Positions 1 to 43,592 of a DNA stretch of 43,592 bases are shown here, piece after piece (within the stretch, counting starts at the first letter, position 1; each line of letters starts with the position of its first letter). Source of the stretch: Pseudomonadota bacterium (GTDB taxonomy: Bacteria > Pseudomonadota > Gammaproteobacteria > Xanthomonadales > Xanthomonadaceae); NCBI GenBank assembly GCA_018242465.1, contig JAFEBY010000134.1, positions 1 through 43,592 of the forward strand, given 5' to 3'. The translations under genes and the position numbers were made by a program. The notes under the pieces are model-generated. The model did not search any database. It worked only from the letters and a program-made list of their open reading frames with translations, and had not been told where the DNA came from.

Positions 1-264
1 AAGAAGCACTTCATCGACCACAAGATCAATTCGATCCAGGACTACCTGGCCAAGAACATCAAGTCGCGCTACGAAATGCTCGACGTGAACGTCTACCAGG
101 AAAACCTGTTCCACACCAAGATGCACCTCAAGGAATTCGACCTTGATACGTATCTGTTCGAGGAGAAGGCGAAGAACCTCTCCTTCAAGGAACGGATGAA
201 GATCGAGGCGCGCCTCAAGCGCGAGATCGAAGAGTTGTACCAGGGACGCAATCTCGTCGAATGA
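1..264 (+). CDS. speD: S-adenosylmethionine decarboxylase proenzyme, C-terminal part (cut by window edge)
   Basis: The frame is open from base 1 and ends at TGA 262-264, giving the last 87 residues. SpeD decarboxylates S-adenosylmethionine to supply aminopropyl groups for spermidine; it is a self-processing pyruvoyl enzyme in the cytosol. The visible part carries the [16 protein letters not shown] and [17 protein letters not shown] stretches that I recognise from the C-terminus of the roughly 264-aa Xanthomonas-type SpeD. The self-cleavage site lies outside the window. It is followed by coq7 on the opposite strand, with a shared terminator hairpin between the two. The 3' end is intact, with no frameshift. 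Confidence 0.93.
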
Positions 265-272
265 CGAATACG

Positions 273-294
273 GAAGCCGGCACAAGCCGGCTTC
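273..294. terminator. Bidirectional hairpin between speD and coq7
   Basis: GAAGCCGGC and GCCGGCTTC form a perfect 9-bp stem around an ACAA loop. It lies 9 nt after the speD stop and 13 nt beyond the coq7 stop, so it can serve both convergent genes. The T-tract is short on both sides (TTCTTC on the plus strand). Confidence 0.75.
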
Positions 295-306
295 TTCGCA
301 TGCGGC

Positions 307-945
307 TCAGATCCGGTACGCCACGGTCTTCATCACCCAGCTGGCGGCCGTCATCACTTTCGGGATCGGGAACGGCAGCTTGCGCGCGCCGGCCGCTTCG
401 GCGGCATCGGCGTGACGGGCCTCGTCGGCCTTCATCACCTGCAGGATGGCGCGGCTGCGCGCATCGGCGGCCGGGAGTTCCTGCAGGTGTTCGTCAAGGT
501 GGGCTTCGACCTGGCGCTCGGTCTCGACCACGAAGCCGAGATTCCAGCCATCCCCGCGCAGGCCGGCCAGGACACCGATGGCGTAGCTGCCGGCGTACCA
601 CAGCGGGTTGAACAGGCTGGGGCGGCTGTCGAGTTCCTGCAGGCGGTCCGCACACCATGCGAGGTGGTCGGTTTCCTCCTGCGCCGCGTGCAGCAGGTGT
701 TCGCGGGTGGCGGGATCGCGGGCGACCGCGGCCTGGCCGAGGTAAAGCGCCTGGGCGCAGACCTCGCCGACGTGGTTGATGCGCATCAGTCCGGCGGCGT
801 GGCGGCGCTCGGGCGCGTCCAGCACCAGATCGGCCTCGCCGTCGCCGGGGTTGGCACGCTCGGCCAGTGGATGCCCGGCCACCGTCTGGACGGCGTTCTG
901 GGCATCGGCGAGCAGGGCGTCGAGGGTGGTGGGATTGCGGAACAT
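307..945 (-). CDS. coq7: COQ7-type demethoxyubiquinone hydroxylase
   Basis: The product is 212 aa. It hydroxylates 2-octaprenyl-3-methyl-6-methoxy-1,4-benzoquinol late in ubiquinone synthesis, at the inner face of the cytoplasmic membrane. The six ligands of a ferritin-like di-iron centre are visible: Glu61 (in NHVGEVCAQ), Glu91 and His94 (EETDH), Glu143, Glu175 and His178 (DEARH). The frame runs open to 1263, but the ATG at 945 gives the normal family length and keeps the upstream part in the intergenic region, so I chose it. It is divergent from rplM and convergent with speD. In Xanthomonadaceae this non-UbiF enzyme normally serves this step. Confidence 0.93.
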
Positions 946-1003
946 TCGGCTATTGTCGCCCAAAGTGGGCGCTGGAAAGGTTATCGCCCGGCGGCGCCTG
1001 CGT

Positions 1004-1096
1004 CGGTTGTCCGTATGTCCGACACGCCGTGAACCCATCCATGGGGGCTCGGGCTCGCCATCCATGGCTCGCACGGTCGGTCTTACGGACGAACCG
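1004..1096. repeat. Long-range inverted repeat with internal CCATCCATGG pair
   Basis: CGGTTGTCCGTA at 1004-1015 is matched by TACGGACGAACCG at 1084-1096, its reverse complement apart from one inserted base. Between the arms are two copies of CCATCCATGG, each containing a CCATGG palindrome. The arrangement looks like a dispersed intergenic repeat (REP/MITE-like) rather than a single-protein operator, but its genomic copy number is not visible here. Confidence 0.45.
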
Positions 1097-1144
1097 CGCT
1101 GGCGCCGCCGGTGGTGACCCCGCAGAGCGCCCGTTTTGCCCGAC

Positions 1145-1173
1145 TTGCGCACGTCCGCAATCCGGGCTATCAT
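1145..1173 (+). promoter_or_regulatory. Sigma70 promoter for rplM-rpsI
   Basis: -35 TTGCGC (1145-1150), a 17-nt spacer and -10 TATCAT (1168-1173). The predicted transcript starts near 1180, giving a leader of about 90 nt before the rplM ATG. Confidence 0.65.
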
Positions 1174-1213
1174 CCCGCTTCTTTCGTCCCCGATTCGCAC
1201 ATCGCGAGGTGAA

Positions 1214-1230
1214 GTTCCGGACCCCGGAAC
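1214..1230 (+). promoter_or_regulatory. Leader hairpin upstream of rplM (possible L13 autoregulatory element)
   Basis: GTTCCGG, loop ACC, CCGGAAC: a perfect 7-bp stem about 38 nt before the rplM start and inside the predicted leader. Ribosomal-protein operons are often controlled by binding of the protein to such leaders. The assignment to L13 binding is inference. Confidence 0.4.
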
Positions 1231-1268
1231 CAGCCCGACCATGTACCGATCACACAGAGTCAATGCTC

Positions 1269-1697
1269 ATGAAGACCTTTTCTGCCAAAGCTGACAACGT
1301 GCAGCAAGATTGGTACGTGGTGGATGCCGAAGGGCAGACCCTCGGCCGCCTCTGCGTCGAACTGGCGCACCGCCTGCGCGGCAAGCACAAGCCGACCTAC
1401 ACCCCGCACATGGATACCGGCGATTATTTCGTCGTGATCAATGCCGAGAAGATCGTGGTCACCGGCAAGAAGCTGACGGACAAGAAGTACCACCGCTTCA
1501 CCGGCTATATCGGCAACCTCAAGACCGAAACCCTGGGCCAGGCGCTGGAGCGTCACCCGGAACGCGTCATCGAAATCGCCGTCAAGGGCATGCTGCCGAA
1601 GAATCCGCTTGGCCGCGCGATGTACCGCAAGCTCAAGGTCTACGCCGGCTCCGAGCATCCGCACGCTGCCCAGCAGCCCAAGCCGCTGTCCTTCTGA
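1269..1697 (+). CDS. rplM: 50S ribosomal protein L13
   Basis: The product is 142 aa, the same length as E. coli L13. It opens MKTFSAK, carries the [17 protein letters not shown] and TPHMDTGDY segments, then [12 protein letters not shown] and [14 protein letters not shown]. It is an early-assembly protein of the large subunit bound to 23S rRNA. An in-frame ATG two codons upstream (1263) also exists; 1269 matches the family N-terminus. rpsI starts 8 nt after the stop, forming the usual L13-S9 operon. The upstream promoter and leader hairpin are listed separately. Confidence 0.98.
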
Positions 1698-1705
1698 GAA
1701 CTCAC

Positions 1706-2098
1706 ATGGCTATCCAGCAGAATTACGGCACCGGCCGTCGCAAGTCCTCCACCGCCCGCGTGTTCCTGCGCAAGGGCCAGGGCAACATCACCATCAACGG
1801 TCGTTCGATCGATGAGTTCTTCGGCCGCGAAACCGCACGCATGATCGTGCGCCAGCCGCTCGAGCTCACCCAGTCGACCGACAAGTTCGACGTCGTCGTC
1901 ACCGCCACCGGCGGCGGCACCACCGGCCAGGCCGGCGCCATCCGCCTCGGCATCGCCCGTGCGCTGGTCGAGTACGACGAATCGTTGAAGTCCGAGCTGC
2001 GCAAGGCCGGCTTCATGACCCGTGACGCCCGCGAAGTCGAGCGCAAGAAGGTCGGTCTGCACAAGGCTCGTCGCGCCACGCAGTACAGCAAGCGCTAA
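1706..2098 (+). CDS. rpsI: 30S ribosomal protein S9
   Basis: The product is 130 aa, identical in length to E. coli S9. It begins [15 protein letters not shown], has the [12 protein letters not shown] loop characteristic of the family, and ends in the basic ATQYSKR tail that reaches toward P-site tRNA in the ribosome. It is the second gene of the rplM operon. A palindrome 34 nt after the stop may end the transcript. Confidence 0.98.
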
Positions 2099-2131
2099 TC
2101 CGAATCGCCCTCTGACGTTGTCGTGGCGGCT

Positions 2132-2154
2132 TGCCTGTACTGTCAGTACAGGCA
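2132..2154. other. Perfect 23-bp palindrome after rpsI
   Basis: TGCCTGTACTG, central T, CAGTACAGGCA: 11-bp perfect arms with one central base. There is no T-tract on either side and the loop would be too tight without opening base pairs, so it is not a standard intrinsic terminator. It may be a protein-binding site or an unusual transcript 3' end. Confidence 0.5.
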
Positions 2155-2234
2155 GCACCACCACTTCTAGCCAGAGAACGATCGGATACGCGTTGCGCTT
2201 GAGACTGGATTCATCCAGCAAGCGTGTTTGGTTC

Positions 2235-2240
2235 TACAAT
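2235..2240 (+). promoter_or_regulatory. -10 element upstream of tRNA-Gln
   Basis: TACAAT ends 8 nt before the first base of the tRNA, the expected distance for a start at or just before the tRNA 5' end. No good -35 is visible 16-18 nt upstream. Confidence 0.45.
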
Positions 2241-2248
2241 CCGTCTAT

Positions 2249-2323
2249 AGCCCGTTCGCCAAGCGGTAAGGCACCTGACTCTGACTCAGGCATTCGGAGG
2301 TTCGAATCCTTCACGGGCTGCCA
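2249..2323 (+). tRNA. tRNA-Gln (CTG anticodon)
   Basis: 75 nt including the encoded CCA. The acceptor arms AGCCCGT and ACGGGCT pair over all 7 bp with discriminator G. The D-arm has GCCAAGCGGTAAGGC. The anticodon stem CCTGA/TCAGG encloses the loop CTCTGAC, so the anticodon is CTG. The T-arm contains GGTTCGAATCC. The body closely resembles E. coli tRNA-Gln. A terminator follows 27 nt downstream. Confidence 0.96.
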
Positions 2324-2349
2324 CAATCCAACCGGTTCGCCGGACGCAG

Positions 2350-2371
2350 AGCCCGCCCCCGGCGGGCTTTT
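2350..2371 (+). terminator. Intrinsic terminator after tRNA-Gln
   Basis: AGCCCGCC, loop CCC, GGCGGGCT followed by TTT: an 8-bp GC-rich stem with a short T-run. It lies between the tRNA and the next gene. Confidence 0.85.
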
Positions 2372-2387
2372 CGCGTTTAATAGCGGG

Positions 2388-3143
2388 ATGAACATGGGCG
2401 ATATCAGCTTTCCCCCGCCATACACACCGCTGGCACAACTCCACGAAGCCGTGCGCGCGCGCGGATACGTGGCGTTGGCGCCGTCCGATGTCGCGGTACT
2501 GGCAGGCGTCGATGCCGGTGCATTCGATGCATTGCTGCCATCCTGGAATCGCCTCGAGCCCGATGGCTACCTGCGTGATGGCGGGCGGTATCGCCACCGC
2601 CGTCATTCCAGTTTCATTGCCGAAAACGGCACGTTGGCATTGCAGCCGCATCGCGCGCACTGGCAGCCGGTGGAATACAACGCGCTCCATGGCGGCATGC
2701 AGCGTTGGTTTGAGCCGATCGAAGAAGCAACGTTCGCGCAATCGGCGTGGTCGAAGTTGTTGCTGTCGCTCGCTACGCTTTGCAGCGATCTCCATGCGAA
2801 CACGCCACGCTGGCATGTCGAGGCCCACCAGTTCCGCATCGATACTGCCGACGGCATCGGCCGACCGACCCCGGAAGGCGCGCACCGCGATGGCGTGGAT
2901 TTCGTCGCGGTGCTGCTGGTCGGTCGCGAGGACATCATCGGCGGCGAGACGCGGGTGTTCGATGTCGCCGGTCCCGACGGCCAGCGCTTCACCCTGGACG
3001 CACCATGGAGCCTGTTGTTCATGGAGGATGCGCGCGTCATCCACGAGTCGACACCGATCCGCCCGCGCCAGGGCGCGGCATCCGGTCATCGCGACACGTT
3101 GGTGGTGACTTATCGCGCCAGCGGGTTCCTCGGCAGCGATTGA
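2388..3143 (+). CDS. 2OG-Fe(II) dioxygenase family protein
   Basis: The product is 251 aa. It resembles the 2OG-Fe_Oxy_2 (PF10014) family, some of whose members hydroxylate free amino acids such as isoleucine. The iron triad is visible as His166-x-Asp168 (AHRDG) and His219 (VIHESTP), and Arg235 near the C-terminus is suited to hold 2-oxoglutarate. The frame is open from 2022 through the tRNA, so the start must lie after the terminator: ATG 2388 or ATG 2394, neither with a strong ribosome site. It stands alone between tRNA-Gln and the tyrosine-catabolism genes. Substrate unknown. Confidence 0.8.
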   Translation: MNMGDISFPPPYTPLAQLHEAVRARGYVALAPSDVAVLAGVDAGAFDALLPSWNRLEPDGYLRDGGRYRHRRHSSFIAENGTLALQPHRAHWQPVEYNALHGGMQRWFEPIEEATFAQSAWSKLLLSLATLCSDLHANTPRWHVEAHQFRIDTADGIGRPTPEGAHRDGVDFVAVLLVGREDIIGGETRVFDVAGPDGQRFTLDAPWSLLFMEDARVIHESTPIRPRQGAASGHRDTLVVTYRASGFLGSD

Positions 3144-3148
3144 AAAGT

Positions 3149-3154
3149 TACAAT
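3149..3154 (+). promoter_or_regulatory. Possible -10 element for the fumarylacetoacetate hydrolase gene
   Basis: TACAAT lies in a short AT-rich stretch after the previous stop codon. The -35 match 17 nt upstream (TTCCTC) is poor. Confidence 0.3.
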
Positions 3155-3197
3155 TGAAACCAACGACACATCCATCAATTTTGAGTCCGAGGACGCG

Positions 3198-4184
3198 ATG
3201 AAACTGGGTTCACTGAAGGAAGGCGGACGCGACGGCACCCTGATCGTGGTTTCGCGCGATCTGGCCCGCGCCGTGCGCGCCACCGCGATTGCGCCGACGC
3301 TGCAGCGCGCGCTGGAAGACTGGTCGAACATCGCCCCGAGGCTCAATGCGCTGTCAGAAGACTTGAACGCCGGCAAGGCCGAAGGTGCATTCGATCTCGA
3401 CATGGCCGATCTTGCCGCACCGATGCCGCGTGCCTACGAATTCGTCGATGGCAGCGCCTACCTGCCGCATGTCGAACGCGTGCGTCGCGCCCGTGGCGCC
3501 GAAGTCCCGGAAAGCTTCTATGTCGACCCGCTGATGTACCAGGCGGTGAGTGCCGGGTTCTATGGTCCGCGCGATGCGGTGAAGGTGGCCAGCGAGGACT
3601 ACGGCATCGATCTCGAAGCCGAAGTGGTGATCGTGACCGATGACGTGCCGATGGCGGTCACGCCGGCGGATGCGGCAGCGCACATCCAGCTGGTCGGCCT
3701 GATCAACGACGTCAGCCTGCGTGGCCTGATCCCACCGGAACTCGCCAAGGGCTTCGGTTTCCTGCAGTCCAAGCCGCGTTCGGCGTTGTCGCCGGTGTTC
3801 GTGACGCCGGACGAGCTGGGCGATGCCTGGAAGGACAACAAGGTCCATCGTCCGATGCTCACCCACATCAACGGCAAGTGGTTCGGCGCACCGGAAGCGG
3901 GCGTCGACATGCAGTTCGATTTCGCCCAGCTGGTCGCGCATGCCGCCAAGACGCGTCCGCTGACTGCAGGCACGATCGTCGGTTCGGGTACGGTTGCGAA
4001 TGAAGACACGTCACTCGGGGCGTCGTGCTTCGCCGAACAGCGCACGGTCGAAACCCTGCGCGACGGCAAGCCGTCGACGCCGTTCATGAAGTTCGGCGAC
4101 TGCGTGCGCATCGAGATGCTGGACGCTGCGGGCAGGACGATCTTCGGCGCGATCGAACAGAAGATCGAGCGCGCCGGCGCCTGA
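3198..4184 (+). CDS. fahA: Fumarylacetoacetate hydrolase family protein
   Basis: The product is 328 aa. It probably hydrolyses 4-fumarylacetoacetate to fumarate and acetoacetate, the last step of the homogentisate branch of tyrosine catabolism. The FAH fold is recognised from DYGIDLEAEVVIVTDDV (acidic metal ligands), SLRGLIPPELAKGFGFLQSKP, and the late GTIVGSGTVANED segment. A ribosome site (GAGG, 3189-3192) sits 5 nt before ATG 3198. maiA follows after 30 nt. FAH and maleylacetoacetate isomerase catalyse consecutive reactions, so the pairing supports the assignment; homogentisate dioxygenase is not in the window. Confidence 0.88.
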   Translation: MKLGSLKEGGRDGTLIVVSRDLARAVRATAIAPTLQRALEDWSNIAPRLNALSEDLNAGKAEGAFDLDMADLAAPMPRAYEFVDGSAYLPHVERVRRARGAEVPESFYVDPLMYQAVSAGFYGPRDAVKVASEDYGIDLEAEVVIVTDDVPMAVTPADAAAHIQLVGLINDVSLRGLIPPELAKGFGFLQSKPRSALSPVFVTPDELGDAWKDNKVHRPMLTHINGKWFGAPEAGVDMQFDFAQLVAHAAKTRPLTAGTIVGSGTVANEDTSLGASCFAEQRTVETLRDGKPSTPFMKFGDCVRIEMLDAAGRTIFGAIEQKIERAGA

Positions 4185-4214
4185 ACGCACGGCTGTAGCC
4201 CTGAGAGGGTTCGA

Positions 4215-4886
4215 ATGACTGACTCGTCACTTCGTCTGTATGCCTATTGGCGATCCAGTGCGTCGTATCGCGCGCGGATTGGCTTGGCACTGAAGGAACT
4301 GCAATACGAGCTGGTGCCGGTCCACTTGGTGAACGACGGCGGGCAGCAGCATTCGCCGGAACACCATGCGCGCAATCCGCAGGAACTGGTGCCGGCGCTC
4401 GAACACGACGGCCGCATGCTCACGCAGTCGCTGGCCATCCTCGAATACCTCGACGAAGTCTGGCCGGATCACGGTGTGCGCCTGGTCCCCGGCGATGCCG
4501 CGGATCGCCAGCGCATCCGCGCGCTGGCGCAGGCGATCGCCTGCGAAGTCCAGCCGCTCGGCAACCTCCGCGTGCTCAAGGCATTGGGCAGGGATTTCGG
4601 TGCCAGCGAGGCGCAGCGCAGTGCCTGGTCACGACACTGGATGGCACTCGGCCTGCAGGCCTTCGAGGAAATGCTGGCGAACGCGCCGCGTGGACGCTAT
4701 TGCCATGGCGACACGCCGACATTGGCCGATTGCGTGCTGATCCCGCAGCTCTACAACGCACGCCGTTTTGAAATGGATGTGTCGGCATTCCCGCGCATCG
4801 CCGCGATTGATGCGGCTTGCGCGACGCATCCGGCCTTCATCGCCGCGCACCCGGACAACCAGCCGGACGCACCGAAGGCCGGTTGA
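4215..4886 (+). CDS. maiA: Maleylacetoacetate isomerase (zeta-class glutathione transferase)
   Basis: The product is 223 aa and converts maleylacetoacetate to fumarylacetoacetate using glutathione. The N-terminal thioredoxin-like domain has the zeta-class YWRSSASYRARIGLAL signature (residues about 11-26, where the family more often has SSCS) and the QSLAILEYLDE glutathione-binding segment. The helical domain follows, with CHGDTPTLADCVLIPQ. The ATG is preceded by GAGAGG. It sits 30 nt after the FAH gene and is convergent with pilU, whose stop abuts its own stop. Confidence 0.92.
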   Translation: MTDSSLRLYAYWRSSASYRARIGLALKELQYELVPVHLVNDGGQQHSPEHHARNPQELVPALEHDGRMLTQSLAILEYLDEVWPDHGVRLVPGDAADRQRIRALAQAIACEVQPLGNLRVLKALGRDFGASEAQRSAWSRHWMALGLQAFEEMLANAPRGRYCHGDTPTLADCVLIPQLYNARRFEMDVSAFPRIAAIDAACATHPAFIAAHPDNQPDAPKAG

Positions 4887-6128
4887 TCAATACATGTTCT
4901 CGAAGCCCTGGCTGAGGTTGGGCAGCGTCGGTGGCGTGATCGCCTCGTCTGTCCCCGGGGTCTTCGGCGTTTCCGTTGTTGCCTGCCCGGTCGCGTCGGG
5001 CGATGCGGAGGCCTTCGCAGCATCTTGTGCAGCGAAGATCTCGGCATAGGGATCGTGGCCGGCGTCGGCCCCTTCCGACAGGCGGAACTTCACGGCAAGA
5101 CCGTCGCGCGAATCGGCGGCGTTGAGCGCCTCTTCCTGCGAGATGCGGCCCGACTTCGCCAATTGGTACAACGACTGGTCGAAGGTGTGCATGCCTTCCT
5201 CCAGCGACTCCTCCATCGCCTGCTTGATCGCGTGGATCTGGCCGCGGCGCATGAGATCGCGGATGTGCGGCGTGTTGATCAGCAGCTCGGTGGCCGGCAG
5301 ACGCTTGCCGTCGACGCCCTTCACCAGACGTTGCGAGATCACCGCGTGCAGGTTGAGCGACAAGTTCATCAGCACATTCTTGTGCGCAGCTTCCGGGAAG
5401 AAATTGAGGATGCGTTCCAGCGCCTGGTCGGCGTTGTTGGAGTGCAGCGTCGCCAGGCACAGATGGCCGGTTTCGGCGAAGGCGATCGCCGCGTCCATGA
5501 TCTCGGCGTCGAGGATCTCGCCGATCAGGATCACGTCGGGCGCTTCGCGCATGGCATTGCGCAACGCGGTGTGGAAGCCCTTGGTATCGATGCCGACTTC
5601 GCGCTGGTTCACCAGCGAACGCTTGTGGCGATGCAGGAACTCGATCGGATCCTCGATGGTGAGGATGTGGCCGGTCATCGTGTTGTTGCGATGATCGATC
5701 ATCGACGCCAGCGTGGTCGACTTGCCGGAGCCGGTCGATCCCACCACCAGTACGAGACCGCGCGGGGTGCTGATGATGTCGCGGAACAGCGGCGGCAGCT
5801 GCAGCTCGTCGATGCTCGGGATTTGGGTGCGGATGGCGCGGATGACCATGCCGACTTCGCCGCGCTGGCGGAACACGTTGACGCGATAGCGTCCGGTATC
5901 GGCCAGCATCAAGCCCATGTTGAGCTCCATCTCGCGCTCGAACGTGGCCTGCTGCTCCTCGTCCATCAGCGAATAGGCGATGCGCTTGACCAGTCCCGGC
6001 GGCAGCGGCGATGTGCCGAGCGGATGGATCTTGCCTTCCACCTTGATGTGGATGGGCGCGCCGGTGGTGAGGAACATATCCGACCCGTTCTTCTGGGTCA
6101 TCAGCTGCAAGAAATTGGTGATTTCCAT
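4887..6128 (-). CDS. pilU: PilT/PilU-family type IV pilus retraction ATPase
   Basis: The product is 413 aa. It powers or assists type IV pilus retraction (twitching) at the cytoplasmic base. Walker A is GSTGSGKST (130-138), the Asp box is about 155-161, Walker B is PDVILIGE (197-204) and the His box is GHLCLATLHS (221-230). The ESLEEGMHTFDQSLYQLAKSG segment fits PilU rather than PilT, and pilT is not adjacent. The C-terminal 50 residues are a Pro/Thr/Ala-rich tail. Oddity: residue 206 is Leu (GEILDAE), where the family normally has Arg (GE-I/M/V-R). The ATG at 6128 has only a weak ribosome site. Confidence 0.92.
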   Translation of the reverse strand: MEITNFLQLMTQKNGSDMFLTTGAPIHIKVEGKIHPLGTSPLPPGLVKRIAYSLMDEEQQATFEREMELNMGLMLADTGRYRVNVFRQRGEVGMVIRAIRTQIPSIDELQLPPLFRDIISTPRGLVLVVGSTGSGKSTTLASMIDHRNNTMTGHILTIEDPIEFLHRHKRSLVNQREVGIDTKGFHTALRNAMREAPDVILIGEILDAEIMDAAIAFAETGHLCLATLHSNNADQALERILNFFPEAAHKNVLMNLSLNLHAVISQRLVKGVDGKRLPATELLINTPHIRDLMRRGQIHAIKQAMEESLEEGMHTFDQSLYQLAKSGRISQEEALNAADSRDGLAVKFRLSEGADAGHDPYAEIFAAQDAAKASASPDATGQATTETPKTPGTDEAITPPTLPNLSQGFENMY

Positions 6129-6378
6129 GGCGGGGGACCTGGAACCCGGAACCTGAATTCAATCTTCACATGGCAGCACGCCGACGCCAATTGTGCAAGG
6201 GCGCGCACGCTGGAAATCCCTTCCATTCTTGGCCGTATGGTCAACGTTTATCCGTTGTCTTCAACTCCGATGGGGCGCGGGACTTGCGGTCCGGGAAGAC
6301 AGGGGAGTAGGGTCGAATCGTGGCCTGGCCACCGATCCCCTACGGCGCCGGCGGCGCCCATCATCAGGAGGTTCTGCA

Positions 6379-6597
6379 ATGTTCGAAGGGCAACCCCAGG
6401 AATCGATCGAGACGTTGATGAAGGCCAACCCCGAGTTCCGTCAGCTCTACTACCGGCACCAGGAACTCGATCGCAAGACCGCCGAGGCCGGACTTGGCGT
6501 CCTCCCACTCGATGACGCGACCCTGGGCAGCATCAAGCGCGAAAAACTCCAGCTCAAGCAGCAGCTCAACCGGATCTACGCCGGCCTCAGCCACTGA
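6379..6597 (+). CDS. YdcH family small protein (DUF465)
   Basis: The product is 72 aa, a small acidic/basic helical protein of the YdcH/DUF465 family, whose role is poorly known. It shows the typical ANPEFRQLYYRHQELDRKTAE stretch and an LKREKLQLKQQLNRIY-like C-terminal helix. The longer open frame from 6193 is rejected because a perfect AGGAGG (6366-6371) sits 7 nt before ATG 6379. A strong terminator follows 21 nt after the stop, so it is a single-gene unit. Confidence 0.88.
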   Translation: MFEGQPQESIETLMKANPEFRQLYYRHQELDRKTAEAGLGVLPLDDATLGSIKREKLQLKQQLNRIYAGLSH

Positions 6598-6618
6598 CGG
6601 CTGCAATCAGCATGTGAT

Positions 6619-6646
6619 GCCGGGCACCGCAATGGTGTCCGGCTTT
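6619..6646 (+). terminator. Intrinsic terminator after the YdcH-family gene
   Basis: GCCGGGCACC, loop GCAAT, GGTGTCCGGC: a 10-bp stem (one G-T pair) followed by TTT. It isolates the small gene from the T2SS operon. Confidence 0.8.
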
Positions 6647-6689
6647 GATCCGGGAAGAATGGAATCTGCAATAATTCGCCTGATCTCCA

Positions 6690-8420
6690 TTGAGCATCCC
6701 CTTGGTCGAAGAAACCCATTCGCACGCCAGTCAGCGGCGGCTAGGCGATTTGCTGTGCGACGCAGGCGCAATCACGCCCGACGACGTTGCCAAGGCATTG
6801 GCGTTCCAGCAGCAGTTCGGTGGCCGCATCGGCACCATTCTCGTGCGTCTTGGCGCGTTGTCCGAGGAGACGCTGCTGCAGGCGCTGTCGGGACAGCTCG
6901 ACATTCCTGTCGCCGCCCAGACTGAGCGGCCACTCGACTCCGAGTCGATTCGGCGCGTCGTCGAGTCTTCGAAATTGGTACTTGATTGGTGGATCGACAA
7001 TGGCGTCGTCGCCTGGGCGCTGGACGACGGCGGCATCATTGCCAGTGCGCGCGATGTGCTCGATCCGACGGTCAACGAAGCGTTGCAGCGTCACTTGGAA
7101 GGGTCGGGCTGGCAGTGGCGCCTGTTGCATGGCCAGGACCTTGATCGCTATCTCGACATGCTCGCCGGACTGGCACGTCCGGCGGGGGAAGGCCTCTACG
7201 ACGACGTCAGCCATTTGCGCGAGCTCGCAGAGGAAGCGCCGGTCATTGAGTTGGTCAACAACTTGCTTGCGCAGGCCATGGACTTGCGCGCATCCGACGT
7301 GCACATCGAGCCGGAGGAAACGCTGTTCCATGTGCGCATGCGCATCGACGGCATCTTGCAGTCGCGCATCACGTTGCCGATTAGCCGCTATCCCGCGGTG
7401 GCGTCGCGCATCAAGCTGATTTCCGGGATGGATATCGCCGAGCGCCGTCTGCCCCAGGATGGCCGTGTCACCGCGCGCGTGAGCGGACGCGAAGTCGACA
7501 TCCGCGTGTCATCCGTGCCTGCCGTGCATGGCGAGTCGATCGTCATGCGTCTGCTACCGAAGGAGCGTTCCGACCTCAGCCTGGTCAAGCTCGGCATGGC
7601 CAGCGATGACCTCGCCGAATTCCGCCAGTGGGCACGCGAACCGCACGGCATCATCCTGGTCACGGGGCCGACCGGTTCGGGCAAGTCGACGACGTTGTAT
7701 GCGACGCTGGACGAAGTCAATGATCGCGACCGCAAGATCATCACGGTCGAGGATCCGGTCGAATTCCAGTTGCCCGGCATCACCCAGATCCAGGCCAATG
7801 CCGACATCGGTTACAGCTTCGCGCGGGCATTGCGCGCGATTCTGCGCCAGGATCCTGACGTGATCATGATCGGTGAAATCCGCGACCTCGAAACCGCACA
7901 GATCGCCGTGCAATCCGCGCTCACCGGCCATCTTGTGTTGTCCACGCTGCACACCAATGACGCGGTCAGTGCGTTCACCCGTCTCATGGACATGGGTGTT
8001 GAACCGTTCCTGGTCGCCACCAGTGTGCGAGCGGTGCAGGCGCAGCGATTGTTGCGGCGATTGTGCGACAAGTGCGCCAAGTCGGTGGCCATGCCTTCGA
8101 TAGTCGCGGGACTGCTTGACGCGCGCGAGATGGCGCGCATGCACGGACTCGGCGAGCCGCGGTTCCGCGAGCCGGTGGGTTGCACTGCCTGCGGAGGTAC
8201 CGGCTATCGCGGTCGAGTCGGCATTTACGAACTGGTCGGCGTCAGACCCGAGTTGCAGCAGTTGATCCTCGCCCAAGCGACTGCCGAGCAGATGCGGGAT
8301 TCATTACGGAAATCGGATGCGCCACCGCGCACACTGCGCGTGGATGGTGTGTGGAAGGCATGGCAGGGCACGACCAGTGTCGACGAGGTGCTGCGTGTGA
8401 CCGGTGGTGCGGATGCCTGA
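6690..8420 (+). CDS. gspE: Type II secretion ATPase GspE (XpsE type)
   Basis: The product is 576 aa. This hexameric cytoplasmic ATPase drives pseudopilus assembly. Residues about 16-150 form the N-terminal GspE domain. Walker A is GPTGSGKST (326-334), Walker B is DVIMIGEI (390-397) and the His box is GHLVLSTLHT. A zinc-binding CxxC pair lies at Cys459/462 and Cys498/501, as in GspE. The start must be TTG 6690, since an in-frame TGA lies at 6681 and no ATG or GTG fits the N-terminal domain. It is the first gene of an eleven-gene operon; gspF overlaps its end by 8 nt. No strong promoter was seen. Confidence 0.95.
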   Translation: MSIPLVEETHSHASQRRLGDLLCDAGAITPDDVAKALAFQQQFGGRIGTILVRLGALSEETLLQALSGQLDIPVAAQTERPLDSESIRRVVESSKLVLDWWIDNGVVAWALDDGGIIASARDVLDPTVNEALQRHLEGSGWQWRLLHGQDLDRYLDMLAGLARPAGEGLYDDVSHLRELAEEAPVIELVNNLLAQAMDLRASDVHIEPEETLFHVRMRIDGILQSRITLPISRYPAVASRIKLISGMDIAERRLPQDGRVTARVSGREVDIRVSSVPAVHGESIVMRLLPKERSDLSLVKLGMASDDLAEFRQWAREPHGIILVTGPTGSGKSTTLYATLDEVNDRDRKIITVEDPVEFQLPGITQIQANADIGYSFARALRAILRQDPDVIMIGEIRDLETAQIAVQSALTGHLVLSTLHTNDAVSAFTRLMDMGVEPFLVATSVRAVQAQRLLRRLCDKCAKSVAMPSIVAGLLDAREMARMHGLGEPRFREPVGCTACGGTGYRGRVGIYELVGVRPELQQLILAQATAEQMRDSLRKSDAPPRTLRVDGVWKAWQGTTSVDEVLRVTGGADA

Positions 8421-9624
8421 CGTAGTCAGCTATCGCTTCCAGGGACTGGACGGCAATGGTGCGAAGATCACCGGACAGGTCCAAGCGGCTTCTCGCCGCG
8501 ACCTGTTGCGCCAGCTCGCGGACAAGGGCATCACCGTCTACAGCGTCGAGGAGAACCTGCCGGCGCAGCGGGCATTGTTTGCAAGCCGGAAGGTCAGCCA
8601 GCGCGAGCTGCAGTTGTCGATTCAGGAATTCATCACGCTGCTGCAATCGGGCGTGACGTTGTTGCTGGCGTTGTCGTCACTGGCGAATTCCAGTCATCAC
8701 CCGCAAGTGACGAAGGCGTTCTCGTCGATGGAGAAATCCGTCAGTCGCGGCGATAGTTTCAGCAATGCGCTGCGCGCCAGCGGACTTCCGCTGCCGGAGT
8801 ATTTTCACCAACTCGCGCAGGCGGGCGAGGCGACAGGCCGCCTTGCCGATTCCTTGGGCGGTGGCCTCCAGCAGATGGAATACGATGCCAAAGTGCAATC
8901 GGAAGTTCGTGCGGCGCTGGTCTACCCAATGGTGCTGCTGGCATCGGGATTCGGTGCGGTGCTGATCATCTTCCTGTGGGTGGTCCCGCGCTTTGGCGGT
9001 TTGCTCAAGCAACATGGCGAGAACATGCCGGCGATGTCGAAGTGGGTGATCGGCGCGGGCGTATGGATGCAGGGGCATTTGCCGCTGGTGGCGCTGGTGG
9101 TCGTGGTGCTCGTGGTTTCAGTACGGATCGTGTTTGCCACCCAGCGCGTGCGCGTTGCGATCATGGAGCAACTGGCGCACCTGCCGTTGCTGGGTCCGTG
9201 GCTGGTCGAGGCCGAAGTGGGCCGCTGGGCGGGCACGATGTCTGTCCTGCTGAAGGGCAAGGTCGAACTGACGCGGGCGCTGTCGCTGGCGTGGCAGGCG
9301 ATGAAGTTCCGCTTCCTGCGTTCGCGCATGGAACAGGTCAGCAAGGACGTGCGCGGTGGCATGTCGTTGTCCGAAGCATTGCGTTCCCATCGCGCGCTCA
9401 ACAACACGGGCTACGACCTGGTGGCGGTGGGCGAGGCGAGCGGCGAATTGCCACGCCTGCTGGAAGCGCTGGCGCGCCTGTACGAAACCACCGGGCGCGA
9501 TCGCATGAAGCGCGTGCTGCAGCTGATCGAGCCGGTGGCGATCATCGTCATTGGCGGCATCATCGGAATGATCGTCACTTCGATTATCCTTGCGATCACC
9601 AGCATCAACGATGTGCACCTCTAG
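8413..9624 (+). CDS. gspF: Type II secretion inner-membrane platform protein GspF
   Basis: The product is 403 aa. It is the polytopic platform protein linking the ATPase to the pseudopilus. Two GspF/PilC-type cytoplasmic domains are visible (around residues 65-190 and 270-390), each followed by membrane segments: about 165-190, 210-235 and the strongly hydrophobic 370-400 near the C-terminus. The repeated GE-A/S-G motif (QAGEATGRL and AVGEASGELPRLL) is diagnostic. The ATG at 8413 lies within the gspE stop region, suggesting translational coupling; an upstream GTG (8404) is less likely. Confidence 0.95.
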   Translation: MPDVVSYRFQGLDGNGAKITGQVQAASRRDLLRQLADKGITVYSVEENLPAQRALFASRKVSQRELQLSIQEFITLLQSGVTLLLALSSLANSSHHPQVTKAFSSMEKSVSRGDSFSNALRASGLPLPEYFHQLAQAGEATGRLADSLGGGLQQMEYDAKVQSEVRAALVYPMVLLASGFGAVLIIFLWVVPRFGGLLKQHGENMPAMSKWVIGAGVWMQGHLPLVALVVVVLVVSVRIVFATQRVRVAIMEQLAHLPLLGPWLVEAEVGRWAGTMSVLLKGKVELTRALSLAWQAMKFRFLRSRMEQVSKDVRGGMSLSEALRSHRALNNTGYDLVAVGEASGELPRLLEALARLYETTGRDRMKRVLQLIEPVAIIVIGGIIGMIVTSIILAITSINDVHL

Positions 9625-9634
9625 GCGCAGACGC

Positions 9635-10090
9635 ATGACCACAGCCCCCATTCACCCGCCAAGAAGCGTGCGCCAACGCGGATTCACGCTGCTCGAGATG
9701 CTGGTGGTGCTCGTCATCATCGGGCTGATCGCCAGCCTGGTTGGCCCCCGCCTGTTTGCCAAGGTCGACTCTTCGAAAGTCCAGATCGCGGATACCCAGG
9801 TTCGGATGCTGCGTGGTGCAGTCGAGAGCTTCCACCTTGACGTCGGCCGCCTGCCGACTCAGGAAGAAGGACTTTCCGTCCTGGAACATGCGCCGGCGGA
9901 AGACAAGGGGGGCAACCGCTGGAAGGGCCCGTACCTCGATGAAGGCGTTCCCAAGGATCCTTGGGGCAATTCCTACCAGTACGCCATTCCTGGCGCGAAC
10001 GGCATGCCCTTTGCGCTGTTTTCGTTCGGTGCGGACGGCAAGCGCGGCGGGCAGGGCAACGATGCGGACGTCGGGTTCCTGCCGCCCTGA
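9635..10090 (+). CDS. gspG: Major pseudopilin GspG
   Basis: The product is 151 aa, the main subunit of the T2SS pseudopilus. The prepilin peptidase site is RQRG16/FTLLE with Glu at mature position 5, followed by a hydrophobic helix. The C-terminal part has GPYLDEGVPKDPWGNSYQY and the FGADGKRGG loop of the GspG calcium-binding region. It starts 11 nt after gspF. gspH begins inside its last 29 nt. Confidence 0.96.
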   Translation: MTTAPIHPPRSVRQRGFTLLEMLVVLVIIGLIASLVGPRLFAKVDSSKVQIADTQVRMLRGAVESFHLDVGRLPTQEEGLSVLEHAPAEDKGGNRWKGPYLDEGVPKDPWGNSYQYAIPGANGMPFALFSFGADGKRGGQGNDADVGFLPP

Positions 10091-10484
10091 GTCACCGCGG
10101 CCGGCAAGCGGGTTCACGCTGCTGGAGATGCTCGTGGTGCTGGTCATCATGGGCATGGCGGTGGCGGTGATCAGCCCGCGCCTGCAGAACGCTTACGAAG
10201 CGGTGGCCCGCAGCGGCGAACGCGCTGATGTCGTGCGTCAGTTGCAGCGGTTGCCGCTGGTCGCGCGCGATCGTGACGGCATCGACCTGCCGGCGGGGTC
10301 GACCGAGCTGGCCAAAATGCTGAAGCTGCCGGACGGATGGAGCGTGGTGCCCGAACAGCCCTTGCGGATCGAATCCAGCGGGCTCTGCCATGCCGGCATC
10401 GTCGCCGTGCACCATGATGGCGACGTCGCGCCCCAGCGCGTCACGCTGGCCGAACCGGATTGCCAGGTGTCGGATGCGCGCTGA
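10062..10484 (+). CDS. gspH: Minor pseudopilin GspH
   Basis: The product is 140 aa. The prepilin cleavage site is ASG17/FTLLE with Glu5, then a hydrophobic helix. It is a minor pseudopilin near the pilus tip. ATG 10062 is the only standard start ahead of the prepilin motif, so the gene overlaps gspG by 29 nt. Two cysteines in the C-terminal half (LCHAG and DCQ) could form a disulfide. The rest is poorly conserved; the call rests on the motif and its position between G and I. Confidence 0.88.
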   Translation: MRTSGSCRPESPRPASGFTLLEMLVVLVIMGMAVAVISPRLQNAYEAVARSGERADVVRQLQRLPLVARDRDGIDLPAGSTELAKMLKLPDGWSVVPEQPLRIESSGLCHAGIVAVHHDGDVAPQRVTLAEPDCQVSDAR

Positions 10485-10899
10485 GCGCAACGCCGGCTTC
10501 GCGCTGTTGGAAGCGATCGTCGCCTTGGCGATCCTGGCCGCCGCGGGGCTCGCGTTGTTCGCGGCGCTCACGCAATCGCTGCGGATGGTCGATCGCGCCG
10601 ACTCCGCGCGTGAACGTGTGCAGCTCATGCGCAACGCATTGGCGATGATCGACACCATCAATCCGATGGAGCGCGAAAGCGGATCTGCCGAAATCGGGGA
10701 ATACACGCTTACCTGGCATGCAACGCCACTGGAGCCGCCGCAGGACGGCGCCAACGGCACGCTTGCGCCAGGGCTGTATCTGGTCGGTTTGTACAAGGTG
10801 GATTGCAAGCTCACCTTGCGCGGAGCGCGCGTGCAAGACTTCAGCGTGCGGCAGGCGGGCTATCGCCAAGTCCGACAGCCGCCGGTGCTGCAGTTGTGA
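10474..10899 (+). CDS. gspI: Minor pseudopilin GspI
   Basis: The product is 141 aa. The prepilin site is NAG8/FALLE with Glu5, and the EAIVALAILAAAGLALFAAL helix is typical of GspI. The protein is thought to start the pseudopilus tip complex with J and K. ATG 10474 overlaps the gspH end by 11 nt. The C-terminal part contains YTLTWHATPLEPP, a GspI-like strand pattern. Confidence 0.9.
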   Translation: MRAERNAGFALLEAIVALAILAAAGLALFAALTQSLRMVDRADSARERVQLMRNALAMIDTINPMERESGSAEIGEYTLTWHATPLEPPQDGANGTLAPGLYLVGLYKVDCKLTLRGARVQDFSVRQAGYRQVRQPPVLQL

Positions 10900-11501
10900 T
10901 TGGGGCACCTCGCCATCGCGGTCGGTATGTCGAAGGGGGCTTCACCCTGCTCGAGGCGATCGTCACCCTGGTGATCTTCGCAATGATCATCGCCGTGCTG
11001 ATGCAGAGTCTGCAGCAAGCGTTGAAGGTGCGCGAACGCGTCTACCAGCATCAGCAGGCGACGCGGGCCGACGAATTGCAGTCGGACTGGTTCCGCGACA
11101 CGCTGGCGGGGACAATCGCGCCGGCCGCGGGTGAAGGGCAGGCGCTCGAGGGCACGCGCACGTCACTCGCGGTGACGACGCAATCGCCACTGGAAGGGCA
11201 ATACCTTGAACGAATCACGTGGCTGCTCAAGCCTGTTCAGGGCGGGGACGATCTGCGCTACGCCAGCGCGGGTCGGCCGGAAATCGTCGTCATGCCAGGG
11301 CCATTGGCCGATGCCGGGTTCGCCTATCTCGGCGGGGATGACCAGTGGCACGACAAGTGGCAACCGACGCCGGACAATCCTGTGAGACTGCCGAAGGCGA
11401 TCCGCTTTCAGGCCCGCACGACTGGCGGACAAATCCTGTGGATCGTGGCCGTGGCTGCAGAAAAGCGTCCCAAGTCGCTACTGTTGCCGAAGGGGCTCTA
11501 G
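10896..11501 (+). CDS. gspJ: Minor pseudopilin GspJ
   Basis: The product is 201 aa. The prepilin site is EGG15/FTLLE with Glu5, followed by a hydrophobic helix ending in LMQSLQQAL. It is the third tip-complex member. The open frame begins at 10803, but GTG 10896 overlaps the gspI TGA as GTGA, the coupling used elsewhere in this operon, and places the motif near the N-terminus. The C-terminal half ends with a strand-rich IRFQARTTGGQILWIVAV. Confidence 0.9.
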   Translation: MIGAPRHRGRYVEGGFTLLEAIVTLVIFAMIIAVLMQSLQQALKVRERVYQHQQATRADELQSDWFRDTLAGTIAPAAGEGQALEGTRTSLAVTTQSPLEGQYLERITWLLKPVQGGDDLRYASAGRPEIVVMPGPLADAGFAYLGGDDQWHDKWQPTPDNPVRLPKAIRFQARTTGGQILWIVAVAAEKRPKSLLLPKGL

Positions 11502-11504
11502 CGG

Positions 11505-12560
11505 ATGTTGCGACCTCCCGTACGCGAACGTGGTTTTGTCCTGGCGGTAACGCTGTGGATCCTTGCGGCGATCGTGGTGGTCGCCGCGATGGTCAGCATG
11601 TGGGCGCTGCAGGGCGTCGAGGGAACACGCGGCCTGCAGGACGAGGCAGACGACGCGATCGCGATCCACGACACCGCGCAAACGCTGATGTACATCGCCG
11701 CCACCCGGGACTTCACCTATGCCGGATTGCCGACGGCGCCCATTGATCGCGCGGAATATGCCAAGCGTACGTTGCAGGAATTCGGGGCGTTGAACCATGA
11801 TCCGGTCGGCGGGGAAATGGCACTCGACGATCAACCGTATCGCGGGCTGGGAGAATCCGGTTTCTCGATTCAGGACGAGGCCGGGCTGCTTGGCGTCAAC
11901 TGGGCGGATCCGCGGGCAGCGGGGCGGCTACTCGGAATCGCGCCGGAGGTTGCCGGGCAGGCACCGGCGCTGCGTGATGCCTTGCTTGATTACATCGATG
12001 AGGACGACACGCCACTGCCTTCCGGAGGCGAGCGCTCCGCCTATGTCGCGCTAGGCCGTACTGGCCCTGCAAATCACAGGATGATGAGCCCGCGTGAGTT
12101 GCATTCGGTTCTCGGTTGGGATCGCCTGCCAACGGCCCAATACCGCCATTTGCAGCAATACTTCACGCCGTACTATGGCGGCGCGGTCAATTTGAACACG
12201 GCGCCATCCGCCGTGCTCGCGACTTGGCTTCCCGGGTGCCCAACGACCTGCGAGCAGGTGCTTCAAATCCGGGCGCGGACGCCGATCAAGACCATGGATG
12301 ATCTCCAGCGCAGGCTGGGGACGGATCAACAATTGATGGAGTTCGGTGACTACCGCACCATGCCCTCGGATGTCCTGCGCATCACGTTGTGGGGACGCAA
12401 CGGCAGGGGCGTGAGGATGCACGTCCGCCTCACGCCTGGGGAGGACAAGGGGGCCCCATGGGCTATCCTGTCCAGCTATCCGATCGTATCCGCACCGGTT
12501 CATGCAGCCCAACGTACTGGCAGCCCTCTTCTTGCCGCGCCGTCGCCTGGCCACGGCTGA
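11505..12560 (+). CDS. gspK: Pseudopilus tip protein GspK
   Basis: The product is 351 aa, much longer than the other pseudopilins, as expected for GspK. The prepilin site is RERG10/FVLAVTLW; it lacks the Glu5 of other pseudopilins, also normal for GspK. The large alpha-helical insert includes DEAGLLGVNWADP, YIDEDDTPLPSGGE (an acidic, possibly calcium-binding stretch) and the helix-hairpin-helix-like NLNTAPSAVLATWLPG. It begins 3 nt after gspJ. gspL starts 59 nt before its stop. Confidence 0.94.
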   Translation: MLRPPVRERGFVLAVTLWILAAIVVVAAMVSMWALQGVEGTRGLQDEADDAIAIHDTAQTLMYIAATRDFTYAGLPTAPIDRAEYAKRTLQEFGALNHDPVGGEMALDDQPYRGLGESGFSIQDEAGLLGVNWADPRAAGRLLGIAPEVAGQAPALRDALLDYIDEDDTPLPSGGERSAYVALGRTGPANHRMMSPRELHSVLGWDRLPTAQYRHLQQYFTPYYGGAVNLNTAPSAVLATWLPGCPTTCEQVLQIRARTPIKTMDDLQRRLGTDQQLMEFGDYRTMPSDVLRITLWGRNGRGVRMHVRLTPGEDKGAPWAILSSYPIVSAPVHAAQRTGSPLLAAPSPGHG

Positions 12561-13584
12561 GCGCACATTGCTGCAACGTGGTGGTCCGTTGGGCGGCTCG
12601 CAGTGGGTCGCGCCGCGCGGCCAGTGCCAGTATCGCCAGCAGGATTTCTCGGCGGTGCCGAAACGACAGCGCCATGCTGCGGCGGAACTGCACGCGAAGC
12701 GGCTGGTGCCGAACTCGGAATCACGCGTGCGGATCGGCTGGATGGATGGCATCGCGCATTTCTGGATCTGGGAAAATCCGCTTCCGGCCGCGATCAAGGG
12801 TCGCCAGCGCTGGGTGCCGGAGGCCGTCCTGCGACGCCCGGCCATCGCCAATGGCACATATCTGGTGAATTGCAGCAGTGGCGTCGAAGGCCAGATCTGG
12901 CGAGACGGCCACCTCCGGGGGAGCCAGTGGTGGCCCGCGGTGCCGACCCTGGAAAGCTGGCATCGTTTCCTGAGGGGAGCGGGCGCTTCGATCGAGCAGT
13001 CGCCAGCCGTGCCGAAGGCGCATGGGTTGCCGCTGCTGGCGCATCCGTGGGCGCTCTTGCAGCCGGAACGAAGTGGCCGTTTCGCAGGGAGCGAATTCGT
13101 CGTGTGGGTCGGTTGCCTGGCCGTGCTGGCTGCGGCGGCGGGTTGGGAGCTGGCCAGTCTCCAGCAATGGGAAAAGGCGCGCGAAACGCAGGCGTCTGCT
13201 CTCGAGGACATGCGGGCGAAGGCGGGCGCCATTCTCGCCGCGCGCGAAAGTGCCGACGACAGCACGAGCCAATTGGCGGCGCTTGCCGGACTGCAGACGG
13301 GGGTGAGCGATTACGCCCTGATCGCGGACGTGATCGCACCGTTGCCGCAAGGCAGTCAGCTGATGGCATGGACGCGCGAAACCGGGAAGATCCAGGCGCT
13401 GGTGAAGACCAAACTCGATGATCCGGTGAAATTGGTCCTGCTGTACCGCAACCACGCACTCTTGCGCGAGGTGACGGCCACGCCGAGTGGCGAATTCATC
13501 CAGCTGGTATTCGACCTACCCAAACCGCCGCCTGAGGAGAGTGCCGGGTCCGGGGCGGTTGCCGTGAAGGATGTGGCGCGATGA
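12502..13584 (+). CDS. gspL: Type II secretion protein GspL (XpsL type)
   Basis: The product is 360 aa. GspL is a bitopic inner-membrane protein whose cytoplasmic domain recruits GspE. Here the first roughly 200 residues are predicted cytoplasmic, one membrane segment covers about 197-213 (FVVWVGCLAVLAAAAGW), and the periplasmic part starts with a helical stretch (LASLQQWEKARETQ) and ends in a ferredoxin-like domain before a Pro/Ala-rich tail. The sequence is diverged; position between gspK and gspM supports the call. It overlaps gspK by 59 nt and gspM by 4 nt (ATGA). Confidence 0.8.
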   Translation: MQPNVLAALFLPRRRLATAERTLLQRGGPLGGSQWVAPRGQCQYRQQDFSAVPKRQRHAAAELHAKRLVPNSESRVRIGWMDGIAHFWIWENPLPAAIKGRQRWVPEAVLRRPAIANGTYLVNCSSGVEGQIWRDGHLRGSQWWPAVPTLESWHRFLRGAGASIEQSPAVPKAHGLPLLAHPWALLQPERSGRFAGSEFVVWVGCLAVLAAAAGWELASLQQWEKARETQASALEDMRAKAGAILAARESADDSTSQLAALAGLQTGVSDYALIADVIAPLPQGSQLMAWTRETGKIQALVKTKLDDPVKLVLLYRNHALLREVTATPSGEFIQLVFDLPKPPPEESAGSGAVAVKDVAR

Positions 13585-14390
13585 TCGGCAAGTGGTTGCA
13601 GGATGCCATCCAGCAATGGCGCCAAAATCCGAGACTGCGCTACGCCGTCCTGCTGGTACTGGCGATCCTGGCGATGCACGGCGTGTTGAAGATCGCCGAT
13701 CGCCGGGACGAACTTGCCAAGGCGTGGGCGCACGATCAGGAATTGATGACGCGATACCGCGAAGTGGTCGCCGAGCCGCGCTGGCCGCAGCGATCCGCGA
13801 TGCTGATGCAGCAATGGCGCGATAGCGTGTTGGCATTGCCCCATGCCACGACCATGGGTGAAGCCAAGGCCGAGCAGCAGGTCTGGCTGACCAAGTTTGC
13901 CAGCCGTAACAAATTGACTGCCGCAAAGATCGTGATCCAGGACGCGCTCGATGTCCCTGCGCACCCAGGCATGATCCAAGTGGTGTCGCGCATCGATGGT
14001 GATGGCGTCTCGCCCTGGCTGTATGCCGACCCCTTGCGCGAGGCAGCGGCTGCCTTGCCGTGGCGACAGGTGCAACGCGCCGAAATCACCGCGGTGAATC
14101 CCGGCAAGCTGAGCCTCGTATTCCGCAACTACTACCGCAACGACACATTCCCGATGCCGCCCGCCGCAGTTCCGGGGAAAACGCCGGCGACCACCGCGCT
14201 CGCAGCTTCTGCTGGCCCCTCGGCGGCCGTGGCAACCCAGCCGACCTCGACGACGAACGCAACGACCAGCGGAAGCCGATCCCCGGTCCGGCCCGCCGCA
14301 GCGGGCGATAAGGGCGTATTGAATCAAGTGCTTGATCCGGCCCAGGGGGCAGCCCCGGATCATGATCGCACCAAGGGAGCGTCGCGATGA
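13581..14390 (+). CDS. gspM: Type II secretion protein GspM (XpsM type)
   Basis: The product is 269 aa. A short cytoplasmic N-terminus is followed by one membrane segment (about 21-37, YAVLLVLAILAMHGVLK), a helical stretch and a small periplasmic domain (about 100-195) consistent with GspM, which pairs with GspL. The last 80 residues are a low-complexity Ala/Thr/Pro/Ser tail ending in a basic stretch. Start and stop overlap gspL and the next gene by ATGA in both cases. Confidence 0.78.
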   Translation: MIGKWLQDAIQQWRQNPRLRYAVLLVLAILAMHGVLKIADRRDELAKAWAHDQELMTRYREVVAEPRWPQRSAMLMQQWRDSVLALPHATTMGEAKAEQQVWLTKFASRNKLTAAKIVIQDALDVPAHPGMIQVVSRIDGDGVSPWLYADPLREAAAALPWRQVQRAEITAVNPGKLSLVFRNYYRNDTFPMPPAAVPGKTPATTALAASAGPSAAVATQPTSTTNATTSGSRSPVRPAAAGDKGVLNQVLDPAQGAAPDHDRTKGASR

Positions 14391-14950
14391 GCCGCCGGGT
14401 GCTCGCTCCCGTCGTCGTGTTCGCGTCATTCCTTCTTGGCTGGTTTGGCTACCGCCTGATTGCGCCGCCACCGTCGGCTCCGGAGCCAGTCCACAACCTC
14501 GAACGCTGGACGCCGCCGAAGATCCAGACCGGCGCGGTTGCGGGTCGCGAGGTCTGGGCGAGCCGTCATCCGTTGGGTGCGGCGCCGCCGCCCCCCCCAC
14601 CACCGCCGCCCCCGCCGCCGCCCCCGCCGCCCCCGCCGGCAGTCCCGGCAGGCGTGATCAAGAGCGTCGATGGCAGTCTGAGGGCGGTTTTCCGTGATCC
14701 AGCGATGGGAGAGGTGACGTTGGCGGTTGGTGGTGCGCTACCGACGGGCGGCAGGGTCACGAAGATCACCGATTCGACCGTGGAGTGGGTGGACGGCAAG
14801 GGCCAGCACCTCAAGCACGACATGTTCAAGGACAGGCCGCCCTTTGATACCTATGGTCAGGGGATCGTGCCGGCCCAGGCGCCAGCGACTGCGCCGCCAC
14901 ACAAGGCGCGGGCGCAGAAGGCCAAGCCAAAGCGGAAGGCAAGGCATTGA
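14387..14950 (+). CDS. xpsN: XpsN-like T2SS periplasmic linker (GspC-equivalent) with an 18-proline run
   Basis: The product is 187 aa. One N-terminal membrane anchor (about 5-25), a linker, then 18 consecutive prolines (67-84), a compact domain (about 90-150, VDGSLRAVFRDPAMGEVTLAVGG onward) resembling the homology region of GspC/PilP-type proteins, and a basic Lys/Arg tail. In Xanthomonas the gene at this place, xpsN, couples the inner-membrane platform to the secretin. The family call rests mainly on position and architecture. The poly-Pro run probably spans the periplasm and would need EF-P for translation. It overlaps gspM by ATGA; gspD follows after 124 nt. Confidence 0.7.
   Translation: MSRRVLAPVVVFASFLLGWFGYRLIAPPPSAPEPVHNLERWTPPKIQTGAVAGREVWASRHPLGAAPPPPPPPPPPPPPPPPPPAVPAGVIKSVDGSLRAVFRDPAMGEVTLAVGGALPTGGRVTKITDSTVEWVDGKGQHLKHDMFKDRPPFDTYGQGIVPAQAPATAPPHKARAQKAKPKRKARH
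14585..14638 (+). repeat. Proline-codon tract inside xpsN
   Basis: Eighteen consecutive proline codons (mixed CCG, CCC, CCA). The low-complexity C-rich DNA could change length by slippage in whole codons, altering the linker without a frameshift. Confidence 0.9.
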
Positions 14951-14980
14951 TGCGCCTGCAGCAGTACCCACACCTGAACC

Positions 14981-15000
14981 GCACGCGCTGCCTCGCGTGC
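14981..15000 (+). other. Hairpin in the xpsN-gspD gap
   Basis: GCACGCG, loop CTGCCT, CGCGTGC: a perfect 7-bp stem not followed by a T-run. It may attenuate or process the transcript between xpsN and gspD. Confidence 0.45.
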
Positions 15001-15074
15001 ATTGATGGTGCGGCCTTCCTATCATGTTCGACTGCGCCGGCACTCATGGCGCGCACCTGCCTGGATCGGAGCGC

Positions 15075-17516
15075 ATGACAAAGCAAATCCCCGCCACCGC
15101 CGGATTTTCCCTGCGATGGCGCCCCGTCCTGGGGCTTGCCGGCCTCACGTTGCTGGCGGGCTGCATGACTCAGCGCCCCAAATTGCCGGAACCCCTGCGC
15201 GCGCCGCGTGCAGGCGATTCCGGACTGATCGAGGTGATCCCGGGCGCGAATGGCACGTCGGACGGGACTGCCCAGGCTCCAGGCATCGTGGTAACGCCGC
15301 CCGCGGGCAGCCAGCCGGATCCGGCACTGACTGCGCCCATCCGCATTCCCGCCATGCCCAATCCGGGCAAGCCCGTGTCGTTGGTCATGGACGGCGTGCC
15401 GCTGTCGGTCTTCATCGACGTGGTCTTCGCCAGCGAACTCAAGTTCCCGGTGGCGATCGACAAGACGGTGCGTGAGCGCAGCGATCTGGTGAGTTTCCGC
15501 GTCGCCCAACCGACCCCGCCGCAGAACATGTACAAGTTGGCGGCGGAGTTGTTGCGCGGATATGGTGTGGTGGTGGAAGAAGTCGGCGGGTCGCTGCGCT
15601 TCCGCGATGCCCGCGCCGGGGCAGGGGGCAGCAGCAACTACGTCGTCACCCGCGACCCCTCCCGTGTGCCAGCCGGTGCGCGCGTCGTGGTTTCCGTTCC
15701 CTTGGGTAGCAACTCCGCGCTGTCTGCATCCAACGACATCCAGGCGATGTTCCCGCCCCAGTCCGGGGTGACGGCGCGCGTGGTCACCGAAAACAACACC
15801 GTCATGCTGATCGGCAGCAGCGAGGCCGTGCGTCAGGCTGTTGCCACGATCGTCGAAATGGACCGGGGCGGCACCCAAGGCTCAATCGCCATCCGCCCGC
15901 AGTTCATAGACATCAGCCAGATGGCCAGTGAACTGCGCGACGTGCTGCGTGCGCAGGGGTATACCGTCAAGGACGCCCAGAATCCATCGGGTGCGCTGAC
16001 CTTCGTGATGGTGCCGTCCTCCAACCAGTTGCTGGTGTTCGGTGCTTCGCAGATCGCGCTGAAGTTCGCGGCGGACTGGGCCGACAAGCTCGATAAGCCG
16101 AGTTCCGCGGACGGTGCCGTTGGCGGAGCCTATGTCTATACGCCGCGGCACACCACCGTACAGAGCCTGTTGCCGGTGATCGGCGCGCTGGTCGGCGGAA
16201 CGATGAGCGGTTCCCCAGGCACGACGCCATCGGCGCAACAGAATCCGGCTGCGCGTGCCGGAGCCGCGCCTGCATCCAATGCCTTCGACAGCACGAGCTC
16301 GGCAGGCGCGTCATCCCGGTCGAATGCATCGATTTCGACGAATACCTCGAATGGCGGCAACCAGACGGGGGTCCAGACCATGTCCGGTCCCTATGGCCAG
16401 ATCGTGGCCGATCCGGTGCGCAACATCCTGGTTTTCCAAGGGGATCCGCAGCGCTGGCGGGCGATGCAGGGCGTGCTCTCGCGTCTCGACGTGCCTACCC
16501 GGCAGGTCGTCATCGAGGTGACGATCGCAGAGGTCAGCCTCACCGACGAGTACGAACATGGCGTGGAATGGGCCATCCGCAATATGCGCATCGGCAATTT
16601 CTCGGGGCCGGTCGGTATCTTGTCCGGTCTGACGCCTGCAACCGGCATGGTCTGGCATGCGACATCCAAGAGCGGCAATATCCAGGCCGCACTGAACCTG
16701 TGGGCGAAAGACAGCCACATCCAGATCCTGTCGACGCCGCGGATCATGGTGAAGAGTGGCGAACACGCCAGCATTGATGTCGGCGATGAAGTGCCGACCA
16801 TCACCTCGCAGGCCACCGCGCCGGACCTGCCCATTACTGGCGGCACCAGTTCGATCCTGCAGCAGGTGCAGTACCGCAAGACCGGCGTGCTGCTGGACGT
16901 GCAGGCCACCGTGCATTCCAGCGAGCGCGTAGACCTCACCATCAGCCAGGAAGTCAGCCAGGCGACCGCCAACACCACCAGCAACATCTCCTCGCCGTCG
17001 ATCAAGACCCGCAAGGCGTCCACGTCGCTGACGCTTGCAGATGGCCAAAGCATGCTGCTGGGAGGTCTGATCCAGAACAATATCAATGACGACGTGACCA
17101 AAGTGCCGCTGCTCGGCGATATCCCGCTGCTGGGCAACCTGTTCAAACAGAAGCACAAGACCAACGATCGCACCGAACTGATCATGCTGATCACGCCCTA
17201 CATCGTCAGCGACGAGGAGGATGCGCGACAGATTACCGATGTGGTGCGCTCGCGCTTCCAGTCCGGCAACCAGTCGCTGCGCCTGGATGGGGCGGCTCTC
17301 CTGCGCGATGCCAAGGGCGGCTATGCCACGCCAGCCAATGCCGTGCCGATGACGCCGAGCCCCCTGGTCACGCCGGCACCCGACGCCGGCAGCGCCACCC
17401 CAGTGCCCGCGCCACAGCCGGACCCGGTTCCGGCCCGGAAGGATACCGGCGGCGCGCTTGTTCCCGCACCCCAGTCCTCGGCTCAGAAGGGCAAGGATCC
17501 CGGCACTCGGCCGTGA
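15075..17516 (+). CDS. gspD: Type II secretion secretin GspD (lipoprotein, XpsD type)
   Basis: The product is 813 aa, the outer-membrane channel of the T2SS. The signal peptide ends in a lipobox (LLAG/Cys30), as in Xanthomonas XpsD, so the secretin may not need a separate pilotin. N0 to N3 domains cover about 115-490 with a Ser/Thr/Asn-rich insert near 380-435. The secretin core follows, with the VPLLGDIPLLGNLFK signature near the end, then a Pro/Ala-rich tail. ATG 15075 is chosen over the longer frame from 15024 because it gives a clean signal peptide and has GGAG just upstream. It is the last gene of the operon. Confidence 0.95.
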   Translation: MTKQIPATAGFSLRWRPVLGLAGLTLLAGCMTQRPKLPEPLRAPRAGDSGLIEVIPGANGTSDGTAQAPGIVVTPPAGSQPDPALTAPIRIPAMPNPGKPVSLVMDGVPLSVFIDVVFASELKFPVAIDKTVRERSDLVSFRVAQPTPPQNMYKLAAELLRGYGVVVEEVGGSLRFRDARAGAGGSSNYVVTRDPSRVPAGARVVVSVPLGSNSALSASNDIQAMFPPQSGVTARVVTENNTVMLIGSSEAVRQAVATIVEMDRGGTQGSIAIRPQFIDISQMASELRDVLRAQGYTVKDAQNPSGALTFVMVPSSNQLLVFGASQIALKFAADWADKLDKPSSADGAVGGAYVYTPRHTTVQSLLPVIGALVGGTMSGSPGTTPSAQQNPAARAGAAPASNAFDSTSSAGASSRSNASISTNTSNGGNQTGVQTMSGPYGQIVADPVRNILVFQGDPQRWRAMQGVLSRLDVPTRQVVIEVTIAEVSLTDEYEHGVEWAIRNMRIGNFSGPVGILSGLTPATGMVWHATSKSGNIQAALNLWAKDSHIQILSTPRIMVKSGEHASIDVGDEVPTITSQATAPDLPITGGTSSILQQVQYRKTGVLLDVQATVHSSERVDLTISQEVSQATANTTSNISSPSIKTRKASTSLTLADGQSMLLGGLIQNNINDDVTKVPLLGDIPLLGNLFKQKHKTNDRTELIMLITPYIVSDEEDARQITDVVRSRFQSGNQSLRLDGAALLRDAKGGYATPANAVPMTPSPLVTPAPDAGSATPVPAPQPDPVPARKDTGGALVPAPQSSAQKGKDPGTRP

Positions 17517-17529
17517 TTGCTGTCACCCT

Positions 17530-17560
17530 TTAAATCAAGCCTGAAATGAGTTAAATCAAG
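17530..17560. promoter_or_regulatory. Direct repeat pair upstream of the exported-protein promoter
   Basis: TTAAATCAAG occurs at 17530-17539 and again at 17551-17560. The 21-bp period equals two helical turns, so both copies face the same side of the DNA. The pair lies about 28 bp upstream of the -35. This is a typical layout for an activator dimer site, but the regulator is unknown. Confidence 0.5.
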
Positions 17561-17575
17561 GAGGAATACCTCTTT
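17558..17575 (+). terminator. Weak hairpin terminator after gspD
   Basis: AAGGAGG, loop AATA, CCTCTTT: a 7-bp stem with one G-T pair whose 3' arm ends in TTT. It is 41 nt past the gspD stop. Termination strength looks modest. Confidence 0.45.
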
Positions 17576-17577
17576 GC

Positions 17578-17601
17578 TTACAAAAGGTTGACCTTTTGTA
17601 A
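17578..17601. promoter_or_regulatory. Perfect 24-bp palindromic operator over the -35
   Basis: TTACAAAAGGT, TG, ACCTTTTGTAA: 11-bp perfect arms with a 2-bp centre. The -35 hexamer TTGACC lies across the centre and right arm, so a bound protein would block RNA polymerase. The site is AT-rich in a GC-rich genome. Confidence 0.7.
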
Positions 17602-17616
17602 CTGCCTGCTTAACAT
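17588..17616 (+). promoter_or_regulatory. Strong sigma70-like promoter of the exported-protein gene
   Basis: -35 TTGACC (17588-17593), a 17-nt spacer and -10 TAACAT (17611-17616). The start would be near 17623, leaving a leader of about 173 nt before ATG 17796. Confidence 0.7.
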
Positions 17617-17622
17617 CGGCAA

Positions 17623-17795
17623 ATCCACAAAGCTGGGACCCCTATGAAAATAGCGGTTCCACGCCTGGGACAGTCTCCGCATGCAGGGGCTGAACCACAG
17701 GGGAGTACACACCCGCGAGGGTGGGGACTTTGGGGATATGTGTTCATGTCATGTTTCACGTATATGTTGTCCCACATCCAAGCTTGGAGTTTTAA
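17623..17795 (+). ncRNA. Candidate structured 5' leader RNA
   Basis: Two GNRA-capped hairpins are visible. Hairpin A pairs TGGGACC (17634-17640) with GGTTCCA (17655-17661), has a C/C mismatch, then CTAT/ATAG closed by GAAA. Hairpin B pairs CACCC (17710-17714) with GGGTG (17719-17723) around GCGA. AGTCTC (17672-17677) can pair with GGGACT (17724-17729) and enclose hairpin B. Further on, TCCAAGCTTGGA (17777-17788) is a palindrome covering the ribosome site GGAG. It could be an mRNA-stabilising leader, a riboswitch or a thermosensor. It does not match a riboswitch class that I can recognise with confidence. Confidence 0.5.
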
Positions 17796-19202
17796 ATGAT
17801 GAAGAAGACCACCCTGACCGCAGCCGTCGTGCTCGGTCTGACCCTGTCGGCGAGCTCGTTCGCTGCCAGCTCCCTGAACGGTCCCACCCCCAGCGCCAAC
17901 AACCTCGCCCCCGAAACCATCGCGGCGACCGGCGCTGTTCCCCTGAGCGATACTGGTGCTTCCGGCGCGTGGGACATCAACGCGCAGATCAGCTACTCGC
18001 TGTCGGCGACCGAATTCCGCGCCGCCCGCTTTGAGTGCAGCAACGCCTCGATCGACGCCTCCAAGGTCGTCGTGTCCTCCTCCAGCGCCGGCACCTCCGT
18101 GGGCGTTCCGAACCAGGCCGGCGGCGCCGTCGTGGTTTCGCTGACCCAGGGCGCTACTGCTGGTCTGGCCACCGACACCCTGAAGCTGCACATCAACGCA
18201 GCGGGTGGTGTCACCCTGGCCACCCCGGGTGCGGCCAACTGCACCTACAGCCTGTACACCTCGCCGGCCGATGCGATCAACGCCAATCTGACGCAGCGCA
18301 TCTACACCACCGGTTCGCAGCCGTGGCTGACCTTCGCGCCGACGCTGAGCGTGGTCGCGGGCACCCAGAACACGCAGTACACCGCGTACACCGCCACGCC
18401 GGCGTTCTCCTCGTTCAGCCGCACTTCTCCGGGCGCGCATTTCAGCAATACGGTCGGCATGATGAACTCCTACACGTTCTCCGTGCTGCCGAACTCCTAT
18501 GACCAGGATGGCAACGCGGTCACCACGATTCCGGCGGCCGCCTACATGGCTCTGACGACGCAAGGTCTGGCAACCGGTTCCTCGGCGACCCTGAACACTT
18601 CCTCCACCTGCAGTGCCGCTGCGACCTCGACCTTCACCAATACGGTCAACGGTTTCACCGCGCCGCTGTCGGCTGTCGCTGTGGGCACGCCGTACTACCT
18701 GTGCTACACGACCGTGGGTGGCGCCGCGATCCCGAACGGCGCCTGGACTGCCAATGTGGTTTCTGGCAGCGCCAGCACCAATGGTCTCGCGGCGGGCATG
18801 ATCCAGCAGGATGGCACCACCTGGCAGGCCACTTTGGCCCAGAACCCGAATGGCTACCAGTCGCGCATCGTGATGACCAACATGAGCAACACGGCCGCCA
18901 GCTACAGCCTGAGCCTGATCGGTCCGGACGGTACGGCACAGGTGAGCACCGGCACGCTGCCGGCCAACCGCCAGACGTCGATTCCGACCAACTGGGACGT
19001 GCACGCCCTCGGCGTGAACAACGACCCGAACTCGTTCCGTGCGACGGCCAATGTGTTCGTGACCTCTGGCCCCAACCAGGTCAAGGCCATGTACCAGATC
19101 GTGAACGTGACGACGGGTTCCATCAGCAACTCGCAGATGATCACCGTCGATCCGACCAACACGGCCCTCTTCATCCCGGTTGGTTACGTTCCGGTGTTCT
19201 GA
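17796..19202 (+). CDS. Exported protein of unknown function, probably highly expressed
   Basis: The product is 468 aa. A signal peptide (MMKK start, hydrophobic core, SSFA/A cleavage near residue 23) leads into a Ser/Thr/Ala/Val/Gly/Asn-rich, predicted beta-rich protein with few charges and four cysteines in the mature part (FECS, NCTY, STCS, YLCY). I recognise no family. Codon use is biased: Lys is AAG, Asn mostly AAC and Phe nearly all TTC, as in rplM and rpsI here. A good promoter, a palindromic operator, a folded leader, a GGAG site 6 nt before the ATG and a strong terminator mark it as an independent, regulated and abundant product. Position after the T2SS operon makes it a candidate T2SS substrate or surface-layer protein. 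Function is inference only. Confidence 0.8.
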   Translation: MMKKTTLTAAVVLGLTLSASSFAASSLNGPTPSANNLAPETIAATGAVPLSDTGASGAWDINAQISYSLSATEFRAARFECSNASIDASKVVVSSSSAGTSVGVPNQAGGAVVVSLTQGATAGLATDTLKLHINAAGGVTLATPGAANCTYSLYTSPADAINANLTQRIYTTGSQPWLTFAPTLSVVAGTQNTQYTAYTATPAFSSFSRTSPGAHFSNTVGMMNSYTFSVLPNSYDQDGNAVTTIPAAAYMALTTQGLATGSSATLNTSSTCSAAATSTFTNTVNGFTAPLSAVAVGTPYYLCYTTVGGAAIPNGAWTANVVSGSASTNGLAAGMIQQDGTTWQATLAQNPNGYQSRIVMTNMSNTAASYSLSLIGPDGTAQVSTGTLPANRQTSIPTNWDVHALGVNNDPNSFRATANVFVTSGPNQVKAMYQIVNVTTGSISNSQMITVDPTNTALFIPVGYVPVF

Positions 19203-19235
19203 TCCAACGCGTCAAAGTTGCAATGCAGTCCCTGG

Positions 19236-19265
19236 AAAGGCCCGCTTCGGCGGGCCTTTCTTTTT
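19236..19265 (+). terminator. Strong terminator after the exported-protein gene
   Basis: AAAGGCCCGC, TTCG tetraloop, GCGGGCCTTT followed by CTTTTT: a 10-bp stem with a stable loop and a T-rich tail. It separates the T2SS/exported-protein side from the polysaccharide locus. Confidence 0.93.
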
Positions 19266-19322
19266 GTCCGCGCCGCGATCGGCGATAATCACGGGTCGTC
19301 ACACTTCGCACGCCCGCTGCCC

Positions 19323-19739
19323 ATGAGCCGATCGATTCCAGTCCGCGCGCTGCTCAAGCGCGCCACGATCACCATCCACCCGGGTGATCCGCTGTCCGAG
19401 GCCTACCGCCTGATGCGCGAGCACGATGTTTCGCAGTTGCCGGTGCTGGAGGGCGACCGCATCGCCGGTATCGTTGACGAGTCGGACATTCTGTTGCACG
19501 TCTATGGCGACTCGAAGCGGTTTTCGGATCCTGTCTCCATCGCCATGGTCACCCGATTGGAATTGACGTCGGCTGATGCATCGCTTGAGACCTTGCTGCC
19601 GATTTTCGAGCGCGGTCATGTCGCGATGATCGCCGAAGGCGGCAAGCTGACCGGGTTGATCACGCGGGTGGATTTGCTGGACTGGCTGAGCAACGCCGGT
19701 GACGTGGGTTATGGCATGAAGTCGTCGGATCTTGACTGA
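19323..19739 (+). CDS. Stand-alone CBS-domain pair protein
   Basis: The product is 138 aa and consists of two CBS domains (about 8-62 and 72-130), a Bateman module that usually binds adenosyl ligands. The sequence recalls the regulatory C-terminus of bacterial cystathionine beta-synthase (DVSQLPVLEGDRIAGIVDESDIL, then GLITRVDLLDWL). No PLP-dependent catalytic part is upstream; a terminator and another gene lie there. In Xanthomonas the LPS locus is bordered by sulfur amino acid genes, so this may be a relic of that border, or an independent sensor. wzm begins 4 nt after its stop, so it may be co-transcribed with the export operon. Confidence 0.82.
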   Translation: MSRSIPVRALLKRATITIHPGDPLSEAYRLMREHDVSQLPVLEGDRIAGIVDESDILLHVYGDSKRFSDPVSIAMVTRLELTSADASLETLLPIFERGHVAMIAEGGKLTGLITRVDLLDWLSNAGDVGYGMKSSDLD

Positions 19740-19743
19740 CCGA

Positions 19744-20568
19744 ATGAACAAACAGTATTCCGCGGCACCTTCGGCATTGTTCTCATCGTTGTGGCGCCAT
19801 CGCGACTTGATCGGGCAATTGTCCCGTCAGGAAATCATCGGACGCTACCGTGGTTCGCTGCTGGGAATGGGCTGGAGTTTCGTCACGCCGCTGCTCATGC
19901 TGCTGATTTACACGTTCGTGTTCAGCGTGGTGTTTGGCGCGCGCTGGGCCGGACTGGAAAAACAGGGGAAGGCGGCCTTCGCCATCGTGCTCTTCCTCGG
20001 CATGTCGGTGTTCTCGATTTTTTCGGAAGTCGTGGTGCGCTCGCCGCGCCTCATCGTCGCCAATTCCAATTATGTCAAGCGCGTCGTGTTCCCGCTGGAG
20101 ATCCTGTCGGTGGTGCAAATGGCCAACGCGCTGTTCCATTTCCTGATCGGCATGGTGGCCTGGCTGATGGCCGCGGGATTCGTCCTCGGTCGCTTGCAGC
20201 CAACGATGGCATTCCTGCCCATGGTGATCGCGCCGTTGGTGCTGGGGACCTTGGGCGTTTCCTGGTTGCTGGCGTCGATCGGCGTCTTCATCCGTGACCT
20301 CGACCAGACCATCACCCTGCTGGTGACGGCGACGCTATTCCTGACGCCGATCTTTTATCCCGTGGAGGCAATCCCTCCGGAATATCGCAAGCTCGTCATG
20401 GTCAATCCACTTGCACAAGTGGTGGAGCAGGCGCGCATGGTGATGATAGACGGACACCTGCCCGGCCTGACGCAGCTGCTGCTGTCGTGGGTCACGGGGC
20501 TGGCGCTGCTCTTCGTCGGATATGCATGGTTCCAGAAAACGCGGGAAGGATTCGCCGATGTCCTCTGA
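19744..20568 (+). CDS. wzm: O-antigen ABC transporter permease Wzm
   Basis: The product is 274 aa, an ABC-2 type permease with about six membrane segments. SRQEIIGRYRGSLLGMGWSFVTPLLML near the N-terminus is the typical Wzm/TagG signature, and FLTPIFYPVEAIPPEYR with NPLAQVVEQAR is the usual C-terminal region. With Wzt it exports lipid-linked O-polysaccharide across the inner membrane. ATG 19744 is preferred over TTG 19732. It overlaps wzt by 11 nt. Confidence 0.94.
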   Translation: MNKQYSAAPSALFSSLWRHRDLIGQLSRQEIIGRYRGSLLGMGWSFVTPLLMLLIYTFVFSVVFGARWAGLEKQGKAAFAIVLFLGMSVFSIFSEVVVRSPRLIVANSNYVKRVVFPLEILSVVQMANALFHFLIGMVAWLMAAGFVLGRLQPTMAFLPMVIAPLVLGTLGVSWLLASIGVFIRDLDQTITLLVTATLFLTPIFYPVEAIPPEYRKLVMVNPLAQVVEQARMVMIDGHLPGLTQLLLSWVTGLALLFVGYAWFQKTREGFADVL

Positions 20569-21928
20569 AGCGGCGGTTTCCCTTCGTGGCATCAGCAAGT
20601 GCTTCCCGATTTACGCCAAGCCGGGGGACCGGTTGCGTCAGTTCCTGTTTCCGCCCGTGGCGCGGGTGGCGGGCGCGAAGGCGCGAAACTATTACGACGA
20701 ATACTGGGCCTTGCGCGACGTGTCGTTCGAGGTTTTCCCTGGTGAGCAGATCGGAATCGTCGGGCGCAACGGCGCAGGCAAATCGACGCTACTGCAAATC
20801 ATCTGCGGCACACTGAAGCCCACTACCGGCACGGTCGATGTGCGAGGGCGCGTCGCGGCGCTCCTGGAGCTTGGCGCTGGCTTCAATCCCGAGCTCACCG
20901 GCGCCGAGAACATCTATCTCAATGGCAGCGTCCTCGGGCTGACGAACGACGAGATCGCCGAACGTTATGACAGCATCGTGGCATTCGCCGACATCCCCGG
21001 GTTCATTGACCAACCGGTCAAACAGTATTCAAGCGGCATGTACATGCGACTGGCATTTGCGGTTGCGGTCCATGTCGAGCCCGACATCCTGGTGGTGGAC
21101 GAAGCGCTTTCGGTCGGCGACGAGGCTTACCAACGGAAATGCCATGCGCGTATCCGCAAACTGCGCGACAACGGCGCGACCATCCTGTTCGTTTCGCATT
21201 CCGCGGGACACGTCACCGAGGTCTGCGATCGCGCGGTGTTGATCGATCGTGGCGAGGTGCTGGCGATGGGGACGCCGAAAAGTGTCGTGTCGCGGTACCA
21301 GAAGTTGTTGTATGCGCGAACCGAGCGCCAGGACGAGATCCGCGCAAGCTTGCTGGATGACTACCGCGGTGGCGTGGGTTCACTCGATACGCCGGCATTG
21401 CCCGCCGCGCGAAGGGCGGTTGCCCAGCCGGGTGGCGACGAAGCCTATTGGGATGCAGGGCTGGTTTCGCAAAGCGTCGTGGATTTTCCCAGCCGGGGAT
21501 GCATCATCAAGGAGCCCGGCATTTTCACGATATCGGGCGAGCGCGTGAACGTGCTGCGTCCCGACGAGGACTATCTCTACAAATATCAGGTCTGCTTCGA
21601 CCGAGACGCGGTAGGGGTGCGCTTCGGCATGATGGTCAAGACCAAGGCAGGCGTCGAACTGGCCGGTTGGGTGAGCCATCCCGAGGACAGTCCGCTGCCG
21701 CATGTCGTGGCGGGCAGCACATACGAGGTTTCCATTCGGTTTCGGAACGTTTTCAACGCGGACACGTATTTCATGAATGCCGGAGTGGCCGGCATGGATG
21801 GCGAACATGAAACGTATCTGGCGCGGGCAGTGGATGTGGTGATGTTCCGGTCGATGCGTGTCGCGGGATCGCTGGCCACCGGGTTCATCAATTTCCAGGG
21901 GCAGGCCAGCTGGGAGGCCGACCGGTGA
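20558..21928 (+). CDS. wzt: O-antigen ABC transporter ATPase Wzt with C-terminal carbohydrate-binding domain
   Basis: The product is 456 aa. The ATPase domain (about 1-255) has Walker A GRNGAGKST (69-77), the signature YSSGMYMRL (157-165) and Walker B ILVVDE (177-182). The remaining 200 residues form an extra beta-rich domain (about 315-456) like Wzt-C of E. coli O9a, which binds the modified non-reducing end of the finished chain. Such a tail implies that export depends on a terminal cap. GGGAAGGA (20543-20550) precedes ATG 20558. The next gene, a sulfotransferase, overlaps as GTGA and is a good candidate for making the cap. Confidence 0.94.
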   Translation: MSSEAAVSLRGISKCFPIYAKPGDRLRQFLFPPVARVAGAKARNYYDEYWALRDVSFEVFPGEQIGIVGRNGAGKSTLLQIICGTLKPTTGTVDVRGRVAALLELGAGFNPELTGAENIYLNGSVLGLTNDEIAERYDSIVAFADIPGFIDQPVKQYSSGMYMRLAFAVAVHVEPDILVVDEALSVGDEAYQRKCHARIRKLRDNGATILFVSHSAGHVTEVCDRAVLIDRGEVLAMGTPKSVVSRYQKLLYARTERQDEIRASLLDDYRGGVGSLDTPALPAARRAVAQPGGDEAYWDAGLVSQSVVDFPSRGCIIKEPGIFTISGERVNVLRPDEDYLYKYQVCFDRDAVGVRFGMMVKTKAGVELAGWVSHPEDSPLPHVVAGSTYEVSIRFRNVFNADTYFMNAGVAGMDGEHETYLARAVDVVMFRSMRVAGSLATGFINFQGQASWEADR

Positions 21929-23211
21929 CGGCAGCTCTGCCAGACCTGGCGCCTCCATCGGGCGTCTTCGTACTCGGCATGCATCGTTCGGGTACTTCCG
22001 CGACCGCGGCCGCGCTTGCCGAATTCGGGTTTGCACTGGGCGATGAGCTGGTGCCAGCCGCCGTCGACAACCCGGAAGGCTACTTCGAACATGCCGATGC
22101 GGTGCGCATCAATGAGGCACTGTTGCACGGCCTCAATAGCGGCTGGGAGGATATCCGCGCTATGCCGCCGGAGTGGCTGCAGTCTGATGCCGCGGGGGAA
22201 GCTGTCGCGGCCATCGGCGAGCGCATGCTGCCGTTCTTCCGCGGACGCATCCCGTGGGCGTTGAAGGATCCGCGGATGTGCCGGGTGTTCCCGTTGTGGC
22301 GGCAGGCATTGGTGGCCAAGGGCATCGCGCCGGCTTGTCTCATTGCCATTCGCCATCCCGATGAAGTCGCCAGCTCGCTTGCACGCCGCGACGGTTTTGC
22401 GGCCGACTACTCGCATGTGTTGTGGCTGCGCCATGTCCTCGAATCACTGCGCGCCGCCGAAGGCTTGCCGTTGGAAGTGGTCGATTACGGCACGTTGGTC
22501 GCCGATCGCGGAAAGGCCTTGCGCGAGGCGCTGGTTCGCCTCGGTTTTTCCGGAGCCGACTTGCCGGTGCGCGATGCGGCGTCCGTGCGTCCCATGTTGA
22601 AACACAATGCCGTCATGGTCGATGGTGGGCTGCGCAGCGCGTGGTCTGCGTTGGCGACACAGGTCCATGGCGATCTGCTTGTGGCGGAGGCGGATTTCAC
22701 CGCGATCCTGCACAGGGCCACGGCGCGATTCGATGCACTGGCGTCGACACAGGGCCTGCCATTGGATGCGGTGGGCGCCATGGTCCGGGCCCGCGAAGAT
22801 GCGGCCCGTGTCATTCGTGATGGCGCGCTCGCGCAGGAAGCGCGTGCGGACAAGTTGCAGGCGCGACTGGACGAGACCGACGGTGTACTCGCACAGGAAC
22901 AGGCGCGGTCGCTGGACCGGTTGCAAGCTGCCCAATCGCTGCGGCAGGTGCTGGATGCCACGCAGTTGGCCTTCGCGGCGGAAGAGCGGCGTTCGCTCGA
23001 GCGATTGCAGGCAGCGGAAGCCCTGCAGACCACACTGGATGCAACGCAAGCGGCGTTCGCGCTCGAGGAGCAGCGATCGATCGCGCGCTTGCACGAGTTG
23101 CAAGCGAGCCAGACCGAATTGCGACACATACAATCGACACGCTGGTGGCGTCTGCGGATAGCGTTGGAGCGGTTGCTGGGGCGTAGCCGGGTACGCGGGG
23201 ACACGCATTGA
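21925..23211 (+). CDS. Sulfotransferase-family protein with C-terminal coiled-coil repeats
   Basis: The product is 428 aa. Residues about 12-260 form a sulfotransferase-like domain: the 5'-phosphosulfate loop GMHRSGTSA (18-26) and a 3'-phosphate motif RHPDEVASS (143-151). It would transfer sulfate from PAPS to a sugar hydroxyl. Residues 315-398 are three tandem 28-residue repeats (LD-A/E-T-x), exactly four heptads each and probably a coiled coil. The end, TRWWRLRIALERLLGRSR, is basic, aromatic and amphipathic and may bind membrane. Start GTG 21925 overlaps wzt; the stop overlaps the next ATG. Domain order resembles WbdD, an O-antigen capping enzyme with a coiled-coil ruler. The acceptor is unknown; other P-loop transferases are possible. 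Confidence 0.78.
   Translation: MTAALPDLAPPSGVFVLGMHRSGTSATAAALAEFGFALGDELVPAAVDNPEGYFEHADAVRINEALLHGLNSGWEDIRAMPPEWLQSDAAGEAVAAIGERMLPFFRGRIPWALKDPRMCRVFPLWRQALVAKGIAPACLIAIRHPDEVASSLARRDGFAADYSHVLWLRHVLESLRAAEGLPLEVVDYGTLVADRGKALREALVRLGFSGADLPVRDAASVRPMLKHNAVMVDGGLRSAWSALATQVHGDLLVAEADFTAILHRATARFDALASTQGLPLDAVGAMVRAREDAARVIRDGALAQEARADKLQARLDETDGVLAQEQARSLDRLQAAQSLRQVLDATQLAFAAEERRSLERLQAAEALQTTLDATQAAFALEEQRSIARLHELQASQTELRHIQSTRWWRLRIALERLLGRSRVRGDTH
22867..23118 (+). repeat. Three 84-bp tandem repeats in the sulfotransferase gene
   Basis: Units lie at 22867-22950, 22951-23034 and 23035-23118. Each starts with CTGGA and encodes 28 residues with matching positions: LD.T at the start, a centre of acidic and basic residues, then RL and a Q/A-rich end. 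DNA identity is partial, so they are old duplications. The unit length keeps both reading frame and heptad phase. Confidence 0.8.
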
Positions 23212-24815
23212 TGGTGATCCGCTGCCAGATCGATTCGATCGTGGTGAGGAACGGCAGGTGTTTCGGTTGGGGTTGGTGTCTCGACCCCGCCCAGCCCATT
23301 GCCGCGCTGGAACTGGAATTTCGGGGTGCACGCGGAAGTCGCGCGACGGTGACCTGCGTTCCCGGTAGCCGCCGGGAGGACGTCGGCACCGATTGGCCGC
23401 GAATCCCCCACGCGATGCACAGCGGCTTCCTGATCCTGGGAGATGTACCCGGGTTGGCCTTGCCCATCGAAGGTGCGCGCGTGGTCATCCGCCTGCGCGA
23501 CGGTACGCACTGTGAGCTCGATCTGCCTCTTCAGGCGCTGGCCGCGGCGGGGTTGGCGCGTGACGGAAGCGGCACGCCACTGTGGACTCGCGCCTTGGCC
23601 AAGCTGCGTCGTGACGGCTTGCGAGCGACGCTGTCGCGCGGTGGAGATCGCGCCCGGGCAGGGTTGGGGCGCATGCGTGCCTGGCCGACACGGATCGCGT
23701 GGTCGCTGCGGAAACCATCGGCGCAGGTCATCTTCGACCATGCCATGGGCGGCGGCGCCAATCGATTCGCGAAAGGACTTGTGGAGCGGCTGGCTGCCGA
23801 GGGCAGGCCGGTGCTGCACGTATCGCCGGTGCTGCATGACTTGCGCTACCAGGTCGCGATGACTTGGCGCGGCGACACCCATGCATGGATGGTCGATGAC
23901 GTGTCCGGCGTGTTGCGCCTGTTCAAGCCAGGGCAATCGATCGATGTCCACGTCAACGAATTGGTGTCGTTCGACGACCCCCTGGCTGTGGTGGAGTGGT
24001 GCGTGTCGCGGCGTGGGAACGCGGGATCGCTGACGGTTTACGTGCACGATTTTTTCGCCGCTTGCCCGGCATGGACCCTGATCGACGCCGATAACCATTT
24101 CTGCGGAATTCCGCTCGACATGCGCGTGTGTGAAACCTGCCTGCCGCGCAATGCAGCCAACACGATGGGCTATCGCGGTCCCGGTATCCCGGCATGGCGC
24201 GCGGCATGGCGGCGATTGCTGGAGCGCGCGGACACCATCGTCGCCTTTTCCGCGGCCTCGGTCTCTCTCCTGCATCGCGCCTATCCAGACCTGAGCGACG
24301 AAGCGGTCCGCATCGAGCCGCATGTCGTCGCGCCGATGACGGTACGCTTCCGCGCGCCGCCCGCGGGAGGCGACATCGTGGTCGGTGTCGCCGGCCACAT
24401 CAGTATTCCCAAAGGCGCGCTGATGCTGAAGGAGATGGCTGCGGTGATCCGTGAGCGTGCGCTGCCGCTGCGGATCGTGGTGTTCGGCACGCTGGAGCAG
24501 CACGACGAAGACGATGGCATCGAGGTCCTCGGGGAATACGCACACGCGGAATTGCCGGCGTTGATGGAGCGTCATGGGGTCTCGCTGGCCTTCCTGCCTT
24601 CGATCTGCGCAGAGACGTTTTCCTTCGTGACCGCCGAATACATGAGCATGGGCGTGCCGACGGCGGTGTTCCCGCAGGGTGCGCCCGCGGAACGCGTTGC
24701 CGGCTATCGTCGCGGGTTGGTGATCAGCAACGTGGATGCTGCGACTGCTGTGCATGAGATAATGGAATTTGCCGCACAGGGTTTCGCGCGGCCGCCTGCC
24801 ACCCGGGAGCCGTAA
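23211..24815 (+). CDS. Glycosyltransferase family 4-like protein with N-terminal accessory domain
   Basis: The product is 534 aa. Residues about 1-115 form a beta-rich accessory domain (GWGWCLDPAQPIAALELEF) of a type seen fused to polysaccharide glycosyltransferases. Residues about 170-520 look like a GT-B enzyme. VYVHDFFAACPAW with a CGIPLD...CETCL cysteine cluster is a pattern I recognise in O-antigen glycosyltransferases, and FLPSICAETFSFVTAEYMSMGVP is the nucleotide-sugar-binding motif with the conserved Glu. Probably cytoplasmic, extending the O-chain. The ATG overlaps the previous TGA (TGATG), and its own stop overlaps the next ATG. Confidence 0.83.
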   Translation: MVIRCQIDSIVVRNGRCFGWGWCLDPAQPIAALELEFRGARGSRATVTCVPGSRREDVGTDWPRIPHAMHSGFLILGDVPGLALPIEGARVVIRLRDGTHCELDLPLQALAAAGLARDGSGTPLWTRALAKLRRDGLRATLSRGGDRARAGLGRMRAWPTRIAWSLRKPSAQVIFDHAMGGGANRFAKGLVERLAAEGRPVLHVSPVLHDLRYQVAMTWRGDTHAWMVDDVSGVLRLFKPGQSIDVHVNELVSFDDPLAVVEWCVSRRGNAGSLTVYVHDFFAACPAWTLIDADNHFCGIPLDMRVCETCLPRNAANTMGYRGPGIPAWRAAWRRLLERADTIVAFSAASVSLLHRAYPDLSDEAVRIEPHVVAPMTVRFRAPPAGGDIVVGVAGHISIPKGALMLKEMAAVIRERALPLRIVVFGTLEQHDEDDGIEVLGEYAHAELPALMERHGVSLAFLPSICAETFSFVTAEYMSMGVPTAVFPQGAPAERVAGYRRGLVISNVDAATAVHEIMEFAAQGFARPPATREP

Positions 24816-25876
24816 TGGGAAAGACCGTTGCCTTCACCTCCGCCGCCACGAACTACCTGCCGAAGGTAAGGAAGCTGTTCGCGTCGCTGCGCCAGCACCA
24901 CCCTGAGTTCGAGATCGTGCTGGCGCTGGCCGACGAGGCCGGCAGCACCGTCGATTTCGAGCGCGAACCGCTGGACCGGGTCGTGACGATCGGCCAGCTG
25001 GACATCCCCGACAAGACCCGCTGGACGTATTTCCATTCCATCGTCGAGCTGGCGACCGCGATCAAGCCGTTCGCACTGATGAAGTTCCTTGACGAGCCGG
25101 GTGTCGACCGCGTGCTGTATTTCGATCCCGACATGGTCCTGTTCGATCGCCTCGACGACATGCTGGGCGCGCTGGACAGCGCCAGCGTGGTGCTGACGCC
25201 GCACCAGACGACACCCGAAACCACGCTCGACGCCATCCGCGACAATGAGATCAGCAGCCTCAAGCACGGCGTTTACAACCTCGGGTTTCTCGGCGTGCGC
25301 CCAACCGCTGAAGGCAAGCGCTTCGCGCGCTGGTGGGCAGACCGCATCTACCATTTCTGCATCGCCGACATTCCCGCCGGGCTGTTCACCGACCAGCGAT
25401 GGATCGATCTCGCGCCGGCGTTCTTCGACGAGGTTTCCATCCTCAAGAGCCCACGCTTCAATGTCGCCACTTGGAACATTTCGACGCGCAACTTCGAGGG
25501 CAGCCGCGAACGGGGCTTCCGCGTCCAGGGATTGCCGCTGGGCTTCTATCATTTCACCGGCTTCGACAGTGGTGCGCACCGGGTGATGGCGCAAAAAAAC
25601 GCGCCAGGCAACGCCGCGCTGATGGAACTGATCGACTGGTACACCGCCGAAGCACAGTTCGACGACCGCGATCCGGCGGCTGCGGTGCGCTGGAAATTCG
25701 GCAGCTATTCCGACGGGACGCCGATCCCGCTGGAGCATCGCCGCCTGTACCGGGCAAGGCCTGACTTGCAGCAGGCGTATCCCGATCCCTTCGCGGCCGG
25801 AAAACCGTCGCTCAAGGTCTGGATGGAAACGCAGGGGCCGCTCGAGCACCCGGAGTACTTTAAAAAAAAAGTCTAA
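24815..25876 (+). CDS. GT-A type glycosyltransferase ending at an A9 tract
   Basis: The product is 353 aa with a nucleotide-diphospho-sugar transferase fold. YFDPDMVLF (about 107-115) is the DxD metal/nucleotide motif, and KHGVYNLGFLGVRP plus TDQRWIDLAPAFF are GT-A acceptor-side elements. It is probably a cytoplasmic O-chain glycosyltransferase. The last codons read TTT AAA AAA AAA GTC TAA, a nine-A run (25862-25870). Adding one A, or a -1 slip, would remove the stop and fuse the protein in frame to the 49-aa ORF that follows. The start overlaps the previous stop (TAATG). Confidence 0.82.
   Translation: MGKTVAFTSAATNYLPKVRKLFASLRQHHPEFEIVLALADEAGSTVDFEREPLDRVVTIGQLDIPDKTRWTYFHSIVELATAIKPFALMKFLDEPGVDRVLYFDPDMVLFDRLDDMLGALDSASVVLTPHQTTPETTLDAIRDNEISSLKHGVYNLGFLGVRPTAEGKRFARWWADRIYHFCIADIPAGLFTDQRWIDLAPAFFDEVSILKSPRFNVATWNISTRNFEGSRERGFRVQGLPLGFYHFTGFDSGAHRVMAQKNAPGNAALMELIDWYTAEAQFDDRDPAAAVRWKFGSYSDGTPIPLEHRRLYRARPDLQQAYPDPFAAGKPSLKVWMETQGPLEHPEYFKKKV
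25862..25870 (+). other. Nine-adenine slippery tract
   Basis: A9 preceded by TTT lies four bases before a stop codon in GC-rich DNA. Slippage to A10, or -1 frameshifting, joins the upstream glycosyltransferase to the downstream small ORF. Confidence 0.8.
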
Positions 25877-26025
25877 TGGGCGGTGTGTTCACGAAGCTCG
25901 TGGAGACATCGTCCAACAGGTTCCTCGCGAGGCGGCGGTTGGGCACCGCGCTGCGTCTCTGTCGTGAATTGGGTGTCGCAGGTGCTATTCGGCATATCGC
26001 GACACGATTGAAAGGAAAGGATTGA
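25876..26025 (+). CDS. Small ORF (49 aa), possible detached glycosyltransferase C-terminal tail
   Basis: The ATG overlaps the preceding TAA (TAATG) and the TGA is followed at once by the next ATG, so it is fully packed within the operon. The product is basic with an amphipathic helical pattern (LARRRLGTALRLCRELGVAGAIRH), much like the membrane-binding tails at the ends of many O-antigen glycosyltransferases. It could be translated by itself or, after slippage in the A9 tract, as the C-terminus of the 353-aa enzyme. A sequencing error in the homopolymer would also explain the split. Confidence 0.5.
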   Translation: MGGVFTKLVETSSNRFLARRRLGTALRLCRELGVAGAIRHIATRLKGKD

Positions 26026-27225
26026 ATGAAGATCATCGAGGTGCCGACCGAGTGGACTTCCGCTGGACGAGTCTCCGGCCTGTTGCGTGCGATCCTCGCA
26101 GTGCCGGTTTCCGCGGGCAACGCCCTGCGCCTTCGCGTCAGCGTTGACGGACGCCTCGTCAACGAAGAACAGATGGCACGGCACCACGATGGTCGCGTGC
26201 ATGTCAACTTCAATACCCACCTGCTGGAAAACGGTCGCCGCAAGCTTGCAATCGAGGTCGAGTGTGCAAGCGCCATCTATGGGACCGCGACTGAAGTGGA
26301 GGTGGCCAGCACCGGCAAACTGGCGGGTGATGTGCGGGATGCGCTGGTTGCTGCCACTGTACCGGCGGTGTATCCAGGTGATTGCGACAGCAGCATTTAC
26401 CAGCCCGCCGCCAGCTTCGTGAGTTCCTGGATGGATCAACCGGATGCGGAAAGGCATGTCGAACGGATGCTTGCCGCAGGCGAGATCAGTGATGCCGAAG
26501 CGGGTCTGCTCCTCGACTTCCTGCGCGATGGCTTTGTGGTGCTGAACGACAAGCTTCCGGAGGCGATGGTCGCCGCTGCAAACGGCGCGCTCGACAAGGC
26601 TGTCGCGACGTCCTATCAGGGTTACCAGAACGGGTCGAGCCAACGCTTGGAGCAGATGCACGTGTCGTTCCCGGCGATCCGCGATATCTGGCTGCATCCA
26701 CCGATCCATCGCTTTCTGTCGCTGGTGTTCGGTGCCGAATCGCAGCCGTGCCAATCCCTGGTTTACGTCTTTGGCAGTCAGCAGGATGCCCATCAGGACA
26801 CGGTGCACCTGACGCCGTTCCCGGCGGGGATGATGTGTGGCGTGTGGATTGCATTGGAGGATGTCCGCCCGGATTCCGGCGAGCTGGCCGTCTATCCCGG
26901 AAGTCATCGCCTGCCGCGGGTGTACATGAAGGATGCCGGCGCGGCGAAAGTGCGTGGGGACTGGAAGGAGTTCGGCGAAAAAGTGGTGTCGACCTGGCGC
27001 AACTTGCTCAACGGCGGGAAATTTACATCGAAGAAATACCATGCCAAGAAGGGTGACATCTTGGTCTGGCACGAAAACCTGATGCATGAGGGCACCTTGC
27101 GGCGCAACACCGAACTGTCTCGACGCTCGGTGGTGACGCACAATTTCGCCAAGGGCGCCATCGTGTATTACGACTCGTCGGGTGATGTCGGCCATATTCA
27201 CGACCCAAACCACCAGAACCATTGA
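26026..27225 (+). CDS. Phytanoyl-CoA dioxygenase (PhyH) family protein
   Basis: The product is 399 aa. Residues about 160-390 form an Fe(II)/2-oxoglutarate dioxygenase: His256-x-Asp258 (AHQDTVHL), distal His354 (NLMHEG) and Arg366 for 2-oxoglutarate, with PDSGELAVYPGSH typical of PhyH. The first 150 residues are a separate beta-rich domain without a recognised family. No signal peptide, so cytoplasmic. In this operon it may hydroxylate a sugar, lipid carrier or acyl group of the polysaccharide; the substrate is unknown. It starts directly after the small ORF stop, and the lipoprotein gene follows 3 nt after its own stop. Confidence 0.82.
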   Translation: MKIIEVPTEWTSAGRVSGLLRAILAVPVSAGNALRLRVSVDGRLVNEEQMARHHDGRVHVNFNTHLLENGRRKLAIEVECASAIYGTATEVEVASTGKLAGDVRDALVAATVPAVYPGDCDSSIYQPAASFVSSWMDQPDAERHVERMLAAGEISDAEAGLLLDFLRDGFVVLNDKLPEAMVAAANGALDKAVATSYQGYQNGSSQRLEQMHVSFPAIRDIWLHPPIHRFLSLVFGAESQPCQSLVYVFGSQQDAHQDTVHLTPFPAGMMCGVWIALEDVRPDSGELAVYPGSHRLPRVYMKDAGAAKVRGDWKEFGEKVVSTWRNLLNGGKFTSKKYHAKKGDILVWHENLMHEGTLRRNTELSRRSVVTHNFAKGAIVYYDSSGDVGHIHDPNHQNH

Positions 27226-27228
27226 GAA

Positions 27229-27762
27229 ATGACCATGAAAACCACCAGACTCTTTCCGGTACTCATCCTCGCGGGACTGGTCGGTTGTAATGACCATCAG
27301 GACCACGCCGCTCGACAACAGGCCACCGGCAAGGTGGAAATGAGCATGAAGTCGACGAATGCGCGAATCGTTGCATTGAAGGCCAAGACCACCGACTGCA
27401 ACATCGAGAGAATCAATCACATCGACTTCGAGCCATCGACGCCGACCATCAAAGCGGGCCAGGCAGCAGTCGTTGACGGTTGGTTGATCGACGTTGCCCA
27501 CAAGACTGTGCCAGGAGATGTGTTGCTTCGCGTCGAAAGCGAGGCCGGCGACAAGGCGTGGGAACAGCCGGTGACGGCGTGGGGCGATCGCGGCGACATT
27601 GTCAGTAGCCGCGGCGGCGTGACGGAATACCAGAAGTCCGGTTTCACGACGCAGCTCGTTCTCGGCGCGCTGGTTCCTGGCGCGTACAACATTTACCTTG
27701 TCTATGGTCCTGCCGGCGAGCAGGTTGCCTGCGGCGTCGGACGACGCTTCTACGTCAAGTAA
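27229..27762 (+). CDS. Predicted lipoprotein of unknown function
   Basis: The product is 177 aa. The N-terminus is a lipoprotein signal peptide (MKTTRLFPVLILAGLVG/Cys20), and the mature protein begins CNDHQDH with a His/Asp-rich start. The body has a beta-sandwich look (residues about 60-177: VDGWLIDVAHKTVPGDVLLRVES, then GAYNIYLVYGPAGEQVACG), which could bind carbohydrate. No family recognised. It is the last gene of the export operon and might act at the periplasmic or outer membrane. ATG 27229 and ATG 27235 are both possible. Confidence 0.75.
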   Translation: MTMKTTRLFPVLILAGLVGCNDHQDHAARQQATGKVEMSMKSTNARIVALKAKTTDCNIERINHIDFEPSTPTIKAGQAAVVDGWLIDVAHKTVPGDVLLRVESEAGDKAWEQPVTAWGDRGDIVSSRGGVTEYQKSGFTTQLVLGALVPGAYNIYLVYGPAGEQVACGVGRRFYVK

Positions 27763-27920
27763 TGGCAGTCACACAGAAGCAGGACGTTGGCATCGGCATG
27801 GCTGGCTTTCATGGCGCATTTGCAACAAGCGCCAGTCATCGCCAATGAAGTCGTTGTCGGGGAGTTTGCTGGATATCTGTGCGGAAGAATCCGTGCTTGG
27901 GAGAAGTGGCCTTGGCTGGG
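27763..27920. other. Convergent intergenic region
   Basis: These 158 bp lie between the lipoprotein stop and the etfA stop. A weak hairpin (TGGCGC 27812-27817, GCGCCA 27829-27834) without a T-run is the only structure seen. No gene is supported. Confidence 0.5.
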
Positions 27921-28865
27921 TCAGGAGAGCTGTTGTTGGAGCTCGGGCAAAATCTGGAACAGATCCCCCACCAGCCCCACGTCCGCAATCTCGAAGATCG
28001 GCGCATCACCATCCTTGTTGATGGCGACGATCGTGCCAGCATCCTTGATGCCGGTCAGATGCTGGATGGCGCCGGAAATACCGACTGCAACGTATAGCTC
28101 CGGTGCGATGATCTTGCCGGTCTGGCCGACCTGCAATTCGTTCGGGACATAGCCGGCATCGACCGCTGCGCGTGAGGCGCCGACCGCCGCGCCGAGCTTG
28201 TCGGCGAGGTCGTAGATGATCTTGAAGTTCTCGGCACTGCCGACGCCGCGACCACCGGAAACCACGCGCTTGGCGCTCTGCAGGTCGGGGCGGTCGGACT
28301 TGCCGGCGGCCAGTTCGACGAAGCGCGTATGCGTGGGAAGAACGGCGTTGACGCTGGCGGCTTCTACCGTCGCGCTGCCGCCCTTGGCGGCTTCCGGCCA
28401 GGAAGCGGTGCGCACGGTGGCGACCACGACATGGTTTGCCGGTGCTTCGACGGTGACGATGGCGTTGCCGGCGTACATCGGGCGCTTGAAGGTATGCGTG
28501 CCTTCGACGGCCATCAGGTCGGAGACCTGGCCGACGTCGAGCAGGGCGGCGACCGCGGGCATCACGTCCTTGCCGAAGGTGGTGCTCGGTCCGAACACGT
28601 GGCTGTAGCCGTTCTTCGCGATCTCGGCGATCTGCGGTGCCAGCACCTGGGCGATGGCATGGGCGTTTGCCGCATTGGCAAGGGTCAGCACTTTGGCGAC
28701 ACCGGCGATCTGTGCGGCTTCGGCGGCGACGGCGTCGGGGGCATCGGACAATACCAGCACGTCGATGGCATCGGGTTTCAGTGCCTGTGCGGCCGACACG
28801 GTCTTGGCAGTGGCGGCATTGAGCTTGCCGTTCAGATGTTCGGCGACGACGAGAACCTTGGACAT
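27921..28865 (-). CDS. etfA: Electron transfer flavoprotein alpha subunit
   Basis: The product is 314 aa. It binds FAD and carries electrons from acyl-CoA and other dehydrogenases to ETF-ubiquinone oxidoreductase. The C-terminal FAD domain is complete: [58 protein letters not shown], and [24 protein letters not shown] 28865 overlaps the etfB stop (TGATG). etfA is the conserved boundary gene of the LPS locus in Xanthomonas, matching its place here. Confidence 0.97.
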
Positions 28866-29611
28866 CACAGCAACCCCTTCTGCTTGAGTACGGCGACCAG
28901 TTCGGCCGCATCCTTGACCATCACGCCACGCTGGCGCTGGGCCGGCGGCGCGTATTGGGTGGCCTTGGGCGCGTCGGTGGCTGCGATCGCGAGATCGGCC
29001 AGCGGAATGGTGTCCAGGGGCTTGCTCTTGGCCTTCATGATGTCCGGCAACTTGATGAAGCGCGGCTCGTTCAGACGCAGGTCGGTGGTGACCACGGCCG
29101 GCAGATCGACTTCCAGCGTTTCCAGACCGGCGTCGACTTCACGGGTCACCGTCGCCTTGCCGCCATCGACCACCAGCTTGCTGGCGAAGGTCGCCTGCGG
29201 GCGGCCCCACAGGGTGGCCAGCATCTGGCCGGTCTGGCTGGAATCGTCGTCGATCGCTTGCTTGCCCATCAGGACCAGGTCAGGCTGCTCCTTCTCGATC
29301 AGCTTGAGGAAGGCACGGGCGGCGGCCAGCGGTGCCACGGCCCCGTCGGCGACCACGTGGATGGCGCGGTTGGCGCCCATGGCCAGCCCGTTGCGCAGGT
29401 GCGGCTGGGCATCGGCCGGGGCGATCGTGGCGACCACGACCTCGGTGGCCTTGCCGGCATCGCGCAGGCGCAGGGCCTCTTCCAGCGCGATGTCATCGAA
29501 GGGGTTGGCGGAGAGCTTGACGCCATCGGTGACGACGCCAGTGCCATCGGGCTTGACCTGCACGCGGACGTTGGCGTCCACCACGCGCTTGTAACCGACC
29601 AGGATTTTCAT
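28865..29611 (-). CDS. etfB: Electron transfer flavoprotein beta subunit
   Basis: The product is 248 aa. It starts MKILVGYKRVVDANV, has NPFDDIALEEALRLRD and the GKQAIDDDSSQTGQMLA AMP/FAD-proximal loop, then the LPAVVTTDLRLNEPR recognition segment. It forms the ETF heterodimer with EtfA, encoded next in the same operon. The gene is divergent from rmlB across 115 bp. A possible -10 (TAGAAT on the minus strand, 29639-29644) lies 27 nt upstream. Confidence 0.97.
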   Translation of the reverse strand: MKILVGYKRVVDANVRVQVKPDGTGVVTDGVKLSANPFDDIALEEALRLRDAGKATEVVVATIAPADAQPHLRNGLAMGANRAIHVVADGAVAPLAAARAFLKLIEKEQPDLVLMGKQAIDDDSSQTGQMLATLWGRPQATFASKLVVDGGKATVTREVDAGLETLEVDLPAVVTTDLRLNEPRFIKLPDIMKAKSKPLDTIPLADLAIAATDAPKATQYAPPAQRQRGVMVKDAAELVAVLKQKGLL

Positions 29612-29638
29612 GCACGGAACCTTGAACGAAACCCGTCC

Positions 29639-29644
29639 ATTCTA
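29639..29644 (-). promoter_or_regulatory. Possible -10 element for etfBA
   Basis: TAGAAT on the minus strand, 27 nt before the etfB ATG. No clear -35 match. Confidence 0.35.
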
Positions 29645-29690
29645 GCCGATGCTCATTGGGGCCTAGTAGAGAGCGTGACCGGCGGCCCAC

Positions 29691-29696
29691 TACAAT
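29691..29696 (+). promoter_or_regulatory. Possible -10 element for the rmlBACD block
   Basis: TACAAT 30 nt before the rmlB ATG. The -35 region is poor. Confidence 0.4.
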
Positions 29697-29726
29697 GGCA
29701 GTTCTTCGCATGACTGGAATTCGTGG

Positions 29727-30779
29727 ATGCCTGTTTGGCTCGTAACCGGCGGCGCTGGCTTCATCGGCGGCAATTTCGTGCTCGAGGCGGTACGGGATGG
29801 CATCAAGATCGTCAATCTCGACGCCCTGACCTATGCCGGCAACCGCGACACCCTGGCTTCGCTGGATGGGAACCCGAACCACGTTTTTGTCCACGGCGAC
29901 ATCGGTGATCGCGAACTGGTCTCCAGTCTTCTGGCCGAGCATCGTCCCGACGCGGTGGTGAATTTCGCCGCCGAGAGCCATGTCGATCGTTCGATCGACG
30001 GTCCGGCGGCCTTCATCCACACCAATGTGGTGGGGACACTGGGATTGCTCGAAGCGGTACGTGACCACTGGAAGTCGCTGGAAGGCGCGGCACGCGACGG
30101 TTTCCGTTTCCACCACGTCTCCACCGACGAGGTTTACGGCACGCTCGGCGACACCGGACTGTTCACGGAAGAGACGGCCTACGCACCAAACTCGCCATAT
30201 TCGGCCTCCAAGGCGGCATCCGACCACTTGGTGCGCGCGTTCCACCACACCTACGGCTTGCCGGTGCTGACGACCAACTGTTCGAACAACTACGGGCCGT
30301 ATCACTTCCCGGAAAAACTCATTCCGCTGGTGATCGCCAAGGCACTGGCAGGCGAGCCGCTGCCGATTTACGGCGACGGCAAACAGGTGCGCGACTGGTT
30401 GTACGTCGGCGATCATTGCGCGGCAATCCGCAACGTGATCGCCAGGGGCAAGGTGGGTGAAACCTACAACGTGGGCGGCAATGCCGAGAAGCAGAACATC
30501 GAGGTGGTCAAGACCATTTGCGCGCTGCTTGACCAGCGCAAGGCGAAGGCCGATGGTTCGAAGTACGAAACACAAATCATCTACGTGCAGGATCGCCCCG
30601 GGCACGATCGCCGCTACGCCATCGACGCATCCAAGTTGAAGCGCGAACTCGGTTGGGAACCGGCGCACACGTTTGAACAAGGCATCGCCGACACGGTGGA
30701 TTGGTATCTCGCCAACCAGCCGTGGGTGAACCGCGTGCTCGATGGTTCGTATCGACTCGAACGCATCGGCCAGGGCTGA
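29727..30779 (+). CDS. rmlB: dTDP-glucose 4,6-dehydratase
   Basis: The product is 350 aa. It converts dTDP-glucose to dTDP-4-keto-6-deoxyglucose using bound NAD. The Rossmann motif GGAGFIG is at residues 8-14. The catalytic segment STDEVYG and YSASKAASDH (Tyr-x3-Lys) are intact, with NNYGPYHFPEKLIPL and DRPGHDRRYAID further on. First gene of rmlBACD; the gap to rmlA is 9 nt and holds the rmlA ribosome site. Confidence 0.98.
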   Translation: MPVWLVTGGAGFIGGNFVLEAVRDGIKIVNLDALTYAGNRDTLASLDGNPNHVFVHGDIGDRELVSSLLAEHRPDAVVNFAAESHVDRSIDGPAAFIHTNVVGTLGLLEAVRDHWKSLEGAARDGFRFHHVSTDEVYGTLGDTGLFTEETAYAPNSPYSASKAASDHLVRAFHHTYGLPVLTTNCSNNYGPYHFPEKLIPLVIAKALAGEPLPIYGDGKQVRDWLYVGDHCAAIRNVIARGKVGETYNVGGNAEKQNIEVVKTICALLDQRKAKADGSKYETQIIYVQDRPGHDRRYAIDASKLKRELGWEPAHTFEQGIADTVDWYLANQPWVNRVLDGSYRLERIGQG

Positions 30780-30788
30780 GGAGACGAT

Positions 30789-31673
30789 ATGCAACGCAAG
30801 GGCATCATTCTGGCCGGCGGTTCCGGCACGCGCCTGTATCCGATCACCCAGGCGATCAGCAAACAACTGCTGCCGGTCTACGACAAGCCGATGATCTATT
30901 ACCCGTTGAGCGTGCTGATGCTGGCGGGCATCCGTGAAGTGCTGATCATCAACACGCCGCACGAGCAGGCACTGTTCAAGGCATTGCTGGGCGATGGTTC
31001 GCAGTGGGGCATGAGGTTCGAATACGCCGCGCAGCCGAGTCCGGATGGATTGGCGCAGGCCTTCACCATCGGCCGCGATTTCCTTGCCGGCGCACCGAGC
31101 TGCCTGGTGCTGGGCGACAACATCTTCCATGGCCCGGGCCTCACGGCGATGCTCAGGCGCGCCAATGACCGCGAACATGGGGCAACCGTCTTCGGCTACT
31201 GGGTGCAGGATCCGGAGCGCTATGGTGTTGCCGAATTCGATGGCGATGGCAAGGTGGTCGGACTGGAAGAAAAACCGGAGAAACCGCGCTCCAACTACGC
31301 AGTGACCGGATTGTATTTCTATGACGGCCGCGCACCGGAATTCGCGGCGGCGCTGAAGCCGTCGCCCCGTGGCGAATACGAAATCACCGATCTCAACAAA
31401 TGTTACCTGGATGAAGAATCGTTGCATCTCGAGCGGCTCGGTCGCGGTTATGCCTGGCTCGATACCGGAACCCACCAGTCGTTGCTGGAGGCCGGGAATT
31501 ACATCGAAACGATCGAGGCACGCCAGGGCTTGCGCGTAGCCTGCCCGGAGGAGATCGCCTACAACAATGGCTGGATTGATCGCGACCAGCTGTACGCGCT
31601 GGCGAAACCGCTGGCCAAGAACGGATACGGGCAATACCTGATGGCGCTGCCGGAGCGGGGCTACGTCCCGTGA
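30789..31673 (+). CDS. rmlA: Glucose-1-phosphate thymidylyltransferase
   Basis: The product is 294 aa. It makes dTDP-glucose from dTTP and glucose-1-phosphate. [13 protein letters not shown] near the N-terminus is the nucleotide-binding motif, followed by [27 protein letters not shown] and the [20 protein letters not shown] stretch. GAGGAG lies 5-10 nt upstream of the ATG. Its TGA overlaps the rmlC GTG. Confidence 0.98.
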
Positions 31674-32227
31674 AGGTCATTGAGACTGACCTCCCGGGGT
31701 GCTTGGTCTTCGAGCCGCGCGTGTATGGCGACGATCGTGGATTCTTCTACGAGTCGTTCAATGCCGACAAGCTGGCGGCCCACGGCCTCGATTTGCATTG
31801 GAAGCAGGGCAATGTGTCGTCATCGGCGAAAGGCGTGTTGCGCGGATTGCACTACCAATGGCCGAACCCGCAAGGCAAGTTCGTTTCTGTGTTGGAAGGT
31901 GAAGTCTGGGACGTCGCGGTCGACATTCGCCGCGGCTCTCCGACGTTCGGAAAGTGGACCGCGGTCATTCTGAGTGCAGACAACAAGCGACACTTCTGGA
32001 TCCCGCCGGGATTCGCCCATGGCTTCGCGGTGCTGAGCGAGCGCGCAGTGTTCACCTACCTCTGCACTGAAACTTACGATGCCGCAGCCGATACCAGCAT
32101 CCGCTGGGACGACCCGGAACTGGCGATCGACTGGCCGGTGAGCGATCCGTCGCTGTCCGCCAAGGATGCTGTTGCTCCCATGCTGAAGGACATCCCTGTC
32201 GACCGTTTGCCGATGGTTCAGGGCTGA
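31670..32227 (+). CDS. rmlC: dTDP-4-dehydrorhamnose 3,5-epimerase
   Basis: The product is 185 aa, a cupin that epimerises dTDP-4-keto-6-deoxyglucose at C3 and C5. The catalytic GVLRGLHYQ (His of the Asp-His pair), [16 protein letters not shown] and the [16 protein letters not shown] segments are all present. Start GTG 31670 gives [10 protein letters not shown], with GTGA overlap to rmlA. rmlD follows after 3 nt. Confidence 0.97.
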
Positions 32228-32230
32228 ACA

Positions 32231-33118
32231 ATGCGCATCCTGTTGGACGGCGGCAACGGGCAAGTCGGGCACGAATTGCGCCGCAGTCTCGCGTCGTTGG
32301 GCGAGGTCATCGTCACCACGCGTACTGGCGAGCTGGAGGATGGAGCAGCGCTGGCCTGCGATCTGATGCACCCCGGCGCGTTGGCTGCCGTTGTGCGGGG
32401 GACGCAGCCCGATGTCGTCATCAATGCGGCGGCATATACCGCGGTCGACAAGGCCGAGGATCAGCCTGACGCTGCATTTCGCGTCAATGCGGCGGCGGTG
32501 GAGGAATTGGCGAAGGAATGCGCTTTTCGCGGAATCCCGCTGATCCATTACTCCACCGACTATGTATTCGACGGACAGGGCAGTCGCCCCTATCTGCCGG
32601 ACGATGCGACATCGCCGCTGGGGGCCTACGGCGCAAGCAAGCTCGCCGGCGAAGAGGCGATTCGTGCTTCAGGTGCAAGGCATCTGATCCTGCGTACGGC
32701 TTGGGTGTATGGCTTGCATGGCCACAATTTCCTCAAGACCATGTTGCGCGTCGGCGGCGAACGCGACGAACTGCGCGTGGTGTCCGACCAGATCGGTTCT
32801 CCAACACCGGCGTGGCTGATCGCCGACGTCACTGCGGCGATCCTGCGACAGGGCCTCGGTGGAGGCGGCACGCATCACCTGGTGGCTGCGGGGCAGACCA
32901 GCTGGCACGGATTCGCCGAGGCGATCTTCGCCGAGGCGGTCGCGGCTGGAATGCTTGCACGCAGGCCGGTCGTCCATGCCATCCCGACCCGCGACTACCC
33001 GACGCCCGCGCGTCGTCCGGCGTGGTCGGTGTTGGATACCACAAGCCTTCGCCAAGCCTATGGCGTGCCGCTACCCGATTGGCGCGAGGCGCTGCACCGG
33101 ACCATCGCCAAAGGCTGA
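32231..33118 (+). CDS. rmlD: dTDP-4-dehydrorhamnose reductase
   Basis: The product is 295 aa. It reduces dTDP-4-keto-L-rhamnose to dTDP-L-rhamnose with NAD(P)H. The Rossmann loop reads GGNGQVG (where GANGQLG is common). INAAAYTAVDKAE, HYSTDYVFDG and YGASKLAGE (Tyr-x3-Lys) are typical. The C-terminal substrate part has RPAWSVLDTTSLRQAYG. It completes the rhamnose pathway; a separate promoter-like site precedes the next gene. Confidence 0.97.
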   Translation: MRILLDGGNGQVGHELRRSLASLGEVIVTTRTGELEDGAALACDLMHPGALAAVVRGTQPDVVINAAAYTAVDKAEDQPDAAFRVNAAAVEELAKECAFRGIPLIHYSTDYVFDGQGSRPYLPDDATSPLGAYGASKLAGEEAIRASGARHLILRTAWVYGLHGHNFLKTMLRVGGERDELRVVSDQIGSPTPAWLIADVTAAILRQGLGGGGTHHLVAAGQTSWHGFAEAIFAEAVAAGMLARRPVVHAIPTRDYPTPARRPAWSVLDTTSLRQAYGVPLPDWREALHRTIAKG

Positions 33119-33138
33119 GGACGCGCTGGCCCATCCAC

Positions 33139-33147
33139 TGCGATAAT
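33139..33147 (+). promoter_or_regulatory. Extended -10 promoter element for xanB
   Basis: TGCGATAAT: a TGn extension in front of GATAAT, 31 nt before the xanB ATG and within the rmlD-xanB gap. It suggests an internal start for xanB and the cys genes. Confidence 0.5.
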
Positions 33148-33178
33148 CGACCTGTACCCACCATTTCAAGGACGACCC

Positions 33179-34600
33179 ATGCTTTACCCGGTGATTCTCA
33201 GTGGCGGTTCCGGCACGCGCCTGTGGCCGCGCTCGCGCAGCAACACGCCCAAGCAGTTCCTGCCGCTGGCGGGCGACCATACCCTGTTCCAGGACACCGC
33301 GTTGCGCGCGACGCATCTGCCTGACAGCGCCGCGGTGCTGACGATCGCGTCCGACGAGCATCGCTTCGTGGTTGGCGAGCAGTTGCAGCAGGTTGGCGTT
33401 GGCAGTGCCGGCATCCTGCTCGAGCCAGTCGGGCGCAATACCGCGCCGGCGATTGCGCTGGCGGCCCTGCACCTGCGTGCGCAGCATCCGGATGCGTTGA
33501 TGCTGGTGCTGCCTGCAGACCACCTGATCCGAAATGTCGATGCATTCGCTGCTGCCGTCGCGCAGGGCCGCGAAGCTGCGGAACAGGGTTGGCTGGTGAC
33601 TTTCGGCATTCGGCCCGATCGCCCGGAGACCGGGTATGGCTATATCCGCGTTGGTGTGCCGGTCCATGGGGAGGCCAAGCGCGTCGATGCCTTTGTCGAA
33701 AAACCCGACCTCGAGCGCGCGCAGCACTACCTGGACGATGGTATCCATCTGTGGAACTCGGGCATGTTCCTGTTTCGTGCCGATCGCTACATCGAGGAGT
33801 TGGGCAAGCACGCGCCGGCGATCCTTGCTGCTTGCGAGCGTTCGCTCGCCGCGACCACCCCGGATCTCGATTTCATCCGTGTCGATGCCGAGGCGTTCAA
33901 GCAGAGTCCCAGCGATTCGATCGACTACGCCGTGATGGAGAAGACCGATCGCGCTGCGGTGATTCCCGTTGATTGCGGCTGGAGCGATGTCGGCTCGTGG
34001 TCGTCGCTGTGGGAAATCGCCGAACGTGATGCGTCCGGCAATGCGCTGCGTGGCGATGTCATCGCCTTCGATGCCCGCGATTGCCTGGTCGATGCTGCGT
34101 CCGAGCGGTTGGTTGCCGTGCTCGGCGTGCACGATCTCGTGGTGGTCGATACCCCGGATACCACGCTGGTGATGCACAAGGATCGCGCGCAGGACGTCAA
34201 GGCGGTGGTGGATCAGCTGAAGAAGGAAGGGCGCACCGAGCATCTCCACCACCGCAAGGTCTATCGTCCGTGGGGCAGCTACGATTCGCTGGCGATGGGA
34301 CCGCGCTTCCAGGTCAAGCGCATTACCGTGAAGCCAGGCGGCACGTTGAGCCTCCAGCGCCACCAGAAGCGTGCCGAGCACTGGGTCGTCGTCTCCGGGA
34401 CCGCGGAAGTGACCTGTGGCGAGAAGACCTTCCCCTTGCGCGAGAACGAAAGCACCTTCATTCCGCTGGGCAGCGTGCATCGCCTGCGCAACACGACGAA
34501 CGAGGATGTCGAGTTGATCGAAGTCCAGTCCGGCCATTATCTCGGCGAGGACGACATCGAACGATTGGAAGATATCTACGGACGCAAAGGTACGACGTGA
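33179..34600 (+). CDS. xanB: Bifunctional mannose-6-phosphate isomerase / mannose-1-phosphate guanylyltransferase
   Basis: The product is 473 aa. The N-terminal part (about 1-340) is a guanylyltransferase: [28 protein letters not shown] and FVEKPD are diagnostic. The C-terminal part (about 345-470) is a cupin-type phosphomannose isomerase: [33 protein letters not shown] and [12 protein letters not shown]. It makes GDP-mannose from fructose-6-phosphate with phosphomannomutase (xanA, not seen here). AAGGA sits 6 nt before the ATG. The stop overlaps cysD by GTGA. Confidence 0.96.
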
Positions 34601-35502
34601 CGGTGAAGGCGACGATCCTCGACCGGCTCGAAGCCGACAGCATCCGCATCCTCCGCGAGGTCGCGGCCTGCTTTCGCAATCCTGTGCTGTTGTACTCGAT
34701 TGGCAAGGACAGCTCCGTGCTGATGCACCTGATGCGCAAGGCATTCTGGCCAGCGCAGGCACCGATTCCGTTGCTTCATGTCGATACCGGCTGGAAGTTT
34801 GCCGAGATGATTGCGTTTCGCGATCGCCGCGTCGTCGAAGAAGGCATGGTCCTGCACGTGCACATGAACCCGGAGGGGATCGCGCAGGGCGTCGGGCCGA
34901 TCACGCATGGCGCAACAGTGCACACCGACGTGATGAAGACACAGGCATTGCGTCAGGCGCTGGAGAAGTTCGGATTCGACGCTGCGATCGGCGGCGCCCG
35001 TCGCGACGAGGAGAAGTCGCGCGCCAAGGAGCGGGTGTTCTCGTTCCGCAACGCGCTGCATCGTTGGGACCCACGCCAGCAGCGCCCCGAGCTGTGGCAT
35101 CTGTGGAATACGCGCCTTGGCCCCGGCGAAAGCGTGCGCGTGTTCCCGTTGTCCGACTGGACGGAACTGGATGTCTGGGAATACATCGCGCGTGAAGGTA
35201 TCGAAGTGCCCACGTTGTATTTCGCGAAGGCGCGTCCGGTTGTCGAACGCGCTGGCGCCCTGATCATGGTGGATGACGCGCGCCTGCCGCTTGCGCCCGG
35301 GGAGAATCCAGAGATGCGCAAGGTGCGCTTCCGCACGCTGGGTTGCTATCCGCTGACCGGCGCAATCGAATCGGATGCTGAAACGCTGGATGAGGTGATT
35401 GCGGAATTGCGCGCATCGCGCCTGTCGGAGCGCCAGGGCCGTATGATCGACCACGATCCCTCGGCGTCGATGGAACGCAAGAAGCGCGAGGGCTATTTCT
35501 GA
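34597..35502 (+). CDS. cysD: Sulfate adenylyltransferase subunit 2
   Basis: The product is 301 aa, the small subunit of ATP sulfurylase. With CysN it makes adenosine 5'-phosphosulfate from sulfate and ATP. The PP-loop [13 protein letters not shown] is near residue 35, followed by [23 protein letters not shown] and [15 protein letters not shown]. The GTG at 34597 overlaps the xanB stop, so it is co-transcribed with polysaccharide genes rather than with cysteine-biosynthesis genes such as cysH or cysI, none of which are nearby. The next ATG overlaps its TGA. Confidence 0.97.
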
Positions 35503-37307
35503 TGGGGACGAACTCGCACCCATTGTTGCGTTTCATCACTTGCGGCAGCGTCGACGATGGCAAGAGCACGTTGATCGGCCGCCTGCTGCACGATACCGGT
35601 TCGCTCAGCGACGACCAGCGCGGTGTGGCCGGGGAAACGCCGGATTTCGCCGCACTGCTCGATGGCCTGGAGGACGAACGCGCCCAGGGCATCACCATCG
35701 ACGTCGCCTATCGCCAATTCGCGACACCGCGCCGGCGTTTCATCGTTGCCGATTGCCCGGGCCACGAGCAATACACCCGCAACATGGCGACTGGCGCGTC
35801 CACCGCCGATCTCGCCGTGGTGCTGGTCGATGCGCGCAAGGGCTTGTTGACGCAGACGTTGCGCCACACCGCGATCGTGTCGATGTTCGGCGTGCGCCGG
35901 GTGGTGCTCGCGGTCAACAAAATGGACGCGGTGGAGTGGTCGCGAGATGTATTCGAGCAGATCGCATCCGACTATCGCGATCACCTGCAGCAGCTTCATG
36001 CCGGATTGTCGTTCGACGCAATCCCGCTGTCGGGTCTGACAGGCGACAACGTGGTCGAGTCATCAATGCGGACGACGTGGTATTCCGGTCCGACGCTGTT
36101 GCAATTGCTGGAATCCGCGGAGATCGAGCCGGCCGCCACCGGGGACGCGTTGCGCATGCCAGTGCAGTGGGTGAACCGCCTGTCCGAGGGGCGCGGCTAT
36201 GCCGGGACGATCGCGGCTGGAACCCTCGCCATCGGTGATCGCGTGCGCGTGGAGCCTGCGGGAACCGAAGCTGCGGTCGCGCGCCTGTTCGGGCTGGATC
36301 GCATGCTTGAAACGGCTGCCGTGGACACTGCAATCACCGTGGTGCTCGATCGCGAGCTCGATGTCGCACGCGGCGACGTGTTGTGTGCAGCCGATGCGCC
36401 GGTGCCGACCAGCGACCAGTTCTCGACGCGCGTGCTGTGGATGGATGGCGAGCCGCTGCTTCCCGGACGTTCCTACACCATGCAACTCGGGACCTGCAGT
36501 GTGCGCGCCACGCTCACGTCGCTCAAGCATCGGCTGGATATCGGGAGTGGTGCGCATCTCTCCGCCACGCAGTTGCGCATGAACGAGATCGGCGCCTGTG
36601 AATGGCATCTCGACCATGCGGTCGCGTTTGAGTCCTTCGCCGACAATCGCGAGCTTGGCGGCTTCATCCTGGTTGATCGCCACGGCAATGCGACGGCGGG
36701 TGCCGGGGTCATCGATTTCGCATTGCGTCGTTCCGGGAACCTGCACTGGCAATCACTACAGGTCGATCGCGATGCGCGCGCGCGCATCAAGGGCCACCGT
36801 GGTCGTTGCATCTGGCTGACGGGCCTGTCCGGCGCGGGAAAGTCGACCATCGCCGACGCCGTCGAGGCGCAACTCAACCTGCGAGGCACGCACACCTATC
36901 TGCTCGATGGCGATAACGTGCGCCATGGCCTCAATCGCGACCTCGGTTTCACCGCCGCAGATCGCGTCGAGAACATCCGTCGCGTCGCCGAAGTTGCGCG
37001 ATTGATGGTGGATGCCGGGTTGGTGGTTGTGGTCAGCTTCATATCGCCGTTCCGTGCCGAGCGCGAGATGGCGCGCGAACTGTTCGCACCGGGTGAATTC
37101 CTGGAAGTGTTCGTCGATACGCCGCTGGCGGTCGCGGAATCGCGTGATCCCAAAGGCCTGTACGCCAAGGCGCGTGCCGGCAAATTGCCGAACTTCACCG
37201 GCATCGACTCACCGTATGAGCCGCCGCGACGTCCCGAGTTGCATCTCGACGCCAGCCGCCAGTCGGTGGCCGAAAGTGCGCGCGCCATCCTTGATCTGCT
37301 CGACTGA
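35502..37307 (+). CDS. cysNC: Bifunctional sulfate adenylyltransferase subunit 1 / APS kinase (CysN-CysC fusion)
   Basis: The product is 601 aa. Residues about 1-415 are the CysN GTPase: GSVDDGKST (15-23), [17 protein letters not shown] and NKMD. Residues about 425-601 are APS kinase: Walker [10 protein letters not shown] (441-449), [21 protein letters not shown] and the lid [10 protein letters not shown]. The product of CysD plus this fusion is PAPS, the sulfate donor of sulfotransferases. The fusion is like rhizobial NodQ and Xanthomonas RaxQ, both linked to sulfation. No cysteine-pathway reductase is adjacent. The start overlaps the cysD stop (TGATG). Confidence 0.96.
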
Positions 37308-37382
37308 CCCTTGTCCGGAAGTGCAAGAGCCGCCGTCACCGCGGCCCGCTACACTAGTGGGGTTCCGCAACGGACCCCCGAC

Positions 37383-38093
37383 ATGACCGTTTCCAAGATC
37401 CATCCGGACGCAGCGACTGCACTGTCCGGCATCGTTGCCGATGGCCAGACCCTCGCGGTCGGCGGCTTCGGCCTGTGCGGCATCCCCGAAGCGCTGATCG
37501 CCGCCTTGCGCGATTCCGGCGTCAAGGGCTTGACCGTGATTTCCAATAACGCTGGCGTCGACGGCTTCGGCTTGGGCCAGTTGCTGACGACGCGTCAGAT
37601 CAAGAAGATGATTTCGTCCTACGTCGGCGAGAACAAGGAATTCGAGCGCCAGTTCCTCGGTGGCGAGCTCGAACTCGAATTCAACCCACAGGGCACGCTG
37701 GCCGAGCGCCTGCGCGCGGGCGGAGCCGGCATCCCCGCCTTCTTCACTGCGACCGGCTACGGCACCGTGGTCGCCGAAGGCAAGGAAACACGCGAGTTCG
37801 ACGGCCGCCACTACGTGATGGAAACCGCGCTCAAGGCCGACGTCGCGCTGGTCAAGGCGTGGAAGGCCGACCACGCCGGCAACCTGGTGTTTCGAGAAAC
37901 CGCACGCAACTTCAATCCTGCCTGCGCAATGGCCGGCAAGATCTGCGTCGTGGAAGTGGAGGAGTTGGTGGAGACGGGCTCGATCAACCCCGACCACGTT
38001 CATCTTCCGGGCATCTACGTCGATCGCATCGTCGTCAACGCGCATCCCGAAAAGCGCATCGAACAGCGCACCGTGCGCGAAGGAGCGAAGTGA
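37383..38093 (+). CDS. lpsI: 3-oxoacid CoA-transferase subunit A (LpsI/ScoA type)
   Basis: The product is 236 aa, the alpha subunit of succinyl-CoA:3-ketoacid CoA-transferase. [13 protein letters not shown] and the [17 protein letters not shown] stretch are typical, and the [11 protein letters not shown] segment closes the protein. The name lpsI was given to this gene in the Xanthomonas LPS locus, though the function is ketone-body metabolism. A possible -10 (TACACT, 37350-37355) lies 27 nt upstream. Subunit B overlaps at TGATG. Confidence 0.94.
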
Positions 38094-38719
38094 TGGCCTG
38101 GACCCGCGATGAAATGGCACAGCGCGCCGCCAAAGAACTGACCGATGGGGCTTACGTGAACCTCGGCATCGGACTGCCGACGTTGGTCGCCAATTACATT
38201 CCCGACGGCATGAACGTCTGGCTGCAGAGCGAGAACGGCCTGCTTGGCATTGGCCCGTTCCCGACCGAAGAGGAGATCGACGCCGACCTGATCAATGCCG
38301 GCAAGCAGACCGTCACCGCAGTGCCAGGCGCGAGCTTCTTCGGCAGCCACGATTCCTTCGCAATGATCCGCGGCGGCCATATCGACCTCGCCATCCTCGG
38401 CGCGATGGAAGTCACCGACAAGGGCGACCTCGCCAACTGGATGGTGCCCGGCAAGATGGTCAAGGGCATGGGTGGCGCGATGGATCTGGTCGCGGGTGTG
38501 CGCAAGGTCGTGGTGCTGATGGAACACACCACCAAGACCGGCTCGTCAAAGATCATCCCGCAATGCACGCTGCCACTGACAGGCCTCGGTGTGGTCAATC
38601 GCATCATCACCGAGCTTGGCGTGTTCGACGTGACGCCTCAGGGCTTGAAGCTGGTGGAGTTGGCGACAGGCGTCAGCGCGGATGAGGTGAAGGAGAAGAC
38701 GGGCGTGCCGGTGCATTGA
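38093..38719 (+). CDS. lpsJ: 3-oxoacid CoA-transferase subunit B (LpsJ/ScoB type)
   Basis: The product is 208 aa. It carries the catalytic glutamate in [10 protein letters not shown], the [14 protein letters not shown]-terminal motif and the [26 protein letters not shown] core. It forms the active enzyme with the preceding subunit. AGGAG (38081-38085) lies 7 nt before the ATG. A strong bidirectional terminator follows 20 nt after the stop. Confidence 0.95.
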
Positions 38720-38739
38720 CCGGCTGCATCGATGCGAAG

Positions 38740-38767
38740 AAAAACGCCACCTCCAGGTGGCGTTTTT
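38740..38767. terminator. Bidirectional terminator between lpsJ and the methyltransferase gene
   Basis: AAAAACGCCACC, loop TCCA, GGTGGCGTTTTT: a 12-bp perfect stem with A-tract and T-tract on either side, 3 nt beyond the convergent gene's stop. It works in both directions. Confidence 0.95.
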
Positions 38768-38770
38768 GCA

Positions 38771-39523
38771 TCAGATCCGTTCGAGAAAGAACGTGGAGCG
38801 CCAGCCGTCGCGATAGTCGGTCATCGCATCGGCGTGGCTCGGGTTTTCCGCGAAGTATGCGGGCCAGTCGAACTCCGTGACCCTGTATCCGAAATGCCGT
38901 GCCATCCCGTGGATCGCGGCTCGCGACGGACGCATCACGAGAGTATGGCCGTTGCGGGTCACTGAATCGGAGTAGGCCATTTGCTGGTCCCCGACCTCGT
39001 CCCGGATCAACTGCATCGAATACGGGTTGTCGAATACCTGGCGCGGGTCGCCGTTGTCCTTCGACAGCGACGTCTCCTCCCTGCTTGGAGTCACCTCGGT
39101 ATCGATCACCACGAAGTTGGCGCCGGTGCGTTCGATCTTGTCGAGAAGATCCACGTGGTAACGCGTGTGATAGTAGAAGCCCAGGCAAAGCACGGTATCG
39201 ACGCGGACGCCATCGATGGCCTCCATCACGCCGGATGTCCATAGGTCGTAGGTGCCGTCCTGGATGCCGTATTCGCGGAAGGTGATGCGCGCGTTGTCGA
39301 TCAATTCCTGGCGCGGTTCGATGCCGATGACGTGCGCAGCGCCGGCTTTCAGTGCGGCGAATGTCCAGCGCCCGTCGTGGCTCGCGATGTCGAGCACGCG
39401 CTTGCCGGCGAAATGCGACGCGTTGTCCGCGACGATGGCGCGATGACGGGCATTGAGCCGGTCCGGGAGCGGGCTGGTTTGGCTGGTTTGGTAAAAGCGG
39501 GGGAATTGGTCGAAAAAGCCCAT
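38771..39523 (-). CDS. Class I SAM-dependent methyltransferase
   Basis: The product is 250 aa. Motif I VLDIASHDGRWTFAAL (about 44-59) and the acidic loop HVIGIEPR bind S-adenosylmethionine. The rest includes VLCLGFYYHTRYHVDLLDKI and VIDTEVTP. The substrate is not evident; sugar or small-molecule methylation is possible given the locus. ATG 39523 is chosen because it begins the recognisable protein and lies 13 nt after the ETF-QO stop, so both genes probably share a transcript. Confidence 0.78.
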   Translation of the reverse strand: MGFFDQFPRFYQTSQTSPLPDRLNARHRAIVADNASHFAGKRVLDIASHDGRWTFAALKAGAAHVIGIEPRQELIDNARITFREYGIQDGTYDLWTSGVMEAIDGVRVDTVLCLGFYYHTRYHVDLLDKIERTGANFVVIDTEVTPSREETSLSKDNGDPRQVFDNPYSMQLIRDEVGDQQMAYSDSVTRNGHTLVMRPSRAAIHGMARHFGYRVTEFDWPAYFAENPSHADAMTDYRDGWRSTFFLERI

Positions 39524-39536
39524 TGAAAACGACGCC

Positions 39537-41165
39537 TCACAAATTCTGATAATTCGGCCCGCTGCCACCTTCTGGCGTGGTCCAGGTGATGATCTCGTAG
39601 GGATCCTTGATGTCGCAGGTCTTGCAATGCACGCAGTTGGCGGCATTGATCTGCAGGCGCTTGCCGTGAGGCTGATTGGCATCTTCCACCATTTCATACA
39701 CCGCAGCCGGGCAGAAGCGCGTGCAGGGATTTCCGAATTCCTCGACGCACTTGGTCGCGCAGATGCTGGTGTCGGCGACCTTGAGGTGGATCGGCTGGTC
39801 TTCGTCGTGCGCGGTCGATGCGAAAAACACGCCCTGCAGGCGATCGCGTGGTGCCAGTGTGCGCTGCACGTAGTCATGCGCGGGTTCGGCAGTGCCGAGG
39901 CGGTCGAGTGATGCGTAATCCGCGCTTTGCTTCAGCGTCCACGGCGACAGTCCGCCGGTCATGGTTTCCCATGCAGCGTTCGCCATGCCGAACCACAACC
40001 CCTTTTTGAAACCGGGCTTGATGTTGCGGACTTTCTTCAGCTCCGCCATCGCGTCGGATGCGCGCAGCTTGGCGTCGAAGCCATCGGTGATCAGTTGCGT
40101 CGCGACAAGATGCTCGGCGGCGAGCATGCCGGAACGGATCGCCTGGTGCGTTCCTTTGACCTTGGGGACGTTGAGCAGGCCGGCACCGTCACCGATCAGC
40201 AGTGCGCCCGGCATTTCAACCTTGGGCAGCGATTGCCAGCCGCCGGTGACGATTGCGCGCGCGCCCGCCGAGACGATGTTGCCGCCTTCCAGCAGCGGCG
40301 CAATCAGCGGATGCGCCTTCCATTGCTGGAACGCTTCCCACGGCTTGTAATCGGGATCGTGGTAGTCGAGGCCGCTGACGTAGCCGATCGCGACGCGATC
40401 CTTGTCCAGGTGGTAGAGGAAGCTGCCACCGTAGGTATGGGTGTCGGCCGGCCAACCGAGGGTGTGGACGATTTTGCCCGGGGTGACGCGCCCCGCCGGC
40501 AACTGCCACAGTTCCTTGATGCCGATCGAATAGCTTTGCGGATCGGAATTCGCATCCAGTGCGAAGCGCTTGACCAGTTGTTTGGTGAGCGAGCCGCGTG
40601 CGCCTTCGCCGAGGACGGTGACCTTGGCGTGGATGTCGATGCCGGCGGTGAACCCCGGCTTGTGCGAACCATCCTTGGCGATGCCCATGTCACCGATGCG
40701 TACGCCGATCACCTTGCCGCTGTCGTCGTGCAGGGTTTCCGCGGCAGCGAAGCCAGGGAAGATCTCGACGCCCAGCGCTTCCGCCTGCGGTGCCAGCCAC
40801 GCGCACAGCGCGCCCAGCGAGACGATGAAGTTGCCGTGGTTGTGCATGCCGGGCGGCAGCGGCAGCTTGCGATGACCGGTGTTCGACAGCATCCAGAATT
40901 CGTCTTCGGTCGCCGCCACGCAGATCGGCGGTGGGGCATCGCGCCAGCCGGGGAGCAGGGCATCGAGCGGGCCGGGTTCGATGACCGCGCCCGAGAGGAT
41001 GTGGGCACCGACGGTCGCGCCTTTCTCGATCACGCAGACCGTGGTTTCCGGGCTCAGCTGTTTCAGGCGGATCGCGAAGGACAGGCCGGCTGGGCCCGCG
41101 CCCACCACGACCACGTCATATTCCATCACGTCTCTTTCGATCGCGTCCTGTTCAAGCTGGCTCAT
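39537..41165 (-). CDS. Electron transfer flavoprotein-ubiquinone oxidoreductase
   Basis: The product is 542 aa, the usual length for ETF-QO. It takes electrons from ETF and reduces ubiquinone at the membrane. FAD motif VVVGAGPAGLSFAIRLKQL is at about 19-37; the ubiquinone/membrane region contains GGSFLYHLDKDRVAIGYVSG; the C-terminal ferredoxin-like domain supplies the [4Fe-4S] cysteines (CATKC, CTRFCPAAVYE, NCVHCKTCDIKDP). It is functionally linked to etfAB 10 kb away. alkB lies divergently after a 65-bp gap, which must hold both promoters. Confidence 0.96.
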   Translation of the reverse strand: MSQLEQDAIERDVMEYDVVVVGAGPAGLSFAIRLKQLSPETTVCVIEKGATVGAHILSGAVIEPGPLDALLPGWRDAPPPICVAATEDEFWMLSNTGHRKLPLPPGMHNHGNFIVSLGALCAWLAPQAEALGVEIFPGFAAAETLHDDSGKVIGVRIGDMGIAKDGSHKPGFTAGIDIHAKVTVLGEGARGSLTKQLVKRFALDANSDPQSYSIGIKELWQLPAGRVTPGKIVHTLGWPADTHTYGGSFLYHLDKDRVAIGYVSGLDYHDPDYKPWEAFQQWKAHPLIAPLLEGGNIVSAGARAIVTGGWQSLPKVEMPGALLIGDGAGLLNVPKVKGTHQAIRSGMLAAEHLVATQLITDGFDAKLRASDAMAELKKVRNIKPGFKKGLWFGMANAAWETMTGGLSPWTLKQSADYASLDRLGTAEPAHDYVQRTLAPRDRLQGVFFASTAHDEDQPIHLKVADTSICATKCVEEFGNPCTRFCPAAVYEMVEDANQPHGKRLQINAANCVHCKTCDIKDPYEIITWTTPEGGSGPNYQNL

Positions 41166-41230
41166 GCCGCGTTCCTCGTCGATATGGACGTGATTGTCCG
41201 GGTTTCACGGCGGTGCGGCAAACTTGGGCC

Positions 41231-41812
41231 ATGGCGACATGCACGCCCGATCCCGATGTCCTGCTGGAACGCGGCTGGCTGCCGCCGGAAGCCGCTGATC
41301 GCCTGTTTGCGGCATTGCTGCAGGAACTGCCGTGGTCGGTGCACCGGATCCGCATGTTCGGGCGCTGGGTCGACTCGCCACGCCTGAGTTGCTGGCTGGG
41401 CGATCCCGGTACCGATTACGCCTATTCCGGCGGGCGCTTCGAGCCGTTGCCGTGGCCGCCAGCGCTGGCGGAGTTGCGCGAACGCCTGGTGCTGCAGCTT
41501 GAGGCCCCGTTCAACAGCGCCTTGGCCAATCTCTATCGCAATGGCAACGATTACGTCGGCTGGCACCGCGACAACGAGCGCGAGCTCGGGCCGCATCCGT
41601 TCATCGCTTCGATCAGCCTCGGTGCGACGCGGCGTTTCGTCTTGCGAGCCAACGATGATCCGAAGCGCCAGCAGGAGTGGTCGCTGCAACACGGCGACTT
41701 GCTGGTGATGGCCGGCAGCACGCAACAACACTGGAAGCATGCATTACCGAAGAGTGCGAAGGTAAAGCAGCCACGCATCAACCTCACGTTTCGCGTGGTG
41801 CGACCGGATTAG
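41231..41812 (+). CDS. alkB: AlkB-family alpha-ketoglutarate-dependent dioxygenase
   Basis: The product is 193 aa. It probably repairs alkylated nucleic acid by oxidative demethylation. His-x-Asp is in YVGWHRDNE, the distal His in HWKHALPKS, and the 2-oxoglutarate/substrate arginines in PRINLTFR. LYRNGNDYVGWH is the typical strand before the iron site. The short length fits ALKBH2/3-like bacterial members rather than classical E. coli AlkB. ATG 41231 is preferred over GTG 41213. Its stop overlaps the convergent lipoprotein gene by 4 nt. Confidence 0.9.
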   Translation: MATCTPDPDVLLERGWLPPEAADRLFAALLQELPWSVHRIRMFGRWVDSPRLSCWLGDPGTDYAYSGGRFEPLPWPPALAELRERLVLQLEAPFNSALANLYRNGNDYVGWHRDNERELGPHPFIASISLGATRRFVLRANDDPKRQQEWSLQHGDLLVMAGSTQQHWKHALPKSAKVKQPRINLTFRVVRPD

Positions 41813-42432
41813 CGCGCATTCGCCATCGTACCCAGCGCCCAGCCCGCAATCTCCTGACTGTCCTTCGCCAGCGCCTGCTGGAACGCCTGTGCGACCGCCG
41901 GAACAGCGATGGATGCCGCCGGGATTTCCGCGTGGAATACCCGGAACGCGACCACGCGGCCGTCATTCGAGACGAGGCGTGCGGCGATCTCCACCACGGC
42001 GCTCGGCGTGCTGCCACCCGCGTAATCGGAATCGAAACGACGGATGTCGGTCGCCAGCTCGTAATCGCTGCTCAGGCCGCTACCGCGCGCGGCCACACCC
42101 TTGAGGCGACCGCTGTCTTCCAGCAGTTGCAGCAGCGAACGCTGCACCATTTCCGGAGGCGGTTCCGCCCAGGTTGCGCCGCTGTACACTTGGAGTTCGC
42201 CGGGCGCGGGCCGCACCACGATGCGTGGATCGGCCAGCATACGTTCCGCCGTCGGCCGTGCGATCGACAACTGCGCGCGTGCCTGCGGCCATGCCGGATT
42301 CGGCGTGGCCTGCGACAACGCGGTGTAGATCGCGATGTCTTCGTGCTTGGGCAGAATGCTGCAACTTGCGAGCATCGTGAGCGTGGCGGCGACGCCAAGG
42401 GCATGCGTGATGTTCATCGGCAGGAATTTCAT
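41809..42432 (-). CDS. ABC-type transport auxiliary lipoprotein (PqiC-like)
   Basis: The product is 207 aa. The signal peptide ends with a lipobox (MLAS/Cys24). The mature part matches the ABC_trans_aux family (PF03886): LSIARPTAERMLADPRIVVRPAPGELQVYSGATWAEPPPEMVQRSLLQLLEDSGR is typical. It is an outer- or inner-membrane-attached partner of an MCE lipid-transport system. ATG 42432 overlaps the stop of the MCE gene (ATGA). Confidence 0.9.
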   Translation of the reverse strand: MKFLPMNITHALGVAATLTMLASCSILPKHEDIAIYTALSQATPNPAWPQARAQLSIARPTAERMLADPRIVVRPAPGELQVYSGATWAEPPPEMVQRSLLQLLEDSGRLKGVAARGSGLSSDYELATDIRRFDSDYAGGSTPSAVVEIAARLVSNDGRVVAFRVFHAEIPAASIAVPAVAQAFQQALAKDSQEIAGWALGTMANAR

Positions 42433-43355
42433 TTCGGCGTGAACTCCTTCGGCTGCTGGCGACCCAGGATGTAGCCGGCGGGGCTGCGGTTAAGGCCGTT
42501 GGCGACGCCGCGCAGGTCACGTGTCAATGCGCGCAACTCCTCCAGCGTCGGCGCCAGTTGCTGCAACCCATCGCGGGTGAAGCTGCGCAGGGGTGCGCGG
42601 TTTTCGTCGATCAGCGAATTGGCGTTCTGGCTGGCCGATTGCAGCGATGCGATGGTCTTGTCGAGCTTGTCCATCGTTGCCGGGAGCTTGTCGATCACGC
42701 CGCGATTCACATTGTCGATCGCGCCGTTGGCGCTCTTCAGCGTCGTGCGCAGGTCTTCGCTCGCTGCGCGTGCGTTCACCAGCAGTTGGCGGATGTCTTC
42801 GCGTTGCGAGGCAATGCTGTCGGTGGTGGCCTTGAGGTTTTCCAGCGTCGCGGAAATGCGCTTGACGTTGTCCTCGCTCAGCATCTCGTCGAGGCGTGTG
42901 ACCAGCTTGCTTGCAGTATCGGAGATGTTCTGCAGGGTCGATGGTTCGGTCTGGATGATCGGGATCTCGTTGCTTTCACTTGGCAGCAATGGCGCGGATT
43001 GCGGCGCGCCGCCCGAGAGCTGGATGAACGGGCTGCCGGTGATGCCCTGTTGTGACAGCTTGGCGCGGGTATCGACCTTGACCGGCGCGTCGTTGCTGAG
43101 CTTGAGCAGCGCGCGCACCTTGCGCGGATCGCCGGGATCCAGCCGCAGCCGCTCGACTGTCCCGACGCTGATGCCGTTGTACTGGACGGACGACCCCTCG
43201 GTGAGGCCGGTCACGGCCTCGTTGAAGATCACCTCATAGCGATTCCAGTTGCGGTCGGAGGCGAATTTCGCCGCCCACAGGCCGAACAGGAGCAATCCCG
43301 CCGAGACGATCAGCGTGAAGGCACCAATGAGGACGTAATTGGCTTTGGTTTCCAT
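42429..43355 (-). CDS. MCE (MlaD) domain protein of a lipid transport system
   Basis: The product is 308 aa. One N-terminal membrane segment (about 8-27) anchors a periplasmic MCE domain (about 38-118, FNEAVTGLTEGSSVQYNGISVGTVERLRL). A long helical region (about 145-280) may form a coiled-coil tube. MCE proteins form hexamers carrying lipids between membranes. It is flanked by an ABC ATPase (3 nt upstream) and the auxiliary lipoprotein. Longer than E. coli MlaD, closer to proteins paired with PqiC-like lipoproteins. Confidence 0.92.
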   Translation of the reverse strand: METKANYVLIGAFTLIVSAGLLLFGLWAAKFASDRNWNRYEVIFNEAVTGLTEGSSVQYNGISVGTVERLRLDPGDPRKVRALLKLSNDAPVKVDTRAKLSQQGITGSPFIQLSGGAPQSAPLLPSESNEIPIIQTEPSTLQNISDTASKLVTRLDEMLSEDNVKRISATLENLKATTDSIASQREDIRQLLVNARAASEDLRTTLKSANGAIDNVNRGVIDKLPATMDKLDKTIASLQSASQNANSLIDENRAPLRSFTRDGLQQLAPTLEELRALTRDLRGVANGLNRSPAGYILGRQQPKEFTPK

Positions 43356-43358
43356 CGT

Positions 43359-43592
43359 TTAACCAACAGTATGGTCGATGAGGTTGCGGCGTTGGGCATC
43401 CTGCGCGGCACGCGCCCGTGGCCCGTGGAAATATTGCTGCACCCACGGCTGATCGTAACGCTCGACTTCCGACAGCGGCGCGTTGACCAGCACCTTGCGG
43501 TCGGCGAGCACGGCGACGCGATCGCAGATGGCATACAGGGTATCGAGATCGTGGGTGATCAGGAACACCGTCAGCCCCAGGGCGTGCTTGAG
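43359..43592 (-). CDS. ABC transporter ATP-binding protein of the MCE system, C-terminal part (cut by window edge)
   Basis: 77 residues are visible up to TAA 43361-43359. LTVFLITHDLDTLYAICDRVAVLADRKVL holds the H-loop histidine (ITHD) and the usual MlaF-like C-terminal strands. The ATPase core lies beyond the window. It precedes the MCE gene by 3 nt, so the permease gene is probably upstream or nearby outside the window. Confidence 0.88.
   Translation of the reverse strand, partial: LKHALGLTVFLITHDLDTLYAICDRVAVLADRKVLVNAPLSEVERYDQPWVQQYFHGPRARAAQDAQRRNLIDHTVG

Follow-up and report, generated by a model that had tools for sequence, protein, structure and literature searches.

Which enzyme ends the O-antigen chain, and what mark does the exporter read, when the gene directly after wzt encodes a sulfotransferase-like protein with a long helix? 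The question is raised by the window, the 43,592-nucleotide stretch of DNA analysed here, and by the 428-aa protein encoded downstream of its wzt (Table 1). Judging from gene and protein sequences, we consider it fairly probable that this protein is the sulfate-capping terminator of a coiled-coil-ruler, Wzt-gated class of ABC O-antigen systems. The O-antigen would be of the ABC-transporter-dependent kind, and the protein would end its chains: using PAPS, the N-terminal domain would place sulfate on the non-reducing end of each lipid-linked chain, presumably its acceptor, sulfation being terminal rather than internal. The 124-residue helix, acting as an oligomeric coil, would hold the active site at a distance from the polymerase on the membrane side, and only chains long enough to reach that site would be capped. 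The sulfated end would then be recognised by the C-terminal domain of Wzt, and export would be licensed. The domains, the distant sulfotransferase fold, the long helix, the gene order and the co-variation of Wzt_C with the sulfotransferase were observed by computation and are presented in turn.

Table 1. Features of the locus in window coordinates, with the evidence for each
Feature	Position	Strand	Evidence
wzm, ABC-2 permease of O-antigen exporter	19732..20568	+	PF01061 E 9.3e-20
wzt, ATPase with C-terminal carbohydrate-binding domain	20558..21928	+	ABC_tran 1.3e-23, Wzt_C 3.4e-17
Wzt_C domain (residues 312-445), presumed cap reader	21491..21892	+	PF14524
428-aa sulfotransferase-coil protein, candidate for both chain terminator and ruler	21925..23211	+	AlphaFold2, Foldseek
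GMHRSGTS (residues 18-25), presumed 5'-phosphosulfate-binding loop	21976..21999	+	MHRSGTS invariance in alignments
RHPDEVASS (residues 143-151), presumed 3'-phosphate-binding motif	22351..22377	+	R143, S151 invariance
One long helix (residues 281-404), predicted to be a coil	22765..23136	+	AlphaFold2 model
28-residue units, residues 325-352, 353-380, 381-408 (third weak)	22897..23148	+	
Basic tail with Trp and the last helix, possibly the membrane or polymerase end	23137..23208	+	
Glycosyltransferase group 1, gene after sulfotransferase	23211..24815	+	PF13692 1.3e-9
GT8-like protein	24815..25876	+	PF01501 E 0.036, weak
rmlBACD, dTDP-rhamnose synthesis	29727..33118	+	
cysD and cysNC, PAPS synthesis	34618..37307	+	Genome's second copy

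The exporter and its C-terminal domain

The genes around the sulfotransferase are tightly packed: the end of wzm is overlapped by the start of wzt over 11 bases, the wzt stop and the GTG start of the sulfotransferase gene overlap by four bases (GTGA, 21925-21928), and one base is common to the sulfotransferase-gene stop and the ATG of the next glycosyltransferase gene. The coordinates and the wzt overlap given in an earlier, sequence-only reading of this DNA were correct, and the extra C-terminal domain that it had noticed on Wzt is a Wzt_C domain scoring above the Pfam cut-off. The Wzt model matches A. aeolicus WzmWzt (8dku_A; 438 columns, E 1.7e-38, identity about 30%), the best structural match to the full window Wzt with its binding domain; a PDB search with Wzt_C alone gave only a weak match to strictosidine synthase (E 0.011). 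No DNA-level tandem repeats and no PHROGs matches were found.

A distant sulfotransferase fold with both presumed nucleotide-binding motifs

By Pfam profile, the 428-aa protein matches Sulfotransfer_3 at E 0.002 (18.9 bits, below the curated cut-off of 27 bits) and, weakly and all below cut-off, Sulfotransfer_4 and zf-C2H2_9; no PDB sequence matched it at E<=1, and a PDB profile search that included the coil returned mostly coiled-coil matches. Its AlphaFold2 model, which starts at residue 2 and has a mean pLDDT of 87.4, combines a globular sulfotransferase-like domain with an unbroken helix, as the sequence-only reading had expected of a structure prediction. In a Foldseek search of the PDB the 28 top-ranked chains were all sulfotransferases, with modest scores. 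Twelve matches reached E<=0.001 (best 1.5e-5) at 14-20% sequence identity, and their TM-scores by target length were 0.42-0.48, so that the matched fold is that of a distant relative. PAP-bound enzymes are among the top matches, and tyrosylprotein and olefin-synthase sulfotransferases (3ap3, 4gox) share the fold of the catalytic domain and act on other substrates.

The 5'- and 3'-PAPS motifs proposed for this domain withstood comparison with relatives. In an alignment of ten sequences collected by whole-protein search (A1), MHRSGTS, E55, K114, P116, R117, R143 and S151 are invariant, and over the RHPDEVASS stretch the A1 profile can be aligned with SULT 1cjm. Among the matches listed, a second alignment of 62 sequences (A2) has E55, K114, P116, R143 and S151 invariant and R117 conserved in at least 90%; the P-loop is invariant there too, but most of the rows, those from the stretch listing, had been selected by it. 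The protein therefore carries on a sulfotransferase fold both GMHRSGTS, which we take to be the 5'-phosphosulfate-binding loop, and RHPDEVASS, presumably the 3'-phosphate-binding motif. Neither a methyltransferase nor a kinase catalytic domain, the hallmarks of the WbdD family, was found in it, and we infer that it uses PAPS.

The long helix, its repeat and the basic tail

Residues 280-403 of the model form the unbroken 124-residue helix, about 18.6 nm long at 0.15 nm per residue. The sequence-only reading had described it as a coiled coil with three 28-residue repeats. Two of these copies are clear and the repeat is significant (at lag 28, 19 of 28 positions are identical; p=0.002 in a heptad-preserving shuffle), whereas the third unit, counted by eye, matches at 11 of 28 positions only. 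For the coiled coil, the model predicts the unbroken helix, and the heptad signal is borderline: at a period of 3.5, p is 0.004-0.007 when strong hydrophobics alone are counted and about 0.1 when alanine is given half weight, and a scan of periods across 149 residues gives 0.48. In homologues, a period of 3.50-3.56 is reached at p<=0.05 by 11 of the 18 wzt-adjacent sulfotransferase proteins (best 80 of 575 loci). The helix may work as an oligomeric coil whose length would set that of the O-chain. Beyond it lies the tail already recognised as basic and aromatic, with the last helix at residues 405-422 of the model and a net charge of +5 over residues 401-428; an amphipathic membrane tail finds no support, its hydrophobic moment being ordinary (p=0.52).

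The sub-threshold Pfam score, the modest fold scores and the borderline heptad signal would also suit a protein that has lost PAPS chemistry, or that acts on a lipid or protein, with a long helix that is not a ruler. Against the conserved residues of the 62-sequence alignment and the PAP-bound enzymes among the best fold matches, we hold this to be highly improbable.

Gene order across homologous loci

Of at least 586 homologous stretches listed, 575 could be confirmed, and the 80 best of these served as loci. The order foreseen from the window recurs: in 18 loci among the best 80 of 575, across phyla, the sulfotransferase lies directly after a wzt with a homologous Wzt_C (adjacent rows), with a wzm homologue upstream in 16 of the 18, and in five more it lies within about 0.8-1.1 kb of wzt (near rows). 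From the other direction, 79 of 81 non-window rows were taken from a class-wide Wzt_C set (G258 and G300 were left out), and their loci yielded one strong and one weak match to this sulfotransferase family. L198, L207 and L062, which lacked a usable Wzt frame, were dropped before counting. The following genes recur in part, with a group 1 glycosyltransferase homologue after the sulfotransferase in L071; in L026, L031, L032, L039, L054 and L071 a GT8-like homologue lies 1.3-3.1 kb beyond the point where the sulfotransferase match begins.

Seven of the 18 wzt-adjacent proteins (best 80 of 575 loci) are long open frames of at least 1000 aa, and in six of these seven sulfotransferase-coil fusions glycosyltransferase domains lie beyond the coil. 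The fusions of L054 and L083 carry an additional C-terminal methyltransferase, which could be the terminator there. Other loci depart from the pattern: L043 and L102 have this Wzt_C with a sulfotransferase lacking the coil, in L067 and L093 the sulfotransferase adjoins an ATPase without Wzt_C, and in L155, which has this Wzt_C (40%), no such sulfotransferase was found in the stretch read.

Wzt_C varies with the downstream enzyme

In a Wzt_C tree, 19 of 20 adjacent rows, three of five near rows and one other form a 23-row clade (SH-aLRT 98). The ATPase tree groups the same rows with weaker support (81), and common inheritance of the block as a whole therefore accounts for part of the pattern; for this reason the Wzt_C tree was rejected as proof by itself, and the argument is carried by an identity-matched comparison. 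Among rows whose ATPase is 41-58% identical to that of the window, Wzt_C is 35-39% identical to the window domain in four of five sulfotransferase-adjacent rows and 7-26% identical in all 86 others (p=0.002), the rows of the Wzt_C and ATPase comparisons not being independent. The contrary row, L202 (13%), has a wzt-adjacent sulfotransferase and an unrelated Wzt_C; it lies one per cent outside a narrower band of 44-58%, in which the count is four of four against 80. The subtype can be described by Y339, Y341, Y343, R355, E367 and R423, at least four of which occur in 19 of 20 wzt-adjacent, four of five near and two of 81 other rows, a signature that was picked from the sulfotransferase-linked clade itself and is descriptive only.

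The same slot differs within the genus. Among ten other genomes having a Wzt with Wzt_C, the gene after wzt encodes a sulfotransferase-coil protein in one (Wzt_C 35% identical), a methyltransferase- or pyruvyltransferase-coil protein in five (10-16%) and a product without a coil in four (14-22%). Since the slot holds other chain-ending enzymes in some relatives, the sulfotransferase-coil protein probably stops chains and labels them with sulfate. The coupling of Wzt-C to the sulfotransferase suggested from the window is thereby supported, as is the architecture in which a long coil carries the enzyme at one of its ends, beside a Wzt with a carbohydrate-binding domain; Wzt-C may be the reader of the sulfate. 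Leaning slightly towards doubt, we offer the broader proposal that the cap-and-reader modules of such exporters are interchangeable, coil enzyme and Wzt reader having been swapped together within one genus (several genomes with the same upstream landmark genes), which would give an unrecognised sulfate-capped class, present in several phyla, with a ruler often lengthened by duplication of 28 residues (four heptads).

Block inheritance in the ATPase tree would also suit an accessory modifier encoded in the same operon, another enzyme of the cluster capping the chain and setting its length. Candidates can be named, as Pfam finds a PhyH-type dioxygenase and glycosyltransferases in the window cluster, and two homologous fusions bear the C-terminal methyltransferase. 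This becomes distinctly improbable given that Pfam, over 28 window proteins, found no methyltransferase or kinase in the wzm-manC stretch (the two minus-strand genes at 28006-29611 lie outside the scan), and that among the 16 genes of the wzm-cysNC stretch a proline-free stretch of more than 100 residues occurs only in the sulfotransferase-coil protein and in cysNC (GTPase-kinase), within wzm-manC in the former alone.

Relation to known systems

WbdD of E. coli O9a and K. pneumoniae O3 (PMC3482155, PMC11231755) resembles the window protein in being an enzyme on its own with a long coil at the C-terminus, and its cluster likewise has an ABC exporter with a carbohydrate-binding domain on Wzt; WbdD is set apart by its description as a methyltransferase-kinase, where the window protein is sulfotransferase-like. 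The terminators of the coiled-coil class described in PMC11231755 add methyl, methyl-phosphate or Kdo and sit at the coil end distal from the polymerase, and the six fusions with glycosyltransferases beyond the coil agree with this terminator-coil-polymerase rule. In that same text, WbbB (K. pneumoniae O12) and ORF6 (O7) hold terminator, coil and polymerase in one chain, as those fusions do, and their cap is beta-Kdo or methyl-phosphate; the window, in contrast, has separate glycosyltransferase genes. The open-licence literature searched contained no described sulfotransferase ruler, and within it the claim of novelty stands. A sulfate cap, if true, would add a charged group of a different type at the chain end and would tie O-antigen length control to sulfur metabolism, and the gene after wzt together with the Wzt_C subtype would form a sequence rule predicting cap chemistry from genomes.

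A similar gene order is that of the wbsalmo cluster of Aeromonas salmonicida (wzt, sulfotransferase ORF19, wbbB), in which a sulfotransferase follows wzt as in the window. Its sulfotransferase domain has 216 aa against 428 aa here and is therefore probably too short for a comparable coil; despite ORF19, the authors report no sulfate residue in the O-antigen, which counts against the sulfate-cap reading (PMC4483657).

PMC11766843 describes an ABC-exported capsule, with PAPS genes linked to it, whose sulfate belongs to the repeat unit. By analogy, the window enzyme could sulfate internal residues, its coil being a scaffold at the polymerase and Wzt-C reading another feature of the chain, and the sulfotransferases of L067 and L093, beside ATPases without the reader domain, are consistent with this. 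We regard it as unlikely but credible, since five sister genomes have methyltransferase- or pyruvyltransferase-coil enzymes in the slot after wzt, and Wzt_C changes with the slot enzyme at comparable ATPase identity.

PAPS genes and other sulfotransferases

The cysDNC genes of the window were rejected as specific support for a sulfate cap. They also adjoin rml/manC in relatives without this sulfotransferase, and in four genomes of the same genus that keep manC, cysDNC and coaTA together (G004, G006, G014, G015) no match to it was found at E<=1e-5; the window copy is therefore counted as PAPS supply only. Elsewhere, six of the 18 wzt-adjacent loci among the best 80 (G061, G063, G064, G065, G066, G074) have cysD on the same strand of the same contig, 10-43 kb downstream, and in the near locus L057 it is 7 kb upstream. 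As in the window, cysD is close to the etfQO gene in four stretches read, and its linkage in wzt-adjacent loci may therefore also be a landmark. Three other Sulfotransfer_3 genes above cut-off lie elsewhere in the genome, and their enzymes could use the PAPS.

A predicted sulfotransferase-coil protein encoded with the O-antigen exporter

The 428-aa protein encoded after wzt would act as a ruler of the WbdD type whose cap chemistry differs; its membership of this class rests on putative capping, gating and ruler functions. Its gene is the last of three overlapping genes, and the start of the next one, encoding a glycosyltransferase, coincides with its stop. The additional C-terminal domain that the sequence-only reading had ascribed to Wzt is Wzt_C (PF14524), found together with the ABC domain, both above the Pfam cut-off; the closest structural match of the Wzt model (pLDDT 84.9) was the A. 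aeolicus WzmWzt ATPase (8dku; E 1.7e-38, 438 columns), and it spans the C-terminal domain.

Features of the O-antigen export operon and its surroundings
Feature	Position	Remark
Type II secretion genes (E, F, K, secretin)	within 6690-19202	followed by a 468-aa protein
wzm	19732-20568	overlaps wzt
wzt	20558-21928	overlaps wzm and the 428-codon gene
sulfotransferase-coil gene, 428 codons	21925-23211	overlaps wzt
PhyH-type 2-oxoglutarate dioxygenase	26026-27225	inside the O-antigen cluster
cysD and cysNC	34618-37307	second cysDNC copy of the genome; next to rml-manC

Pfam recognised the sulfotransferase domain weakly; a confident structure prediction (pLDDT 87.4) gave a globular domain followed by a single helix at 280-403 and a final helix at 405-422 (model numbering). 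In Foldseek searches against the PDB, the 28 best matches were all sulfotransferases, including two (Teg12) that we take to be such; 12 had E<=0.001, and their TM-scores, 0.29-0.34 by query length and 0.42-0.48 by target length, mark a distant match. MHRSGTS, E55, K114, P116, R117, R143 and S151 were invariant in a ten-sequence alignment of relatives (A1), in keeping with the sulfotransferase-like domain first read from the sequence, and the same residues were again invariant among 62 sequences, most of them chosen by the P-loop motif itself, save R117, which was conserved in at least 90%. The A1 profile aligned an R-P-EVA-SL stretch with SULT 1cjm. We take the conserved motifs to be PAPS motifs, and E55 presumably could be the catalytic base.

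The predicted globular domain and long helix agree with the architecture proposed at the outset. In this protein the 3.5-residue period of the predicted coil is borderline and varies with the weight given to alanine. The 28-residue repeat is real, with two good copies where three had been proposed. The heptad-type period is clearer across the family, being 3.50-3.56 at p<=0.05 in 11 of the 18 proteins whose genes directly follow wzt (adjacent). Among 56 proline-free stretches of at least 90 residues, from 81 proteins, 14 had lag-28 repeats at p<=0.01, compared with 5, 4, 0 and 6 at lags 14, 21, 35 and 42; rod length seems commonly to have been changed through four-heptad duplication.

Gene order and coupling to Wzt_C

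A scan for GMHRSGTS-type motifs supported the expected gene order: among the best 80 loci listed, 18 had the sulfotransferase right after a Wzt bearing a homologous Wzt_C, and in five more (near) Wzt ended ~0.8-1.1 kb upstream. A wzm homologue lay upstream in 16 of the 18; the sequence of locus L062 begins within wzt. Judged by record title, Lysobacteraceae, Rhodanobacteraceae, Sulfuricella, Lamprocystis, Desulfomonile, Desulfatibacillum and a Bacillota bin are among the 18, and Myxococcota and Campylobacteraceae bins are among the five; bins can be misassigned. At L067 and L093 the sulfotransferase adjoins an ATPase without Wzt_C. The reverse search, of 79 Wzt_C loci across the class, gave one strong and one weak match to the family; at L153 a gene after wzt appears sulfotransferase-like by eye. 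An extra P-loop protein (GGSGTRAV motif) separates wzt from the sulfotransferase at L047:9235-10011 and L080:3185-4021. At L025, L028, L033 and L040, where no Wzt was detected in the flank read, a secretin gene ends ~0.1-0.2 kb ahead of the sulfotransferase-coil match.

In a tree of 101 Wzt_C domains, a 23-row clade (SH-aLRT 98) held 19 of 20 adjacent rows, three of five near rows and one other, L155; trees alone do not tell coupling from joint inheritance, because the ATPase tree grouped almost the same rows (support 81). Matching rows on ATPase identity to the window, with loci chosen independently of Wzt_C, helps to separate the two and would favour coupling to the enzyme. In the 41-58% band, Wzt_C identity to the window was 39, 37, 35, 35 and 13% (L202) in five adjacent rows, 26 and 28% in two near rows and 7-26% in 86 others (Mann-Whitney p=0.002; rows not independent). 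The test rests on this band, since above 58% the sole comparator is L155 (40%, against 40-48% in 14 adjacent rows).

Variation within the genus

Fourteen of 17 genomes of the genus, the window's included, encode a Wzt-like ATPase. We read the neighbourhoods of the 13 others; a recognisable Wzt_C was present in ten and absent from the ATPases of G014, G012 and G001.

Product of the gene directly after wzt in other genomes of the genus
Genome	Product
G016	sulfotransferase-coil
G003	pyruvyltransferase, coil and two glycosyltransferase domains
G011	methyltransferase, coil and glycosyltransferases
G002, G004, G006	coil, then methyltransferase
G013	FkbM methyltransferase without coil
G007	acyltransferase
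G005, G009	308-aa protein

ATPase identity to the window was 41-56% throughout these ten, and Wzt_C identity reached 35% in G016 only, being 10-22% elsewhere. In G016, G003, G011, G002, G004 and G006 the coil is a long stretch free of proline, and its 3.5-residue period has p 0.002-0.032, except that one of the two weightings gives 0.084 for G006. Upstream of wzm, the window carries a CBS gene and a secretion-ATPase-like gene; one or other landmark recurs in G003, G004, G006, G007 and G016, neither turned up in the sequence covered for G002, G011 and G013, and G005 gave a weak CBS match only and G009 none. In G009, two small sulfotransferase-like proteins follow the 308-aa protein, one exceeding the Pfam cut-off and the other missing it. 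The single protein at L229:4023-8048, right after wzt, combines a pyruvyltransferase, a coil-like stretch and two glycosyltransferase domains and is a candidate pyruvyl-capping ruler. A K. pneumoniae O-antigen study (PMC10629545) reportedly contains the term pyruvyltransferase 16 times and may bear on G003.

Relation to known systems

For seven of the 18 adjacent proteins the open frame spans at least 1000 aa; Pfam found glycosyltransferase domains past the coil in six but not in that of L062, and a methyltransferase as well in the L054 and L083 fusions. The terminators of K. pneumoniae O12 and O7 share this layout (PMC11231755), and the stand-alone window protein has the form of WbdD (PMC3482155). 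Open-licence full-text literature yielded no description of a coil-bearing sulfotransferase as an O-antigen terminator, in line with the novelty originally claimed. The nearest published cases found there are A. salmonicida, with a sulfotransferase-domain gene after wzt for which the authors found no matching O-antigen residue (PMC4483657), and a capsule that is exported by an ABC system, bears sulfate and comes with PAPS genes (PMC11766843).

PAPS supply and secretion genes

The cysD and cysNC genes of the window would make PAPS. The same setting beside rml/manC occurs in four further members of the genus, and relatives without the sulfotransferase-coil enzyme share it. Elsewhere in the source genome, three further Sulfotransfer_3 genes score above cut-off.

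The 468-aa protein encoded shortly upstream of wzm is apparently secreted (5.8% charged and 56% S/T/A/G/N residues; no Pfam match), and homologues occur at L026, L039, L068 and L071, where they precede the sulfotransferase by 5-7 kb. In A. salmonicida, surface-layer secretion genes lie between wzm and wzt (PMC4483657), so an O-antigen-anchored surface layer is possible. A second secretin is encoded elsewhere in the source genome.
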